A stretch of DNA of 64,000 nt from Allorhizobium ampelinum S4. Its GTDB lineage: Bacteria > Pseudomonadota > Alphaproteobacteria > Rhizobiales > Rhizobiaceae. A program made the translations under genes and the position numbers. The notes under the pieces were generated by a model that saw only the letters and a list, made by a program, of their open reading frames with translations, did no database searches and was not told where the DNA came from. Every line of letters begins with the position of its first letter. Position 1 is the first letter of the stretch. The stretch spans positions 124,001 through 188,000 of the forward strand of contig NC_011982.1 of assembly GCF_000016285.1 (NCBI RefSeq), written 5' to 3'. Of the stretch, positions 1-64,000 are shown in pieces.

Positions 1-1130
1 CGACCGCCGTAAAGGTTGGAGTCGGTGACCGTCGGGTTTTCGCCGCCCTGACCATAGCAGGCCGGACCAGGAACGGATCCCGCGCTGCGCGGGCCGAGAC
101 GCAGCGCGCCGCCCTGATCGACCCAGGCGATCGAGCCACCGCCTGCGCCAATGGTGATGAGGTCGAGCATCGGGAGAAGGAGCGGGTGACGGCCGACGCT
201 CGATCGGGTCGTCATCTCTGCCTTGCCGTCGGTGAGCAGGGATACGTCGGCACTCGTGCCGCCCATGTCCAATGTGATGATCTTGTTGACGCCAGCCTTT
301 TCCGCGAGTGCGGCGCCGCCAATAATGCCGCCCATCGGACCGGAATGCGTCAGTGCCGCGGGAAGCTTCTTGGCCGAGGTGAAGGACATCACCCCACCAT
401 TGCCCCGGATGATATAGGGAGCAGGCGTTATCCCCTTTGCGGCAAGCGCGGCAGCCAGACCGTCGAGGTGGCGTGTCAGAGGACCACCAACGAATGCATT
501 GATCGCTGTGGTGCTGGTCCGCTCGTATTCGCGAAACTCGCGGGCAACCTCGCAAGACAGCGAGATCGCAAGATCCGGAAACTTCTCTGCCGCGACCTTA
601 CCGATCCGCTGTTCGTGTTCCGGGTTGGTGTAGGAGTTCATCAGGCAGACGGCGACGCAGCGAACCCCTTTGGACTTCAGTTCGGAAAGGCGTTCAGCGA
701 TATCGGTGTCGTCGATCGGCGTTATGACCGATCCGTCTGCTGAAATGCGCTCGTTGACGGTCACGCGCAGGTCGCGCGAGATCAGAGCAGTCGGCGGGCG
801 CCAGTGGATATCGTAGACATTCGGGCGGCGCGATGCCCTGCCGATTTCCAGAACATCGCGGAAGCCACCGGTCGTGATGAGGCCGATATCGACTTGCTGC
901 TCTTCGACGATGAGGTTGGTGACGAGTGTCGTACCATAGACGAAGCGATCAACCTCGCTCATCTGGCTGCCGGCGCGCTCGACAATTGTTTCGATCCCCT
1001 TGGCGATACCATTGCTGAGATCTTCCGGCGTGGTCGGAACCTTCAATGTGACGATCTTCGCCTGATCATCGTCGAGCAGCACAAGGTCTGTGTGCGTGCC
1101 GCCAGTATCGGAACCTATACGAATGCCCAT
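1..1130 (-). CDS. Hydantoinase/oxoprolinase family protein (HyuA-like), 3' end outside window
   Basis: The minus-strand frame opens at the ATG at 1130 and stays open to the left edge, so about 376 N-terminal residues are visible and the C-terminus is missing. The start MGIRIGSDTGGTHTDLVLLD is the glycine-rich ATP-binding opening of the HyuA/N-methylhydantoinase A/5-oxoprolinase group. Further in come the segments GGFRDVLEIGRASRPNVYD and TLDMGGTSADVSLL, both typical of the family. Members open lactam, hydantoin or oxoproline rings with ATP, or act as acetone carboxylase beta subunits, usually with a HyuB partner that would lie beyond the edge. It is divergent from the IclR regulator at 1585, which probably controls it. 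The substrate cannot be read from the sequence. Confidence 0.85.
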   Translation of the reverse strand, partial: MGIRIGSDTGGTHTDLVLLDDDQAKIVTLKVPTTPEDLSNGIAKGIETIVERAGSQMSEVDRFVYGTTLVTNLIVEEQQVDIGLITTGGFRDVLEIGRASRRPNVYDIHWRPPTALISRDLRVTVNERISADGSVITPIDDTDIAERLSELKSKGVRCVAVCLMNSYTNPEHEQRIGKVAAEKFPDLAISLSCEVAREFREYERTSTTAINAFVGGPLTRHLDGLAAALAAKGITPAPYIIRGNGGVMSFTSAKKLPAALTHSGPMGGIIGGAALAEKAGVNKIITLDMGGTSADVSLLTDGKAEMTTRSSVGRHPLLLPMLDLITIGAGGGSIAWVDQGGALRLGPRSAGSVPGPACYGQGGENPTVTDSNLYGG

Positions 1131-1584
1131 CTACTTCTCCGTTGACACTTGTTGTGGCGGCTTGCAGCCGCCAGTCTGCTGTCGGGGGAGGCTGGTGTGG
1201 CCCAACCTCGTAAATGTTCCGGCTGGACCAGTGGTCACAAAGACCCAGCCCGAACGGTGTATTCGCGAAAGGGAAAGCTCAGATCGGCGCCGCGGATTCG
1301 GCTTCTCTAGCGGTCACCTCGTAACCGCCGTCATTCTCAAGCTCTAAGAAAATCACGGATTGCCTTCGAAGGCGCTCTGTGACCTGCCCATGTAGCTCGA
1401 TCATGTTGCAACGAAATCCTCGACAAAAACTGTGACGATCAGCTCTGTCCCCTCAGACAGAGATTAGTTTTTCTTCCTTGGAAAGGAGGCTATCATCGAA
1501 AACCAGAATTACAATATGATTTATAAAATAAAAATCGTATCACATTATGATAACAGATACGACGCGCAGGCCGGGAGATGATTT
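1131..1584. other. Divergent intergenic region between HyuA-like gene and IclR regulator
   Basis: No convincing gene is seen. The right part (about 1500-1570) is AT-rich and holds an inverted repeat described separately. This region should carry both divergent promoters. The rest shows no recognisable structure. Confidence 0.5.
1535..1562. promoter_or_regulatory. Inverted repeat, candidate IclR operator
   Basis: Perfect 7-bp arms TCGTATC (1535-1541) and GATACGA (1556-1562) are separated by 14 bp, just upstream of the regulator's ribosome binding site (GGGAG near 1573) and start at 1585. Dimeric IclR regulators often bind palindromes in the divergent promoter they control, so autoregulation is a reasonable inference. 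No binding consensus was matched. Confidence 0.4.
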
Positions 1585-2352
1585 ATGAGTGAGAAAAGCG
1601 TCGAGGGCGCACAGGTTATCGGCAAGTCGATCGCATTGCTGAAGTTCATTTCCGCGGCGGGATCAGATGGCGCCAAGGTGAAAGACATCGCGGCCGCCTT
1701 GAATATGAGCGTGCCGACGATCTACCGCCTCGCGAGAGCATTCGAGAAAAACGGATGGCTCGAGCGGCTCGATCATAAGATGAGTCTCAGACTCGGCATT
1801 GAACTCTTTGCTCTCGGCGTCAAAGCCGCAGACGCTGCAGGCATCCGGTCTATAGCCCGTCCTGCGCTGGTTCGCATCAGCGAGGAGGTGGGAGCTACCG
1901 TCTTCCTGATGTGCCGCAACGATCATCATGTCATCGTGGTTGATCGCGTATGGGCCGGCCAGAATATCTCCACCCTCACAGATAACGTCGGGAGCATGGT
2001 GCCCATGGGGGTGGGCGCGGCCTCTATCGCGATCATGTCCACACTGGACCAAGGCGACGTTGAAGCGCTCACCAGGGCGAACGAACCTTCCTACGAGCGT
2101 TACGACCTCACGCGAGCCGTGATCGCTGCCACAGTGTCCGATGCCAGAGAGCGTGGTTACGCCGAGACCCAGTCAACTCTGATTGCCGGTCTTTCCGCTC
2201 TTTCCATTCCTGTGAGAAACTTCAACGGCGTTTCCACAACAGCGTTAAGTGTGAACCTGCCGACGGACTTCCTGACCGCCTCGCGCCGGACCCACATCGT
2301 CGAATTGTTGAAAGCAGAGGTGGACAGCATCGAGAAGATTGTTCGAAGCTGA
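1585..2352 (+). CDS. IclR-family transcriptional regulator
   Basis: A 255-residue protein of the usual IclR length. Residues about 10-70 form the winged helix-turn-helix (VKDIAAALNMSVPTIYRLAR, then a wing ending in LRLGIELFALG). Residues about 80-250 form the GAF-like effector domain with typical segments such as VATVFLMCRNDHHVIVVDR-like and ISTLTDNVGSMVPMGVGAAS. The ATG at 1585 follows a GGGAG ribosome binding site. It lies between the divergent HyuA-like gene and the downstream ABC transporter genes and probably regulates both in response to a small molecule of the pathway. The ligand is unknown. Confidence 0.9.
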   Translation: MSEKSVEGAQVIGKSIALLKFISAAGSDGAKVKDIAAALNMSVPTIYRLARAFEKNGWLERLDHKMSLRLGIELFALGVKAADAAGIRSIARPALVRISEEVGATVFLMCRNDHHVIVVDRVWAGQNISTLTDNVGSMVPMGVGAASIAIMSTLDQGDVEALTRANEPSYERYDLTRAVIAATVSDARERGYAETQSTLIAGLSALSIPVRNFNGVSTTALSVNLPTDFLTASRRTHIVELLKAEVDSIEKIVRS

Positions 2353-2466
2353 GCGTTTGGTCCCGCACCCGCGCCTCTCATGTCGTTAACCCGAAGACCG
2401 TGCCTCAATTTTAAATTCTAAATATCGTAATATTTGAGAGCCAAAAATATTAAATAAGAGAATTTA

Positions 2467-2495
2467 TTGACAGCGACTTGAATCTTGTTAATTCT
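2467..2495 (+). promoter_or_regulatory. Candidate promoter of the ABC transporter operon
   Basis: A consensus -35 hexamer TTGACA (2467-2472) lies in AT-rich DNA about 110 bp upstream of the first permease start. A -10 matching the consensus at ideal spacing is not obvious (AATTCT at 2490). A short palindrome, AAATAT-CGTA-ATATTT (2420-2435), lies just upstream and could be a regulator site. Confidence 0.35.
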
Positions 2496-2580
2496 GATCT
2501 CGCTCGCAGTAGCTGAAGCTAGATGCGTATCAGAACTCGCATAGGCCAAGGCCTAAAGCGTGTCAGGGGAGCAGGTCTTA

Positions 2581-3522
2581 ATGTTATTGTATCTCGCGAA
2601 GCGAATGTGCTTTGCCGTTTTCACTTTGATAAGCGTTCTGACGCTCGTCTTTCTCATGGTCCGAGTGCTGCCCGGCGATCCGGTTCAGATGATACTCGGC
2701 GATCAGGCCAGCCCCGAGAGCATCGCCGCGATGCGTACGCGACTTGGGCTCGATCAACCGTTGCTCGTTCAGTACGGCCATTTCCTGCTGAATGCGCTCA
2801 AGGGTGACCTTGGCACATCGATGGTCTCAGGACGCCCTGTGACCGAAGAAGTCATGTCGGTGTTGCCATATACATTGGAGCTGACATTTGCCGGACTGTC
2901 GCTCGGCGTCGTCTTCGGTGTTCCGGCAGGCGTATGGGCAGCCGTGTATCGAAACAGACCCGCGGATTACATTATCCGCTTCGTTTCACTGCTTGGCTTG
3001 TCACTTCCCGGCTTCGTATCGGCGATCGTACTGCTGATCGCATTTGCGATTAAGCTCCGCTGGTTCCCTGTCATTAGTGCAGGGACTGGCGAGGGTATCG
3101 GCGACCGTCTTTGGCAAATGGTGCTGCCTGCCGTATCTCTTGCTCTGATCATGATGGCCTATGTCACGCGCGTTACGCGGTCGGCGATGCTTGAAGTCTT
3201 GAGTCAGGACTTCGTGAGAACGGCACGAGCCAAGGGTGTGCACCACAGCGCCGTCATCTGGCGCCATGGTCTTGGAAACTGCCTTGTTCCGATCACGACA
3301 ATTGTCGGCCTTTATCTGGGCATCCTGATCGGTAACTCGGTACTGACCGAAATCGTCTTCTCCCGGCCAGGCCTTGGAAAACTGATCCTGACCGCCCTGA
3401 GCCAGCGCGACTATACGCTGCTGCAGGGGATGATCGTTGTCTACACCTTTATCGTGGTTGTCGTGAACCTTGCGACCGACCTTACCTATGGCTTCCTCGA
3501 TCCCAGGGTTCAATACAAATGA
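2581..3522 (+). CDS. Peptide-type ABC transporter permease (DppB/OppB family)
   Basis: A 313-residue integral membrane protein. It opens with a hydrophobic first helix, followed by the DppB/OppB signature VFLMVRVLPGDPVQMILGD. The EAA loop region reads DFVRTARAKGVHHSAVIWRH. The C-terminus YGFLDPRVQYK is typical. A GTG at 2560 also opens the frame, but the ATG at 2581 has a well-placed GGGGAG and is preferred. The stop overlaps the next permease by 4 bp (ATGA), so the two are translationally coupled. It forms half of the membrane channel for a di/oligopeptide-like or opine-like substrate. No periplasmic binding protein gene is seen within the window. Confidence 0.92.
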   Translation: MLLYLAKRMCFAVFTLISVLTLVFLMVRVLPGDPVQMILGDQASPESIAAMRTRLGLDQPLLVQYGHFLLNALKGDLGTSMVSGRPVTEEVMSVLPYTLELTFAGLSLGVVFGVPAGVWAAVYRNRPADYIIRFVSLLGLSLPGFVSAIVLLIAFAIKLRWFPVISAGTGEGIGDRLWQMVLPAVSLALIMMAYVTRVTRSAMLEVLSQDFVRTARAKGVHHSAVIWRHGLGNCLVPITTIVGLYLGILIGNSVLTEIVFSRPGLGKLILTALSQRDYTLLQGMIVVYTFIVVVVNLATDLTYGFLDPRVQYK

Positions 3523-4400
3523 CAAGCTCCAACGTAACGCTAAAGCGCTCCGAGAGCCGGCTCGAAAAGACCCAAGCCGTCATTCGCCGGGTCAACTTCT
3601 CCACCTGGGCAGGTTTGCTCATCGTCGTTCTCCTCGTTCTGGGTGCGATATTCGCTCCACAACTGTCGCCTTATCCGCCCGCAAAACAGAACATCGTCGA
3701 CCAGCTCGCTTCGCCGAGTGCTGCCCACATCTTTGGTACCGACCAATTCGGCCGAGATATCTGGACCCGCATGCTCTACGGGGCGCGCTACTCGCTGATC
3801 ATCGGCTTCCTGGCCGTTGTGGTTGCCATGGTCATTGGCACGTTCATCGGAATGATTGCAGGTTTCAGGGGCGGCCGTCTCGACATCGTCTTGATGCAAA
3901 TCATGGACGTCGTTCTGGCATTCCCTTCGCTCATTCTGGGCATCGCACTCGTTGCGCTTATGGGTGCGACAACGACCAATATCGTTGCCGCGATTGCCTT
4001 TACTTCGATCCCGGCCTTTGCCCGCGTCGCCCGCGCTGCGGTCATTACCCAGCGCGACCGCGAATATGTGCAAGCCTGCCGCGCGATGGGCTTTTCTTCA
4101 AACCGAACACTCTATCGGCATATCCTTCCAGCCATACTTCCCGAAATTATGGTTATGGCTTCTCTCTGGATGGCCAACGCGGTCAGAACGGAAGCCTCTT
4201 TGGCCTTTGTCGGCCTTGGAATCGCTCCGCCGGCTCCGACATGGGGCGGAATGGTGCGCGACGGCTTTGAAAACATTCTCAGCTCGCCGCACCTTGCTCT
4301 GTTTCCTAGCCTTGGCATCCTTCTCCTCGTCCTGGCTTTCAACCTCATGGGCGATGGTCTTCGCGATCTCATCGATCCGCGTTTGAAGGATGCTTCCTGA
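3519..4400 (+). CDS. Peptide-type ABC transporter permease (DppC/OppC family)
   Basis: A 293-residue partner permease. It has a cytoplasmic N-terminus, a membrane helix at about 30-50, and the DppC hallmark segment HIFGTDQFGRDIWTRMLYGA. The EAA motif lies in REYVQACRAMGFSSNRTLYRH, and the C-terminus LMGDGLRDLIDPRLK is standard. The start overlaps the end of the upstream permease (ATGA), and its TGA stop overlaps the ATPase start (TGATG), giving a tightly coupled operon. It pairs with the DppB-like protein to form the inner-membrane pore. Confidence 0.93.
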   Translation: MTSSNVTLKRSESRLEKTQAVIRRVNFSTWAGLLIVVLLVLGAIFAPQLSPYPPAKQNIVDQLASPSAAHIFGTDQFGRDIWTRMLYGARYSLIIGFLAVVVAMVIGTFIGMIAGFRGGRLDIVLMQIMDVVLAFPSLILGIALVALMGATTTNIVAAIAFTSIPAFARVARAAVITQRDREYVQACRAMGFSSNRTLYRHILPAILPEIMVMASLWMANAVRTEASLAFVGLGIAPPAPTWGGMVRDGFENILSSPHLALFPSLGILLLVLAFNLMGDGLRDLIDPRLKDAS

Positions 4401-6190
4401 TGTCCGAGCACGCTGTACTTTCAGTCAAAAATCTCAAGATCTCATTCGGCAGCAAGCCGATCGTCCACGATCTCAGCTTCGATATTGCCGCCGGCTCGAC
4501 CCTGGCGGTTGTCGGTGAATCCGGATCGGGAAAGAGCGTCACCTCACTGGCGATTATGGGCCTTCTGCCCGAAGGCACCGCCAAGGTGAGCGGGTCGATC
4601 CGCCTTAATGGCAAAGAATTGCTCGATCTGCCTGAAGCAGAGATGCGCCAGATCAGGGGTGGCAAGATCAGCATGATCTTCCAGGAACCGATGACGTCAC
4701 TCAATCCTGTCCAGCGCGTCGGAGATCAAATCGCCGAAGCCATCCGGATTCACCGGGGATTGAAGGGGCGGGGCCTTCGCGACGCGGTTCTGGAAATGCT
4801 TAAAAAGGTCGGTATCCCCGACCCGGAACGCCGGATTGACAACTATCCGCACATGTTCTCCGGCGGGATGCGCCAGCGCGTGATGATTGCCATGGCTCTG
4901 GCTTGCGATCCCGCATTGATCATAGCCGACGAGCCGACCACCGCACTTGACGTTACCGTTCAGGCGCAGATCCTTCAACTTTTGAAAGATCTACAGCAGG
5001 ACACGAAGACCGCCGTCTTGTTCATCACGCATGATATGGGCGTTGTCGCCGAAGTCGCCGATCAGGTCCTGGTCATGCGAGGCGGTCACCAAATCGAAGC
5101 AGATTCGGTCAACAAAATCTTCACCGAGCCGGAAAGCGAATATACCCGGATTCTGATCGAAGCAGCACCCTCGATTGCGGGTAAAATCGATATCGAAAAT
5201 GCGGCAGCGTCAGAACTCGACGTCCTTCCGCTCAACTGCAAAGGTGACAAGCCCCTTCTTGAGGTGCGTGATCTCTCGGTTAGATTTGTCCATACCGGCG
5301 GGTTGCTTGGCCGCAGACTGGGCCATGTCCATGCTGTGGAAGGTGTCTCGTTCGCGATCGGTAAGGGTGAGACGCTCGGCCTTGTCGGGGAGTCGGGCTC
5401 CGGGAAGTCAACGATCGGCAAGGCTATCATCGATCTCGTATCGCGGCATGGCGGCACGATCACGGTCGACGGCAACGTGATCGACTATTCCAATCCTAAA
5501 AGTCTGGCGCGCTTGCGCCGTGACGTCCAGATGATCTTCCAGGATCCATTTGGGTCGCTCGACAGTCGACAGACTATTGGCTCGGCGATTATCGAGCCGA
5601 TGAAAGTACACGGGATTGCAACCGGCAAAGCGCTGACCGAGAAAATGGAGTGGCTGCTCGACAAAGTCGGTATCTCTCCCGATCGCGCCAAGAGCCTGCC
5701 CCATGAATTCTCCGGCGGCCAGCGCCAGCGCATCTGCATCGCGCGGGCGCTCGCAATGGCACCGAAGCTGATTATCGCCGACGAAGCTGTTTCTGCTCTC
5801 GATGTTGCCGTCAAAGCGCAGATCATCGAGCTTATGATGAACCTGCAGAAGGAATTCGACATTTCGTATCTGTTCATCAGCCACGACATGGCCGCCGTAG
5901 AGAAAATCTGTGATCGGGTTGCCGTTATGTACTTTGGTGAACTGGTTGAAATCGGCAGCAGGGATGACGTAATCGGGCGCCCTGGCCATGCCTATACCCA
6001 GCGCTTGCTTTCCGCCATTCCGATTACCCATCCGGATCAACGGCTGGATCGACCGGCGGCAAAGCGCGAGGCGCCGCCACCACGCAGCCCGATGAAGCCC
6101 ATCGGTTTCGCACCGGAACCAGCGCTTTGGAATATGAAAAGCGACGGGCATTTCGTCCGCCGCACCGCGCCATTGCTCAGCCCTCGGTGA
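4400..6190 (+). CDS. Fused double ABC transporter ATPase (DppD-DppF type)
   Basis: A 596-residue protein with two complete nucleotide-binding domains in tandem, equivalent to DppD fused to DppF (GsiA-like arrangement). Each half has the Walker A GESGSGKS. The first half has signature FSGGMRQRV and Walker [14 protein letters not shown]; the second has [12 protein letters not shown] and [12 protein letters not shown]. The His switches are in LFITHDMG and LFISHDMA. The second half has EAVSALD where the canonical sequence is EPTSALD, a mild change that keeps the catalytic Glu. It energises the two upstream permeases, and its stop overlaps the next gene start. Confidence 0.93.
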
Positions 6191-7530
6191 TGCCACTCAT
6201 GCACGCTATTCAGGAACTCGCAAACTTCGCGGCTACCCTTCCGGCTGGTAGCCTTCCACAATCCGCACGGCAAGCTTGCGCGGTACTCATAACAGACCTT
6301 CTCGCAGCGAGTGCGGCGGGATTCAACTCAGACCTGGCTATCGCGGCCAGAAAGGCGGCTTACGCCGCCTATGGTCAAGGTACGGCCGATGTCTGGTTGA
6401 CCGATCGAAGCCTCTCTATCGTCGGTGCTGCTATGGCGAATTCCGCAGCAGCAAGTGCTCTCGATCTCGATGACGGTCACCGTGGCGCAGCCGGGCATCC
6501 CGGGGCCGGGATTATTCCGGCTGTTCTGGCCGTCGCACAACAGATAGGCGCGAGCGACGAGGAGATCTTCGAGGCAATTGCGGTTGGCTATGACATCGCA
6601 TTGCGCGTTGCCACTGCTCGCCCGACGGAAACGATCGACACTTATATCAGCGGTCGTTGGGTGAACTTCGGTGTCGCGGTAGGCGCAGGGCGTCTCCTGA
6701 AACTGACCACTTCCCAGATGGCCAATGCAATTGGGATCGCCGGCGCCGAAGGCCCGATAGGTATCAACGAAGAGGTCTCTAAGGCCGACGGCAACACCGT
6801 CAAGGAATGCATTCCGCCAGCTGTCGTGACAGGGCTGACAGCGGCCTTCCGCGCTCAGGCTGGAGCGACCGGTCCGCTTGACCTTCTGGATGATGGGAAG
6901 CGCTACACGCGCGCGGTTCTTACCGGCGATCTCGGCATTCATTGGTGGCTCGAAGATTGTTATTTGAAGCCCTACGCATGCTGCCGCTACATGCACGCGG
7001 CCATCGACGCCATACTTGAACTACGCCGTCCAAGTGCTCCTATAGTAAGCCTTCGCATCGAGACATTCGCTGAAGGGCTGAAACTGTCGAACGAGCGTAA
7101 CCCTGCGGGCCTGGAAGGTGCGCAGTATAGCTATCACTTCAGTTGTGCCCTTGCAGCGATCCACGGTGGACGCGCTCTGCAGCCGGTCGATCCCGTTTAC
7201 CTCACGGACCAGGCCGTTCTTGAGCTATCAGCGCGTACTGTTTTGCAGGCCCATCCGGATTTCGCGTCAAGCTTTCCCAAAGGAACACCTTGTCGAGTCA
7301 TCATGGATCAGGGCCATGGTGAAGAAGTCCTCACTGTTCTCCACCCGCTTGGTGATGTTGCCAATCCAATGTCCTACGAGCAGGTGAAAGAGAAATTCGA
7401 ACAGCTCGGTTCGCAGGTGCTGGACGAAGAGCGGCGCGCCCGGATCCTGGCAGCACTTGATCAATTGCCTGTCAGAGGCTTCAAGCCGTTGTTCGACAGT
7501 CTTGTCGCACTTTCCAATCACTCCAGTTAG
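6190..7530 (+). CDS. MmgE/PrpD family protein
   Basis: A 446-residue protein of the MmgE/PrpD family (2-methylcitrate dehydratase and cis-aconitate decarboxylase relatives). Visible family segments are ALDLDDGHRGAAGHPGAGII near residue 90, followed by VGYDIALRVA and the Cys/His-rich KPYACCRYMHAAIDAILEL near 265. The frame is open further upstream, but the ATG at 6190 overlaps the ATPase stop (TGATG), giving the expected length, and is preferred. It is translationally coupled to the transporter, implying that it acts on the imported compound or a close product. Many members have no assigned substrate, so the exact reaction is unknown. Confidence 0.85.
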   Translation: MPLMHAIQELANFAATLPAGSLPQSARQACAVLITDLLAASAAGFNSDLAIAARKAAYAAYGQGTADVWLTDRSLSIVGAAMANSAAASALDLDDGHRGAAGHPGAGIIPAVLAVAQQIGASDEEIFEAIAVGYDIALRVATARPTETIDTYISGRWVNFGVAVGAGRLLKLTTSQMANAIGIAGAEGPIGINEEVSKADGNTVKECIPPAVVTGLTAAFRAQAGATGPLDLLDDGKRYTRAVLTGDLGIHWWLEDCYLKPYACCRYMHAAIDAILELRRPSAPIVSLRIETFAEGLKLSNERNPAGLEGAQYSYHFSCALAAIHGGRALQPVDPVYLTDQAVLELSARTVLQAHPDFASSFPKGTPCRVIMDQGHGEEVLTVLHPLGDVANPMSYEQVKEKFEQLGSQVLDEERRARILAALDQLPVRGFKPLFDSLVALSNHSS

Positions 7531-7824
7531 GGGAAACGAGGGAACTCGCGTGAACATCAAACCGCGACGTATCGGCGCGCAGAACCAAGCACGACTCGGG
7601 CTTTCAGTTCAATGGCTCCATTTCTCTTTGTCCGCTTGTCACCGAGACGGCGGATTTTGAAAATTTTCGGCGATGAGGCGACTTCCTGTGAGGTCGCTTT
7701 ATCGACTTGAGCGGTTGGCTCAACCGTCTGCGCAGGCCGGTCGCTCTGTCGGGCAAGGGTATTGCATGAGAAGGCCGGCAGGTTCGACACGCGGCAATCA
7801 CCACAGGAAACTACGGAGGAAGAG

Positions 7825-8874
7825 ATGAGGGCCTGGCTGAACAAAACACATCACAGCAGGTTGGAAGCCGTCGAGATCGCAACGCCTGACGCGACCGGGA
7901 CACAGGTCGTCGTTGATGTGACGCACTGCGCAGTTTGCCATTCGGACCTCCACACTTGGCAAGGAGTGACTGACTACGGAAGCCGTGGCGTTCTGCAGCG
8001 ACCGCAGCCTGAAACCCCTATTGCCATGGGCCATGAAATCGTGGGCAAGGTTTCCGCCCTTGGGCCGGACGCACAGGGCGTGAAGATAGGCGATCAGGTA
8101 ATTGTCTACCCATGGCTTGGCTGCGGGAAATGCAACGATTGCCTCAACGGTCGCGACAATATTTGTGCAATCGGTAGCCGTAGCCTTGGCTTCATGCAAC
8201 ACGGCGGCTTTGCCGATAAGGTTATAGTGCCTCACTCAAAATACCTCGCCTCGACCGGCAACATCGACCCGGCTTTGGCGGCAACATACGCTTGCTCCGG
8301 CCTGACCGTACGGTCGGCAATTCGCAAGATAATGCCACTCGCGCCTGAAGAGCTCGTCGTCGTGATCGGTGCGGGCGGGCTCGGCCTGCAAGCCGTCGCC
8401 ATGCTGAGGGCGCTGACGAATAACAAGATCCTCGTCCTCGATAAATCTGAGGCTAAGCGCGATCTCGTGTTGGGGGAAGGCGCGGATCATTTCGTGGTTC
8501 TCGCCGACGAGGACACCGCAGCCAGGGTTATCGAGATCAATGGTGGCAAGGTCAGCTCCGTGCTCGATTTCGTCAACAACTCGGAAACATCCGGGCTGGC
8601 CTTAAGTATCCTGCGCAAGGGCGGACGGACTATCCAGGTCGGCCTTTACGGCGGTGAACTGGTCGTCCCGCTCTACACATTGGCTGTGACCGGGCTTTCG
8701 ATTATCGGCAGCATCACTGGAACGCCGGAAGACCTCAAAGATGTCATCAGACTGGCTGAAGAGGGCGTTCTGAAGCCGATCCCTTTGACACGGATGGCTA
8801 TGGCTCAAGTCAATGAAGCGATGTCGCGTCTTGAGCAGGGCCGGGTCGACGGCCGGATCGTACTGATTAACTGA
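7825..8874 (+). CDS. Zinc-dependent alcohol dehydrogenase (MDR family)
   Basis: A 349-residue medium-chain dehydrogenase. Catalytic zinc ligands are in HCAVCHSDLH and GHEI. Structural-zinc cysteines are in GCGKCNDCLNGRDNIC, and the NAD(P)-binding glycine motif is GAGGLGLQAVAML. The start at 7825 follows a strong GGAGGAAGAG ribosome binding site; an upstream in-frame start at 7762 lacks one. It is separated from the MmgE/PrpD gene by about 290 bp with no clear gene, so it may have its own promoter. It probably oxidises an alcohol intermediate to an aldehyde for the downstream aldehyde dehydrogenase. The substrate is unknown. Confidence 0.9.
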   Translation: MRAWLNKTHHSRLEAVEIATPDATGTQVVVDVTHCAVCHSDLHTWQGVTDYGSRGVLQRPQPETPIAMGHEIVGKVSALGPDAQGVKIGDQVIVYPWLGCGKCNDCLNGRDNICAIGSRSLGFMQHGGFADKVIVPHSKYLASTGNIDPALAATYACSGLTVRSAIRKIMPLAPEELVVVIGAGGLGLQAVAMLRALTNNKILVLDKSEAKRDLVLGEGADHFVVLADEDTAARVIEINGGKVSSVLDFVNNSETSGLALSILRKGGRTIQVGLYGGELVVPLYTLAVTGLSIIGSITGTPEDLKDVIRLAEEGVLKPIPLTRMAMAQVNEAMSRLEQGRVDGRIVLIN

Positions 8875-9033
8875 CCGCAGCTTCGAACGCAGCGGCCCGC
8901 GGCTTCTTTCATGCTTCGCCATCCGAGCGAAGAGGAGAGTGGTCGGAAGGCTGGAATCCAAATTTTTACGATCGACGGCCTACCCCTGATTTCGGGACGG
9001 CCGGCCACTACAATCAAACGAAAGGGTACTGCA

Positions 9034-10464
9034 ATGGCACCTCGTCCTAGCATCTATATCGACAATACTTGGCAGCCGGCCACCGGAGGCGATACGTTCT
9101 GGGCGGTGAACCCGTCCACCGAAGAAGCATTTGCCGAGTTTCAGATTGCGTCCGCAGAGGACGTCGACCGCGCCGTGAAGGCCGCGAAAAACGCTCTGCC
9201 GGCATGGAGCGCCTCCGAAGCGAGCATGCGTGTCGATGCACTTAGTCGGCTTCTCAAGGCTTACGTTGCTCGGACCGAAGACCTGGCAAGGGCGTTGGCA
9301 GCCGAAATGGGTGCTCCGATCGATTTCGCTCGTACAAGCCAGATCGGGGCGGGCGCGAACCATCTGCGCGCCTTCATCAAGGCCCTGCAGGAGTTCCATT
9401 TTGCCGAGCCCGCTCTCGTCGGGAGCGAAAATCAGGAAATTTTGCGTGAAGCCGTTGGCGTGGCAGCGCTGATCACGCCATGGAACTGGCCGCTTAATCA
9501 GATCACCCTGAAGGTCGGCGCAGCCTTGGCTGCAGGTTGCACTGTGGTCCTTAAGCCCTCGGAGGTATCACCGGTGTCCGGTCAGATCTTCGCCGAGATC
9601 GTCGAGGCTGCCAATCTGCCGAAGGGGGTTTTCAACCTCGTGCAGGGCACCGGCGCCGTGACCGGGGCTGCCATGGTTGCCCATCCAGACGTCGATGTCG
9701 TCTCCTTCACAGGTTCGACGCGCGCCGGTATCGCGATTTCGTACGCCGCTGCGCCGAGCATCAAGCGTGTATCGCTCGAACTCGGCGGGAAGTCTCCCAG
9801 CATCGTCTTCGCTGACGCTGACGTCGAAAAGGCCGTTCGCTGGACCGCAAACTTCTGCTTCAACAACACTGGGCAGTCCTGCAATGCTTCGACTCGTATG
9901 CTGGTCGAGCGCAGCGTCTACGACCGGGCGGTGAAGCTCGCCACCGAAGTCGCAGAGGGCATCGTCGTCGAGAGAGCCGATCTTCCCGGAACCCATATCG
10001 GGCCGCTTTCTTCCAAGGTCCAGTACGACAAGGTCCTGAGCTGCATCGACCAGGCTGTTAGCGAAGGCGTCAACCTGATCACCGGAGGTCGCGGCCGGCC
10101 CGAGCACCACAAACGCGGATACTTCGTCAGCCCGACCGTATTTGCGGGCGTGACCCCAGAACATTCGCTATTCCGCGATGAAGTGTTCGGACCTGTTCTC
10201 GCCATCACACCTTTCGATAGCGAGGAGGAGGCGATCGAGCTCGCAAACGACACCGTGTATGGCCTTTCCGCCTACATTCACACGGAAGACGCCGCGAAAG
10301 GCAAGCGCGTGGCCAGGAGCGTCCGGGCCGGCATGGTTCAGCTCAACGGGTCCGCGCGCGCGCCTGGCACACCCTTCGGCGGCTACAAGCAGTCCGGCAA
10401 TGGCCGCGAAGGCGGGCGTTGGGGCATCGAGGAATTCCTCGAGACGAAGCTCGTTGCGGGCTGA
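9034..10464 (+). CDS. NAD(P)-dependent aldehyde dehydrogenase
   Basis: A 476-residue ALDH superfamily enzyme of normal length. The cofactor and Asn region is PWNWPLNQ, the glutamate motif is LELGGKSPSIVFADAD, the catalytic cysteine lies in FNNTGQSCNASTRM, and the late motif EVFGPVLAI is present. The ATG at 9034 is chosen because homologues begin close to RPSIYIDNTWQPA; the frame is open from 8911, which would add unlikely residues. It lies 159 bp after the alcohol dehydrogenase on the same strand. It would convert the aldehyde from that enzyme to the acid. Substrate not determinable. Confidence 0.9.
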   Translation: MAPRPSIYIDNTWQPATGGDTFWAVNPSTEEAFAEFQIASAEDVDRAVKAAKNALPAWSASEASMRVDALSRLLKAYVARTEDLARALAAEMGAPIDFARTSQIGAGANHLRAFIKALQEFHFAEPALVGSENQEILREAVGVAALITPWNWPLNQITLKVGAALAAGCTVVLKPSEVSPVSGQIFAEIVEAANLPKGVFNLVQGTGAVTGAAMVAHPDVDVVSFTGSTRAGIAISYAAAPSIKRVSLELGGKSPSIVFADADVEKAVRWTANFCFNNTGQSCNASTRMLVERSVYDRAVKLATEVAEGIVVERADLPGTHIGPLSSKVQYDKVLSCIDQAVSEGVNLITGGRGRPEHHKRGYFVSPTVFAGVTPEHSLFRDEVFGPVLAITPFDSEEEAIELANDTVYGLSAYIHTEDAAKGKRVARSVRAGMVQLNGSARAPGTPFGGYKQSGNGREGGRWGIEEFLETKLVAG

Positions 10465-10595
10465 GCCCGAGCACTTATTGAAAATCCCCGCCTGAATGAG
10501 ATCGCACCGCGAGACCTTTCAGGCGAGGGAAGGATGTCGTCCGATCCTGAGACGCCTATCCCCATCTGCCAATGCTCGAACTGGAAGGTCGATTC

Positions 10596-10778
10596 ATGAA
10601 ACCGATAGATAAGGCGTCGTCCGAGCAATCGGAGCTGATTGATAATTATGGTCCTATTGGAATTAAGGCTGTGGCGGCCGCGTGTGCAGCGGGCACCTCT
10701 GCTAAAGCTCGGCCAGCAAGCCCGCGGACAGAATCTCCGCTCAGCCGTCCGGGAATTCGGTCTCTCGACGACGAATAA
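10596..10778 (+). CDS. Small hypothetical protein (60 aa)
   Basis: An ATG at 10596 with GGAAGG about 9 bp upstream opens a 60-residue frame beginning MKPIDKASSEQSELIDNYGP. The segment DNYGPIGIKAVAAA looks like short hypothetical proteins common on rhizobial plasmids, but that is recollection and not a search result. The C-terminal half is Arg/Pro/Ser-rich and may be read-through into unrelated DNA next to the IS5-like remnant, so the gene could be truncated. Function unknown. Confidence 0.3.
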   Translation: MKPIDKASSEQSELIDNYGPIGIKAVAAACAAGTSAKARPASPRTESPLSRPGIRSLDDE

Positions 10779-10834
10779 GGCTCTTACCATGACACGTTCG
10801 CCTGAGAATTCGACACAAGCGCTCTCGCCTGTCT

Positions 10835-11332
10835 GGTGGCAAGGCATCCAGAACGAGACGCGCGCCCTTGTGGTCGCTCATCTGACCTTCGCTGAGCAGC
10901 ATGATGATCGGGCGTCCCTCACCATCGCAGACGGTGTGCAGTTTGGAGTTCAGTCCGCCTTTGGTCCGCCCGATACGACGGGGAACATCCCCTTTTTGAG
11001 CAAGCTCGCTGCCGTGCGATGTGCTTTCAGGTGTGTGGCGTCGATCATGATGCGCTCGAACACGCCGAGGCGGCTCCAGCGGATGAAACGGTTATAGAGT
11101 GTCTTGTGCGGCCCGTAGTCCTTCGGCGGGTCCTTCCACTGCAAGCCCTTGATAACGTAGACAATCCCGCTGACGACACGACGATCATCGACGCGGGGAA
11201 CACCATGTGCCGGCGGGAAATGTGGTGCAATACGAGCCATCTGGCTTTCGCTCAGCAAAGACAAATCACTCATCACGGTCTCCTTCCGGAAACTGTGAAC
11301 CACATCTCAATCCAAATTAATAGGTCCTGACC
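10835..11332 (-). pseudogene. IS5-family element remnant with frameshifted transposase (orfA start 11273)
   Basis: The minus-strand frame from the ATG at 11273 reads MSDLSLLSESQMARIAPHFP, then VVSGIVYVIKGLQWKDPPKD and YNRFIRWSRLGVFERI, the N-terminal DDE region of IS5/IS427-group transposases. The reading shifts after LLKKGMFP at an A-run/G-run (CAAAAAGGGG). The orfB-frame continuation reads SKLHTVCDGEGRPIIMLLSE and VLDALPPDR, then homology stops near 10835. IS5-group elements of this type use -1 frameshifting, so the shift is probably natural while the missing C-terminal half is a real truncation. The outer end abuts an IS630 fragment at the CTAG at 11333. Confidence 0.75.
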
Positions 11333-11335
11333 CTA

Positions 11336-12152
11336 GTCACCGGAATCTGAAGTTCGGCTCATTGTTTTTTGGCAGAATCGCTTGACGGAGGCGAGGATTT
11401 GGCCGGCGGATTTCACCCATCTGTATGGCTTGGGATTCTCGTTGTGCGTTGCGATAAACGCGTCGATGTCGGCTTCCAGTTCGGCGGTGGAACGATGACA
11501 CCGCGTTGCAATTGCTTGCGCATCAGCTCTGCAAACCACCGCTCGACTTGATTGATCCAGGAGGCTGACGTTGGCGTGAAGTGAACATGCCAATGCGGGC
11601 GGCGTGCGAGCCAGGCCTTGATCCTCGGCGTCTTGTGGGTCGCATAGTTGTCCATCACCAAATGCACGTCCGGCCCCTTGGGCATCTCGGCGTCAATCCG
11701 CTTCAAGAAGTCGAGAAATTCGGTCGCCCTGTGACGTTTGTAGCACTGGCCGATTACCGCGCCAGTCGCAACGTCGAGCGCGGCGAACAGGGATGTCGTG
11801 CCGTTGCGGACATAGGTATGGGTGCGCCGCTGCTCGGCGATGCCCGGCGCCATGGGCAGAACCGGCTGCTCGCGATCCAGTGCCTGGATTTGCGATTTCT
11901 CATCCACGCATAGCACGACTGCCCGATCAGGTGGCGACATGTAAAGGCCGACTATGTCTTGCACCTTATCAACGAACAGGGGATCGGAAGACAGCTTGAA
12001 TGTCTCCGAACGATGCGGCTGCAAACCAAACGCGGTCCATATCCGACGGATGGTGGTGTGCGACAGCCCGCGGTCGGCTGCCATCAAACGGATAGACCAG
12101 TGCGTGGCATCCTTCGGGGTGGTGTTCAATGTCCGTTCGACGACCTCAGCTA
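11336..12152 (-). mobile_element. IS630 copy 1, truncated (transposase C-terminal two thirds)
   Basis: Nearly identical to the full copies at 16157 and 21484 from its outer end (GTCACCGGAATCTG at 11336) inward to [14 protein letters not shown], then homology breaks at about 12152 inside an IS701-type gene. The transposase 3' part carries the same single-base deletion (GGTGTCATCG instead of GGTGTCCATCG) as copies 2, 4 and 5, which throws the C-terminal 60 or so residues out of frame. It is a non-functional remnant. Confidence 0.9.
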
Positions 12153-12595
12153 TCCGGCAGGAACAGACGCAGGCCAACCGGGACCGGCACCTCGTCTCGC
12201 GCAAGCGTCACCGATACCAGCGTCTGGCAATTTGCTCTCTTGCCCAGCATCGAGGCGTATTGCGGCGCGACTCCGACCGAGTGATCGCCCTTCTTCGGCA
12301 GGCCGGTGTCATCGATCACCAGAAACGCATCGGATGCGCCAACGATCCTGTCCGCCTGCAGCGCAAGCTCGGTCTCAAGAGGAACAGCATCCCAAAGGCC
12401 ATCCGAAATGAAATGATGGAGTCGGTCGTACTGGCCTGGAGCGAACCGTTCCGCCATCGGCTCCATACTTTTGCGGTCACCGGGACCGATAAGCCCCGCC
12501 ACATAAAGTGGACACATCTGTCGTCGTTTCTTGTGTCCAAGCTTCTCCAGAAACGGCTGCAGAAAAGCTGAAAGCTCCGTATCCCAATCCACCAT
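12153..12595 (-). pseudogene. IS701-family transposase, N-terminal fragment
   Basis: From the ATG at 12595 about 148 residues are readable: MVDWDTELSAFLQPF, RQMCPLYVAGLIGPGDRKSM, then FLVIDDTGLPKKG and HSVGVAPQYASMLGK. The last two carry the first catalytic Asp region of IS701 (IS4-like DDE) transposases, normally over 400 residues. It is cut at 12152 by the IS630 fragment. It lies about 200 bp outside the left T-DNA border. Confidence 0.8.
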
Positions 12596-12794
12596 ATCGC
12601 GCCCCAAAAGTGAGAGCGCAAATCATCTCAAACCAGGCTTGCCCGAATCTGCCAAAGTAGTGCTAAGCAAATCTACGCTCAAAATGCCCCGCAAGCGGCT
12701 TCGTTCAATCCCAGCTGATTCTGGACACCGCGGAAACGCTCTAATAATTTCAGCCGGCGAAAAGTCCAAACGGCTGTTTAACGTAATTGAAAGT

Positions 12795-12819
12795 TGGCAG
12801 GATATATTGGTGTGTAAAC
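12795..12819 (+). repeat. T-DNA left border repeat
   Basis: 25 bp beginning TGGCAGGATATATTGGTGTG and ending TAAAC. It matches the Ti border consensus (TGRCAGGATATATTG, then a G/T-rich spacer, then GTAAAC) throughout. VirD2 would nick the complementary strand between the third and fourth base. Confidence 0.92.
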
Positions 12820-13200
12820 ATTTGTGCCATAATGAATCGACTTGGATTTGATAGGTGAAACTTGTTAATAGTTTCTCTAAACTTTTATCACCAGCCAAAT
12901 ACCTATTGTGCTTTTAGTATATTATCAAACAATATTGAATTATAATTAAATATTGTTTGATTATGTTCGAGCAGATTTTTTTCATAAAGCCTCCTATAGT
13001 TTCGTTGGAAAGTTGATATTATTATGCTAAAGCACATTTGTTGATAAAAATTAAAAGTTATTAAAATGCTTTTCCTTTATGTAAAGCTTTTATTAAAGCC
13101 ATAATTTGCGGCCCAATCAGCGGACGCAATTATCGCATTTTCGCTTATTAAAGCTTATGCGTTGATCAGAACGGTTGGCATTAATATTCAACGTTTTATC
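12820..13200. other. AT-rich T-DNA left end and plast gene 5' region
   Basis: No gene is seen. A perfect 12-bp inverted repeat, TCAAACAATATT (12925-12936) and AATATTGTTTGA (12949-12960), brackets a 12-bp loop. The second arm and following bases (TATTGTTTGATTATGTTC) resemble the right half and flank of the right border (TATTGTTTGGTCATGTTC). This region should contain the plant promoter of the plast gene, but no single TATA box stands out among the AT-rich runs. Confidence 0.5.
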
Positions 13201-13929
13201 ATGGAGTTTAACAGGCCAATTTTTATTCCATCTAATCTTTGTTTGGTCTTTTGCCCTGAGCAGGTGGCGATAGCTATCGAGATCGCCCTCAACTTATATA
13301 GGAAATTCGTCGAATTCGATTTGATGGAGCGGCAAAGGGAATGGGCGCGGACGGTACCGCTCACAGCAGACTTCTACTGGAGAGTGGTAGCTGGTGAGTT
13401 CTTCACAAAACCTCTTCTTGATTGCCCAGCTAAAGGGCACGTATTCCGTGAAGTCCAACTTGATAGAGCTTTGCTGTATATATACGGGCCGAGAAACTTT
13501 ATTGCTAACTACATCAAAACTCAAACGCTCTGGCGTCCCAGGAGGCAAGACATCTTAGCTTGTACAATGCCGCCTTTTAGAGAAGAGATATGCAAGCGAG
13601 AGATCCTCCGCTTGCACAATAGTTTATCTTTCGTTTCATACAATACTGATGCTGATGTGGAGTACTATGTAGCTATTCTGCCAAACCAGACGTTTACTAA
13701 GGGGCCTAGCTTTTTACTTCAAAGCAGCGGCGAATATTGTGGATTTTTCCACGCAGATGGTGAGAGAGTCAAATACGATATCATTGCTTTCGGCCGCTCT
13801 CACTTTCGCAACAGTTCTCCGAATGACGACAGTCTGTTCAACCTACGTAGTCCCCTAAGAGCAATTGAAGAGGCAGAGCCCAAAACTAAAAAGCTTAAAA
13901 AGTTCCTATCTTGCTTTAATAGCAATTGA
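13201..13929 (+). CDS. RolB-like plast-family T-DNA protein
   Basis: A 242-residue protein starting at the ATG at 13201; an upstream TTG-opened extension is irrelevant for a plant-expressed gene. It resembles RolB and the wider plast family. The core PPFREEICKREILRLHNSLS parallels RolB PYRSELALQEMLRVHN, DADVEYYVAILPNQTF parallels DLECFIAIFASSLF, and VKYDIIAFGRSHF parallels YDVVACGTTQF. Plast proteins alter plant hormone responses and growth. Codon and base use are far more AT-rich than the plasmid backbone, as is typical for T-DNA genes. AATAAA lies 65 bp after the stop. Which plast subgroup it belongs to cannot be settled by eye. Confidence 0.75.
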   Translation: MEFNRPIFIPSNLCLVFCPEQVAIAIEIALNLYRKFVEFDLMERQREWARTVPLTADFYWRVVAGEFFTKPLLDCPAKGHVFREVQLDRALLYIYGPRNFIANYIKTQTLWRPRRQDILACTMPPFREEICKREILRLHNSLSFVSYNTDADVEYYVAILPNQTFTKGPSFLLQSSGEYCGFFHADGERVKYDIIAFGRSHFRNSSPNDDSLFNLRSPLRAIEEAEPKTKKLKKFLSCFNSN

Positions 13930-13993
13930 GTTTATTGTTAATTTTGTTTGTTAAAAAGCTAGTAACTCTGTGGTGTGAAGGTTATGTATTGAA

Positions 13994-13999
13994 AATAAA
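13994..13999 (+). promoter_or_regulatory. Plant polyadenylation signal of the plast gene
   Basis: AATAAA 65 bp downstream of the plast stop codon, in AT-rich DNA. The motif is short, so its support is positional. Confidence 0.5.
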
Positions 14000-14153
14000 T
14001 TTATATTATTTCCCAGGAATACCAAGCGCAAATATTTAACATGGGAACCTTGCAGCAATGCACACGCAATATAAGTATGATTTATTACACACCATAAAAA
14101 TGAAAACGTTGCACACAATACAAAGGCATTCGCTTCACATGAGCGCCCTGCCG

Positions 14154-14159
14154 TTTATT
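14154..14159 (-). promoter_or_regulatory. Plant polyadenylation signal of the opine synthase gene
   Basis: AATAAA on the minus strand 61 bp beyond the opine synthase stop at 14220. Confidence 0.55.
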
Positions 14160-14219
14160 AAAATTTTATAAATATGGCATCATATGTATTTTTTGGATTT
14201 TTGCAACGGATGTCCGATA

Positions 14220-15356
14220 CTAGACGGTGCGCGCTCCAAAGATTGACAGTTTAGTTGGATCGAACGGCAGTGAAAGTGCGTGTAGAGCTTCGCCTCTTGC
14301 AGCCTTTATCAGCAACATGATGCTTTTCGTAACTGGAATTTTCACACGATGCGATTCGGCAATCGAACATATCATTTCCAGAGTACGGATTTCTTCTGAG
14401 AAATAGCGGTGCTGCAAGTTGTCGGGACAAGCAAAGTTGACGTTGTAGGGGAACGGTGCCAGACTGAATTCCCTCATATTCACATAGTCTGTCTTTGACT
14501 GAGTATTGCACTCTGCCAGGACAGTATCTAGCGTTATCCCCAAAGCGCCTGCAACTTTAAGACGCTCCTTGTCTGCAGCATCTATCACAGAACACACGTA
14601 GCTATTGGTGCCTTGGCCATAAAAATAAAATCGATAATCGGCACCCACACGGGATTCCAATTCCATGCGCCAACGCTCAGCGCGCTCGGTAAGCGAGCCT
14701 TCTGGATCGCGCAGCCGGCCAATATTGAGCGTCGCTGAAACTGCATGGATTATATAGTTAGAGAAAAAAAGCGAGTGGAGTGGCGAGATAACGGTTATCG
14801 AGGAGCCAAAAATCTTTGCCAGTGTCTCGCTAACTGACTTCGGCAGTTTTAAATTGCCCCCGCCATCGCGTTTCACTGGATAGCACGACACACCAAACGA
14901 AGGCAGTATCGCTTTGATGTGAACTTCGTTCCCCTGTCCGCCGACCAGCTTTGCTGTTACGGGGGAATCGTCAGTTTCTAGAATTCGTTCGCACATCAAG
15001 CGAGCTGCGTAATTGACAGTGAACCCGTGCCCGCATATTACGAGCAATGGCCTTTTCAGGACGAACTTTTCGAGATCTTGAACGAAGGCTTCGTGCACGT
15101 CAGCTCGGGTTGCAAGAACCAGAAACTTCGCTGAAGCAAGCAGATCAGCCAATTCCTCGTGTATAGTGATCTCATGCTTACCTTCGACCACGCCGCTGGC
15201 GGTTATCCCACCATGTTGGCGAATTGAAAGCAATGAACCAGGATGATTTGCTGGAGCCCACATGGCTGTTTGAATTTTCTGGCTTGAAAACCAGGCCGCT
15301 AAAGCCGTTCCAGCGTGACCGCCTCCAATGACTCCAACCGAAAGCTCAGACGCCAT
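14220..15356 (-). CDS. nos-like: Nopaline-synthase-like opine dehydrogenase
   Basis: A 378-residue NAD(P)H-dependent opine dehydrogenase, closely similar along its length to nopaline synthase. It opens with the dinucleotide fold VGVIGGGHAGTALAAWFSS (nos: VGVLGSGHAGTALAAWFAS). Later landmarks are ATRADVHEAFV, VVCGHGF-like VICGHGFTVNYAA, LFFSNYIIHAVSATLNIGRL, FYFYGQGTNSYVC and CPDNLQHRYFSEEIRTLE. It lacks the roughly 20-residue N-terminal extension of nos. Nopaline synthase couples arginine to 2-oxoglutarate reductively. The family similarity suggests nopaline, but a related opine is possible. As in nopaline plasmids, the gene is next to the right border and is transcribed away from it, with plant-type TATA and AATAAA signals. 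Confidence 0.88.
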   Translation of the reverse strand: MASELSVGVIGGGHAGTALAAWFSSQKIQTAMWAPANHPGSLLSIRQHGGITASGVVEGKHEITIHEELADLLASAKFLVLATRADVHEAFVQDLEKFVLKRPLLVICGHGFTVNYAARLMCERILETDDSPVTAKLVGGQGNEVHIKAILPSFGVSCYPVKRDGGGNLKLPKSVSETLAKIFGSSITVISPLHSLFFSNYIIHAVSATLNIGRLRDPEGSLTERAERWRMELESRVGADYRFYFYGQGTNSYVCSVIDAADKERLKVAGALGITLDTVLAECNTQSKTDYVNMREFSLAPFPYNVNFACPDNLQHRYFSEEIRTLEMICSIAESHRVKIPVTKSIMLLIKAARGEALHALSLPFDPTKLSIFGARTV

Positions 15357-15428
15357 TGTTTAAGTATTTTATTGGAATGCAATGTAATGCTTAGTTGATT
15401 GCAGTGGAGAGAAGGTTCTTCCAAGCTC

Positions 15429-15436
15429 ATTTATAG
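15429..15436 (-). promoter_or_regulatory. Plant TATA box of the opine synthase gene
   Basis: CTATAAAT on the minus strand, about 73 bp upstream of the ATG, is the spacing expected for a plant promoter with a short leader. Confidence 0.6.
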
Positions 15437-16156
15437 AGGCGCTTCCCCTCGGGCTTAAGCAAACAACATCCTCCAGACAGCAATCAAAGCAATGATAAAG
15501 AAATTTACACGTATCACGTTAATAATATTCGTTAAATAATTTGAAAGTAACGAATAAAGTGCATTCGCTTGAGTGGCACGAAAGTTACGCATAGCAATAT
15601 TCATGCTGTTATTTCCAGAATGCAATTAGATCATATGCCGCGTCGTACAAGATGCTCTCCACCGTAAAATGCGGATTATCAAGCTCAAAGCATGGGATTG
15701 AATATGTAAACGGATCACAATTTTATTATTGACCTAGAATAACGATTAAGATTACTTTATCAATATTGGTGAGCCTAGAAATAAATGTTATAATAGTAAC
15801 ATTATCGGCAGTGATATTATATTTATATATTAGATTTTTAAAAAAATAAAGAAATATTGGAGTGAAAATAAATTAGCTAACGTGGAGGGGGTGATACAAA
15901 AATATGCAAACGTATTTCACGTTCGCAGATGCAGCGAGCTTGTGCTGCGCTTAAGATCGATTAGTTAGTCAAGAAAAAGTTCTAATGAAATGGGCTTGCG
16001 AACTTAGATCAATCTGTAAAAAATGACAGACTGGCAGGATATATTGTTTGGTCATGTTCAATAGATTGTTCGAATGAGCGTTTGTTCGTCACCTCAAAAA
16101 ACCGTTGGAGCGAACTTAAAATTGGATAAAACTCAGGGCAACGTCAGCGGCCGCTA
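15437..16156. other. AT-rich T-DNA right end and flank
   Basis: No gene is seen between the opine synthase promoter and the IS630 at 16157. It contains the right border (16032). About 15720-15870 is extremely AT-rich with no recognisable feature. After the border, GCGTTTGTTCG near 16078 resembles the overdrive core TGTTTGTT in 7 of 8 positions, which is weak evidence. Confidence 0.45.
16032..16056 (+). repeat. T-DNA right border repeat (atypical right half)
   Basis: It begins TGGCAGGATATATTG, identical to the left border over 15 bp including the VirD2 nick region. It continues TTTGGTCATG instead of the usual G/T spacer and GTAAAC. The right half is therefore degenerate or replaced. It is in direct orientation relative to the left border. 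Confidence 0.75.
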
Positions 16157-17318
16157 GTAACGTGGAACTAAAGTAGGCATCATTTTATTTTGCTTCTGTT
16201 GTAACAGCGGGAGTTTGATTGATGGTCGGCAGGCAAGCGGGCTTTGTCGCTCTGAGCGACGAGGATAGAAATTTTCTTGAGTCTCAGGTGCGTCGGCACA
16301 AGGCGCCGCGCTCGCTGTCGGATCGATGCCGGATAGTTTTGCTGTGCGCGCAGGGCTTGCAGAGCAAAGATGTTGCCGAACGCCTTGGCGTCCACGAGCA
16401 CACGGTTGGCAAGTGGCGCCGCAGGTGCGTGCAGGGTGGCATTGACGGGCTGACCGACGAATATCGCGCAGGTCGGCCACGAACCGTCTCTGACGCCCAG
16501 GTAGCTGAGGTCGTCGAACGGACATTGAACACCACCCCGAAGGATGCCACGCACTGGTCTATCCGTTTGATGGCAGCCGACCGCGGGCTGTCGCACACCA
16601 CCATCCGTCGGATATGGACCGCGTTTGGTTTGCAGCCGCATCGTTCGGAGACATTCAAGCTGTCTTCCGATCCCCTGTTCGTTGATAAGGTGCAAGACAT
16701 AGTCGGCCTTTACATGTCGCCACCTGATCGGGCAGTCGTGCTATGCGTGGATGAGAAATCGCAAATCCAGGCACTGGATCGCGAGCAGCCGGTTCTGCCC
16801 ATGGCGCCGGGCATCGCCGAGCAGCGGCGCACCCATACCTATGTCCGCAACGGCACGACATCCCTGTTCGCCGCGCTCGACGTTGCGACTGGCGCGGTAA
16901 TCGGCCAGTGCTACAAACGTCACAGGGCGACCGAATTTCTCGACTTCTTGAAGCGGATTGACGCCGAGATGCCCAAGGGGCCGGACGTGCATTTGGTGAT
17001 GGACAACTATGCGACCCACAAGACGCCGAGGATCAAGGCCTGGCTCGCACGCCGCCCGCATTGGCATGTTCACTTCACGCCAACGTCAGCCTCCTGGATC
17101 AATCAAGTCGAGCGGTGGTTTGCAGAGCTGATGCGCAAGCAATTGCAACGCGGTGTCATCGTTCCACCGCCGAACTGGAAGCCGACATCGACGCGTTTAT
17201 CGCAACGCACAACGAGAATCCCAAGCCATACAGATGGGTGAAATCCGCCGGCCAAATCCTCGCCTCCGTCAAGCGATTCTGCCAAAAAACAATGAGCCGA
17301 ACTTCAGATTCCGGTGAC
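16157..17318 (+). mobile_element. IS630 copy 2, full length but transposase frameshifted
   Basis: A 1162-bp element between TA duplications (16155-16156 and 17319-17320) in a CTAG target. Imperfect terminal inverted repeats run GTAACGTGGAACTAAAGT at the left and GTCACCGGAATCTGAAGT at the right (complement). One base is missing relative to copy 3 within the transposase gene. It lies between the right T-DNA border and repABC. Confidence 0.92.
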
Positions 17319-17321
17319 TAG
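16219..17321 (+). pseudogene. IS630 family transposase (single-base frameshift)
   Basis: The frame starts as [20 protein letters not shown]. It includes a helix-turn-helix ([14 protein letters not shown]) and DDE landmarks [23 protein letters not shown] and [16 protein letters not shown]. At GGTGTCATCG near 17155 a C present in copy 3 is missing. The last 60 or so residues ([20 protein letters not shown] onward) are therefore in another frame, and this frame ends in an unrelated tail. The catalytic Glu region is before the shift, so some activity cannot be excluded, but a full product is not made without frameshifting. Confidence 0.85.
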
Positions 17322-17731
17322 CGTTGGCGCTCATTCATGGGCGGACTATGATGAACAGATCTGCGCTCACGAAAATCGATATGTATCCGCCGCTATGACT
17401 GTCCGCGACTTTGTTAAACCCGCGCTTTGACGCACAAATCACCGTGAGTCGGCAAAGGAGTTGAATAAAACTCTTAGGCCGTGCTGATGATGATTAGCCA
17501 AGAAGTGTTACGTCTGTAGGAATTCCAGTAGAACAAAATACGAACAATTAGCTTGATTTTAAGCGGATAAACCGATGGATTTACTAGTAAAAACTGACTT
17601 CCCTTGAAAGGGTTTTCTTCCGGCTCGTAACATTGGGTTAACGAAGTAACGTTTGACGCAAAACTATGACCGGTCAACTGTCGATCGACGGAAAATCACT
17701 GACGATCACGAAAAATCCGTCGTGAGGAAAA
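17322..17731. other. repABC upstream control region
   Basis: No gene is seen. It contains the tra-box-like site at 17351-17368 and should hold the repA promoter(s), none of which is clear enough to mark. The GTTTGACGCAAAAC stretch near 17651 is an imperfect palindrome but does not fit the repABC parS spacing. The IS630 end lies 33 bp before the tra-box-like site. Confidence 0.5.
17351..17368 (+). promoter_or_regulatory. tra-box-like TraR site upstream of repA
   Basis: ATGAACAGATCTGCGCTC matches the 18-bp tra box ATGTGCAGATCTGCACAT at 13 positions, including the unbroken core CAGATCTGC. In Ti plasmids TraR with its acyl-homoserine lactone binds such boxes upstream of repABC and raises copy number. 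No traR or traI is present in the window, so function here is inferred. Confidence 0.5.
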
Positions 17732-18943
17732 ATGATAGCGAGCCAGCAGCAAGTCGAACCCGCAGAATCATCGGCGGCAAAAATCAGCCGGCAGTCTCGA
17801 TTGTTGTCTGCACAGCTGAGGTCGATTCGCGAGCGCCTCTACGAACCCGTAGCAGCAAAGACTCTGAAGACCTTCACGTCGCGCGAAGCCGCGATGCTGC
17901 TGGGGATTGCGGAATCAACACTTCGTCAGATGTCGCTCGATGGAGAGAGCGCAATACCCGATCGCCGGGATAATGGGCGACGAATTTATACGCTTCACCA
18001 AGTAAATCAGATACGCCAGCATCTCGCTCAAAAGCGCCCGAATGAAGCACTTGAGTTTTTCCCACGCCGCCGAGACGGTGAAAAATTACAGGTCATTGCT
18101 GTTGCAAACTTTAAGGGAGGCTCAGCAAAAACGACGACAACGGTCCATTTGGCGCATTATTTGGCAATCCAGGGGCTCCGGGTTCTTGCGATCGACCTCG
18201 ATACGCAAGCATCACTGTCAGCAATATTTGGATACCAGCCGGAGTTCGACGTTGACCAGAACGAGACCGTCTATGCAGGAATTCGCTATGATCGACGTCG
18301 CAAGGCTGTCCAAGATGTGATCCGAAAGACCTATTTCGCCGGGATTGATTTGATCCCGGCGAACCTGGAACTTATGGAGTATGAACACGAAACTCCGCAG
18401 GCGATTGCAGACGGCTACGGACGGGGAGAAGAGATTTTCTTTCGCAGGTTGTCTGCGGTCATCAGTGAAGTTGAGGCTGACTACGACATAGTACTTATCG
18501 ACGCCCCACCTCAGCTGGGTTATCTTACTCTTGGCGCCCTATGCGCTGCCACGGCGCTTCTTATCACCATTCATCCGGCGATGATCGACGTCGCGAGTAT
18601 GAACCAGTTTCTGGCTACGATGAGCGATCTCATGGGCGTGATCGAGGCACGTGGCGGCACGCTCAGTCACGATTTCATTCGCTACTTGATCACGCGACAT
18701 AACCCAAACGACGGTCCTCAAGTTAATGTCGTCACTTTGTTGCGATCCCTTTTCAAAGAAGATGTTTTGGCCCCCGTTGTCGTTGAAACCACCGCGATCG
18801 CGATCGCGGGCCTCGAAAAGAAAAGTCTTTATGAATTGTCGAGAGGAAGCGTTGGGCGCGATACACTTTCCCGTGCACTCGAGTCGGTAGATTCGGTCAA
18901 CCGAGAAATCTTCCTCTATGTTAAGAACGTGTGGGGTAGATGA
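17732..18943 (+). CDS. repA: Plasmid partition ATPase RepA
   Basis: A 403-residue ParA-type ATPase of the usual repABC length. N-terminal residues about 45-105 form a MerR-like DNA-binding segment (TSREAAMLLGIAESTLRQMS). The ATPase has the deviant Walker A FKGGSAKTTTT near residue 130, the A' motif VLAIDLDTQASLS and VLIDAPPQLGYL. The ATG at 17732 follows GAGG. It is the first gene of an operon in which repB overlaps its stop by 4 bp. It partitions the plasmid together with RepB and represses the operon promoter. Confidence 0.96.
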   Translation: MIASQQQVEPAESSAAKISRQSRLLSAQLRSIRERLYEPVAAKTLKTFTSREAAMLLGIAESTLRQMSLDGESAIPDRRDNGRRIYTLHQVNQIRQHLAQKRPNEALEFFPRRRDGEKLQVIAVANFKGGSAKTTTTVHLAHYLAIQGLRVLAIDLDTQASLSAIFGYQPEFDVDQNETVYAGIRYDRRRKAVQDVIRKTYFAGIDLIPANLELMEYEHETPQAIADGYGRGEEIFFRRLSAVISEVEADYDIVLIDAPPQLGYLTLGALCAATALLITIHPAMIDVASMNQFLATMSDLMGVIEARGGTLSHDFIRYLITRHNPNDGPQVNVVTLLRSLFKEDVLAPVVVETTAIAIAGLEKKSLYELSRGSVGRDTLSRALESVDSVNREIFLYVKNVWGR

Positions 18944-19977
18944 TGGTCAATCCCGAGGAACGAAGCCAGCAGATGAACAGCTTGTTCGGGCACATCGATA
19001 CTGACGGTCTCGCGAAACAATCGTCGCCCTTACGTTTCGGGCAGGAAAAGCTGCGTGTTGGCTCGGCGGTCGTCAAGTCAATGGATCGTGCGTTCGTTTC
19101 AATCGAAGATGAGAATAGGCGTCTTCATAATCAGTTGCTTTCATCAGGATCAGCCGTTGAACTCGACCCTGATCGCGTCGCTCCATCGTTCATTAATAAT
19201 CGCTTGGACATCGAAGGCGATGAGAGCTTTCATACGTTCGTCGAAGGTATCAAAGAGGCTGGACAGAAGCTTCCCATTCTCGTGCGTCCCTTGGCGGGGA
19301 AGCTGGCTCACTATCGAGCTGCCTACGGCCACCGACGCCTCCCCGCGTGCCAGATATTGAAGCGTTCCGCCAAGGCGATCGTACGTGAGTTGAGCGACGA
19401 GGAACCCGTTGTTTCACAAGGGATCGAGAACTCGGAGCGTCTCAATCTATCTTTCAATGAGCAGGCGCTATTTGCCTTGAACCTAAAAGAGCGGAAATAC
19501 TCGCGGGAGCTGATATCAGACGCGCTAGGTCGCAATCAGGGCCAGCGCCGCGCCTATATCTCGATCCTTATAAATACGGCTGCGCTGATTCCTGAAGAGC
19601 TCATCCGGCCGATGGGATCGCCGCCCTCCATGGGGCGTCCAAAATGGGAAAAGCTGGGGGCTTTCATTAATAATCGAAATCTGAGCGCTCGGCGGAAGAA
19701 AATCCTCGCAGATGTCACTGCCTCTCCTGCATGGGAGAAAATCGGAAGCGCCCGGCGGTTCGCATTGATCATGACTGCCTTCAATCGTTCTACTAAATGC
19801 GGGCCAGACTTGGTCGAAGTGTCGCTGGACGATGGTATTATCATTGTAGCAAAACAAACCGATAAGCCGACACATATTTCAATTCCTGACAATCGCTTTC
19901 CCGGGCTTTCGGACTGGCTGCTGCAACGGCTACCCGATCTTTTTGAAGAGTTTCAATGGGACAACGAAAGGTTTTAG
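18940..19977 (+). CDS. repB: Plasmid partition protein RepB (ParB-like)
   Basis: A 345-residue ParB-family centromere-binding protein. The ParB/Spo0J nuclease-like fold is visible in FVEGIKEAGQKLPILVRPLA and HYRAAYGHRRLPACQIL, followed by the helix-turn-helix region (FALNLKERKYSRELISDALG). The start overlaps the repA stop (ATGATGG), and a second ATG follows immediately. It is the partner of RepA and binds parS sites, which I could not identify. Unlike some Ti plasmids there is no gap or small ORF between repA and repB. Confidence 0.94.
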   Translation: MMVNPEERSQQMNSLFGHIDTDGLAKQSSPLRFGQEKLRVGSAVVKSMDRAFVSIEDENRRLHNQLLSSGSAVELDPDRVAPSFINNRLDIEGDESFHTFVEGIKEAGQKLPILVRPLAGKLAHYRAAYGHRRLPACQILKRSAKAIVRELSDEEPVVSQGIENSERLNLSFNEQALFALNLKERKYSRELISDALGRNQGQRRAYISILINTAALIPEELIRPMGSPPSMGRPKWEKLGAFINNRNLSARRKKILADVTASPAWEKIGSARRFALIMTAFNRSTKCGPDLVEVSLDDGIIIVAKQTDKPTHISIPDNRFPGLSDWLLQRLPDLFEEFQWDNERF

Positions 19978-19999
19978 AATGAACTAGTCGCCAGAACCG

Positions 20000-20082
20000 G
20001 AAAGGGCCCATCGACTGCAATCGATAGACCCTTGAACTAGCGGCCAACGGAGCGTCTATGCACCATCAACATCAGCTATAGC
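20000..20082 (-). ncRNA. ctRNA (repE): Countertranscript RNA in the repB-repC spacer
   Basis: All repABC plasmids carry a small antisense RNA here that inhibits repC expression. On the minus strand a -35 TTGATT (20112-20117), an exact 17-bp spacer and a -10 TATAAT (20089-20094) would start transcription near 20082. A hairpin with arms GGGTCTATCGA and TCGATGGGCCC (with a G-T pair and mismatch) followed by TTT ends it near 20000. The predicted size is about 80 nt. The same hairpin on the plus strand corresponds to the repC leader structure. Confidence 0.7.
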
Positions 20083-20088
20083 GAACAG

Positions 20089-20117
20089 ATTATAAGACGG
20101 ACGAGGGTGTTAATCAA
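20089..20117 (-). promoter_or_regulatory. ctRNA promoter
   Basis: TTGATT and TATAAT hexamers with 17 bp between them, facing the repB gene. It is the best sigma70-type promoter seen in the replication region. Confidence 0.65.
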
Positions 20118-20221
20118 GTCTCTGTAACTGCCAGGGACGGATTTTTGCGCGTAGCGATCCGTGGGCTTCCTGAAAATTGATTGATTGGGACTGCGATCTT
20201 GTGATCCGCAGCAGGATAGCC

Positions 20222-21484
20222 ATGACTGAATTATCGTCAGTCGCGTCATTTCGACGCGTCACTCCCGGAATTGCTGCAAGCGCGCGTCTTGCAATGGCAA
20301 ACAATGTTCCTGATACAACCAAGTCCGAAATAGCGCTGCTTTTGAAGAAGGCAGCTCCAATTTTAGGCATCGACGGCCCCACCTATCACGTCATGGATAT
20401 CCTTCTTGGCCTTTCTCGGGCCGATGACTGGAGGGGCTCTGGTCGTCCGATTGTGGCGATATCGAATGCGAAGCTGGCGGAATATATAATGCGTTCAGAA
20501 CGCACGGTAAATAGATGTATCCGACGGCTAGTTGAAGCTGGTATCGCGGCTTATCGAGACAGCTCAACGGGCCGACGGTTTGTATACCGCAATAAAGCTG
20601 GTGAGGTGATGGCCGGCTTTGGAATCGATTTCACACCAGCCCGAGTGAGGGCTGACGAACTAAAGCAGGCCGTTGATCAGTACCAACAACGACTGAACAT
20701 CGAACTGGCAGCCAAGCGCGACATCAGCCGGTTGTCACGTGCAATCGAAGACCTTTGCACCTGTAATCCATCAGGTGTCACGACTGAAAAATTGGAACTC
20801 CAGGCGATATTGGGGGATAGCGACGGCGTTATTGAGCGGGCGGAGCGGATAAGGCAACTACACCTACAGACGTTAGCTAGGCTGGCCCCAGAATACGTTC
20901 CGTTCGATATGACATGCGAGGGTGACACCGGCGTCACTCCAGATATCGATACAAACCCAGAATCTCTCTCTGAAAGTAATAAAATGCCGACCCGCTCTAA
21001 CGAGCGGGGCATTTTTCAAGAAAACGGCCGCTACGCGGCCGAAGGGGCTTTTGAAAAAAATCCTACGAATGCCACGGTTGCGATGCAAGATAAGACTGAC
21101 GGCGAGGATCGTGATGCAGACACAGTCCAGGGTGAGGTTTTGGGCTCCGTGTCTGTGGGGCTCCTCCAGGCAGCCTGTCCAGGGGCCCAGGCGATGATTG
21201 CACAGCAGTTTGACAGCTGGTCTGCACTCGGTCGATCTGGGGAGAGGCTTCGCCGGATGATAGGTCTGTCCGAAGCGGGCTGGGCTGATGGTCAGAAGAA
21301 AGTTGGCCCTTACGCTGCCGCGGCGATCTTGGCGACAGTACTTGAAAAGTCAATTCGTGACCCTGAGCAGATTTCTAAACCTGGCGGCTATTTCCGAGCA
21401 ATGATTGATCGAGCCATTGATGGTCGACTGAATTTGGAGCGCAGTCTTTTTGGGCTTGCCGACCGCGGGTATGGTAATCCCTAG
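20222..21484 (+). CDS. repC: Replication initiator RepC
   Basis: A 420-residue initiator starting at the ATG at 20222 with AGGA upstream; a start at 20177 would overlap the ctRNA region leader and is less likely. The N-terminal domain has the family's winged-helix segment ([20 protein letters not shown], then [31 protein letters not shown]). The C-terminal domain has [20 protein letters not shown]. In repABC plasmids the origin lies inside repC, commonly in its AT-richer middle, here near 20940-20990. The TAG stop sits exactly in the CTAG target where IS630 copy 3 and IS5 inserted, so the reading frame ends at the element boundary. Confidence 0.93.
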
Positions 21485-22584
21485 TCACCGGAATCTGAAG
21501 TTCGGCTCATTGTTTTTTGGCAGAATCGCTTGACGGAGGCGAGGATTTGGCCGGCGGATTTCACCCATCTGTATGGCTTGGGATTCTCGTTGTGCGTTGC
21601 GATAAACGCGTCGATGTCGGCTTCCAGTTCGGCGGTGGAACGATGGACACCGCGTTGCAATTGCTTGCGCATCAGCTCTGCAAACCACCGCTCGACTTGA
21701 TTGATCCAGGAGGCTGACGTTGGCGTGAAGTGAACATGCCAATGCGGGCGGCGTGCGAGCCAGGCCTTGATCCTCGGCGTCTTGTGGGTCGCATAGTTGT
21801 CCATCACCAAATGCACGTCCGGCCCCTTGGGCATCTCGGCGTCAATCCGCTTCAAGAAGTCGAGAAATTCGGTCGCCCTGTGACGTTTGTAGCACTGGCC
21901 GATTACCGCGCCAGTCGCAACGTCGAGCGCGGCGAACAGGGATGTCGTGCCGTTGCGGACATAGGTATGGGTGCGCCGCTGCTCGGCGATGCCCGGCGCC
22001 ATGGGCAGAACCGGCTGCTCGCGATCCAGTGCCTGGATTTGCGATTTCTCATCCACGCATAGCACGACTGCCCGATCAGGTGGCGACATGTAAAGGCCGA
22101 CTATGTCTTGCACCTTATCAACGAACAGGGGATCGGAAGACAGCTTGAATGTCTCCGAACGATGCGGCTGCAAACCAAACGCGGTCCATATCCGACGGAT
22201 GATGGTGTGCGACAGCCCGCGGTCGGCTGCCATCGAACGGATAGACCAGTGCGTGGCATCCTTCGGGGTGGTGTTCAATGTCCGTTCGACGACCTCAGCT
22301 ACCTGGACGTCAGAGACGGTTCGTGGCCGACCTGCGCGATATTCGTCGGTCAGCCCGTCAATGCCACCCTGCACGAACCTGCGGCGCCACTTGCCAACCG
22401 TGTGCTCGTGGACGCCAAGGCGTTCGGCAACATCTTTGCTCTGCAAGCCCTGCGCGCACAGCAAAACTATCCGGCATCGATCCGACAGCGAGCGCGGCGC
22501 CTTGTGCCGACGCACCTGAGACTCAAGAAAATTTCTATCCTCGTCGCTCAGAGCGACAAAGCCCGCTTGCCTGCCGACCATCAA
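21481..22584 (-). CDS. IS630 family transposase, intact
   Basis: A 367-residue transposase, the only intact one among five copies. It has an N-terminal helix-turn-helix ([39 protein letters not shown]), catalytic regions [27 protein letters not shown] and [15 protein letters not shown], then the in-frame C-terminus [20 protein letters not shown] and [14 protein letters not shown]. Its TAG stop is formed by the element's final C-adjacent TA target duplication plus the following G. It can potentially mobilise the defective copies in trans. Confidence 0.95.
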
Positions 22585-22646
22585 TCAAACTCCCGCTGTT
22601 ACAACAGAAGCAAAATAAAATGATGCCTACTTTAGTTCCACGTTAA
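21484..22646 (-). mobile_element. IS630 copy 3, full length and intact
   Basis: A 1163-bp element with TA on both sides (21482-21483, 22647-22648). It is inverted relative to copy 2, so the pair brackets repABC. Its right-hand TA is also the left flank of the adjoining IS5 element, and its left edge is the repC stop codon. Confidence 0.93.
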
Positions 22647-22648
22647 TA

Positions 22649-23522
22649 GGCGGTGTGGACGGATTGCCGCAAGTTTAATTTCTGCGATTCCCAAATCCGT
22701 ATTTGAATGATTCATGGGTTGCCGGTTTCAGAGGAGATCGGCGATGCTGACGAAGATGACAGAAGCGGACTGGGCGGTCGCACTTGAGGTTTTCCGCGCC
22801 TCGCTTCCGCGGCGGGGCGACAAGGGTCGAGATGACCGGCTGTTTTTGGAGGCCCTGCACTATTTCTCCGTCAACAATATCACCTGGCGCGGTCTGCCGG
22901 AGCGCTATGGACATTGGAACAGTGTCTGGAAGCGCTTTTCCCGATTGAGCAAGGCGGGTGTTTTTGAGATTTTCTTCGAGCACCTTGGCAGCCTGAGCAC
23001 GTCGGCCGATCTGGTTCAGATGTTCGACAGCACCGTGGTGCGCGCGCATGTTTCGGCAGCAGGAGCAAAAGGGGGCAATATGGCCAAGCGCTTGGCCGCT
23101 CGCAAGGCGGCTTCTCGACCAAAATCCACCTGAAGACCGATTTCGACGGACATCCCATCGCCTTTGATCTGACCGGGGGCGAGAAAGGTGACGCTCCGCA
23201 CTTTCCAATCCTGCTTGGCCTTGGCCCCGATGTAGATCCCCGCGCCGCCATGGGCGACAAGGGCTATGACAGCAAGGCTAACCGCCAGGCCGCAAGAAGG
23301 CGGGGTGCGGTTCCCGTCATTCCTTATCGTTCAACGGCAAAATCAAAGCCGACGTTCTTTCCCAAAGCGCTCTACAAAGGTCGCGCCCGCATCGAGCAAG
23401 CAGCCGGAAAACTCAAGCCCTTCAAGCGCGTTGCGCTACGATGCGAGAAGACCAAACAAAATTTCTCCTCCATCGTCGCAATCGCCGCAGGCTTCATCTT
23501 GATCAAATCCGTCCACACTGCC
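22649..23522 (+). mobile_element. IS5-family (IS427-group) element, copy 1
   Basis: 874 bp with terminal inverted repeats GGCGGTGTGGACGGAT and ATCCGTCCACACTGCC, flanked by TA. An equal-length copy in opposite orientation lies at 55756-56629. Confidence 0.92.
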
Positions 23523-23525
23523 TAG
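22744..23525 (+). CDS. IS5-family transposase (two frames, predicted -1 frameshift)
   Basis: OrfA starts at 22744 after GAGGAGATCGG and reads [20 protein letters not shown], then [20 protein letters not shown]. It runs out of frame after [18 protein letters not shown], ending at 23133. The second frame (-1) continues with [34 protein letters not shown] and [20 protein letters not shown]. The AAAAGGGGGC run near 23070 is a classic slippery site. The total of 782 nt plus one re-read base gives 261 whole codons. The terminal TAG stop lies in the target duplication rather than in the element. The same arrangement occurs in copy 2, arguing for programmed frameshifting rather than mutation. Confidence 0.88.
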
Positions 23526-23527
23526 AT

Positions 23528-23777
23528 TGAACTGCGCCGTGTTTACCAGTATCCACCTCAGCCTTTTTGACCCACTCATGGAGTGTATGCGGCGCACAGC
23601 CTATTTTGGCCGCTATCGATGAGATCGCGGCCCAACGGGACGGATGTTCGGCTTCATGGTCCAAAACAAGCCGCACCGCTCGGGCCCGAACTTCAGATGA
23701 AAATTTGTTTGTTGTCTTGCTTGTCATGGCTCCACTTTCTCACGAGTTGGAGCCTCCGGTAAACACGGGGCGGTTCA
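23528..23777 (-). mobile_element. Internally deleted IS3-family element (250 bp, MITE-like)
   Basis: Both ends are recognisable terminal inverted repeats: TGAACCGCCCCGTGTTTACC at the right on the minus strand and TGAACTGCGCCGTGTTTACC at the left on the plus strand. Inside, the minus strand encodes only the OrfA start ([40 protein letters not shown]). Everything from the middle of orfA through orfB is missing. No clear target duplication is seen. It starts three bases past the IS5 insertion site. Confidence 0.65.
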
Positions 23778-24139
23778 CAAAGCCATTGCACCAGATCGAC
23801 AAGTCTCCAGCGCACGGCACCATCGAGATAGGGAACGGGACCTTTCTCGACGATCTCAATGAGCGCTTTGCGCTGCTTGTCGTTCAACAGCGGCTCACGG
23901 CCCTTGGCCTTTCTGGTCTTCAGGCCGTCTGGACCGTGTTGATTGAAGCGCTCGACCCAATCGCGGACGATTTGCAAACCGACCCCGCCCATAGAGGCGG
24001 CTTGGCTCCGCGAGCCGCCTTCGTAGATCACTGACAAAGCAAGCAATCGCCGGGACCAGTCCGTGTCCCGGCTCTTTCTGGCAAGCTGACGCAGGTCTTC
24101 AGCCGTGTAGTCCCGACGGATATCGAGTGCCGTTCCCAT
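23778..24139 (-). pseudogene. IS630-type transposase N-terminal fragment (second lineage)
   Basis: From the ATG at 24139, MGTALDIRRDYTAEDLRQLA is followed by the helix-turn-helix ([20 protein letters not shown]) and [20 protein letters not shown]. This is the N-terminal third of a different IS630-family transposase. The reading ends at VDLVQWLCE where the IS3 derivative begins. The catalytic domain is missing. Confidence 0.75.
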
Positions 24140-24204
24140 CGCGAAATCTCCTTCCGCCATGTTGAAGCATGATTTGTCTCAAAACGGAATCCCGTGAGTC
24201 AACT

Positions 24205-26673
24205 TCATCGGGCACTGATATTATCTCGTGCCCGATCGCGCGGATCATAAATCCGTCGTTCATAAAACTCGTCAAAAGCATTTTCAGCTTTTGATGCGCC
24301 TATCGAGGCCGCGGTACGGTTCAACGCGGAAACAAGCAAAGCTTTTTTCTTCCTCAATCCAAGTGGCATGGTCTCTAGGTCCTTCTTAACGTCATAAAGG
24401 GCTAAAAACTCTCGATATACTTTCTGCTCACGCTCGCGAGTAGGCCATTTTCCTGTCAATGCCGTTTCGCGGGCGAGTACAGCTTCTGTCTGGCCACGGG
24501 GCCCAAGATGCAGCAATTCAGAAGTCTGATCTTTACAAGGTGAGGAAAGGACCGGATCGCGGCTTACTGTATAGTTGTAGCTGGTAGTCGCAACCTGAAG
24601 TGGCATGATCACCCCATCTGGCGTTTCACATTGCAACCCGTCGTTAGCGAGTTGGTGCGCGTAGCCAAGCTGGTTTAATTGATACCCATTTGAAGCCGTT
24701 ACACTTTCCGTGGACGCAACAGGGTCAGACAGGGTTGCCCTTTGATCAGACCGGTAGCTCGCGTCATCTGGCCACCCGCGCCCCACCAGTCCGGTCCGCC
24801 CCCTTCCGGTACCAACATGTTGGCGATGAAGCTCCTTGCATTCGAGGTAAGCGGGCATCGGCCTCTCCAAACGCCGGCCCTCTTTTGTCGAGCGCAGGGT
24901 ATGGTGGACAACCTTGAACCCAAAAATATGCTCCGACTCGTATTTTCCGGTCTCGGTCGCAAGCCGCGCTCGTTCGTTTTTACGACTTCCATAAGTGCCA
25001 ATATTGTCGCTTCTCGTGCTAGCGGCTTTTTCTGGCTGAGTGGACTGGGGCGTCAACCCCGTCCCGTGGGACGGCGACCCTTTCGTGTGGAAAATTTCGT
25101 CATTGGCCGCTGCTCTGGCGCCTCGACGGCTCCTACTGCCCAGCCGTTTAACTTTGGTGACGTCGTCCAGGGGACTACTTTTGGCGATGCTTCCGGTTTG
25201 ATCTGTGTCACTTCCAGAGGGCCCGAAATTGAGTACGCGTCTTGCTTCCAATTGCGTGCATGCGAGATTTTGCACGTTAGTCTGCTCTTGTGCTGCATCC
25301 CGTGTGAGACAAAGTGGGCGTGCTTCAAGTTGTTCAACCAAACTGAGACGGGACTTACTGTTCGTACTTGCTTCCGACAGAAGACCAGTCACCTTGCCAT
25401 CCTCAAACGGATCATGTTCATCGGGAATCCAGGCCGCGGGGTCGAGCTCTGCCAGGCGCGCGTTCACGACCAGATTTTGCCAACGCGGCTGGGCTGGCTG
25501 CTTCCAATGTCCGTACGCCCGACGTTCCGCATCGCCAAGCGACATTCCCTCATATGAGAAGACTGAGGAAGGTGTCGTCCCGATCACCGGATTCGATTCG
25601 GCGTCACCTTCGATTACAGCTTGGCGTGCGTCTATGATAAGATCTTCCCAGGTGGGCTGGTACGGCTTGCTCCCGCGATTATGCGCAGCGCGCTCCGCCA
25701 CTCCATCGTACACAAAGGACGCACACGACACCTCATCGTCATCAATTGGGACGCGGGGCACGCGCTCGCATTCGTTGGAAGGAGTTTCCTTGCCTCTTTC
25801 ATGTGAGCACGACATCGAAGCAACCCGGTCCAATTCAGCAATGCGTGCGTCAACAACGAGATCTTCCCATCCTGGCTGCGCGGGCCCGAGCCATTTTTCG
25901 TATGCTAGCCGTTCACCCTCCCCAAGTGGGAGGCCTTCGTACTCGAAGACCGAGCTGTTATTTGATTCGTTGAGCCAGCCAGAGCTGTCGATCGCTTCAA
26001 GACGCGCGTCGATTATTAGGTCTTTCCAGGATGGTGCCTGTAATTTACTCCAATTCTCATATACCTCGCGCTCAGGTGAGCCGAGTCTCATCCCATCAAA
26101 TTCGAATGCGTGAGGGAAACCGATTTTTTGATCGATCGAGCTTGTCCGCCTGCGCTTGGAGGCATCGGACCGGAATTCCTGCTGAACGAAATCACACTCG
26201 TTCGGAATCGAAGAAGCGGCGTGTAGCTGTTCAATACGCGCGTTTACAACGAGTTGTTCCCAACTGGGTTGTCCCGGCTCCATCCATTCTTCGTAGGCGC
26301 GCCGTTCCCCTTCCACCAGGGGCACACCCTCATAAACAAACGTCGATGAGGTACTTTCTCTGAAATCGAGATTCCAATCGGAACTGTCTATCGCGCTCAT
26401 GCGAGCGTTTATTATCGGATCTTTCCAACCCGGCCTGTCCGCTCTGTCCCATGTCTCGTACGCGGACCGCTCGGCGGCGCCAAGTCTCATTCCGTCATAA
26501 AAGAATGGCGAACACGAATTTTCCCAATGATCCGTTTGGCCGTCGGATGTGGATCCAGCGAAACGGTTCGAAGGCACTTTGGGATGTAGGACAGGCGTAA
26601 TCCCGGTGTTAACCTCTGCCGAGGATCTAGCCGACTCACCGTATCCGCTTTGCGAGCTTCCCGATGTTTTCAT
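24205..26673 (-). CDS. virD5: Virulence effector VirD5
   Basis: An 822-residue protein, last gene of the virD operon, 107 bp after virD4. Position and length (VirD5 of other Ti plasmids is about 830 residues) support the name. VirD5 is exported by the VirB/VirD4 system and acts in the plant nucleus. Residues 57-415 hold six degenerate copies of a roughly 44-residue unit of the form F-Y-(E/D)-G-x-L-G-E-x-E-R-x-A-Y-E-x-W, then (W)-(E/K)-D-L-(V/I)-(V/I)-(D/N)-A-R. They alternate as two subtypes, so the real period is about 130 residues repeated three times; the fifth unit is decayed. Basic clusters KRRRT (173-177) and SRRGARAA may be nuclear localisation signals. The C-terminus is Arg-rich, as secreted Vir effectors usually are. 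Confidence 0.85.
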   Translation of the reverse strand: MKTSGSSQSGYGESARSSAEVNTGITPVLHPKVPSNRFAGSTSDGQTDHWENSCSPFFYDGMRLGAAERSAYETWDRADRPGWKDPIINARMSAIDSSDWNLDFRESTSSTFVYEGVPLVEGERRAYEEWMEPGQPSWEQLVVNARIEQLHAASSIPNECDFVQQEFRSDASKRRRTSSIDQKIGFPHAFEFDGMRLGSPEREVYENWSKLQAPSWKDLIIDARLEAIDSSGWLNESNNSSVFEYEGLPLGEGERLAYEKWLGPAQPGWEDLVVDARIAELDRVASMSCSHERGKETPSNECERVPRVPIDDDEVSCASFVYDGVAERAAHNRGSKPYQPTWEDLIIDARQAVIEGDAESNPVIGTTPSSVFSYEGMSLGDAERRAYGHWKQPAQPRWQNLVVNARLAELDPAAWIPDEHDPFEDGKVTGLLSEASTNSKSRLSLVEQLEARPLCLTRDAAQEQTNVQNLACTQLEARRVLNFGPSGSDTDQTGSIAKSSPLDDVTKVKRLGSRSRRGARAAANDEIFHTKGSPSHGTGLTPQSTQPEKAASTRSDNIGTYGSRKNERARLATETGKYESEHIFGFKVVHHTLRSTKEGRRLERPMPAYLECKELHRQHVGTGRGRTGLVGRGWPDDASYRSDQRATLSDPVASTESVTASNGYQLNQLGYAHQLANDGLQCETPDGVIMPLQVATTSYNYTVSRDPVLSSPCKDQTSELLHLGPRGQTEAVLARETALTGKWPTREREQKVYREFLALYDVKKDLETMPLGLRKKKALLVSALNRTAASIGASKAENAFDEFYERRIYDPRDRARDNISAR

Positions 26674-26780
26674 GGCGATGTCTCATCAATCGGCAACCTT
26701 CAGCGTTGTTAGTGCATTCACGAAGCGGGACTTCTGACGGCGCCAACAAGACTTGATCCGAAGCGGTATAACACTGAGCT

Positions 26781-28772
26781 TCAAGTGCCGGAATCTGTTC
26801 CACCTCGTTGCTGGAGAGAAATGATCTGTTCAAGGAGTTCGCGTTGCGCCAGAAGAGCTGGAGCAATGTCCAGAAGCTCCTCGGAGGTTGCGGCGTCCGC
26901 GCCCCTGTATTCATGTTTGTCATCAACTTCGTTTGAACCGGTGCGAACTTCTATCACCGCGCTGTGCTCTCCCTCGGCCACAGGTCTGCTTACGGGGGTA
27001 ACGACTTTCCCGTAGTCGCTCTCTTCAATCTGCACCGGTTTTTGCGATATTGGATCGACTGCTTTCTGGTCAAGCTTGCCTTCGAAGATGTTCGTATCTT
27101 CCGGCAGCCTCAAAGATGCGGGCTCGGGAAGGGAACCCTGTTGGCTTTCGAAGAGCCGCTTCAATATGAGATCCGAATAATATCGCACTTTTCGCAGTTT
27201 AAGGGGAGGTTGGCCCTTGATAAGGACTATTTCATGGTCATCGTCGAGTAGGCGGACCTGTTCGGCACGCAGAAGCGGCGCTCCTTGTTCGGAGATTTGG
27301 ATGTTGTGATCAAACATGCGCGCTTGGCTGTACGAAGTCGAGCGAGCTTGGAACGTGTAGTCGCCGATAGCTTTAGAAATGTAGGTTGGCGTCTCGTCAT
27401 CAGCGGTCGCCATGAATACCTGCACACCAGTATTGCTGAGGAAATTTTGCTTACCAGCTTCATCATAGGTTCCGGTCAAAGCCGACAGGCTCTGTATGAT
27501 GAACATGAAGCGGCCCTTGTAGCCGGCGATCGTAGTAATCGCCGTCTCTACGGCTTCCAGCTTGCCCAGGTGCTTGAACTCATCGAGGAGAAATAGAACA
27601 TCGTGCCGTTCATCCCCAAGGGGCAGCGATCGCTGCAGGATTGATACAACCTGCTGGAAGAGAAGACGCATCAACGGCGCTACGACTTCGAGATCATTCG
27701 GGCTGACACAAAGATAAATGCAAGTCTTTTTCCGCCGCAAATCGTAGACGGAAAAATCCGAGCGGCTTGTAGCCGCCTTAACGAGTGGATCGGCCCAAAG
27801 ATTGAGGCCGCCGTCGCCGAGCACCGATGTGTAGGACGTCAGTATTTTGGTGTCATTTCCGGCCATATTGTCGAAGATTCGCTGAGCCTCTTTGTTTTGT
27901 GTTTCCTCCGCCAGTTGCGCAAATAGCTTGTATTTTTCGCCCGGCTGAGCGAACAGGTCGTAAACCGCGCCGATCGTTGGTGTGCCGCGCTCAATACAAC
28001 TCAATATGCCTGCTACGAAAAGATCCCGTGCGCCGTCGATGAAACCCTCCGCTCCCTTTCCTTTGGCTGTGATGAGATTCGCAGCAAGGCGACGCGTTTC
28101 TGTAAAGCGCCGTTCGGCCGGCAACGCGGCAATATCAAGCACGGGGTTGTAACAGTGGGTTCGCCGCTCTGGATCTAGGGGCGAGAACTTGAAAACGGCG
28201 TCGCCGCTTGATCTGCGCGCCCTCGATGTGAGTTCAAATAGCTCGCCTTTCACATCCAAAGCGATTACTGAGCCCTTAAAGGTTAGCAACGTCGGGATAA
28301 CGACGCCTACGCCCTTACCAGCGCGGGTTGGGGCAACAACAAGACTGTGAGGTTGTTCTCCATTACTCAGGTAGCTACCGAACCAGCGCGGTCCGCATGT
28401 TTTGCCGAATATGGGACCCGTGACGTGACTGTAGCGCTGGAGGTATTTGGCGTGCCGCATCTCGCTTGAACCGGCCCAGCGAGCGGTGCCGTGATGTTGG
28501 CGATCGCGCATCGATAACAACAGTTGGCCTAGCAACACAACTGTCGACGTCACCACGATGATGGCAAGTCCGCGGTAGAACGTAGGGCTTGCGTACCCCA
28601 AGTAAGGTGGTGTCTCGTACAGGAACGTAAAAACGCTGAAAGTCATCATCTTTTCGCCCGTAAATCCATGGCGAAATGTGACATAGAGACTTGCTGCACA
28701 AAAACCAACGGCCAGTGAACATGCAATGATCGCAGCTAGGCCTATTGGCGTGTACTTGCCTGAATTCATCAC
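26781..28772 (-). CDS. virD4: Type IV secretion coupling protein VirD4
   Basis: A 663-residue inner-membrane ATPase. Two N-terminal membrane helices are at about 10-30 and 65-90. Walker A is in VVAPTRAGKGVGVVIPTLL, Walker B in DVLFLLDEFKHLGKLEAVE, and the central TraG/VirD4 core is nearly identical to known VirD4. It recruits VirD2-T-strand and effector proteins to the VirB channel. The start may be the second ATG (28769), since known proteins begin MNS. The C-terminal 120 or so residues are the variable acidic tail. Confidence 0.96.
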   Translation of the reverse strand: MMNSGKYTPIGLAAIIACSLAVGFCAASLYVTFRHGFTGEKMMTFSVFTFLYETPPYLGYASPTFYRGLAIIVVTSTVVLLGQLLLSMRDRQHHGTARWAGSSEMRHAKYLQRYSHVTGPIFGKTCGPRWFGSYLSNGEQPHSLVVAPTRAGKGVGVVIPTLLTFKGSVIALDVKGELFELTSRARRSSGDAVFKFSPLDPERRTHCYNPVLDIAALPAERRFTETRRLAANLITAKGKGAEGFIDGARDLFVAGILSCIERGTPTIGAVYDLFAQPGEKYKLFAQLAEETQNKEAQRIFDNMAGNDTKILTSYTSVLGDGGLNLWADPLVKAATSRSDFSVYDLRRKKTCIYLCVSPNDLEVVAPLMRLLFQQVVSILQRSLPLGDERHDVLFLLDEFKHLGKLEAVETAITTIAGYKGRFMFIIQSLSALTGTYDEAGKQNFLSNTGVQVFMATADDETPTYISKAIGDYTFQARSTSYSQARMFDHNIQISEQGAPLLRAEQVRLLDDDHEIVLIKGQPPLKLRKVRYYSDLILKRLFESQQGSLPEPASLRLPEDTNIFEGKLDQKAVDPISQKPVQIEESDYGKVVTPVSRPVAEGEHSAVIEVRTGSNEVDDKHEYRGADAATSEELLDIAPALLAQRELLEQIISLQQRGGTDSGT

Positions 28773-28829
28773 ATGACCATGCTCCGTTCATCCTATTGGA
28801 CGCGGTTGCTTGTTTTACGGGAGCTGGAT

Positions 28830-31502
28830 CTACAGCCCATACGTTTCGCGCACGCGCGGTTCCAGCGTCCTCTTGCCGCCCTGCGCGTCACGGCCATCCC
28901 CGTTCCGGCCCATCGGCCGATCTGCTAGCTGCTCGGCCTGTTGCGCGCGACCTTCGTTCCGGCCGTCAACAGTTTTTGTGTTTGAAGTTCCAGGGTCCGA
29001 GTGGTCGTGGACAGGATCGGGACGTAGGAACTCGATGAAAAGGTTTTCGGCGCCATTTGCAGCCTTGGAATTATAGGTTTCCGGCGTCATGTAAGCGTTG
29101 GTTGGCGATTTAAGCCAAACATTTTCCGCCCCATACGTATTCGTTACGGTGGCAAGCCTCTCCAACCTGAGAAGTTTTGGCCAAAACGCGAAGAACATTC
29201 CGCTTGGATGCTGGACCATCACCTCCGGATTATGAACGCCAGCCTGCCGCGGGAACTCATAATCATGTTCGCTGACCCGTAGTCCAGCAGGTGTATCATA
29301 GAAATATTTGCTATCGGACTTTAATCCGCTGAAGGTGTTACCGGGGAGACCGAGCGCTTTCATTCGTTCGAGATACTGTTCGGGTCCGAGATGCAAAAGG
29401 AGCTGATTTCGCGGCATATAGGATCTTTGCGCGCCATCCGCTTTGACGAGGATAACACTCTTTTCCAGCTCCTCTGCAGCGGGCCACCTCCTTAATCTTT
29501 CAAATAGTTGCTTTCCGGTTTCAAAAAGAACAACTTGGTCCAAAGGGTGGGGCCACCGAGGAACTGGCTCATGCCCAATGAGCAGGTTGTCACCAAGCTG
29601 TTCAGCATCAAAAGCCGCTCGTGTTGACGGGTGCGGCCGGTAAGCACAGGTCGCCCCAGGATTTTGCTGAACCTCATAATGAAGCGAGATTTTTCGTTTG
29701 CCTTTATCCGAAACATCTCGCCGTGTATCGGCAGACGGCGGGTTGTCGATTTGCAGCGGACGCGCAACGTCCGAAGCGGTAGGCTCCGTCTCGTTTGCCT
29801 GCGGTAACCTAGGTACTCCGCTTTCGAGAGCGACGGGTGCCGCCCGGGCGGCTTTTGTTCCCGAAACAGCATTGGGCCAGCCCACCTCTCGGATAGCCTC
29901 CTTCACACTGAGTTTATGAGAATTTTCCCCAACACCCTGCTCAAAACGATATCTCTTGGAATGTGGTTCCGAGATTGCGTCAATCCTTGCCAGATCCTCG
30001 TCGGTCAACTCGGGGCAGTCGTCGGACTTCGGTTCTGATGGGCTCGGCTCCTGCCGCGAACTTTCCCGGCGGACCGCAGCATTCGTGAGCCCCCCTCCGC
30101 GGCCTACGGGAAAACCCACGGGTGAGAAAGCGCCATCCGACCTGACCGCATGAATAGTGTTCGCAACTTCGCGCCTGGTAGTCGGGCGGGCTTCAGAAAG
30201 TGCGTCAATCCTTGCCAGATCCTCGTCGGTCAACTCGGGGAAGTCGTCGGACTTCGGGTCTGATGGGCTCGGCTCCTGCCGCGAACCTTCCTGGCGGACC
30301 GCAGGATTCGTGAGCCCCCCACCGAGGCGTTCGGTAAAATCCTCCGATGAGAAAGCGTCGTCCAACCTGACCGTATGAATAGTGTTCGCAACTTCCCGTC
30401 TGGCAGTCGGGCGGATTTCGGAGAGTGCGTCGATCCGCGCCAGATCCTCGTCGGTCAACTCGGGGAAGTCGTCGAAGCGTTCCTCTGGCGAGCCAAGCGA
30501 TCGAACTGAACTGTAATCGATCAATGCGACTGTTTGGCTACCGATTTCGGTCGCGTCATCGGAATAGGCACTGTCGCCGCAGATTTGGATGCTTTCGATG
30601 TTGGTGGACCCTGCCTCTGTGCTTGAATTCGCGGCAGCTATTTCAGTAGGAGCAACGGGAGTGCTGAGCGGCGAACTGTTGTCAGCGAGCAAATCAATGT
30701 CATCTAGCCCTGGCCCAGAGAAGCCTTGTTGCGCCGACTGAATATTGTTGGTCTCGCTATCACCGGTGTCTTCGATCCAATACGGTGCGCCGTCGAATGT
30801 TTCTTCGGGCTGACCCTCTCCAGGAATGATTGCATCTTGAGTTGAGCCAAAAGTGCTTGTGTCGATGGGTAGCGTCGCAATTTCGTGCTGAGATTGCATA
30901 TCACTCTCTCCCGTCTCGATATCATCCAGCCCCATGACAGACCGGTGCGCCCCTTGCATAGCCGGCGTCGCGGTCAAGCCATCTTCCATAGTCAAAGACG
31001 CGGCAATAGTTCCCACCTGCAATTCCGAACTGATATTTCGCTTCACCATTGATTTACTTTGATCACTGGTTTGCTCGTGTTCGCGCAGCCGATTTAATTC
31101 CCCGTTGCCAAAACGTGACGACGACATCACCTCGTGGTCCGCCCTAGAAATGGACTGCATTTCCAGCTCCCGAAGGTATTGCATGGCGGTACGAAAGTAC
31201 CCCATGCTCCTCGTCATAACCCTTGGGCCTGCCGGGACCTCCGCTGATCTCACCGGAAGTATCTCTGAGGCATTTTGGGCATGGGTTTCAGGCTGTTGAT
31301 TTCCGAGGGAAATACCTGAAAGATCGGTCCCAGCAGGAACTAACGGTCGTAAGAAACCGGTCCTTATCGAGGGTTCTGTTCGGTTGTCTCGGACAGCAGT
31401 CGATAGCGGTGTGACCTGGATCGGTGCGCTTCTGGCACCTCCGTGATTTGAGTTCACCGTAGCGGAGCGGCTGAAGTCTCTACGAGGTTCTTCGTCTGCC
31501 AT
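28830..31502 (-). CDS. virD3: VirD3-position protein, repeat-containing putative effector
   Basis: An 890-residue protein between virD2 and virD4, which is the virD3 position. The name rests mainly on position because VirD3 is poorly conserved. The ATG at 31502 is preceded by AAAGGA; the frame extends upstream into virD2 and that part is discarded. The N-terminal half is Ser/Glu-rich and probably disordered. Residues about 340-500 hold tandem copies, exactly 225 bp (75 residues) apart, of a unit containing PELTDEDLARIDALSE and EVANTIH. The C-terminal part, from about 640, looks globular (GPEQYLERMKALGLPGNTFS, VMVQHPSGMFFAFWPKLLRL). The last 25 residues are Arg-rich (RNGDGRDAQGGKRTLEPRVR), like a VirB/VirD4 export signal; NGDGRD also occurs in the VirD2 here. 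Function unknown. Confidence 0.7.
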   Translation of the reverse strand: MADEEPRRDFSRSATVNSNHGGARSAPIQVTPLSTAVRDNRTEPSIRTGFLRPLVPAGTDLSGISLGNQQPETHAQNASEILPVRSAEVPAGPRVMTRSMGYFRTAMQYLRELEMQSISRADHEVMSSSRFGNGELNRLREHEQTSDQSKSMVKRNISSELQVGTIAASLTMEDGLTATPAMQGAHRSVMGLDDIETGESDMQSQHEIATLPIDTSTFGSTQDAIIPGEGQPEETFDGAPYWIEDTGDSETNNIQSAQQGFSGPGLDDIDLLADNSSPLSTPVAPTEIAAANSSTEAGSTNIESIQICGDSAYSDDATEIGSQTVALIDYSSVRSLGSPEERFDDFPELTDEDLARIDALSEIRPTARREVANTIHTVRLDDAFSSEDFTERLGGGLTNPAVRQEGSRQEPSPSDPKSDDFPELTDEDLARIDALSEARPTTRREVANTIHAVRSDGAFSPVGFPVGRGGGLTNAAVRRESSRQEPSPSEPKSDDCPELTDEDLARIDAISEPHSKRYRFEQGVGENSHKLSVKEAIREVGWPNAVSGTKAARAAPVALESGVPRLPQANETEPTASDVARPLQIDNPPSADTRRDVSDKGKRKISLHYEVQQNPGATCAYRPHPSTRAAFDAEQLGDNLLIGHEPVPRWPHPLDQVVLFETGKQLFERLRRWPAAEELEKSVILVKADGAQRSYMPRNQLLLHLGPEQYLERMKALGLPGNTFSGLKSDSKYFYDTPAGLRVSEHDYEFPRQAGVHNPEVMVQHPSGMFFAFWPKLLRLERLATVTNTYGAENVWLKSPTNAYMTPETYNSKAANGAENLFIEFLRPDPVHDHSDPGTSNTKTVDGRNEGRAQQAEQLADRPMGRNGDGRDAQGGKRTLEPRVRETYGL

Positions 31503-31515
31503 AATCAATCCTTTA

Positions 31516-32727
31516 CTATCTTCTATTTCCCTCATCTTCTTGGCTGCGTCCGTCCCTTGAACGCTTGCGAATGCTCGGCTCGGCTTCCTCATCACGGGGA
31601 CGCTTAGAATTTGGGCCCCCCTGCTGCGGGCGATCGGCTGTGGCAGGCAATCCATCCGTAGCGATGTCGGTCTGCGACGGGTTTGATCCAGGAGCCTGTA
31701 TTGACGATGTCGGACCGTCCCCGGTAACCGGTACGTCCGTGATTGCCACTCCCGCCCGAACTCTGTTTACCCTAGTCAGTTTTGCGCCTCTGTCCTCATC
31801 CTCATCACCACGAGGGCGTTTTCGATGAAGTCGTTGCTGAACGTCGTCCTCGCTTGTTGGGTGCGTGACGGATTCGATCGCCAAACCAGTACCGGAAGCG
31901 CCTTCAACATCCCGGCCATCGCCGTTCGATCCGATTCGTGCCCGGGAACGCCCTTCGGACATCGGTTGCAGATGCTCGTTTCGTTCCGGACTTTCTGGCA
32001 GGTTTTGCGGTCGCTCACCGTACGACGAATCGAAGAATTGTTCCGGTTCGCGATCGTTTTCGCCGGGCGTGAAATGTTCGAAATCAGGATCGTCGAAACG
32101 AATTTGATTGGCCTGCTGCCGCTCAAGGCGCCTATACTGGGCAAAAGTCATTGGCCGCTCGGTGATGCCGCGCTCAGCTCGCCTGGTCGCTTCCAGGACG
32201 ATGCCATGACGAAACGAAACCTTGGCCATTCTAGTGCGCAGGGCATCGTAATTCAGTTGAGGGTGGCGCCGGGATATTTTCAGCCACTTGTGTCCCAAGA
32301 GTTCGCGACGATTAACGACGACATGCAAATGTGGGTGATCGCGATCAGTGTGGAAGGCCGTAAGATAGTTGTATTGACCTCCCCCTTCGCCTGACCCGAA
32401 CGTCTCGGCTGCCCACTCGCGGCTCGCTGCATAAGCCGCTGGCTGACTTGTACCAGCAGGGAAGCTTACAATAATATGGGTGGTCAATTCCTTTTGCCTT
32501 TCCTCGTCGGGCTGACTTTCGTCGTAGGTCCCGGTTTCTTGAATCCAACTTCGGGCGAGATCGCGGATATTATCCGGTGGTACGAAAATATCGAGATGCC
32601 GTGCTGAACGCTGCAGCTCCAAGGTGCCCTTCCGGGACAGATATTCCAATTGATTAATAATTTGTTGGAGGGTCTTCGTCCCACCTCCTGGCACAATGCG
32701 GATGATGACTTGAGATCGATCGGGCAT
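31516..32727 (-). CDS. virD2: T-DNA border relaxase VirD2
   Basis: A 403-residue relaxase. It starts MPDRSQVIIRIVPGGGTKTL with the catalytic tyrosine at residue 29 (NQLEYLSRKG). The metal-binding histidine motif is in AFHTDRDHPHLHVVVNRREL. The bipartite nuclear localisation signal near the C-terminus is KRPRDEEAEPSIRKRSRDGR. It nicks T-DNA borders, stays covalently on the 5' end of the T-strand and pilots it through the VirB channel into the nucleus. It is shorter than most VirD2 proteins (about 425-450 residues), the loss being in the variable middle. It lies 26 bp after virD1. Confidence 0.96.
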   Translation of the reverse strand: MPDRSQVIIRIVPGGGTKTLQQIINQLEYLSRKGTLELQRSARHLDIFVPPDNIRDLARSWIQETGTYDESQPDEERQKELTTHIIVSFPAGTSQPAAYAASREWAAETFGSGEGGGQYNYLTAFHTDRDHPHLHVVVNRRELLGHKWLKISRRHPQLNYDALRTRMAKVSFRHGIVLEATRRAERGITERPMTFAQYRRLERQQANQIRFDDPDFEHFTPGENDREPEQFFDSSYGERPQNLPESPERNEHLQPMSEGRSRARIGSNGDGRDVEGASGTGLAIESVTHPTSEDDVQQRLHRKRPRGDEDEDRGAKLTRVNRVRAGVAITDVPVTGDGPTSSIQAPGSNPSQTDIATDGLPATADRPQQGGPNSKRPRDEEAEPSIRKRSRDGRSQEDEGNRR

Positions 32728-32753
32728 CTATCAAATTTCCTGCCAATAGCATG

Positions 32754-33200
32754 TCAGTGCTTCGAGGCGTCCGCCAGCATGGAGCAACCGTCAATCCTTC
32801 GCCGTGATACGGACAAAATTGAACGGAGTAAGCCATCGAGATCGGCGAACGCTTTACCGAAAGCGTTACGTTCAGCTTGAAGAGCACCCAAATCCGTCGT
32901 CGGATTTTCAGCGTAGGAGTTTAGCAGCGCGGCAATGTTGTTTGAGAGTGTTCCTATGGAATGAAGTATGGCTTCCATTTCATGACGAGTCTCTGCATCG
33001 ATCTCGAGAAAGCCGGCGATCCGGCGGACCGCAATTCTTATGGCCATGCTATCGGAAAGCCCCAGCCGGCGGGCTTGGCGGGAGAAGCTCTCATATTCGG
33101 CCGATCGCAAACGGGTACTAACAACCTTGAAACCTTCAATCGTCGAGCCTTCGCGCCGGTCGACAATGTTATCTGAGGGTGATTTTGCGCTTTGGGACAT
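32754..33200 (-). CDS. virD1: Border nicking accessory protein VirD1
   Basis: A 148-residue protein, first in the virD operon, with a GGAG ribosome binding site. The segment [20 protein letters not shown] with [20 protein letters not shown] is the ribbon-helix-helix DNA-binding region of VirD1. It acts with VirD2 as the border endonuclease, melting supercoiled border DNA. It is divergent from virC1 across a 256-bp promoter region. Confidence 0.95.
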
Positions 33201-33456
33201 CGCTATGCTCCATAGAAAGCGGAATGACCTGGATTCGCTGGTAGCGGATTTCTCCAGTCAAGAGTGGCGAAGCCTAGCCTCGAGCAGAATAAAATCAATA
33301 ATAATTTGCATATTTTTGGATCTAAGAGGTTACATTTGCAATTATCTAACAATATATATGAAATATAAATCTGGTAACTTTCGTTTTAATACACAGTTGC
33401 ACATACGAATAAAAATAACAACGCACTCGCGCTCACAAAGTCTACAGGACAAACAC
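33201..33456. promoter_or_regulatory. Divergent virD/virC promoter region
   Basis: An AT-rich 256-bp spacer between the divergent virD1 and virC1 starts. In other Ti plasmids this region holds several vir boxes and the operator of the repressor Ros. The best vir-box-like stretch is TTTGCAATTATC (33335-33346), a weak match. The symmetric AT tract ATATATATGAAATATAAATC near 33352-33371 would be the natural place to look for the Ros site. Neither is firm. Confidence 0.4.
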
Positions 33457-34152
33457 ATGAAACTTCTGGCTTTTTGCTCGTTTAAAGGAGGCGCCGGCAA
33501 GACGACGGCGCTCATGGGCCTTTGTACTGCTTTTGCAAGAGACGGCAAACGAGTGGCTCTTCTCGACGCCGATGAGAACCGGCCTTTAACGCGCTGGAAA
33601 GAAAACGCCATACGCAGCAATACCTGGGATAGATCCTGCGAGGTGTACGCTGCAGAAGAAATGTCGCTACTTGAAGCGGCTTATGAGGACGCCGAGCTTC
33701 GGGAATTTGATTATGCGTTGGCCGATACGCATGGTGGTTCGAGCGAGCTCAACAACACTATCATCGCTAGCTCAAACCTGCTTTTGATCCCCACAATGTT
33801 AACTCCACTCGATATCGATGAGGCACTTTCGACATACCGCTATGTCATCGAACTGCTGCTGAGCGAGAACTTGGTCATTCCGACCGCAGTGTTGCGCCAG
33901 CGAGTCCCAGTGGGGCGATTAACCACGTCGCAGCGCGCGATGTCCAACATGCTGGCGAACCTGCCTGTCGTGCAATCTCCAATGCATGAGAGAGACGCAT
34001 TCGCCGCAATGAAGGAACGTGGCATGTTGCATCTCACATTGTTAAACACAACAAATGATCCGACGATGCGCCTCCTTGAGCGGAACCTCAGAATTGCGAT
34101 GGAGGAACTCGTGACAATTTCAGAGCTAATTGGCAAAACCTTGGGAAATTGA
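33457..34152 (+). CDS. virC1: T-DNA transfer enhancer VirC1 (ParA-like ATPase)
   Basis: A 231-residue ParA/MinD-type ATPase, the same length as known VirC1. It starts [20 protein letters not shown] with the deviant Walker A, then [20 protein letters not shown] and [10 protein letters not shown]. It binds the overdrive enhancer and border relaxosome and gathers T-complexes at the cell pole. The ATG at 33457 is chosen over frame extensions because it places the Walker motif as in homologues. It is two bases ahead of virC2. Confidence 0.96.
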
Positions 34153-34154
34153 AG

Positions 34155-34763
34155 ATGGGGATCCACAAACCAGCTTTGTCTGTCGGTGAAGCAAAACGGC
34201 TTGCTGCCGCGCGACCGGAGATCGTGCAAACAGTTCCAACCCGTTTCTCGCAAGGCGCGCAGCCTCCTCGGCTACCTGAAAGAGGCAGACCGTTAGATCG
34301 ACCTCTTCCTACCGCCGCCAAGCGTCGCGACAACTTTGATCGGCAATTAGTGCTAACGGCGGACGCCTTGAGTTCTGCAGCTGCGCCCGAAAAAATCCAG
34401 ATCTTCCTCTCGGCGCGGCCGCCAGCTCCTGAGGTATCAAAAATATATGACACCTTGATTCTGCAGTACAGCGCTTCCAAGTCGCTGCAGATGATCTTGC
34501 GCCGTGCGCTCGCCGATTTTGAGAGCATGTTAGAGGACGGATCGTTCAGCACGGCCCCAAAAAGCTACCCGATCTCGCATGTCGTCAATAAGCCTATCAT
34601 TGTTCAGACCTCCCGCATGTTCCCGGTGTCGCTTTTAGAGCTCGCACGCAATCACTTTGATCCGTTGAGACTGGAAACTGCTCGCGCTTTTGGTCACAAA
34701 CTGGCTACGGCCGCCCTTGCATCTTTCTTTGCAACAGAGAAGACAAGAAAAGAAGGTAAATGA
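34155..34763 (+). CDS. virC2: T-DNA transfer enhancer VirC2
   Basis: A 202-residue protein identical in length to known VirC2. It starts MGIHKPALSVGEAKRLAAAR and has the conserved ribbon-helix-helix half (QLVLTADALSSAAAPEKIQI, SPSK-like SASKSLQMILRRAL, IVQTSRMFPVSLLELARNHF). It starts two bases after the virC1 stop. It binds overdrive DNA with VirC1 and stimulates border cleavage by VirD1/VirD2. Confidence 0.95.
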   Translation: MGIHKPALSVGEAKRLAAARPEIVQTVPTRFSQGAQPPRLPERGRPLDRPLPTAAKRRDNFDRQLVLTADALSSAAAPEKIQIFLSARPPAPEVSKIYDTLILQYSASKSLQMILRRALADFESMLEDGSFSTAPKSYPISHVVNKPIIVQTSRMFPVSLLELARNHFDPLRLETARAFGHKLATAALASFFATEKTRKEGK

Positions 34764-34884
34764 TCGTCCGATCACGTGATGGTGGTGATGATCCAAATGG
34801 GCCCGGAGTTAGGCGGCCCGTTCCAACAAAAAGAATAGCCTGTTCACTACGGGATCAAATTGAAAAGGAATATGCGTCGTTGCA

Positions 34885-35610
34885 TTAAGCCGCCATCATG
34901 CCGCCGAAGGAGACATTCACATCGGCGTCGAAGAAATAGCCGGCACCCCTGGCCGTTTTAATCAAGTGTGGGCTGGCTGAATCCTCTTCAAGCTTTCGGC
35001 GCAGTCTCAAAATGAGAACATCGATGCTTCTGTCATATACTTCCTCGTCACGCACGCGGCTCGCGATGAGCAGCTGCTCTCGAGAAAGGACGTCGCGAGG
35101 CTTTTCCAAGAACGCGACGAGCAGGTTAAATTCCCCAGCAGTCAGTTTCACCTCGCCATTGTCTGTGGATGTCAACCGCCGTTGTCTGAGACTAAGTGTC
35201 CAGCCAGCGAAACAAAATGAGCGCCGGTCTTTGGTTCGCATGACATTCGGTCGCACGCGTAATGCCACACGGATGCGTGCCAGGAACTCGCGTGTCCCAA
35301 AAGGTTTTGCTATGAAATCCGTGGCCCCCAGCTCGAGCGCGACAACTTTATCCGCCTCTTCGAGGCGGTCTCCACTGATGATTATTATAGGGATATCGGA
35401 TTTCGTGGCCAGACCGCGCACGATCTCAAGTCCGTCCTCACGTCCCAGGTTGAGATCCACGACAACGACATCGACTGTCTCGGATGCGAGTACGCGGTTG
35501 AATTGCTGACTATCGGATACGGCGGTCACCCTCAACGCGTGGATCGTTAGATACTCCGTGATAAGATGGCGCATCGCGGCATCGTCATCAATGACAAGAA
35601 CGTGTTTCAC
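34885..35610 (-). CDS. virG: Response regulator VirG
   Basis: A 241-residue OmpR-type regulator. The GTG start at 35610 follows GGAGGCG and yields the known VirG N-terminus (KHVLVIDDDAAMRHLITEYL); the longer open frame is discarded. Receiver residues are Asp8/Asp9, phosphoacceptor Asp52 (VVVDLNLGRED) and Lys102 (IAKPFG). The C-terminal winged helix has RSIDVLILRLRRKLE and KTARGAGYFFDADV. VirA phosphorylates it, and it then activates vir promoters at vir boxes, including its own. Confidence 0.97.
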   Translation of the reverse strand: MKHVLVIDDDAAMRHLITEYLTIHALRVTAVSDSQQFNRVLASETVDVVVVDLNLGREDGLEIVRGLATKSDIPIIIISGDRLEEADKVVALELGATDFIAKPFGTREFLARIRVALRVRPNVMRTKDRRSFCFAGWTLSLRQRRLTSTDNGEVKLTAGEFNLLVAFLEKPRDVLSREQLLIASRVRDEEVYDRSIDVLILRLRRKLEEDSASPHLIKTARGAGYFFDADVNVSFGGMMAA

Positions 35611-35759
35611 CAGTTCGCCTCCATTCAGGATTCTGCAGAACCATAGATTCTTGCAAGTAAAGGCTGTATGCGCCAGCCTCAACTCGTTTTTTCTCCCACT
35701 ATCCGGGTAGTTCGGCAAAATTTCGGCCGAGCGGGCATGACAAACATGCTAATGGAATA

Positions 35760-35773
35760 TTTCAATTTGATTA
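35760..35773 (-). promoter_or_regulatory. vir box upstream of virG
   Basis: On the minus strand AATCAAATTGAAAT fits the vir box consensus RYTNCAATTGNAAY at about 12 of 14 positions, roughly 150 bp upstream of the GTG start. virG is autoactivated in known Ti plasmids. Confidence 0.6.
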
Positions 35774-35840
35774 CAGGAGGTGTTACGGCTTGCTACAACT
35801 GTAACCCTGAAAAATCTACGTGAGCAAAATCCATGGATCT

Positions 35841-36875
35841 CTAGTGCTGGTTTAGAAGATCCCCTATCGTTTCACCGCGCCGGCGGGCATCGGCGGCGAG
35901 CCAAACCTCGCCCACTTCGTAAACATCGCCATACGCACGAAAGGGAACAATCACATCGATAGCCGTGGCTAACATATCAATCAATGTGCGATCTTCCAAA
36001 CTCGCACCTTGGGCACTGCTCTTCACAAGTGAGAACAGCTTCTTGAAGCCTTGGACGGGGTTCGCACCATGTATCGTTGAAATTGATCCAGGATGACCTG
36101 AGACAACCTCACTCAGGTAAGCCCACGCAGCGTCGTCGCGCATCTCACCGAGTAATATTCGGTCAGGACGCATCCTAAGGCTTGCCTGAAGCAATTGTTC
36201 CGCCGTTACCGCACCTAGCCCGCCCCCACTCTTGGAGTACAGCAGTCTGACATGATTCTCGTGTGGAATGACCAGTTCGAGCGTATCTTCAATGGTTATC
36301 AGCCTTTCCTCCCGTGGAATAGCGCTGATCAAGGTCTTGCTCATCGTGGTTTTGCCACTACCGGTCGGACCACAAAGCAACATCGTCCGCTTACCGATAA
36401 CACATGCACGTAAAAATGATTCTAGATCGCCGTTGTCGTAGTCGCGCAGGATCGCTTCGTCTAGTTGATCTCGTCGCTGCGTCCTGATTTGCCACTGATT
36501 CCATCGACGGGCATCGTAGCGAGCGGAGACTTCTCCCAATTCCGAGACACGATTGCTCGGCCGTCGAATTGTCAAGCTAACGGTGCCAGAGGGTACAGTT
36601 GGCGGCAAGCAGATTTGCATCCGCTCGCCGCCAGGGAGTTCGGTGGCGCAAAGAGGGTTCCGGGGGCCGACATCTTGTTTTCGCAACGCCCCTGCTAGAA
36701 TGGCGATGTCTTCAAGGTCATCACAAGAGAACGGTGCAGCGAACCTCGTGAAGACGCCACTTTGGCGTACAAAGGCTTCTCCCGGTCCGTTTATGGCGAC
36801 TTCTTCAGTTCTCGGGTCATCGAGCCATTGCAAGACTGGTTTAAGAAGGACGCGCAATTGCGGATTTACTTCCAT
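35841..36875 (-). CDS. virB11: Type IV secretion ATPase VirB11
   Basis: A 344-residue hexameric secretion ATPase starting at the ATG at 36875 with GAGG upstream. Walker A is CGPTGSGKTTMSKTLI, the Asp box is RLITIEDTLEL, Walker B is RPDRILLGEMRDDAAW and the His box is GHPGSISTIHGANP. It is the last gene of the virB operon. It powers pilus assembly and substrate transfer with VirB4 and VirD4. Confidence 0.97.
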   Translation of the reverse strand: MEVNPQLRVLLKPVLQWLDDPRTEEVAINGPGEAFVRQSGVFTRFAAPFSCDDLEDIAILAGALRKQDVGPRNPLCATELPGGERMQICLPPTVPSGTVSLTIRRPSNRVSELGEVSARYDARRWNQWQIRTQRRDQLDEAILRDYDNGDLESFLRACVIGKRTMLLCGPTGSGKTTMSKTLISAIPREERLITIEDTLELVIPHENHVRLLYSKSGGGLGAVTAEQLLQASLRMRPDRILLGEMRDDAAWAYLSEVVSGHPGSISTIHGANPVQGFKKLFSLVKSSAQGASLEDRTLIDMLATAIDVIVPFRAYGDVYEVGEVWLAADARRRGETIGDLLNQH

Positions 36876-36908
36876 TGGATGCACCTCGCAGCTTTGGCTA
36901 TCTGTGCG

Positions 36909-38033
36909 TTAGGGCAGACGCCGGCGTTTCACCGATCCACCAGTCACATAAAGCTGGTAAATTCCTGAGAAATCCAAATCCCGCGCGACGAAGATAGAGA
37001 CCGTGTCACCCTGATTTTTTGTCAGGGTTGGGGGAATGTTTATGGTCGCTCTCAAGGCCGTATCGGCCGCTTGTTCGCCGTTGTTTTGGAAGCTATTGAA
37101 GCTGGTCCCGCCGGCCGAATTCCCTGCGTAGCTACTTGCCGCCTGGACTGCGCCCTGAACGACACTCAGTAGCATTGCCCCGCTGAAGCGTTTCCAGAAA
37201 TGATTGTCGACCGTACCGCGCAGTCCGGAACGGCCGAGTTCGTCGGCCCCCGGAGACGAAAGAGAGACGACGGCGTGTGAGGGCGTCTCCGCGCGATTCC
37301 AGAGAACGAAAACGCGGGCATCTCCCTGCTGCAGTCCACGCTGGATCTCACCGACGACGGTCGTTCCACGATCCAGAAGTACAACATTTCCGGTTGCTCC
37401 GCGTATGTCTTGTGGCAATACACATTTCACATACCCCGCGAGATGTGTATCAATGGCGGTTTGCAGTATGCAGGGAATGATCGTTCCTTGCGTAACAGTG
37501 AAATCTGGGTGCGGCAAAAGTGTAGCGAGACTAGGCTGCACCACTGTCGGTTTCAAGCGGGCCGAAAGATCGTTTTCAGCCGAATGCTCAGACACTGCTA
37601 GGGAGTCGGGGTTTCTATCGTCGTCGTCGCCGTTCTTGATTTCAGCATTCGCCACAGATTTGACGCCATTCTGAGTACCTCCGCTGTAAGCAAAGATCGG
37701 TGTTTCTTCGGGCCTCAGTTCGTTGTGTTCTCGCTGATGTTGATCCGACGGCAAGACCGTTGCTTCTGAAGTTGGCGGGGGCGTTGTGGGAATATCAATC
37801 GGGGCCGGACGAAAGGGCTTCGTGTTGGCATCAATCACTGTATTTGGTGGTGACGGCTCGGTCTTTTTCTTTGGACGCGCACCAAGCCAAATAAGGCCCA
37901 ACGACAGTACCAGAACCAAGCCAGCAACAAGGAGCTTTTGCGATCCTGAAAGGCGCCGGCCGTGAAGATCGGTAACGAGGGATCCGGGGGCGTCGATACC
38001 CTCTCTGGATTGGGCACTCACCTCCTCCATCAC
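36909..38033 (-). CDS. virB10: Type IV secretion protein VirB10
   Basis: A 374-residue envelope-spanning protein. It has a short cytoplasmic N-terminus, one membrane helix ([20 protein letters not shown]) and a Pro-rich periplasmic stretch with [12 protein letters not shown]. The conserved C-terminal beta domain includes [20 protein letters not shown] and [11 protein letters not shown]. It links inner-membrane energetics to the outer-membrane pore of VirB7/VirB9. The start overlaps the virB9 stop. Confidence 0.96.
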
Positions 38034-38908
38034 CTCGGCTCCTTCAACACGCGCACTACATCGGGTCTGACTGTGCCAGTCCCCGGCTTCCGTCCGACAA
38101 CGTCAAATGATTTATTCCAAATGCACAGTACTGTATGACCGTCCCGCAGGCGCCATTCCCTGGAAACTGATGCGACCTCGACGTAATCTCCCTTCACTGA
38201 ATAATTGGCAGTGGCTTCCTTGCCATCTGGATTGATCACGTAGATTGAAGGCACACGTACGTTTCCGGGAAAACGAAATGTCGTGGAAAACCCGTTGTCG
38301 AAAACCTCGATCGGCAATAGCGACCGGTCTCCTTGCGCGACATAACTCCAGTTTTTCGCGCCTGAGTCGCCACCTTCTGCCGGGCGTCCCAGCAAGTCCT
38401 CGGCTCGACGCTGATATTGTGCTTGCGCCCGCATCAGACCCGCAAGATCTCTCTGTTCGGCTTCTTTTCGGCGAGCAGCGGCAATGTCGGCAGGATAAGT
38501 GAACTGCACGCTGTAGTAGAGGTCAGACTGCTCTTTATCGAGCCGAGACATCGTTTTGGTCGCTAGGCTGAAAACATAGCGCCGCATTCCCGCGTCGCTT
38601 GCGGTAAGGACGATCACAGGCTGCGGCTGCAGCACTTTGCTGGCCTTGAAAAATAGATAATTGCCGCGTGGGAGCGCAGCGAGATCTTTGCTATTGGAAA
38701 CGGCGACGGCTGTCACCGTTTCATTGGGCCCAAATGTCACGACTAATGTGGCTCCAACAGCGGTTGAAAGGTGCACAACCTCATCGGGATTGTAGGCGAG
38801 ATAGCGCATCCGTGGATCCATTTTGCCTGCCGCCGGCGTGTCTTCCGCCTTCGCGCCACTAGTTACAAAGAGGATGCAAACCAAGCCCAGAAACAAATTC
38901 TTGGTCAT
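38030..38908 (-). CDS. virB9: Type IV secretion protein VirB9
   Basis: A 292-residue outer-membrane core protein. The signal peptide is [21 protein letters not shown]. The conserved N-terminal segment is [20 protein letters not shown], and the C-terminal domain has [15 protein letters not shown], with the cysteine that pairs with VirB7. It forms the outer-membrane ring with VirB7 and VirB10. Confidence 0.96.
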
Positions 38909-39618
38909 TGCTGGCTCCGCGTCGTGTTCGAAACGGAATCTTCCGAAGTTTGATAGGAGGTAACGATTAAACCGCCCGGATTTGTCAGCCTCAGTCGGCC
39001 TGGCAAGTTAGCTACCGTTTCATAGTGTACCGTTGCGGTCCATGTCGTTACTATTGGAGCTTGCCCTTCCATGGTGAGAGTGCGTTTGTAGCGGATCTGC
39101 TGAACGCCGGGCATAAGTTCGTTTGAAGAGATGTGCTCAGATTCCAGTTTTCCGCGCTTACCAATGATGGTTTGGGGGGAGCTAGGACTGGGATAATTGA
39201 AGAACTGCTGATAATCTTGGCGCACCGTTGGGGCACTAAAGCTCGAGACCAGATCATAGGCGTATTGAGCTGTATCCGATGTGTAGCTCTCACGCAGACG
39301 GACATACTCCCATAGAGACGCATTCACGACCGCCTGCTCCTGCGTGGCCGGCAACCGCGAAACAGATACTTCACTGTCAACTGTACCGTCCGGGCGCACC
39401 CACAGATATACGGGCACAAGTTTGTTCAACGGAACCATAACGGCGATGGCGAAGGCCTGCGCCAGGTTTCCTGCGACTGCAATGATTGCCAAAGCAGCCA
39501 AGGCTCTGGAGATTCGCCGAGCTGATCGAGCACGTGCGGACTGAAATGCTTCTACTTCCTTATAGTGGTCCGCCAATGCTTCCCGCTCTACCAATAGCGC
39601 GTATTCAGAGTCGATCAT
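38905..39618 (-). CDS. virB8: Type IV secretion protein VirB8
   Basis: A 237-residue inner-membrane assembly factor. It has a cytoplasmic N-terminal 40 residues, a membrane helix (ALAALAIIAVAGNLAQAFAI) and the periplasmic NTF2-like domain with VSRLPATQEQAVVNASLWEY, YQQFFNYPSPSSPQ and the conserved RYKRTL. It nucleates the channel. Its start overlaps the 3' end of virB7. Confidence 0.96.
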   Translation of the reverse strand: MIDSEYALLVEREALADHYKEVEAFQSARARSARRISRALAALAIIAVAGNLAQAFAIAVMVPLNKLVPVYLWVRPDGTVDSEVSVSRLPATQEQAVVNASLWEYVRLRESYTSDTAQYAYDLVSSFSAPTVRQDYQQFFNYPSPSSPQTIIGKRGKLESEHISSNELMPGVQQIRYKRTLTMEGQAPIVTTWTATVHYETVANLPGRLRLTNPGGLIVTSYQTSEDSVSNTTRSQQ

Positions 39619-39772
39619 TAGCCTCTCCTGCGTTGGTAAGCTGAAGGTCCGACTGAGTAGGCTGCCAGCGCCCGACGTTCAGCGGAAAAACAGGCCCCTT
39701 ACTAGTCGCCAACTGATCGCTTGTCTGACAGGACGCCAAACCGAGGATCAGAAACAATAGAAAGTACTTCAA
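39605..39772 (-). CDS. virB7: Outer-membrane lipoprotein VirB7
   Basis: A 55-residue lipoprotein read from the TTG at 39772, which follows GGAGGG. Sequence: KYFLLFLILGLASCQ, a lipobox ending LASC, then PVFPLNVGRWQPTQSDLQLT as in known VirB7. The lipobox cysteine would be lipidated. Unlike the classical VirB7, the second cysteine expected after the lipobox (CKGPIFPLN in the octopine plasmid) is absent: the residue before KGP is Ser. The disulphide to VirB9 may therefore not form in the usual way. The 3' end overlaps virB8. Confidence 0.93.
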   Translation of the reverse strand: MKYFLLFLILGLASCQTSDQLATSKGPVFPLNVGRWQPTQSDLQLTNAGEANDRL

Positions 39773-39799
39773 GGAAACCCTCCATTTGTGAAGCTGGAA

Positions 39800-40687
39800 C
39801 TAACGGCGGATTGTCCGGGCGAGATGACGATTTAGACTACCGACAGTTTGCGTCCCGCCGCTCCAATAGCTACCTCCAATATTCCCGGCGATTGCCGGAA
39901 GAGCGACGATCAGGGCGTCGCCGGTTAGGAAGAACATGTCGAGTTCATAGAGACCAATGATCTTGGCTGCCGTTGTGCCAGCAGAAGTGACGGCCGCGAG
40001 TATTAGCACGAGCGCTGTCGCTTCCGTCAGAACAACGATCGTTGCCACTACGTTTAATAGAAGCAGAAGTATCCCATAAGTGAGAAGCTGACCGATCCAT
40101 TTCGCGGCCATATCTCTAGTACGATCAAAGAGATAGCCAATGAGGATCAATGGACCGATCGCCAATAGCACTTTGGTGAGGATCCCGACGGCATCATATA
40201 TTCCAAACGCAGTCCAAAGCGTTCCATAGAAAATCCATTGTGCGCCCTGAAAGGCGAGGATGTCTTGGTCGTTCATCGGCCCAATTTCAGAAGCAATCTT
40301 CTGAAAGGCTACTTGAGTGAGTGAAAACATCGTGTCGAGCTGAGCAGGAATCGTCTGCAAAGGAAGGCCACTAATACCGAACTGTTGAATGAAATTCGGA
40401 ATTGTATCCTCGAACACCGAAACAACGTAATCATGATATTCCGCCTGCTCAACGACAAGAGCAACAACGACCGATATCATGATTACGCGGGTGATTCCGC
40501 CCCGTGCGTCCATTTCTCCACGCATTACAAGGATGCCCTGGACAATGATCCATAGCGTCACGCAGGCCACAAGAGGCGCGCTGACTGCCCGTTGAATGTC
40601 CCCAAGCAGCGTATCCAGCCCGACGGTAAAGGCAAGGTCGAAGATCGTATGTATCGCCGTAAAAGGCGCAGGAATGCTAAAATTCAT
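39800..40687 (-). CDS. virB6: Type IV secretion polytopic protein VirB6
   Basis: A 295-residue polytopic inner-membrane protein, the same length as known VirB6, starting MNFSIPAPFTAIHTIFDLAF at 40687. It has several strong hydrophobic segments (VALVVEQAEYHDYVV region, LLAIGPLILIGYLFDRTRDM, GILLLLLNVVATIVVL) and a C-terminal tail. It forms part of the inner-membrane channel and contacts the T-strand. An upstream in-frame start is not used. Confidence 0.95.
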   Translation of the reverse strand: MNFSIPAPFTAIHTIFDLAFTVGLDTLLGDIQRAVSAPLVACVTLWIIVQGILVMRGEMDARGGITRVIMISVVVALVVEQAEYHDYVVSVFEDTIPNFIQQFGISGLPLQTIPAQLDTMFSLTQVAFQKIASEIGPMNDQDILAFQGAQWIFYGTLWTAFGIYDAVGILTKVLLAIGPLILIGYLFDRTRDMAAKWIGQLLTYGILLLLLNVVATIVVLTEATALVLILAAVTSAGTTAAKIIGLYELDMFFLTGDALIVALPAIAGNIGGSYWSGGTQTVGSLNRHLARTIRR

Positions 40688-40746
40688 TGCCCTTACCTGG
40701 ATTAGTCTTGGTTTTCTTCGGAGAGGGGCCTGCCCGAACAGGGGGA

Positions 40747-41415
40747 TCAATGCAATTGAGCGGCGCCAAATATAAGCGCAGTTGCCTGATGTTCCTTTCG
40801 TTGGGTCGCCGCCTCCTCCGTCTCGTGCAGCCCGGTCTGTGCGGTGGTCATCGTCAAAAGGCTGGTCGCCTGAATGTTTTGAATAATTGCGTCATGGATC
40901 TGTTTGAGAAGCAAGCCGTTGGTGACGGTGGCCGCCATGATATTGCGTGAGCGGGAGAGCTGGGCCGATGTTTCCGAGTTTGCCTTAAGGCGCTTGTCCA
41001 TTGCATCCAGATTATCAGCTGCGACACCGGCCGCGTTTGCGGCTCCTGCGATCTGCCGGCGCAAAAGATTTGCTTCTGCGTCGTCACCCACGACTGCGCG
41101 ATCGGCATCCAAGGTAATTGTGCGCGCATTCGTCGAAGCAGGCGTCTTGGGCGAAAACATCTCCTTGTCGAGCTCGCCGGCGGATGGGTATTGGTTTTTT
41201 TGGTCAAGCGCTGACAGTATACCGGTAACAGCAAAGGGCGCTGTCAACATTGTCACCATCGTTATCAGCTGTTCGAGATTCGCCGCAGTATTCAGCGCCG
41301 TAGTAAGCGTCTCCGTCTCCGTCACGGGGTCGCTGACGACAAACTGTGCCTTGGCAGAACCCGACAGAGCTAGGCATATGAAAAGTGCGTTTATCGCGAG
41401 CTTTGCTGTTTTCAT
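40747..41415 (-). CDS. virB5: Minor pilus protein VirB5
   Basis: A 222-residue secreted protein. The signal peptide MKTAKLAINALFICLALSGS-AKA is followed by QFVVSDPVTETETLTTAL. Conserved helical segments are LDQKNQYPSAGELDKEMFSP and SRSRNIMAATVTNGLLLKQI. The second in-frame ATG (41415) is chosen because GGAG lies just upstream; the first (41430) overlaps that ribosome binding site. It sits at the T-pilus tip and aids host contact. Confidence 0.95.
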   Translation of the reverse strand: MKTAKLAINALFICLALSGSAKAQFVVSDPVTETETLTTALNTAANLEQLITMVTMLTAPFAVTGILSALDQKNQYPSAGELDKEMFSPKTPASTNARTITLDADRAVVGDDAEANLLRRQIAGAANAAGVAADNLDAMDKRLKANSETSAQLSRSRNIMAATVTNGLLLKQIHDAIIQNIQATSLLTMTTAQTGLHETEEAATQRKEHQATALIFGAAQLH

Positions 41416-41442
41416 AACTTGGATCTCCATATCAATCCTGTA

Positions 41443-43812
41443 TCAATCCTGTGCCTCGCGGTAGCGCGTCATAAATTCGTCCAGCCAGGCAGAGGGATCC
41501 TCTCCACAGGTCTCGCGCAACTGTTGAGCAAAACGCACAGTGTTGGCGCGTCCGGAGAGAACGGCGACGTATTCTGACATATCGCGCAGATCAAATTCGC
41601 AGACGACACTTCCGCTCTCGCGCTTAAGCAAGAACTTGCGGCTGCCGATCGCCATGTCCTCGCGAATAGCCTGAAATTCTCGTTCGGTGCACTTCAACCC
41701 GTCTATGTAAGCAGAGCGGTCTGCAGTGGGTGATGGGTAGAAAATTTTGGTCATACATTGTGCTACAAGGCTTGCGCCCAACGGTGAATCGAGTACGTGC
41801 TCGGGCTGTTGTGTCGCAAGAATCAACATTCCGTTGTTCTTCCGGACGGTCAGCAGGAACTTGTCAACGACTGCTGCAAATTTCTGATTAAGCAGGTAGG
41901 CACGAAACTCATCGCAGCTCATAACGAAGCGCCGACCATCTACCATCGCTCCTATTCGATGCAAAAGATATGCTGCGGCTGGCGCACATACCTCCTCATA
42001 GTCGAGGAGATGCGTCATATCGAAGCCCGTAATCGAAGGATCTAACTTCACTTCGTCCGATTCCCCGTCAAACGCCCAGCCGAGAGCATTGCCTCGGCAC
42101 CACCGCTGCAACCTAGCTCCCGCTCCTTCGGAGGGGCCGTGCAATAAGAACTCCCTTAGGCCCGCAAGGGATCTCATGTTTGGCTCAAATGAGAGTTGCC
42201 GTTGAATACCGCGCTCTAAGCGGCGATTTTCTTCCGGTGAAATCCCTCCCCTGCCGTCGCTTTCAATCAGTGCCACGATCCACTCGCGGAGAAAGTCCCT
42301 CGCCGCTGCCGTATCCTCTAGGCCGCGCAAAGGTGCAAGACCGCTTGGGACACCTCTTCGTAGCGTTAGGTAAGTGCCCCCCGTGGCACGCACAAGCAGT
42401 TCACCGCCACGATCCTTATCGAAAAAAACGATCGTCCCGCTGCGGCCAGCCATGCTCTGCTCGAGCATTGCCAGGATGAAGGTCATAAGTGTTGTTTTTC
42501 CTCTGCCAATCGGCCCGAAGATCGCGGTCATACCAACGTCGTTTTCGTGCGGAATATAATCGAAGGGTGTCCCGCCGTTTGTACGGAAACGAGCAACCGC
42601 ACCGCCCCAATGGCCCGACTTTCTGCCGATAGGGAAGTTTTCGAATGAAACCAATCCAGCAAAGTTACGTGACGTGATAGCTCCAGGACGGGTACGCCAT
42701 CTATGGTTTCCTGGAAACTGAGACCAGTATGCAGCCTCCATTCCAATGCTTTCCTGCACGATTACAGCCCCCGCGTCCGACAAGCTTGTGCGGGCTCGCG
42801 CACCGTAGTCGGCAAGGGTATCGAGATCATCGGCATAGACGCAAAGGCTGAGATGATGAGAACCCATAACGAATTCGCTACTGGCCAATGAATCTTCTGC
42901 TTGGGCGAGCTCACCGATCTGGGTGACTGCTTTGTCACCCGAGCTGGTCATCTGGTTAGATTTAAGGCTGAGTTTGGCGTGAGACTGTGCACGTGTTAAG
43001 AAAGAGAAACTCTGGCTCAAAACGAGTGGAAAACTTGATAACAGGAGTATGTTAAGCATTCCGGGCCGCGTCTTTGCCGGATATTCGCGGAATGAAAAGA
43101 TTGATCCAACGTAACGATCTTTTGGCGCTCTAATCTCTAGGGCACGCTTACCGCAGATGACTCGGTCTGTATAAACGGCGGCGCCGAGGGAGCCGCTAAC
43201 AACCGGCACTGGTAGAAAACGGCAAGTCATTATCAGGCGGAGGGCTTCACCAATTTCCGTGAAAAGCACCTGATTTTTTTCTCGGATGCCAAGGCGACGA
43301 AGTCCATACCCGTCAAGCGCGCCAGCGACAATATTCCAAAGATCCTCCAGATGCCGGATCTGATGCGCAAGATCGCCTAGGTTTTTCCCATAGCGCGTGG
43401 TGAATCTGCTTCTCACTTTGCCGAGAGCGGTGCGAGGAGAAACAATGAGTGTTAGGAAGTGGTCATTTCGAAACAGCTTACCGGAGAGAACACGCTGCTC
43501 GAACGTTTCGCTTAGGCTTGACGCGAAGGCGCTGCGAAAATGGCGTACCGGCGGTGCTGGCACATCGCTGTGACGGACGAGATGGGCATATACTGAGACG
43601 TTATCATCGGCGATATTGCGAAAGAGCGTGTTAAAGGCACGGCAGCGCGCATTACGGACCTCTACTTCCTCTAGTTCGAAGGGAAGGCCACTGATATGCG
43701 CCATGGTCAAGATGGAACCGTCCTCCAGAAGAACGATATGGTCGCTAAGGTGCCCCACGTAAGGCAGGTAGATTTCCCCAGATCTCTCGGTCCGTCCATT
43801 TGCTCCGAACAT
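41443..43812 (-). CDS. virB4: Type IV secretion ATPase VirB4
   Basis: A 789-residue ATPase, exactly the length of known VirB4. It starts MFGANGRTERSGEIYLPYVG at 43812, whose ATG overlaps the virB3 stop (TAATG). Walker A is FGPIGRGKTTLMTFILAMLE. Later landmarks are FDKDRGGELLVRATGGTYL, Walker B region RRFVMSCDEFRAYLLNQKFA and LATQQPEHVLDSPL. It energises pilin extraction and substrate transfer. Confidence 0.97.
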   Translation of the reverse strand: MFGANGRTERSGEIYLPYVGHLSDHIVLLEDGSILTMAHISGLPFELEEVEVRNARCRAFNTLFRNIADDNVSVYAHLVRHSDVPAPPVRHFRSAFASSLSETFEQRVLSGKLFRNDHFLTLIVSPRTALGKVRSRFTTRYGKNLGDLAHQIRHLEDLWNIVAGALDGYGLRRLGIREKNQVLFTEIGEALRLIMTCRFLPVPVVSGSLGAAVYTDRVICGKRALEIRAPKDRYVGSIFSFREYPAKTRPGMLNILLLSSFPLVLSQSFSFLTRAQSHAKLSLKSNQMTSSGDKAVTQIGELAQAEDSLASSEFVMGSHHLSLCVYADDLDTLADYGARARTSLSDAGAVIVQESIGMEAAYWSQFPGNHRWRTRPGAITSRNFAGLVSFENFPIGRKSGHWGGAVARFRTNGGTPFDYIPHENDVGMTAIFGPIGRGKTTLMTFILAMLEQSMAGRSGTIVFFDKDRGGELLVRATGGTYLTLRRGVPSGLAPLRGLEDTAAARDFLREWIVALIESDGRGGISPEENRRLERGIQRQLSFEPNMRSLAGLREFLLHGPSEGAGARLQRWCRGNALGWAFDGESDEVKLDPSITGFDMTHLLDYEEVCAPAAAYLLHRIGAMVDGRRFVMSCDEFRAYLLNQKFAAVVDKFLLTVRKNNGMLILATQQPEHVLDSPLGASLVAQCMTKIFYPSPTADRSAYIDGLKCTEREFQAIREDMAIGSRKFLLKRESGSVVCEFDLRDMSEYVAVLSGRANTVRFAQQLRETCGEDPSAWLDEFMTRYREAQD

Positions 43813-44138
43813 TACGTCATTCCTCTTCCTCGCGACGCCACTCTGATGGGATTGGGACTGACGCTCGCCCCGCCCCACGTGTGGCCATCAACGCTTCTCC
43901 CTGCCGTCTGGAGAAACAGCAAGACCACGCTTGCCGCGTTATAGTCACGCTCTACGACGAGCCGCGCTCCAAGCCACAGCGGCAAGAGAACAATTTCATA
44001 GAGGGGGTTCTGCACAATAACGATGAGAAACCCTGCCAACATCATAAAAACTCCAGCAAGCGTCAGCGGTACCCCGAAGAACAATGCAGGTCTCGTCGCC
44101 GCCAGATAGAGTGTGGCTTCTTCAAGATCCTTAATCAT
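43812..44138 (-). CDS. virB3: Type IV secretion protein VirB3
   Basis: A 108-residue inner-membrane protein starting MIKDLEEATLYLAATRPALF at 44138, with two adjacent hydrophobic stretches (VPLTLAGVFMMLAGFLIVIV and PLYEIVLLPLWLGARLVV). Its start overlaps the virB2 stop and its stop overlaps virB4. It functions with VirB4 in pilus biogenesis. Confidence 0.95.
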   Translation of the reverse strand: MIKDLEEATLYLAATRPALFFGVPLTLAGVFMMLAGFLIVIVQNPLYEIVLLPLWLGARLVVERDYNAASVVLLFLQTAGRSVDGHTWGGASVSPNPIRVASRGRGMT

Positions 44139-44500
44139 CCCCCGCCCCCGGTAAGTGTCTGGCCGAGAAAGCTGGCTCCAAACATGATAACGATTCCGCC
44201 AACAACACCTGCCACAAGACCAAGGGAAGCGCGGCCGAACATCCACGAAACGCCGATGGCTACGATACCAAGAACGGCGAGCGATTGACCAAATGGACCG
44301 AGAATAAACGTGCAGATATTGTTGACCATAGTGGCCGGGTCAGTGCCTCCAGCGGCCTGCGCGGCAGCTGGCTCGCGGAAAAACAAACTCCAGCCGATCG
44401 CGCCACTGACGCTCGGCAAGTGCGGAACCAGCAGGCTCACAACTCTGTCCCTGAGGTCACGGATTTTCGAGAGCTCGGGGTATTTCTCAAAGCATGCCAT
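44135..44500 (-). CDS. virB2: T-pilus major pilin VirB2
   Basis: A 121-residue propilin, the usual length. The leader is divergent (MACFEKYPELSKIRDLRDRV) and ends near REPAAAQ. The mature part is almost identical to other VirB2: AAGGTDPATMVNNICTFILG, then LAVLGIVAIGVSWMFGRASL and VAGVVGGIVIMFGASFLGQT. The roughly 74-residue mature peptide is normally cyclised and polymerised into the T-pilus. Confidence 0.96.
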   Translation of the reverse strand: MACFEKYPELSKIRDLRDRVVSLLVPHLPSVSGAIGWSLFFREPAAAQAAGGTDPATMVNNICTFILGPFGQSLAVLGIVAIGVSWMFGRASLGLVAGVVGGIVIMFGASFLGQTLTGGGG

Positions 44501-44515
44501 TATAGTGCATCTCCA

Positions 44516-45232
44516 TCAGTCAGTTCGAAAAACTTGATCTTGTTCGGAGGGCGCGCGGTCATTCAGTTCCTGCGCCTCCGGCGGCGCGGATGAGCCGTCC
44601 GCTCCAATTGCTGAGTGGGAGCGCTCGTATGACTCCCAGACGTTCCAGGGTTCTTCTGAGTTTGGCTCACCACGATCGGATTTTTTCGCCGACTGAGCCA
44701 GCGGCGGCACGAGTTGCTGAGCCGCCACTTCGACCCTTCGCACATAACCGTTTGCGAACCCGCGTGTTGGGTCGCCGGTATTGTAAGCCGAGATTGCCCG
44801 CCTGAGGGCGAGTTGTTTTGACTCTACAGTGTTGCCGCCACGATAATGCCGTACAAGCAGATGCGCCGCGGCGGACAAGGACGCGCATGGCTCGATTGCA
44901 GTGCCGGGAGTCAGGCCCAAGTTCGCGAAATTCTTGGAGTTTACTTGCATTAGGCCTACATCAACTGAATGCCCGGCTACGAGACGATGGTCTACGCTTT
45001 GCGTAGCATCCGCATGGTTCCTGCAATGAAGAGTTTCACCGGTCGTATTGTCATGCAGCACGAGTGGATCAAACTGGCTTTCGACCTTCGCAATCGCTCC
45101 GAGTGTAGATGGAGCGACTGAAGGCGCGCATTCGCGAGCGAGCTGGTTGAATTCGGCGAAAGACAGCGGCGCAGCTTTGCTTGGCTGGATCATCAGAAGA
45201 ATGATCCCGAAAGATCCCGCCGCCTTCAGCAT
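44516..45232 (-). CDS. virB1: Lytic transglycosylase VirB1
   Basis: A 238-residue periplasmic protein, first in the virB operon. The signal peptide is MLKAAGSFGIILLMIQPSKA. The SLT domain has the catalytic Glu in LGAIAKVESQFDPLVLHD, then VDVGLMQVNSKNFANLGL and AISAYNTGDPTRGFANGYV. The C-terminal 60 residues are a variable tail (the VirB1* part in other strains). It opens peptidoglycan for channel assembly. Confidence 0.95.
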   Translation of the reverse strand: MLKAAGSFGIILLMIQPSKAAPLSFAEFNQLARECAPSVAPSTLGAIAKVESQFDPLVLHDNTTGETLHCRNHADATQSVDHRLVAGHSVDVGLMQVNSKNFANLGLTPGTAIEPCASLSAAAHLLVRHYRGGNTVESKQLALRRAISAYNTGDPTRGFANGYVRRVEVAAQQLVPPLAQSAKKSDRGEPNSEEPWNVWESYERSHSAIGADGSSAPPEAQELNDRAPSEQDQVFRTD

Positions 45233-45513
45233 TCGTTTATTCCCCTCGGTACCGCACTAATCCTGATGAGCCATGAGATGACTCAACCGTTAACAGTCGC
45301 GATGATGTTAGGGATCTGTTACTCTCTGATTTTATTGCCCTTACTCTTGGTTTCATTTGAAGCATTGAAGCAAATCCGTTCGATTTCGTGATTGGAGACT
45401 TCTGTAAGCGACAAGCAGACCCCATCTGGCAAGTCTGATGGTGATCACGTTATGGCATCAGGGATCTGATTTTCTCTGATTGTGAGGATCTATGTCTACG
45501 CCTATGGCTAGCC
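45233..45513. other. virB promoter region
   Basis: No gene is seen. It carries the vir box at 45350-45363 and should contain the virB promoter. It ends at the IS630 fragment at 45517, so at most about 280 bp of native upstream DNA remain. Confidence 0.6.
45350..45363 (-). promoter_or_regulatory. vir box upstream of virB1
   Basis: On the minus strand GCTTCAAATGAAAC matches RYTNCAATTGNAAY at 13 of 14 positions. It is about 120 bp upstream of the virB1 ATG, the right place for VirG-dependent activation of the virB operon. Confidence 0.75.
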
Positions 45514-45516
45514 CTA

Positions 45517-46166
45517 GTCACCGGAATCTGAAGTTCGGCTCATTGTTTTGGCAGAATCGCTTGACGGAGGCGAGGATTTGGCCGGCGGATTTCACCCATC
45601 TGTATGGCTTGGGATTCTCGTTGTGCGTTGCGATAAACGCGTCGATGTCGGCTTCCAGTTCGGCGGTGGAACGATGACACCGCGTTGCAATTGCTTGCGC
45701 ATCAGCTCTGCAAACCACCGCTCGACTTGATTGATCCAGGAGGCTGACGTTGGCGTGAAGTGAACATGCCAATGCGGGCGGCGTGCGAGCCAGGCCTTGA
45801 TCCTCGGCGTCTTGTGGGTCGCATAGTTGTCCATCACCAAATGCACGTCCGGCCCCTTGGGCATCTCGGCGTCAATCCGCTTCAAGAAGTCGAGAAATTC
45901 GGTCGCCCTGTGACGTTTGTAGCACTGGCCGATTACCGCGCCAGTCGCAACGTCGAGCGCGGCGAACAGGGATGTCGTGCCGTTGCGGACATAGGTATGG
46001 GTGCGCCGCTGCTCGGCGATGCCCGGCGCCATGGGCAGAACCGGCTGCTCGCGATCCAGTGCCTGGATTTGCGATTTCTCATCCACGCATAGCACGACTG
46101 CCCGATCAGGTGGCGACATGTAAAGGCCGACTATGTCTTGCACCTTATCAACGAACAGGGGATCGT
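45517..46166 (-). mobile_element. IS630 copy 4, truncated
   Basis: The 3' part of IS630 up to the GGGGATCG junction at 46166, where IS66 sequence begins. It carries the shared single-base deletion in the transposase and a further 2-bp loss in a T-run (GTTTTGG instead of GTTTTTTGG), found only in copies 4 and 5. Confidence 0.9.
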
Positions 46167-46527
46167 GGCGGAAAGCTTTGAGCCTGGTGTTCGCGTTGTT
46201 GATGTCGCGCGCCGTCACGGCGTTATAGCAAACCAGCTTTCCGATTGGCGACGTCAGGTGCGCGACGGCATTCTGGTTCTGCCGTTTGCGGCGGCAACGA
46301 CGCCGTCGGAGCACGATGGTATCGAGCCGGCATTCGTGCCTCTGGCAATCGCTGCGGATGCGCCTGAGCCTGTCAATCGGTTGCCGCTGCCGAAGCTGGC
46401 CTCCGACAGGCCGAAGGTGCAGGTTTTGACGTTGGAGATTGGCTCAGACGTTGTGATGCGGGTTCCGAACGATGTATCCGTTGAACGGGTCGCCGCTCTG
46501 GTTCGCGCTGTGCGAGGAGCGCCATGA
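46167..46527 (+). pseudogene. IS66 TnpA, 5' truncated
   Basis: [20 protein letters not shown], then [20 protein letters not shown] is the TnpA helix-turn-helix; the first residues (normally RRRWSxxEKxxI) are lost. An ORF can open in the IS630 part (MHLINEQGI), giving a fusion of 129 residues. It overlaps tnpB by ATGA. Confidence 0.8.
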
Positions 46528-46877
46528 TTGTCGCGGGCCAACGACTGCCGATCCTGATCGCAACGCGTCCGGTGGACTTCCGCTGTGGGCATCAGGCGCT
46601 GGCTCTGATGGTGCAGACCGAGTTGAAGCTCGATCCGCATTCCGGGATTACGGTCATCTTCCGGTCGAAGCGCGGAGATCGCCTTAAAATCCTGGTGTGG
46701 GATGGCCGCGGAATGGTGCTAATTTATAAAATTCTGGAACAAGGCAGCTTTGCTTGGCCCAAGGTTCAGGATGGAACGATGCGTCTTTCCAGGGGTCAGT
46801 ATGAGGCCATGTTCGAAGGTCTGGACTGGCGACGGGTGATGGCGCAACGGGTGACTGCGCCGTCTGCGGCGGGGTAA
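46524..46877 (+). CDS. tnpB: IS66 TnpB accessory protein
   Basis: A 117-residue 'IS66 Orf2-like' protein: PILIATRPVDFRCGHQALAL, then FRSKRGDRLKILVWDGRGMV and EQGSFAWPKVQDGTM. The start overlaps the tnpA stop. It is required for IS66 transposition, and its exact role is unclear. Confidence 0.9.
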   Translation: MIVAGQRLPILIATRPVDFRCGHQALALMVQTELKLDPHSGITVIFRSKRGDRLKILVWDGRGMVLIYKILEQGSFAWPKVQDGTMRLSRGQYEAMFEGLDWRRVMAQRVTAPSAAG

Positions 46878-46938
46878 ATTCTGGCGGCTATCGCATTGTT
46901 TTATTTGGATTTTTGATGCCATTTTGCTATAAAGCGGC

Positions 46939-48600
46939 ATGTCGCAACCTATTGATCTCAGCTTGTATCCGGACCTTCCATCAGAGGTCGCCAAAGCCTT
47001 CGCGGAGATGCAGTTCGAGCTGTCGGTCGAGCGTGCAGCACGTCAGCATGAGCAGGCTGTGGTGGCCGAAAAGGATTTGTTCATCGCCGAGTTGAAGGAG
47101 CTGATCGAGACGCTTGAGGGTCAGGTTCATGAATATCGGCGCGCGAAGTTCGGGCCGAAATCGGAAAAGCTCGATCCGGCGCAGATGGAACTGGCGTTGG
47201 AAGAGCTTGAAACGGCGATTGCCGAAACACAGGCGCGGATTGCCGCCGTTGAGAAAAAGATCGAAGCCAGTGCAATCAATCCTGGAGAGGTTGGCGATCC
47301 GGACAAGGCCGTTTCTCGCAAGGAGCGCAAGGCCCGTGCACTGCCTGAACACCTGCCGCGGGTCGAGCGCGTGATCGAGCCCGAGAGCATCGTTTGCCCC
47401 TGCGGTTGCGGCAACATGGTGCGGATCGGCGAGGAACGGCTCGACCGGGTCCCGGCGCGCTACGAGGTGATCGTCACGATCCGCCCGAAATACGCATGCC
47501 CCAAGGGGCGAACGGGCGTTGTCCAGGCCAAAGCGCCGGCACATCTTTTGGAAGGGAGCTGGCCGACCGAAGCCCTTCTGGCGGAAATTGCCGTCTCCAA
47601 GCATTCCGAACATATGCCGCTCAACCGGCAGGCTGAGGTCATGGCGCGACACGGGGGGCCGATAGACCGCCCGGTCCTGGCCGATTGGATGGGGCGCACG
47701 GGCAGCGAAATCCGGTCGGTGGTTGACCATATGGCTAAACAGCTTCTGGGGGAAAGCACGCGGCTCTATGTCAACGAGACGACCGCCCCGGTGCTGGATC
47801 CGGGGCGAGGCAAGACGAAGACGGGCTATCTCCGGGCCGTGCTGCGTGACGACCGCGGCTGGAACGGTTCTGCGCCATCAGGTGTGGTGTTCCATTATCG
47901 GCCTGGGCGTAAAGGCGACTATGCCGCCGAAATCCTCGAAGGATTTAACGGCACGATCCAGGTCAATGCCTACGGTGGTTACTCTCACCTTGCCACGTCG
48001 GACCGTGTGGGCGGCGATCCCTGGAAACTGGCTTTCTGTTGGGCACACGGGCGCAGAAAGCTGATCAAGGCTGCGCCAAAGAGCGGATCACCCATCGTTG
48101 ATGAAGCGCTCATTCGCATCGCCGCGCTCTACAAGATCGAAGACAGTATTCGAGGCAATGAGCCCGAACATCGTCGGGCAGTCCGACAGGAGCTGTCGCT
48201 CCCGTTGGTGGACAAGTTCTTCACCTGGATCGCGGCTCAGGCTGCACGTGTCTCACGCAAGTCAGATCTTGGAAAAGCCTTGGCATACATGCTGACACGG
48301 CAAGACGGCTTCAGGCTGTTCTTGGACGACAGCCATGTCGATATTGACTCCAACCTGGTGGAAAACGCGATCCGCCGCCCGGCCATGAACCGCCGCAATG
48401 CGCTCTTTGCGGGCCACGATGAAGGGGGCCGAAATTGGGCTCGGTTTGCCAGCTTGATCGGCACATGTAAAATGAATGGAATTGAGCCTTACGCCTATCT
48501 GTGCGACCTCTTCACCCGCCTCGCAAACGGCCACATCGCCAAAGACATCGATGCCCTAATGCCTTGGGCCTATGCCGCCCGCATAAAGGCCTCACAATGA
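46939..48600 (+). CDS. tnpC: IS66 TnpC transposase
   Basis: A 553-residue full-length transposase. It has an N-terminal coiled coil (residues 15-90), the zinc-finger-like CPCGCGNMVRIGEERLDRVP with YACPKG, and DDE core landmarks LYVNETTAPVLDPGRGKTKT, VNAYGGYSHLATS, FCWAHGRRKLIKAA and SNLVENAIRRPAMNRRN. The C-terminal LPWAYAARIKA is typical. The region where most members read ADETP is VNETT, so the first catalytic Asp appears to be Asn. Confidence 0.9.
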   Translation: MSQPIDLSLYPDLPSEVAKAFAEMQFELSVERAARQHEQAVVAEKDLFIAELKELIETLEGQVHEYRRAKFGPKSEKLDPAQMELALEELETAIAETQARIAAVEKKIEASAINPGEVGDPDKAVSRKERKARALPEHLPRVERVIEPESIVCPCGCGNMVRIGEERLDRVPARYEVIVTIRPKYACPKGRTGVVQAKAPAHLLEGSWPTEALLAEIAVSKHSEHMPLNRQAEVMARHGGPIDRPVLADWMGRTGSEIRSVVDHMAKQLLGESTRLYVNETTAPVLDPGRGKTKTGYLRAVLRDDRGWNGSAPSGVVFHYRPGRKGDYAAEILEGFNGTIQVNAYGGYSHLATSDRVGGDPWKLAFCWAHGRRKLIKAAPKSGSPIVDEALIRIAALYKIEDSIRGNEPEHRRAVRQELSLPLVDKFFTWIAAQAARVSRKSDLGKALAYMLTRQDGFRLFLDDSHVDIDSNLVENAIRRPAMNRRNALFAGHDEGGRNWARFASLIGTCKMNGIEPYAYLCDLFTRLANGHIAKDIDALMPWAYAARIKASQ

Positions 48601-48700
48601 GCTCGTCAGATACTCGTCGGTGAGCTCATCGTGAGGCCCCAAAGGCAAAACTATCAAGCCGCTGCAAATGAAAAATCAATGGGGCGCAGACGCCGCTTAC

Positions 48701-48861
48701 AGATCAGCGAGATGATGGAGGCGCGAGACGAGCGGCGACTGCTCCGGTTCCAGAAGCAGATGGCAGCCAACAAGCTGCTGATCATCAATGAGTTGGGTTT
48801 CGTGCCGCTGTCGAAAACCGGTGCGGAATCGCTGTTCGAGCTGATCTCCCATCGTTATGAA
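48701..48861 (+). pseudogene. IS21-family IstB ATPase, internal fragment
   Basis: The plus strand reads LQISEMMEARDERRLLRFQK, LLIINELGFVPLSKTGAESL and FELISHRYE, the IstB P-loop ATPase Walker B region (normally IDELGY). It is squeezed between the IS66 end at 48700 and the opposite IS66 end at 48862, and continues at 51163. Confidence 0.8.
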
Positions 48862-48906
48862 GTGAGCGTCCGGCGAACGGATTTTTGGTGGTTCGATCTG
48901 GCGATG

Positions 48907-49212
48907 CTATAGGACGCGTTTCATTTCATCGGCCATGACGCGCTCAATGATCTTGGGATCGCATTGTTCGTCGACGAGGAACTGGCGGATACCACCATCC
49001 CACGTCCTGATGTCGGCGAGGAGACTTTGAAGTTCTTCAATGCCATTCTCGGTCAGACCCTTCGTGCCATCTTCACTGCCATCGCTGACGTAAACCAGTT
49101 CGCCATCGGAGATGTTGTCCGAGTTGGCCGTCACCTCTTCGATCAGTTCGAGATTTTCGCCGATCATGCTGGCGACTTGCCTGAGTGTGTAGATGAACCT
49201 CGCGCGTGCCAT
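48907..49212 (-). CDS. IS66-associated passenger protein (101 aa)
   Basis: A 101-residue acidic protein starting MARARFIYTLRQVASMIGEN; its ATG overlaps the end of tnpC. It contains LVYVSDGSEDGTKGLTENGI and ends VMADEMKRVL. Small proteins of this kind follow tnpC in several rhizobial IS66 elements; that is from memory. No known motif, function unknown. Confidence 0.6.
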   Translation of the reverse strand: MARARFIYTLRQVASMIGENLELIEEVTANSDNISDGELVYVSDGSEDGTKGLTENGIEELQSLLADIRTWDGGIRQFLVDEQCDPKIIERVMADEMKRVL

Positions 49213-50006
49213 TAGGGGGCCTCGCATCGAGCGGTTGCTGGCGTCCAGTTCCATGGCAACAGGTCTTCAAGTCGGTCTTTGGGGTGATCCTGGATCCGGG
49301 TGAGTGGTGTCAGCAAAGCGGATACGCGGCCGACCCAGTCGGCCATCACGGATCGGGAGATGTCTATCCCTAACCGGTCGTACATCTCGGACAGGCGGTA
49401 GAGGGGAATGTGATCGTCGAATTTTGCGATCATGATATGGGCGAGCAGTCCCGGCCCTGGTTTGCCGCGCTCGATCGGCAAGGTCGGCATTTCTCCTGCC
49501 ACCATCGTATCGCACTCCCTGCAGATCATGCGTTTTTCGACATGGCGGACAATCTTGACCGACGCGGGCACGTGCTCCAGAATCTGGACCACCTTGTCGG
49601 CAGCCTTCAAGAACGAGGTGCCACCGCAGGTCGGGCAATTGCAGGGAGCCGCATAGACCAGTTCTTCGGTGGCAAGACCATCGGGCAGAGGCTTGCGCTT
49701 CGGCTTTTCGGATGCGTCGCCCAACTCCGGCAAAGGCGCTTTCCCGGAGCGCATCTCAGCCTCGGCACGAGAGGCCTCGATCTCCTCCAGCATCAGCTCG
49801 AACTGCTCTATCTTCCTGTCAATCTTTTCCGAAGAGGCGCCATGCTGTCGATGGCGGAGCAGTTCCAGTTGCGCGCGAAGAAGCCCGATTATGGAGTCTC
49901 GCTTGATGACCTCGGCTTCCTGGCTCTCAAGTTTCGCCGCCTGTTCGGCGACGAGTGGGCGCAAAGCAGTGAGCTCTTCCTGACCGTCCAGCGGTCCTGT
50001 TTCCAT
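49212..50006 (-). pseudogene. IS66 TnpC with catalytic domain deleted
   Basis: 264 residues from the ATG at 50006: a coiled-coil N-terminus, the zinc-finger region (CNCPTCGGTSFLKAAD, MICRECDTMVAGEMP) and DDHIPLYRLSEMYDRLGIDI. After VSALLTPL it jumps to the C-terminal end RLEDLLPWNWTPA. About 250 residues with the DDE core are missing, although the frame is preserved. Confidence 0.85.
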
Positions 50007-50076
50007 GCCCGTAAACGTAGCCGATTTGCGCCAAAACGCCAGTGCTTCGCGCGGATTTCGCTGCAAAATAAGCGCT

Positions 50077-50424
50077 TTAGCCCGTTCTCGCCGGAGCCGA
50101 AGTCCACGCTGGCCGGCGCCAGTCGATCCCTTCCACAAGCATCGAGAGCTGCGCCTGCGTCAGGGGCGCAACGCCTTCTTTCGCCCTCGGCCAGGGAAAG
50201 TATCCGCGTTCAAGAACCTTGTAAAATAGGCAAAACCCTTGGCCATCCCACCAGAGAAGCTTGATCCGATCGGCGCGTTTTCCGCGGAAGCCGAAGATCG
50301 CACCCGAGCCCGGTGCCTCCTTTACGACCGTCTCAACCAGCGCCGAAAGCCCATCAATGCCACGCCGCATGTCGGTCACTCCGCAGGCTAGATAGACCCG
50401 CACATTCCCAGAAGGCTCGATCAT
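50077..50424 (-). CDS. tnpB: IS66 TnpB accessory protein (mosaic element)
   Basis: 115 residues starting MIEPSGNVRVYLACGVTDMR with FGFRGKRADRIKLLWWDGQG and ERGYFPWPRAKEG, a complete IS66 Orf2. The ATG overlaps the tnpA stop (ATGA). Confidence 0.9.
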   Translation of the reverse strand: MIEPSGNVRVYLACGVTDMRRGIDGLSALVETVVKEAPGSGAIFGFRGKRADRIKLLWWDGQGFCLFYKVLERGYFPWPRAKEGVAPLTQAQLSMLVEGIDWRRPAWTSAPARTG

Positions 50425-50783
50425 GCCGCCTCCACGCACGCGATCAACGACCCGAGCATCCTCAGCTCTATGTCAGCCGGAACCCTCAAGCATCGACCGT
50501 TTCGTAGCGAGATCTCAATAACCGCTGGCGTCGGTGGCGTGTCAGGTCCCGGTGTAGCGCTCACCTCCTCGGTGATTTCCACCGGAAGGAACATCGCCGG
50601 TCGACCGACATAGCTGAAGGACTGCCGCCACAAACGGATCTGGGATGGGTAAATATCATGCCGGCGAGCCACATCACCAATGCGAACACCAGGTTGATCA
50701 GCTTCCGCCAATATCTTCAGTTTCGCCGCGTCAGACCAGCGTCGCCGACGCTCACTGCCGGACATGATCTCCATGCGAGCCAT
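50421..50783 (-). CDS. tnpA: IS66 TnpA (mosaic element, inner)
   Basis: 120 residues from the ATG at 50783: MARMEIMSGSERRRRWSDAA, then VRIGDVARRHDIYPSQIRLW and FLPVEI. A helix-turn-helix DNA-binding protein of IS66 elements, apparently complete. Confidence 0.88.
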   Translation of the reverse strand: MARMEIMSGSERRRRWSDAAKLKILAEADQPGVRIGDVARRHDIYPSQIRLWRQSFSYVGRPAMFLPVEITEEVSATPGPDTPPTPAVIEISLRNGRCLRVPADIELRMLGSLIACVEAA

Positions 50784-50886
50784 GCAACCTCTTCGTTCTG
50801 GTATTAATGTCAGCACTAATGCTGCTTCTAATGCCAGAACATCGCCCGTTTTGCCTAATCAGCAAAATCCGCTCACCGGACGCTCA

Positions 50887-51073
50887 CTTTCAATTCGGGT
50901 GGCAAGAGCTTCCTTCGCCGGGCGTAAATCTGCTGCGGAAGAACGTCGTGCCGACGTGCTACATCCGAAACGCTGCCATCCGCGCTGAACGCTTCGCGCA
51001 ATATTGAAAGCTTCTTTTCTGTCGACCACCGCCGCTGTCGCTCGGCACCCGTCAGGATCTCAACCTTGGCCAT
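50887..51073 (-). pseudogene. IS66 TnpA N-terminal fragment (outer element)
   Basis: MAKVEILTGAERQRRWSTEK, then VSDVARRHDVLPQQIYARRR up to LPPELKVS, where the inner IS66 terminus interrupts the gene. Confidence 0.8.
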
Positions 51074-51162
51074 TCATACCCTGTTACGTCACAAATGAAT
51101 CATCTGTGACGTAACGTGCGCCAATTATGCGCCCGACCAAAACCGGCTCACCGGACGCTCAC

Positions 51163-51223
51163 GTTATGAGCGAGGTGCCGCCCTGATCAGCAGCAATCTG
51201 CCTTTCGACGAATGGTCTGTTTC
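51163..51223 (+). pseudogene. IS21 IstB fragment, continuation
   Basis: After the IS66 insertion the istB frame resumes as YERGAALISSNLPFDEW, then similarity ends close to the virE3 stop. Confidence 0.7.
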
Positions 51224-51274
51224 AATCAAGCCAAATGGGCGGATGCTAGACGTATGTGGATCGGCATATCTATT

Positions 51275-53296
51275 CTAAAGTGAAAGCCCTGCTGACATGG
51301 AGCGCTCTCGGTTCCGTGAGCTTTCCAAAACCCTCGATCGCTCGTTATCCGCCTTCGGCAATGGAACACTAAGCAGTTCATTCAGCAACGCTTGCTGTTC
51401 CGGATCCGTAAGATGGTCTCCTTGCATCGAAGGTTCTTGCCGGCCTTCTGAGACGTGCGACAACCCCGATTCGCCAAACAATGACTGCGGATCAAAGCGC
51501 TCGCTTATTGTATTGATCGAATGATCGCGTTCCAAAGGCCCTTGCAAATGTTCTTCTACTACACTTTCCGACACTAAACTCTTTCGCACCGGGCTATCTT
51601 CAAAAGCTCCCTGGAGGCTTTCCTCAGCACGCCCTACCGGTCCACTATGCACGCCCAACGACGGCGGGACCGGCGCGTTGTGCAGAAAACTCAAGAGCTC
51701 TTGTTCGTTTGGATCTGACTGGTGATTATTGATCGGAGATAATGGCACCGACGGCCCTTGGGAAACCGTTCTGTCCACCGACAATTGCGGATCGGCAGAT
51801 CGGTTTAGTGAGGGCTCCGGCGAACCAAACACTGTTGTTCTTTCCGGCGATGCGGTAAAAAACACCCCTTTTGTTGACCCGGTTGGTCGAAAGAGATGTC
51901 CTCGCCACTCACCGAGGTTTTTCTCTTCTTGCGTTTTCCTTTCATTATCGCGCTGGAGATTGATCGCGACCGGCCTTTTGTACGGCTTAGCCTCTTCGGC
52001 TTTAAAAGCTGGATATGAGAGATGCCCATTCGACGACGGAGGTAGTGTTTGGGAAACGGCCTGTCGCTCGGAGTGCGGTTGGCGAAACAAGGATGACGTT
52101 GGTACAACGGCATCAGTTCGTTGGTCTTTTGCAGGCACAACCTTACTTTCGGCCTCGTTACGACGGCCGTCTCCAACAAAACTGACCGAATGCGACCGCG
52201 TCGTCGGTAGAAGTGATATGGGGATAATTGAGCGCTCTTGCCAAGCCTTCCTATGCTCAGTGGATTCCAAATTGCGCAGCTTCTGAGCCTCACGTTCTTG
52301 TCCAGTTAGCGCCGTCAGTTTCCGACGAACTGTCACGCCCAGTATCTTTTTTGAGACTTTTTTGACATCGGAGTTCAGATAGGCTGTTTCACTCTTGTAG
52401 ATCTTACCGAAGGTATGCTTCGTGCTCTTCAATTGCCCGCTAGCATCATCGTAGACGGCCGATCGCTTGTTTAACAGCCGGCGGTGACTAGATATATCCC
52501 GGCCGAGTTCGTTCCCCTCCTTATCTAGGAGGGAGCTATAAGATTTGCTAAATGCGCCACCAAGTTTTCGTATCGTTGTCCGAGAGGTTTGACGGTCTGC
52601 GGTTTTCGTCAATGTCTTGGAAAATCCGAGCCGTTTCCTGCCGATCAGCTCTAGATTGCCTTTGTCGTCCCGCTCAAATGTTTCCTGCGTGGAACCTTTT
52701 TGGCGGGTTAGTTCTCGAAAAAGCCGGTTTTCTGCGCCACTCCGATAGGGCGCGCTCAGCCTCTCGGAAATTGATTGAAAAAGCCTATTTCGGTTGACGT
52801 ACTGCGTCCGAATCAGTAGGCCATTTTCGTCTCGCTCCCATTTTTCCTCAAAGCGCCCGTCTTTGTATTTCACATGTTTCGCGCGAAGTGTCCCGTCCTC
52901 GGCATAGAAATGGCTACTAACGCTCCTCCAAGTCCTTTTTTCGTGTAAACCAAGGTAAACATCGCCGGTTTCTGCGCTACGTTTCAGAACCTTCCTTGTC
53001 TTTCTTAGGATACCATGCTCCCGTGTTAATTCTTTTGAGTTGCCGACGCGAACCCGTTTATTTCCAAGCCTTTTATAGCTTATTTCGCCTCGGAAGTCGG
53101 CGCCCAGCTTGTCGACTATCTGCATATCGGCGGCATATTTTTGCTTCTGTTCAAGGGTTTCGAACCGGGCTCGTTTCCTTGAAGCCTCTTCCTCTGTAAG
53201 CAACGCTTTACGCATTTGCTCATAAAGCCGCCTAGCAGAACGTCGCATGTCGGCCGTAAGCGACTTCGCGACACTTTTTTTCGTCGTGTCGACCAT
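51275..53296 (-). CDS. virE3: Virulence effector VirE3
   Basis: A 673-residue effector (known VirE3 is 672). The N-terminal half is basic (KRARFETLEQKQKYAADMQI) and has repeated YxG/RxL-type strands such as HFYAEDGTLRAKHVKYKDGR and ERDENGLLIRTQYVNRN. The C-terminal half is Ser/Pro-rich with degenerate repeats around NEQELLSFLHNAPVP and DPEQQALLNELLSVPLP. The last residues RNRERSMSAGLSL hold the Arg-rich export signal. In plants VirE3 enters the nucleus, acts in transcription and can assist VirE2 import. It is third in the virE operon, 66 bp after virE2. Confidence 0.93.
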   Translation of the reverse strand: MVDTTKKSVAKSLTADMRRSARRLYEQMRKALLTEEEASRKRARFETLEQKQKYAADMQIVDKLGADFRGEISYKRLGNKRVRVGNSKELTREHGILRKTRKVLKRSAETGDVYLGLHEKRTWRSVSSHFYAEDGTLRAKHVKYKDGRFEEKWERDENGLLIRTQYVNRNRLFQSISERLSAPYRSGAENRLFRELTRQKGSTQETFERDDKGNLELIGRKRLGFSKTLTKTADRQTSRTTIRKLGGAFSKSYSSLLDKEGNELGRDISSHRRLLNKRSAVYDDASGQLKSTKHTFGKIYKSETAYLNSDVKKVSKKILGVTVRRKLTALTGQEREAQKLRNLESTEHRKAWQERSIIPISLLPTTRSHSVSFVGDGRRNEAESKVVPAKDQRTDAVVPTSSLFRQPHSERQAVSQTLPPSSNGHLSYPAFKAEEAKPYKRPVAINLQRDNERKTQEEKNLGEWRGHLFRPTGSTKGVFFTASPERTTVFGSPEPSLNRSADPQLSVDRTVSQGPSVPLSPINNHQSDPNEQELLSFLHNAPVPPSLGVHSGPVGRAEESLQGAFEDSPVRKSLVSESVVEEHLQGPLERDHSINTISERFDPQSLFGESGLSHVSEGRQEPSMQGDHLTDPEQQALLNELLSVPLPKADNERSRVLESSRNRERSMSAGLSL

Positions 53297-53362
53297 TGTT
53301 GAACCCTTTCATTGGCATGTCTCGAGCTAATGGGCTTTGTCACCGACGCGGTAGCGGGAATT

Positions 53363-55036
53363 CTACAGACTGTTTACGGTCGTGCCACGAGGTCGGCTTT
53401 CGTAACCGCGCCGACTGTCACTAATCGGCGGCAATGCTGCCTCTGGCCGGACAAACTCACGCGAATATTTATCGGTTGGTACAGCGAGAAGCTGCGCTGC
53501 GTCGTCGGGCAATTTCATCATCAGGCGCTCATATTCCGCAACACTGGTGTAAGTGCCAGTTCTCTGACCCTTTTCATTGCGATCCGATATCAGGACATCT
53601 TTTTGAGTCAGTTGTTGCCGCTTTTCCTGGGACAGATCTCGAACATCACGTAAGTTCGGGCCATCCGCAACAATAACCGACGCCTGTAGGTCAAACTGCT
53701 CAAACTTGACACTATTCGCGTGGCTTTGCCGACCCATCGAAACAGGCAGACCGACTCGGTTCATCAGCTGGGTGAAGTGTTCGGGGTCAGAATATTCCAG
53801 TCTTGCAGGTGACATGTAACCGTTGCCGTCGCGAGCCAGGACCTGAACGCGATCCCACAACTTTCCCTCTTTCAAGGCTTGCGTCCAAGGGGAATTGGGC
53901 GCATTTTGAAATAGGTAGTCAACGCTCACGTGACGATCACTGGTCGTCCCTTCCTGCCCGTCCGGCTGCCTTCCCATATTCACAGTCGCAGCGGGGAACT
54001 GTCTGTTGTGAGCTCGATTCTCGCCTGCGAACTCAGCGAAACGGATATCCGCACTGCCTCGCTCCCATGATTCCAAATATTTTGAGTCATGCATAATGCC
54101 AGACCTGGATTTCAGCTTGATCTCGGTATTGCTGCCGTACTTATTTTTGATGGCGCGTTCGAATTCCTCAAATCGCTTATTAGCGTAGGCGTCGCCGGCA
54201 AACCTGTAAGCAAAATGTATGTCATTTTGCGGAGTCTTGATTAGAATATCCGGCAGCAGTGAACCAGCTTGAAACTCGTGCTCATAGCGTTTTTGAATTT
54301 CTCTGCGCCCGTATTTTTCTGTTTGTATATATCTATCCTCAGGCCTCAATTTATTATTGCGGTCGAGCTTGATATTCTTGTTAGTTTGATAAAAAATGGC
54401 GGTGCCAGTAATACCCATCTCGGCGTGAGCACGATTCCAGACTTCCAACTTGTATTGAAAGCGCGGCTTGCTCCGTTCTTTTGGCTCCAGTTTATGCAGG
54501 CTTGCACCCAATTGCTCCGGGAGATCGATCTTGTCGAACGCGAGGGGTGGGGGATAGTAGTTACCGACCCCGTCCCTATATAGCCGGCAACTCGCATTGA
54601 ATTCCGCCTTGGTGGGCAGATGATTGAGGTTACCTTTAATAGTACCTGCGAACCTGTCCTGCCCAGTCTGCCGTACAAGAATATACTCGTCTGGCCGTCG
54701 GTCATGGCCTGGTAATGCCATATTCGCGAACAAGCTGGATAAATCATTTTCACCCTCAGACTGGTAGCCGTGGACACTGGTTGAATCATGGCCTGACTGA
54801 TAACCAAGCGTTCCCTCATCGAAATGCGATTCGAGATCTTCTGTATGCGTAGGGCTCTCGTGCATATTGTGTTCGAGAGTTTCATGGCTACCCGTCATAT
54901 GAACATCGAAGAGCGTGTTCGAATTTGCGCCTTCCGTCTTCTGGCGTTTTGGATCGTCGACACCAGCATTTTGGGCGTCGTTTCCGTCTGTCACATTAAT
55001 ATATTTACCATCGCCATAGGCCTTCGGATCCATCAT
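53363..55036 (-). CDS. virE2: T-strand single-strand DNA-binding effector VirE2
   Basis: A 557-residue protein (start at the first of two ATGs; 55033 gives the classical MDPKA start). The N-terminal 90 residues are divergent and acidic. From MALPGHDRRPDEYILVRQTG on, it is nearly identical to known VirE2, including KLRPEDRYIQTEKYGRREIQ, the SSB/NLS region and SVDYLFQNAPNSPWTQALKE. The C-terminal export signal is RRGYESRPRGTTVNSL. It coats and protects the T-strand in the plant cell. It is kept unaggregated in the bacterium by VirE1. Confidence 0.97.
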   Translation of the reverse strand: MMDPKAYGDGKYINVTDGNDAQNAGVDDPKRQKTEGANSNTLFDVHMTGSHETLEHNMHESPTHTEDLESHFDEGTLGYQSGHDSTSVHGYQSEGENDLSSLFANMALPGHDRRPDEYILVRQTGQDRFAGTIKGNLNHLPTKAEFNASCRLYRDGVGNYYPPPLAFDKIDLPEQLGASLHKLEPKERSKPRFQYKLEVWNRAHAEMGITGTAIFYQTNKNIKLDRNNKLRPEDRYIQTEKYGRREIQKRYEHEFQAGSLLPDILIKTPQNDIHFAYRFAGDAYANKRFEEFERAIKNKYGSNTEIKLKSRSGIMHDSKYLESWERGSADIRFAEFAGENRAHNRQFPAATVNMGRQPDGQEGTTSDRHVSVDYLFQNAPNSPWTQALKEGKLWDRVQVLARDGNGYMSPARLEYSDPEHFTQLMNRVGLPVSMGRQSHANSVKFEQFDLQASVIVADGPNLRDVRDLSQEKRQQLTQKDVLISDRNEKGQRTGTYTSVAEYERLMMKLPDDAAQLLAVPTDKYSREFVRPEAALPPISDSRRGYESRPRGTTVNSL

Positions 55037-55046
55037 ATAACTCCTT

Positions 55047-55238
55047 TTAGCCAGCTAGGTTGTCTTCGGGGAGTGGGCACTGGAGGACGAAATTCTCCAG
55101 TTCAATCATGTCGAGATCCAAACTCGTAAAACCATTTGGCTGATAATTGTCGCTCAACTCCTCCATGTGAAATTTTTGCGGCTCCTCGCCTGACAAGACA
55201 GGCATATTTTTATTCACATTTAGTTCGCTGATCGCCAT
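55047..55238 (-). CDS. virE1: VirE2 chaperone VirE1
   Basis: A 63-residue acidic secretion chaperone. MAISELNVNKNMPVLSGEEP is followed by NGFTSLDLDMIELENFVLQC and PLPEDNLAG, the amphipathic helix that clamps VirE2. The ATG follows AGGAG. It is the first gene of the virE operon and ends 10 bp before virE2. Confidence 0.96.
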   Translation of the reverse strand: MAISELNVNKNMPVLSGEEPQKFHMEELSDNYQPNGFTSLDLDMIELENFVLQCPLPEDNLAG

Positions 55239-55753
55239 TTCTTTGTTTCTCCTGCAGAAATTACAACTTTTTCGGTTCCTGCTATTCTGATTCTAAATCC
55301 ACCCCAGACACATCGAATGGAAATTATCGGTGCACATTAGAGTACTCCTCCATCGTTACAGCCCGAAAAGCCCAGAGCAGGCTATCCTGGCGCACGGTGT
55401 CCAACTTGCTTCTACAAACAAAGATCGCTCAAAGCACCGAAATTGCCAAACTGCCCGCTAAGTCAACCTGACTATCGACGGTAAGCGCCTTCAGCCGGTA
55501 GCCTGCGCGGGGACGCAAGCCGTCCGATCAACTTCATTACCGTGCACGATATTTGCGGGCTTCTGCAGCGGCCACATTTCGCGCAAAATCCGGGCTGCGA
55601 ATAGAATTGAGTATTTAGGAAGTATATCATCCGAACCTCCGTCATTAAACGCATATAGCGTTTCATATGTAATTCTTGATGAGTCACATAGTTGATATGG
55701 CTCTATCTGATCCGAACCCTTCAAACTGTATCAGTGCGACGGGGCGTGATTGC
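55239..55753. other. virE upstream region
   Basis: It holds the virE promoter and an unassigned stretch up to the IS5 at 55756. I found no vir box better than 8 of 14 positions. Two short minus-strand frames (55472-55687, 55491-55724) overlap each other in different frames and match nothing known. No gene is called. Confidence 0.45.
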
Positions 55754-56534
55754 TAGGCAGTGTGGACGGATTTGATCAAGATGAAGCCTGCGGCGATTGC
55801 GACGATGGAGGAGAAATTTTGTTTGGTCTTCTCGCATCGTAGCGCAACGCGCTTGAAGGGCTTGAGTTTTCCGGCTGCTTGCTCGATGCGGGCGCGACCT
55901 TTGTAGAGCGCTTTGGGAAAGAACGTCGGCTTTGATTTTGCCGTTGAACGATAAGGAATGACGGGAACCGCACCCCGCCTTCTTGCGGCCTGGCGGTTAG
56001 CCTTGCTGTCATAGCCCTTGTCGCCCATGGCGGCGCGGGGATCTACATCGGGGCCAAGGCCAAGCAGGATTGGAAAGTGCGGAGCGTCACCTTTCTCGCC
56101 CCCGGTCAGATCAAAGGCGATGGGATGTCCGTCGAAATCGGTCTTCAGGTGGATTTTGGTCGAGAAGCCGCCTTGCGAGCGGCCAAGCGCTTGGCCATAT
56201 TGCCCCCTTTTGCTCCTGCTGCCGAAACATGCGCGCGCACCACGGTGCTGTCGAACATCTGAACCAGATCGGCCGACGTGCTCAGGCTGCCAAGGTGCTC
56301 GAAGAAAATCTCAAAAACACCCGCCTTGCTCAATCGGGAAAAGCGCTTCCAGACACTGTTCCAATGTCCATAGCGCTCCGGCAGACCGCGCCAGGTGATA
56401 TTGTTGACGGAGAAATAGTGCAGGGCCTCCAAAAACAGCCGGTCATCTCGACCCTTGTCGCCCCGCCGCGGAAGCGAGGCGCGGAAAACCTCAAGTGCGA
56501 CCGCCCAGTCCGCTTCTGTCATCTTCGTCAGCAT
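55753..56534 (-). CDS. IS5-family transposase, copy 2 (predicted -1 frameshift)
   Basis: Same sequence and arrangement as the copy at 22744: OrfA from 56534 ([20 protein letters not shown]) and OrfB in the -1 frame, ending with KSVHTA and a TAG stop that lies in the target TA plus G. The length of 782 nt and the AAAAGGGGGC slip site are identical to copy 1. Confidence 0.88.
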
Positions 56535-56629
56535 CGCCGATCTCCTCTGAAACCGGCAACCCATGAATCATTCAAATACGGATTTGGGAATCGCAGAAAT
56601 TAAACTTGCGGCAATCCGTCCACACCGCC
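55756..56629 (-). mobile_element. IS5-family element, copy 2
   Basis: 874 bp with termini GGCAGTGTGGACGGAT (55756) and ATCCGTCCACACCGCC (ending 56629), flanked by TA. It lies about 515 bp upstream of virE1. Confidence 0.92.
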
Positions 56630-56925
56630 TAATCCCCTACAGGTAAAAGCGATCGCGCAGGCGCATGTAAAGACCGGCAGCAAGGTAGCTCTAAGCAACC
56701 CGAACCTATTGGAGATCAGCCATGGCTATGAAATCCAGCTACACCACTCCATGCAACACGATCATAAGCGGTGCCCCTGTGAATGCAGTCTGTCTGCGTG
56801 CCGGGACTTGAGACTACAGTCTGACTGATTCTGTAATTCAAAGAGCACCCTGGAAGCGGTCGCTTGGACAAATACGTGTAATGTGACAGTAACTACAGCT
56901 TATTTTCAGCGTAACCGGTAGACTA

Positions 56926-57575
56926 GTCACCGGAATCTGAAGTTCGGCTCATTGTTTTGGCAGAATCGCTTGACGGAGGCGAGGATTTGGCCGGCGGATT
57001 TCACCCATCTGTATGGCTTGGGATTCTCGTTGTGCGTTGCGATAAACGCGTCGATGTCGGCTTCCAGTTCGGCGGTGGAACGATGACACCGCGTTGCAAT
57101 TGCTTGCGCATCAGCTCTGCAAACCACCGCTCGACTTGATTGATCCAGGAGGCTGACGTTGGCGTGAAGTGAACATGCCAATGCGGGCGGCGTGCGAGCC
57201 AGGCCTTGATCCTCGGCGTCTTGTGGGTCGCATAGTTGTCCATCACCAAATGCACGTCCGGCCCCTTGGGCATCTCGGCGTCAATCCGCTTCAAGAAGTC
57301 GAGAAATTCGGTCGCCCTGTGACGTTTGTAGCACTGGCCGATTACCGCGCCAGTCGCAACGTCGAGCGCGGCGAACAGGGATGTCGTGCCGTTGCGGACA
57401 TAGGTATGGGTGCGCCGCTGCTCGGCGATGCCCGGCGCCATGGGCAGAACCGGCTGCTCGCGATCCAGTGCCTGGATTTGCGATTTCTCATCCACGCATA
57501 GCACGACTGCCCGATCAGGTGGCGACATGTAAAGGCCGACTATGTCTTGCACCTTATCAACGAACAGGGGATCGT
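56926..57575 (-). mobile_element. IS630 copy 5, truncated
   Basis: Equivalent to copy 4, with the same junction to IS66 tnpA and the same 1-bp and 2-bp deletions, so it was duplicated together with the IS66 rather than inserted independently. Confidence 0.9.
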
Positions 57576-57936
57576 GGCGGAAAGCTTTGAGCCTGGTGTT
57601 CGCGTTGTTGATGTCGCGCGCCGTCACGGCGTTATAGCAAACCAGCTTTCCGATTGGCGACGTCAGGTGCGCGACGGCATTCTGGTTCTGCCGTTTGCGG
57701 CGGCAACGACGCCGTCGGAGCACGATGGTATCGAGCCGGCATTCGTGCCTCTGGCAATCGCTGCGGATGCGCCTGAGCCTGTCAATCGGTTGCCGCTGCC
57801 GAAGCTGGCCTCCGACAGGCCGAAGGTGCAGGTTTTGACGTTGGAGATTGGCTCAGACGTTGTGATGCGGGTTCCGAACGATGTATCCGTTGAACGGGTC
57901 GCCGCTCTGGTTCGCGCTGTGCGAGGAGCGCCATGA
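57576..57936 (+). pseudogene. IS66 TnpA, 5' truncated (copy B)
   Basis: Same truncated TnpA as at 46167, fused at its start to IS630 DNA and overlapping tnpB by ATGA. Confidence 0.8.
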
Positions 57937-58286
57937 TTGTCGCGGGCCAACGACTGCCGATCCTGATCGCAACGCGTCCGGTGGACTTCCGCTGTGGGCA
58001 TCAGGCGCTGGCTCTGATGGTGCAGACCGAGTTGAAGCTCGATCCGCATTCCGGGATTACGGTCATCTTCCGGTCGAAGCGCGGAGATCGCCTTAAAATC
58101 CTGGTGTGGGATGGCCGCGGAATGGTGCTAATTTATAAAATTCTGGAACAAGGCAGCTTTGCTTGGCCCAAGGTTCAGGATGGAACGATGCGTCTTTCCA
58201 GGGGTCAGTATGAGGCCATGTTCGAAGGTCTGGACTGGCGACGGGTGATGGCGCAACGGGTGACTGCGCCGTCTGCGGCGGGGTAA
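57933..58286 (+). CDS. tnpB: IS66 TnpB accessory protein (copy B)
   Basis: 117 residues, identical to the protein at 46524. Confidence 0.9.
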   Translation: MIVAGQRLPILIATRPVDFRCGHQALALMVQTELKLDPHSGITVIFRSKRGDRLKILVWDGRGMVLIYKILEQGSFAWPKVQDGTMRLSRGQYEAMFEGLDWRRVMAQRVTAPSAAG

Positions 58287-58347
58287 ATTCTGGCGGCTAT
58301 CGCATTGTTTTATTTGGATTTTTGATGCCATTTTGCTATAAAGCGGC

Positions 58348-60009
58348 ATGTCGCAACCTATTGATCTCAGCTTGTATCCGGACCTTCCATCAGAGGTCGC
58401 CAAAGCCTTCGCGGAGATGCAGTTCGAGCTGTCGGTCGAGCGTGCAGCACGTCAGCATGAGCAGGCTGTGGTGGCCGAAAAGGATTTGTTCATCGCCGAG
58501 TTGAAGGAGCTGATCGAGACGCTTGAGGGTCAGGTTCATGAATATCGGCGCGCGAAGTTCGGGCCGAAATCGGAAAAGCTCGATCCGGCGCAGATGGAAC
58601 TGGCGTTGGAAGAGCTTGAAACGGCGATTGCCGAAACACAGGCGCGGATTGCCGCCGTTGAGAAAAAGATCGAAGCCAGTGCAATCAATCCTGGAGAGGT
58701 TGGCGATCCGGACAAGGCCGTTTCTCGCAAGGAGCGCAAGGCCCGTGCACTGCCTGAACACCTGCCGCGGGTCGAGCGCGTGATCGAGCCCGAGAGCATC
58801 GTTTGCCCCTGCGGTTGCGGCAACATGGTGCGGATCGGCGAGGAACGGCTCGACCGGGTCCCGGCGCGCTACGAGGTGATCGTCACGATCCGCCCGAAAT
58901 ACGCATGCCCCAAGGGGCGAACGGGCGTTGTCCAGGCCAAAGCGCCGGCACATCTTTTGGAAGGGAGCTGGCCGACCGAAGCCCTTCTGGCGGAAATTGC
59001 CGTCTCCAAGCATTCCGAACATATGCCGCTCAACCGGCAGGCTGAGGTCATGGCGCGACACGGGGGGCCGATAGACCGCCCGGTCCTGGCCGATTGGATG
59101 GGGCGCACGGGCAGCGAAATCCGGTCGGTGGTTGACCATATGGCTAAACAGCTTCTGGGGGAAAGCACGCGGCTCTATGTCAACGAGACGACCGCCCCGG
59201 TGCTGGATCCGGGGCGAGGCAAGACGAAGACGGGCTATCTCCGGGCCGTGCTGCGTGACGACCGCGGCTGGAACGGTTCTGCGCCATCAGGTGTGGTGTT
59301 CCATTATCGGCCTGGGCGTAAAGGCGACTATGCCGCCGAAATCCTCGAAGGATTTAACGGCACGATCCAGGTCAATGCCTACGGTGGTTACTCTCACCTT
59401 GCCACGTCGGACCGTGTGGGCGGCGATCCCTGGAAACTGGCTTTCTGTTGGGCACACGGGCGCAGAAAGCTGATCAAGGCTGCGCCAAAGAGCGGATCAC
59501 CCATCGTTGATGAAGCGCTCATTCGCATCGCCGCGCTCTACAAGATCGAAGACAGTATTCGAGGCAATGAGCCCGAACATCGTCGGGCAGTCCGACAGGA
59601 GCTGTCGCTCCCGTTGGTGGACAAGTTCTTCACCTGGATCGCGGCTCAGGCTGCACGTGTCTCACGCAAGTCAGATCTTGGAAAAGCCTTGGCATACATG
59701 CTGACACGGCAAGACGGCTTCAGGCTGTTCTTGGACGACAGCCATGTCGATATTGACTCCAACCTGGTGGAAAACGCGATCCGCCGCCCGGCCATGAACC
59801 GCCGCAATGCGCTCTTTGCGGGCCACGATGAAGGGGGCCGAAATTGGGCTCGGTTTGCCAGCTTGATCGGCACATGTAAAATGAATGGAATTGAGCCTTA
59901 CGCCTATCTGTGCGACCTCTTCACCCGCCTCGCAAACGGCCACATCGCCAAAGACATCGATGCCCTAATGCCTTGGGCCTATGCCGCCCGCATAAAGGCC
60001 TCACAATGA
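58348..60009 (+). CDS. tnpC: IS66 TnpC transposase (copy B)
   Basis: 553 residues, identical to the protein at 46939, including the VNETT variant at the expected ADETP position. Complete identity of two 1.66-kb genes points to recent duplication. Confidence 0.9.
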   Translation: MSQPIDLSLYPDLPSEVAKAFAEMQFELSVERAARQHEQAVVAEKDLFIAELKELIETLEGQVHEYRRAKFGPKSEKLDPAQMELALEELETAIAETQARIAAVEKKIEASAINPGEVGDPDKAVSRKERKARALPEHLPRVERVIEPESIVCPCGCGNMVRIGEERLDRVPARYEVIVTIRPKYACPKGRTGVVQAKAPAHLLEGSWPTEALLAEIAVSKHSEHMPLNRQAEVMARHGGPIDRPVLADWMGRTGSEIRSVVDHMAKQLLGESTRLYVNETTAPVLDPGRGKTKTGYLRAVLRDDRGWNGSAPSGVVFHYRPGRKGDYAAEILEGFNGTIQVNAYGGYSHLATSDRVGGDPWKLAFCWAHGRRKLIKAAPKSGSPIVDEALIRIAALYKIEDSIRGNEPEHRRAVRQELSLPLVDKFFTWIAAQAARVSRKSDLGKALAYMLTRQDGFRLFLDDSHVDIDSNLVENAIRRPAMNRRNALFAGHDEGGRNWARFASLIGTCKMNGIEPYAYLCDLFTRLANGHIAKDIDALMPWAYAARIKASQ

Positions 60010-60109
60010 GCTCGTCAGATACTCGTCGGTGAGCTCATCGTGAGGCCCCAAAGGCAAAACTATCAAGCCGCTGCAAATGAAAAATCAATGGGGCGCAGAC
60101 GCCGCTTAC

Positions 60110-60277
60110 GGCGGGATGACGGCATGGTACTTTACGACACTGGAGCTTGGTATACCACGGAGAGCCCGAACTCATTACCGAGCTCGAATGGATCCCGCGC
60201 AATTGGAAGGTGATCGAGACCGTGCGCCGGGCTGATAGACCGCGGCCAGTCAGAAGGTATAACGGCTTACGAAGCGA
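60110..60277 (+). pseudogene. Fragment of a second IS66-type TnpC
   Basis: One plus frame reads ELITELEWIPRNWKVIETVR, which resembles the segment before the zinc-finger cysteines of other IS66 TnpC proteins (LEYIPRxWKVxxTVR). Only about 30 residues are recognisable. It lies between the IS66 end at 60109 and the virA 3' end. Confidence 0.45.
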
Positions 60278-62821
60278 TCACCATGTCGGTGCTTTTCGAG
60301 CTATCCGTAGTTGGGTTCTGATATTCGCACGAACTACGTAGGCGAGCGTCTTGGCTGAAATCGGCTTTTTCAAAAAACGGGCAGATCCCTCCCGATCCGC
60401 CGAAAGGGGAACATTTTTCGGGTTCTCCCCAACAATGATGACAGGCGATTTTGCTAACTTTGAGAGTAAGGACACTGGACCGTCTTCATCCAGAAAAGAC
60501 GGTTGGTCAATTAGAACAAGATCAGGTTCTTTACCTTCCAACACCCAGTCGATTAGACCATTCAACGTGTTAAAGCCGACTGGTTCATAGCCGAGCGCCG
60601 CGATCATCTCCTCGTACCTTTCCAGCGTCGCAATGTCGGGTTCGACCACCGCGACAATCTCTCCGTTCCCGAGCGGGATTCTTCCAGGCTCAAAAAAACT
60701 CTGTGAATTTACAGGCTGCTTCGATGAAGGTGGCAGGTAGAGGTCGAAGCGCGTACCCCTGCCGACAATTGATACCACGTCGATGTAACCAGCCATAGCG
60801 CTAACGTGACCGTGAACCGTGGATAATCCCAAGCCCGTGCCACCGCTGCGGGCGCGAGTAGTGAAGAAAGGCTCGAAAATGTGCGGTAGTGCGTCCTCTG
60901 TTATGCCTGCGCCGTTGTCCTCGACTGAAAGAAGGACATACTCACCGGTGGGAATGGTTCCGCTCGCAAGCACCTTGTACTTCCTTATGATAGACCTTCT
61001 TGCGCTGACCTCCACACGCCCTGATCCTAAGCATGCTTCAGCGGAATTTTTGCACAAATTCATCAGTATCTGCTCGATCTCAAGTGGGTTGGCTTCGACA
61101 ACCATTGGATGGCCATGAAATTCAAAATCGAGCTCGACGCCCGGAGGCAACCCAACCCGTAACGACGGCGCGATTACCGTCACCAATTCCGAAAGATCGA
61201 ATGGTTTTGTTGTTCGGTCACGCTTTCGACTAAGGGCAAGGATCTGGTTGACGATTAACCGCGCTCGATTGCCTTCGGAAATGATGTGATCGATATAGTC
61301 GCGAGCATGAGTACGGCGGCGCAGAACGTTGTGCGCCATTTCAGCGTAACCGAGAACTGCACCTAAAATGTTGTTGAATTCATGGGCAATGCCGCCGGCG
61401 AGCGTACCAACTGCTTCAAGCCGTTCCGCATGTTTTAAACGACGTTCTAGAATATCTCGCTGGGATTGCTTGCGCCTAATGACCGTATAGTGGCTAACAC
61501 ACCCAGCCGCCAGTTCCATAAGCTGCATTTCACATGAGGTCGGCGGCTGTAGATACTCTCGATCAAATCCTAGGCCGAAGATAGCGACTATTCGATCGGA
61601 TACCTTGAACGCAAGCTGCACCCACAGACAAGGAGAATCCTCACCAAAGCAGCTCGTTTTTCGTAGAGGATAGTCTCGGAAGACCCGCCCGCCCTCCTCA
61701 GACTCTACCTTGGAAGCAATATCGCGAACCCGTCGTTCATTCCATTTTGGCGGAGGATTGTTTCCAAAAAAGGTGCCGGCAATATCATTCTCATTGACGT
61801 CTACTAATCCCAGCACACATTGATGAGCTGCAAAGAATGATTGGATAATTCCCAGCGCGGCGTTGGTTGAGGATTCCAACGACGGTTTTGCTGCTGCAGA
61901 ATCTTCGAAGCAGAGCCCGATCCTTTTGATCACTTCTTCGAAGTCCAGTCGCCTCGTCAACACTTTGGTTCGCAGATGTAACCTACGGACCAAGGAAATT
62001 ATGCAAAAGCAAAAGAAAACCGAAACGGCGCCGAGGAAGAATCGTACCCGCTGTTCACCGGCACTGGCCAAGCTGTAAGCTTCCAAGTATGCTCGTTGCA
62101 ATTTCTTCGTGTTAGCGACTGTTTCAGAAGCTTGGATCACTCCAATGGTGCCTTCCAATCGCGGCAGTAGGGTCAGAATAATCCTCGCGCTGCGGACGAT
62201 CTCTTGGACGCCTGCCGTATCCCGACTCGCCGAAACCTGAAGCCGGCCGAGACGTTGGTTAATCTCCCGAGCAAGCTCGAAATTTGGCTGAGACGAAAAC
62301 TGGAGCATCCGATAGCCCAGTTCAGAGACTTCTAGCGAATTCAAATCTCTCGTATCCAAGGAACTCTGCAGCGAAGCTATCGACTGGTTAAAGGTCGCCA
62401 CCGAATCCTGAAACATTACATTTTGCCTACCGAACGCTGCAACGGCTGCGCCGGTCGCATCTACTGACCTCTTCATCCGCGCCAGTAGTTCAGAAAATTC
62501 GCCGGCCTCGCCAAGGCCCGCCTGCTTTAAAAGCTGCTGCAGATCCGCCACGCTCGTACGCATTCGTCCCAAAGGAACGATGAGAGGATGGTAATTTCGA
62601 AGAAGGCCGGCGTGAGCACGCAACACGTTTCGCTGCAGCATTGCGCAATTCACTTCGATCGATTGCAGCTCTGTCAGGATTGCTTCGTTGCTTTCGTTGT
62701 CTTGCCAAGATCCTATGGCCAGAACCGCAAAAAATATCGCGGCCATTACCAATACCAATACAGACCATGATTTGATATCGAGCAGAACCCTGCGGGAAGG
62801 TGATAAATGATCCCAAACCAT
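60278..62821 (-). CDS. virA: Plant-signal sensor histidine kinase VirA
   Basis: An 847-residue hybrid kinase, slightly longer than the usual 830-840. The ATG at 62821 with GAGGGG is preferred over a TTG at 62848. Transmembrane helices lie near residues 18-40 ([19 protein letters not shown]) and 260-280 ([18 protein letters not shown]), flanking the periplasmic domain that senses sugars via ChvE and acidity. The linker, which perceives phenolics, follows. The kinase has His480 in [20 protein letters not shown], the N box [16 protein letters not shown], and G boxes [20 protein letters not shown] and [14 protein letters not shown]. The C-terminal receiver-like domain ([20 protein letters not shown]) is present. 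It phosphorylates VirG. Confidence 0.96.
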
Positions 62822-63012
62822 GCGGTCCCCTCGCCTTCTGACAGCCAATCCAACTCACAGACATCGTGCAACCGGCGACGCCCGGTGATTTGATGCAGTT
62901 TCTGTTTACTCCGCATTTCGGTGGTGACGAAACAAGCCAAGCTGGTCAGACAAAAATATGGCGGCGACTCCTTTGCGCGCTCTTTCAGCCAATTAGAAAA
63001 ACTATAGCGCTT
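62822..63012. other. virA promoter and virA-virH spacer
   Basis: A 191-bp gap. CAATTAG near 62990 is a poor vir box match (about 9 of 14). No other structure is seen. Confidence 0.35.
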
Positions 63013-64000
63013 TTAATTTTCTCGCATGAAACCAACCCTCATCTCTGCAATTCGGCGCACACCTCCATGACCCTGTATCCCTTGCCATTCGCCTTCAATC
63101 GAGAGATTGGGAGCATGTCTAAGCACCGTAGCAAGTCCTTCTTGCATTTCCAAACGAGCCAACGCTTCGCCAAGGCATCGATGTTCACCGGCGCCAAATA
63201 CCATATGCCAGCGCATTTGCTTGCGATGAATGTCGAAGAGCTGGGGATGGGCATAATGTTTTTCATCTCTTAGCGCCGACATTGTGCAAAGTGCGAGAAG
63301 ACTACCTTTTGGTAATATGAACCCGTCAAGATCGATATCTACCCTTGCTGACCGGGGATAAGATCCGACTGGAGGCTCAAAGCGTAGTCCCTCCTCGACG
63401 GCGGCGGGCACGAGAGTAACATCTTTCAGTAGCGCATCCCAGGCCTGTCGATGTTGCAAAAGCTGTCCCGTCAATGCAGTGAGGCCGGTTTTGGTCGTGT
63501 CAGTTCCAGCCAAGATGATGAGCATCAGCTGTGTCAGGCCCTCAACGGGTGAGAGATCTTCCGCTTCTCGCGTTGCATTTATGTAGGATGAAAGGAAGTT
63601 ATCACGCGGATCCGTTCGGCGATCGTTAATGACTGCTTGCACGTAGTTCTTAAACTCGACCGCTGATTTTTCGATGTCCGGAAAGTCAGCATCTCGCCAT
63701 GAAGGGCTCAGGCACCGAGCTACGCGGTAGACGAGTTGAGTAAAATAGGGAATGTCGCTTGACGGGAGGCCTAAAAGGCTTGCTATCGTGACGGCTGGGA
63801 GCTTCGAAGAATATTCCGCCACGAAATTAAAGGATCCAAGCTCCTTCAAATCTCGAAAAAGCATCTCCGTCAATTGTCTTATTTGTGGCCGTAGATTTTC
63901 AATCATCCGGAATGCGAAAGTCCGAGTGAAAGGAGAGCGACGCCTGCGGTGGGTTTCCTTGTTCGAAAACAGCATGCTGTAGCGAACAAAGTCGAAGACC
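63013..64000 (-). CDS. virH: Cytochrome P450 of VirH type, 5' end outside window
   Basis: The minus frame is open to the right edge, so about 328 C-terminal residues are visible. Landmarks: DFVRYSMLFSNKETHRRRRS near the C helix, the I-helix oxygen-binding motif MLIILAGTDTTKTGLTALTG, ExxR in EEGLRFEPP, and the heme cysteine in VFGAGEHRCLGEALARLEM. Its place beside virA fits virH (pinF), whose products demethylate plant phenolics and may detoxify vir-inducing signals. It cannot be decided here whether it is the virH1 or virH2 equivalent. Confidence 0.88.
   Translation of the reverse strand, partial: VFDFVRYSMLFSNKETHRRRRSPFTRTFAFRMIENLRPQIRQLTEMLFRDLKELGSFNFVAEYSSKLPAVTIASLLGLPSSDIPYFTQLVYRVARCLSPSWRDADFPDIEKSAVEFKNYVQAVINDRRTDPRDNFLSSYINATREAEDLSPVEGLTQLMLIILAGTDTTKTGLTALTGQLLQHRQAWDALLKDVTLVPAAVEEGLRFEPPVGSYPRSARVDIDLDGFILPKGSLLALCTMSALRDEKHYAHPQLFDIHRKQMRWHMVFGAGEHRCLGEALARLEMQEGLATVLRHAPNLSIEGEWQGIQGHGGVRRIAEMRVGFMREN

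Follow-up and report, generated by a model that had tools for sequence, protein, structure and literature searches.

T-DNA4 of an Allorhizobium Ti plasmid: a two-gene T-DNA with a phased GT ladder outside its right border

The window analyzed here, a 64-kb stretch of plasmid DNA from Allorhizobium ampelinum S4, contains a two-gene T-DNA between direct borders at 12795–16056, as the initial annotation had observed. The element is already known as T-DNA4 (T4) of the Allorhizobium vitis/ampelinum S4-type Ti plasmid. T4 of pTiS4, with lso and lsn, was described in 2021 and 2023 (PMC8554961, PMC10410297). The window element carries the same two genes, and we found no difference. Because T4 is already published, the present result on it adds confirmation. 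What looks new is a repeating 4/8-base pattern that directly flanks the T4 right border on its outer side and is found again at right borders of related plasmids; in the portions of the published T4 descriptions available to us, neither this ladder nor the right-border class is mentioned (PMC8554961, PMC10410297). We consider T4 to be an intact, self-contained two-gene T-DNA, with transfer, a rideopine-type opine, and ladder-aided nicking as proposed below, at a probability of roughly 90%.

Table 1. Features of T4 and of the genes thought to act on it (window positions).
Feature	Position	Strand	Evidence
Proposed rideopine uptake/catabolism cluster, right part	1585..10464	+	pTiCG78 annotation; Pfam for two genes; co-occurrence with lsn
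T4 left border	12795..12819	+	TGGCAGGATATATTGGTGTGTAAAC; 19/19 defined positions matched; identical in pTiAB2/73
lso, RolB-family (plast) gene, 242 aa	13201..13929	+	RolB_RolC PF02027, E 3.3e-60 (profile run on 255-aa frame)
lsn (ris), nopaline-synthase-like opine synthase, 378 aa, probable rideopine synthase	14220..15356	-	Octopine_DH PF02317, E 3.1e-24
lsn TATAAAT box	15429..15435	-	79 nt upstream of ATG; surrounding CTCTATAAATGAG identical in pTiAB2/73
T4 right border	16032..16056	+	TGGCAGGATATATTGTTTGGTCATG; 16/19 defined positions, 13/13 nick-side core bases
GT ladder, proposed overdrive equivalent	16056..16119	+	6/6 GT in phase 0 mod 4 in 64 nt
IS630-type transposase stretch outside right border	16209..17230	+	PF13358; missing from pTi_CFBP2681
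virD2, border relaxase	31516..32727	-	PF03432, E 3.4e-14; annotated VirD2 in pTiCG78
virD1	32754..33200	-	PF07328, E 1e-89
virC1, ParA-like ATPase	33457..34152	+	PF07015, E 9.1e-120; CbiA/ParA domain, E 5.2e-15
virC2	34155..34763	+	PF07181, E 1.3e-126; PDB 2rh3, E 2.6e-57

The initial claim of two direct borders around ~3.3 kb holds. Specifically, T4 measures 3,262 bp and has a T-DNA border at each end, both on one strand and each with all 13 core bases. The third-best border site in the window scores 13. Among 100 first-order Markov sequences of window length, the best border score was 13 in 10, 14 in 73, 15 in 16, and 16 in 1; because one of these sequences reached 16, the T4 right-border call leans less on the overall score than on the unbroken 13-base core, the strand, and the location. 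Genome-wide (6.32 Mb), the 12-base border core occurs at six sites, five on this plasmid contig (all +) and one elsewhere, while the border 25-mer with at most three mismatches occurs at eight, seven on this contig and all +; both controls gave 0. A border and gene search of the whole plasmid found four T-DNAs, T4 among them, bearing out the suggestion that it is one of several. The AT shift noted at the borders is likewise real: GC content is 41.4% inside T4 versus 57.6% over all sequence to its left and 54.4% over all sequence to its right.

The two genes belong to the families first assigned to them, RolB and nopaline-synthase-like (Table 1). Compared with its pTiAB2/73 relative, lso has 83.9% amino acid identity and a dN/dS of 0.29; for lsn, dN/dS is 0.19 against pTiAB2/73 and 0.13 against pTiCA75/95. 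Both genes are intact and, judging from these sequence comparisons, constrained. In some records, lso is annotated from a TTG start at 13162, giving 255 aa. Between the T4 borders there is no other frame of at least 120 aa, and at 80 aa or more only two short frames overlapping lso and lsn appear. This leaves no space for iaaM, iaaH, or ipt, in agreement with the claim that T4 lacks auxin and cytokinin genes. A sequence comparison of lsn with solved structures found no match. The proposed plant expression signals fared unevenly. The TATAAAT box of lsn is conserved in pTiAB2/73, but TATA[AT]A is absent from the 300 nt upstream of lso. AATAAA follows both genes; since shuffled sequence gives at least one copy in 43% and 38% of cases, no better than chance, we rejected it as a sign of plant genes.

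Outside the T4 right border, GT occurs at 4-base steps counted from border base 25, with 6/7 in phase over 96 nt (binomial p 0.0013). The lag-8 identity of 0.42 is reached by 0.45% of 2000 shuffles. A comparison of 27 right and 26 left borders ties the ladder to right borders. Perfect 8-bp arrays, with units that differ between them, are found at six right borders; an 8-base period attains p < 0.05 singly in only 11 of the 21 non-array right borders. We propose that the ladder is a putative VirC1/VirC2 docking array, with the classical overdrive as one version of it. The idea that each plasmid has one ladder unit set by its VirC2 was unsupported, since the right borders of pAvCG412 differ, one having an octopine-like flank and another a TTCAAAAG array.

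This comparison started from 66 non-redundant border sites, 13 of which were dropped: L223, L212, and L178 by hand, together with the 10 remaining ambiguous sites. L212 resembles a right-border remnant. Classes came from a GC rule, after which eight sites were reset to right borders (on gene content, left-border pairing, or position), L198 and L013 were reset to left borders, and three record-start sites that lack a left flank were counted as left borders; these changes were made after the flanks had been seen and may therefore favor the ladder. The GC rule alone, with no override, yields 21 right borders, 24 left borders, 18 ambiguous sites, and three sites without a left flank, and calls one array right border left. 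Under it, mean lag-8 identity is 0.46 outside right borders versus 0.29 inside left borders and, with perfect arrays excluded, GT counts by phase are 68, 23, 21, and 7 in 18 right borders and 22, 24, 11, and 18 in 23 left borders. In a held-out set, seven ambiguous sites outside the test show GT counts by phase of 26, 3, 3, and 4.

The border itself has a right-border form. The T4 right border ends in GTCATG, as do many right borders, so this ending is no clear damage. GTC at border positions 20–22, which T4 has, is present in 14/27 right versus 0/26 left borders (Fisher p 1.2e-5), in 4/7 versus 0/11 in the held-out set, and in 9/21 versus 3/24 under the GC rule alone. Given these counts, a damaged T4 right border is unlikely. 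The classical overdrive is a 24-bp consensus outside the right border, reportedly that of octopine-type plasmids (Peralta, 1986). The textbook overdrive matches the outer flank of the T4 right border at 13/22 positions, a fit reached by 323/500 shuffles and thus no better than chance; we rejected a classical overdrive at T4.

These features support the earlier interpretation of T4 as one of several T-DNAs on the plasmid, here four, with one gene for an opine-synthase-like protein and one for a growth modulator. From the borders and genes, we infer the following course of transfer. The right border at 16032 would be nicked on its lower strand by VirD1/VirD2, whose cognate genes are on the same plasmid and within the same window. 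The T-strand, which by established polarity presumably begins within 16032..16056 and runs leftwards, would pass through lsn and then lso and end at the left border at 12795. Nicking may be aided by the GT ladder as a putative VirC1/VirC2 docking site and local form of overdrive. Subsequently, lso would alter plant cell growth, and lsn would join an amine, most likely putrescine, to 2-oxoglutarate to yield an opine, most likely rideopine, that the bacterium could take up via the catabolic cluster adjoining T4. At the putative nick site, 16032, the nick-side core is complete and the flank is of the kind found at right borders.

The rideopine assignment draws on both literature and gene content. 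Published work supports a sequence clade of lsn with ris (PMC10410297) and infers that lsn makes rideopine (PMC8554961), in the parts of these papers we could consult. The cluster beside T4 comprises an IclR regulator, an ABC transporter, MmgE/PrpD, and alcohol and aldehyde dehydrogenases, and continues left of the window. Relatives of lsn at 60% identity or more, counted by identity only, are present in 15 of the 107 plasmid records with any match. Among these 15, 14 carry the MmgE/PrpD marker (at least 72% identity), although several are the same strain or near-copies and so are not independent cases; two further plasmid records have the marker alone. NZ_CP072159, which has an lsn relative, shows no MmgE/PrpD marker at 60% or above, and five type VII plasmids show no hydantoinase match at that threshold; thus, the gene set of the cluster is not constant. 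The co-occurrence supports the published guess that lsn is a rideopine synthase.

Several other readings deserve weighing. T4 could be what remains of a larger, decaying T-DNA that has lost its oncogenes and its ability to transfer, given its small size, the IS-like stretches on both sides, and the imperfect distal half of its right border. We regard this as very unlikely: the lso and lsn frames are intact and constrained, the LB–lso–lsn–RB unit is also on the separate plasmid pTiAB2/73, the right border's distal half is like that of other right borders, and, by alignment, T4 is 99.9% identical in pTi_CFBP2681, which has no flanking IS-like stretches. Indeed, window positions 12700–16200 are 99.9–100% identical in four A. 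vitis plasmid records, including those without such stretches. The reduced remnant entertained by the initial annotation is therefore unsupported. Its other concern, that the borders might be internal to a larger T-DNA, is rejected, as the nearest further border (at most three mismatches) lies ~59.7 kb beyond T4 (C2:140056 to C2:199723), and repABC and vir genes are located in the gap. The same gap makes it extremely improbable that T4 forms one end of some longer T-DNA or travels together with T1 by read-through, even though the seven border matches on the contig share one orientation, making read-through past a left border conceivable.

Regarding the ladder, functionless low-complexity sequence or slippage is an improbable reading that we nevertheless take seriously. 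Replication slippage can generate perfect arrays, and the copy number of the T2 array is 9 in the window's genome versus 11 in the near-identical pTiCG78; moreover, phase 0 is not the largest class in 5/27 right borders, and 10/21 non-array right borders miss p < 0.05 singly. Yet the ladder is limited to ~64 nt, occurs outside right borders only, keeps a fixed phase relative to border base 25, persists after similar sequences are removed, and is seen both in the held-out set and under the GC rule alone. Regarding the product of lsn, an opine other than rideopine is unlikely. The enzyme is known by homology alone, and nopaline synthases are 48% identical. However, a search of S4 for the Octopine_DH family, the one opine-synthase family covered, returned three matches, of which two, that of T1 and lsn, exceed the cut-off. 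The T1 match is annotated vitopine synthase in pTiCG78, and the third is a 57-position fragment under the cut-off. In addition, lsn and the proposed rideopine cluster tend to occur together, and, in the sections available, rideopine is reported in small amounts in S4 tumors and also in tumors of R. tumorigenes, whose gene belongs to the lsn clade (PMC10410297).

Taken as a docking array, the ladder suggests a broader notion, which we offer tentatively and hold at less than even odds. Ti/Ri right borders, that of T4 included, would consist of a 25-bp nick site plus a GT-led 4/8-base array from its last base, a centromere-like dock for VirC2 (ribbon-helix-helix) and VirC1 (ParA-like), with the octopine overdrive as a degenerate version; the border-plus-ladder module would also bound one- or two-gene T-DNAs on symbiont plasmids (R. 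johnstonii pRL7, S. meliloti), at least one unit having a RolB-family gene and plant-type expression signals. In the pea symbiont Rhizobium johnstonii, plasmid pRL7 has border-bounded mini-segments, of which one includes a RolB-family gene. RolB-family genes occur in 4/394 sampled Rhizobiaceae genomes, the window's genome included. A border-pattern scan of public genomes gave at least 118 stretches; among the 80 listed, most are outside Rhizobiaceae and so are probably chance matches. The ladder rule helps to separate right from left borders and to find T-DNAs missed by consensus searches, lets overdrive be read as a phased repeat array, and makes the question of VirC1/VirC2 recognition directly testable. 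Should the symbiont segments prove functional, transfer of DNA to plants would extend beyond gall and hairy-root bacteria.

Among known systems, T4 most resembles T-DNA1 of pTiAB2/73, said to have been described with lso and lsn by Otten and Schmidt in 1998. Only these two genes lie between its borders, in the shared order, and the left border is identical. Coding DNA is 89–93% identical and noncoding DNA 73–77%; on the left side, homology continues ~55 bp beyond the border. Unlike T4, pTiAB2/73 has the right border TGGCAGGATGTATCAGATTGTAGTG, and its outer right flank fits the textbook overdrive at 16/22 positions, reached by 0/500 shuffles. Homology stops within the border and the outer flanks lack informative relatives, so we draw no inference of an exchange at the nick. 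T4 of pTiS4 is the counterpart of this T-DNA1. The nopaline T-DNA of pTiC58 shares the border core and a related opine synthase (47.9% amino acid identity) but spans ~24.8 kb between borders and holds iaaH, ipt, agrocinopine synthase, and several RolB-family genes. Finally, the octopine overdrive, like the T4 ladder, lies outside the right border, is GT-rich, and repeats in 4/8-base steps, whereas the GT steps at octopine/agropine plasmid borders fall in other phases (phase 2 at L168; phase 1 at L180 and L183).

T-DNA4 (T4) of the S4 Ti plasmid is a genuine T-DNA, intact and previously described. It lies in a window (G000:C2:124001-188000) that is part of a 6.32-Mb, 7-contig genome, and positions 12700-16200 share 99.9-100% identity with four A. 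vitis plasmid records (pTiCG78, NZ_CP056046, pTiRvVAT039, and pTi_CFBP2681). The initial annotation had proposed a two-gene mini T-DNA between border repeats, and the sequence bears this out. Specifically, both borders are recovered (see table), the convergent genes lso and lsn lie between them, and no further frame of at least 120 amino acids falls wholly inside. The element has been published: in the consulted parts of PMC8554961, pTiS4 has a fourth T-DNA whose only two genes are nos/lsn-like and rolB-like; this T-DNA closely resembles T-DNA1 of pTiAB2/73, and the authors infer that its lsn synthesizes rideopine. Those of PMC10410297 use the name T4, group the T4 gene with pTiCA75/95 and R. 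tumorigenes ris in one clade, and note that S4 tumors contain small amounts of rideopine. This literature also refers to Otten 2021 and Canaday 1992.

T4 is also, as suggested earlier, one of several T-DNAs. Border matches with at most three mismatches number eight in the genome, seven of them on the Ti plasmid contig C2, all on the plus strand, and they pair into T4, T1, T2, and T3; the T1 right border, which has more mismatches, was found in the near-identical pTiCG78 (L011:9816). The T1–T3 stretch of pTiCG78 encodes vitopine synthase, a RolB-family protein, iaaH, ipt, and an FAD-dependent oxidoreductase, which we take to be iaaM-like. Because repABC and vir genes sit between T4 and T1, T4 is not nested in a larger T-DNA, the alternative that the initial annotation had wanted checked by a search for further borders and oncogenes. 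Elsewhere in the window, two 3,009-base stretches (45592-48600 and 57001-60009) are 100% identical and are probably copies of one insertion element.

Coordinates of T-DNAs, borders, arrays, and border-bounded segments
Feature	Record	Position	Strand	Remarks
T4 left border	window	12795		perfect match
T4 right border	window	16032		13/13 core bases; end GTCATG
T4	C2	136795-140056	+	borders paired left to right
T1	C2	from 199723	+	borders paired left to right; right border known from pTiCG78
T2	C2	213135-217979	+	borders paired left to right
T3	C2	221093-224072	+	borders paired left to right
Array, T2 right border	pTiCG78	217821 (L011:24822)		GTGCATCC x11, first copy on last border base
Array, T2 right border	C2	217955		GTGCATCC x9
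Array, right border	pRi1724			GTGCCTTC x9
Array, right border	pRiO132			GTTCGTCA x14
Array, right border	pAvCG412			TTCAAAAG x20
Segments of 1.2-1.6 kb	pRL7, R. johnstonii 3841 (L270, 43000-57000)	44853-46450, 47695-48938, 53240-54574		same-strand borders

By sequence comparison, lso and lsn are intact and under constraint. Coding identity to pTiAB2/73 is 89.2% for lso and 92.6% for lsn, against 73-77% in non-coding parts, with dN/dS of 0.29 and 0.19, respectively; for lsn versus pTiCA75/95, dN/dS is 0.13. Among 134 matching plasmid records, lso reaches 80% identity or more in only 7, and a protein search returned two clusters, its own included. Relatives of lsn at 60% or more occur in 15 of 107 matching records.

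To the left, T4 is flanked by a cluster for uptake and catabolism. Sixteen plasmid records carry the cluster's MmgE/PrpD gene at 72% identity or more, and 14 of them belong to the 15 that have an lsn relative; several are the same strain or near-copies (two records from AB2/73, five type VII plasmids), so these are not independent cases. The exceptions are NZ_CP072159, with an lsn relative in IS-rich DNA and no cluster, and two 150-kb A. vitis plasmids (NZ_CP081840 and NZ_CP055273), with the proposed rideopine catabolic genes and no lsn relative at 60% or more. In pTiCA75/95 the lsn relative adjoins this cluster as well, and the annotation shows no RolB-family gene between its flanking borders. 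The pair also occurs in pTiQ15/94 (synthase 68%, cluster gene 72% identical), a plasmid that does not appear in the examined text of PMC8554961 and PMC10410297. The hydantoinase gene of the cluster is found at 89.9% identity or more in 11 records, the five type VII plasmids not among them; it is likewise missing from pTi932/pTi1078, according to the consulted part of PMC10410297. This co-occurrence supports, short of proof, the predicted assignment of lsn to rideopine. pTiQ15/94 has nine border-like sites and, at 9264-12646 (L019), a mini T-DNA of 3.4 kb that holds an lsn-like gene (68%) and a partial RolB-family match in reversed order. Rhizobium sp. B230/85 plasmid unnamed2 (L020), distinct from the plasmid named as this strain's Ti plasmid, has a relative of lsn/ris flanked on either side by borders of the same strand, with many IS elements around.

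Two side results accompany T4: a GT ladder and border-bounded segments in symbionts. For the former, border sites were collected from the window and from 20 named records of Ti, Ri, and related plasmids (108 sites, 66 once near-copies were removed). Sorting, partly by hand, classed 27 as right and 26 as left borders and left out 13. Border positions 20-22 read GTC, the T4 form, in 14/27 right versus 0/26 left borders; each of the four right borders in the S4-type plasmid has this form. Position 3 is A in 14/27 right and 1/26 left borders.

Of the 27 right borders, six are followed by perfect 8-bp arrays with differing units. Beyond the other 21, mean lag-8 identity over the first 56 nt is 0.411 versus 0.294 when shuffled (z 8.8; 0/5000 shuffles reach it), and 11 of the 21 give p < 0.05 singly; left borders show no lag-8 signal (0.243 versus 0.262 in shuffles). 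GT dinucleotides form a ladder at 4-base steps from border base 25. By phase modulo 4, GT counts in the first 32 nt are 52, 7, 10, 5 in the 21 non-array right borders versus 13, 12, 4, 10 in the 26 left borders (phase rotation, 0/20000), and phasing weakens beyond about 64 nt. Phase 0 outnumbers every other class in 22/27 right versus 4/26 left borders. The five off-phase right borders are L168 and L180 (octopine plasmid), L183 (pTiBo542), L205 (an octopine-like flank of pAvCG412, phase classes tied), and one of pTiQ15/94. At the C58 right border lag-8 gives p 0.74, yet 7/7 GT are in phase within 96 nt. T4 has 6/6 in phase within 64 nt (lag-8 p 0.0045), and its flank is 27/32 identical to that of a pTiQ15/94 right border.

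Phasing persists in the combined set with sequences at least 50% alike removed (77, 23, 20, 12 in 21 non-array right borders) and when a GC rule alone sets the class (68, 23, 21, 7 in 18 non-array right versus 22, 24, 11, 18 in 23 left borders). A held-out set, also classed by GC alone, gives 21, 6, 7, 5 in seven right borders (p 1.1e-4; 13, 6, 6, 5 and p 0.022 without the pRiA4 array) and 7, 11, 3, 14 in 11 left borders. The ladder is not described in the open literature examined.

We propose that the ladder would act as a tandem binding array for VirC1 and VirC2. Proteins with a ribbon-helix-helix fold commonly recognize short tandem operators. The window's VirC2 matches the solved chain 2rh3, and VirC2 was reported by Lu 2009 to have such a fold. 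Adjoining the pRi8196 right border is a transfer stimulator, reported by Hansen 1992, who may also have noticed repeats. Transformation dropped strongly when a minimal 24-bp overdrive took the place of the native 83-bp C58 flank, according to the consulted part of a preprint (PMC13277942), a result that fits a long array.

The three pRL7 segments are candidate mini T-DNAs. They have 46-47% GC, one mismatch in 5/6 border cores, and GT steps after their right borders. A RolB-family frame (E 1.7e-18) lies in segment 44853-46450, and its relatives occur in Rhizobium, Mesorhizobium, and Sinorhizobium; the gene carries TATATAAA and ACCATGG, a TATA box and a start context. Border to border, this segment recurs on S. 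meliloti plasmid NZ_CP088117 (85% identity, 81% of query). pRL7 also encodes relatives of VirD2 (45%) and VirC2 (38%), and its vir region appears scrambled in the consulted part of PMC4788154, which detected no T-DNA in R. etli and allowed for one in other Rhizobium strains. No title on pRL7 T-DNAs appears among the matches listed.

Other records hold related sequences. NZ_CP021816 (S. meliloti M270 accessoryB; L022) combines an lsn-like gene (48%) with fragments that match the pRL7 mini-segment. pRspBT04a (L271, 45000-60500), from a bean-associated Rhizobium, has similar left–right border pairs at 46825-49412 and 56980-58709, and no RolB-family match in its record. In Rhizobiaceae genome G047, border-like sequences at C61:33444 and C61:54103 (L272/L273) are followed within a few bases by CCCTAA x4 and x7, a telomere-type repeat.

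The pRL7 segments have a precedent: according to the consulted part of PMC8554961, R. etli p42a carries five border-like sequences together with an opine-synthase-like gene.
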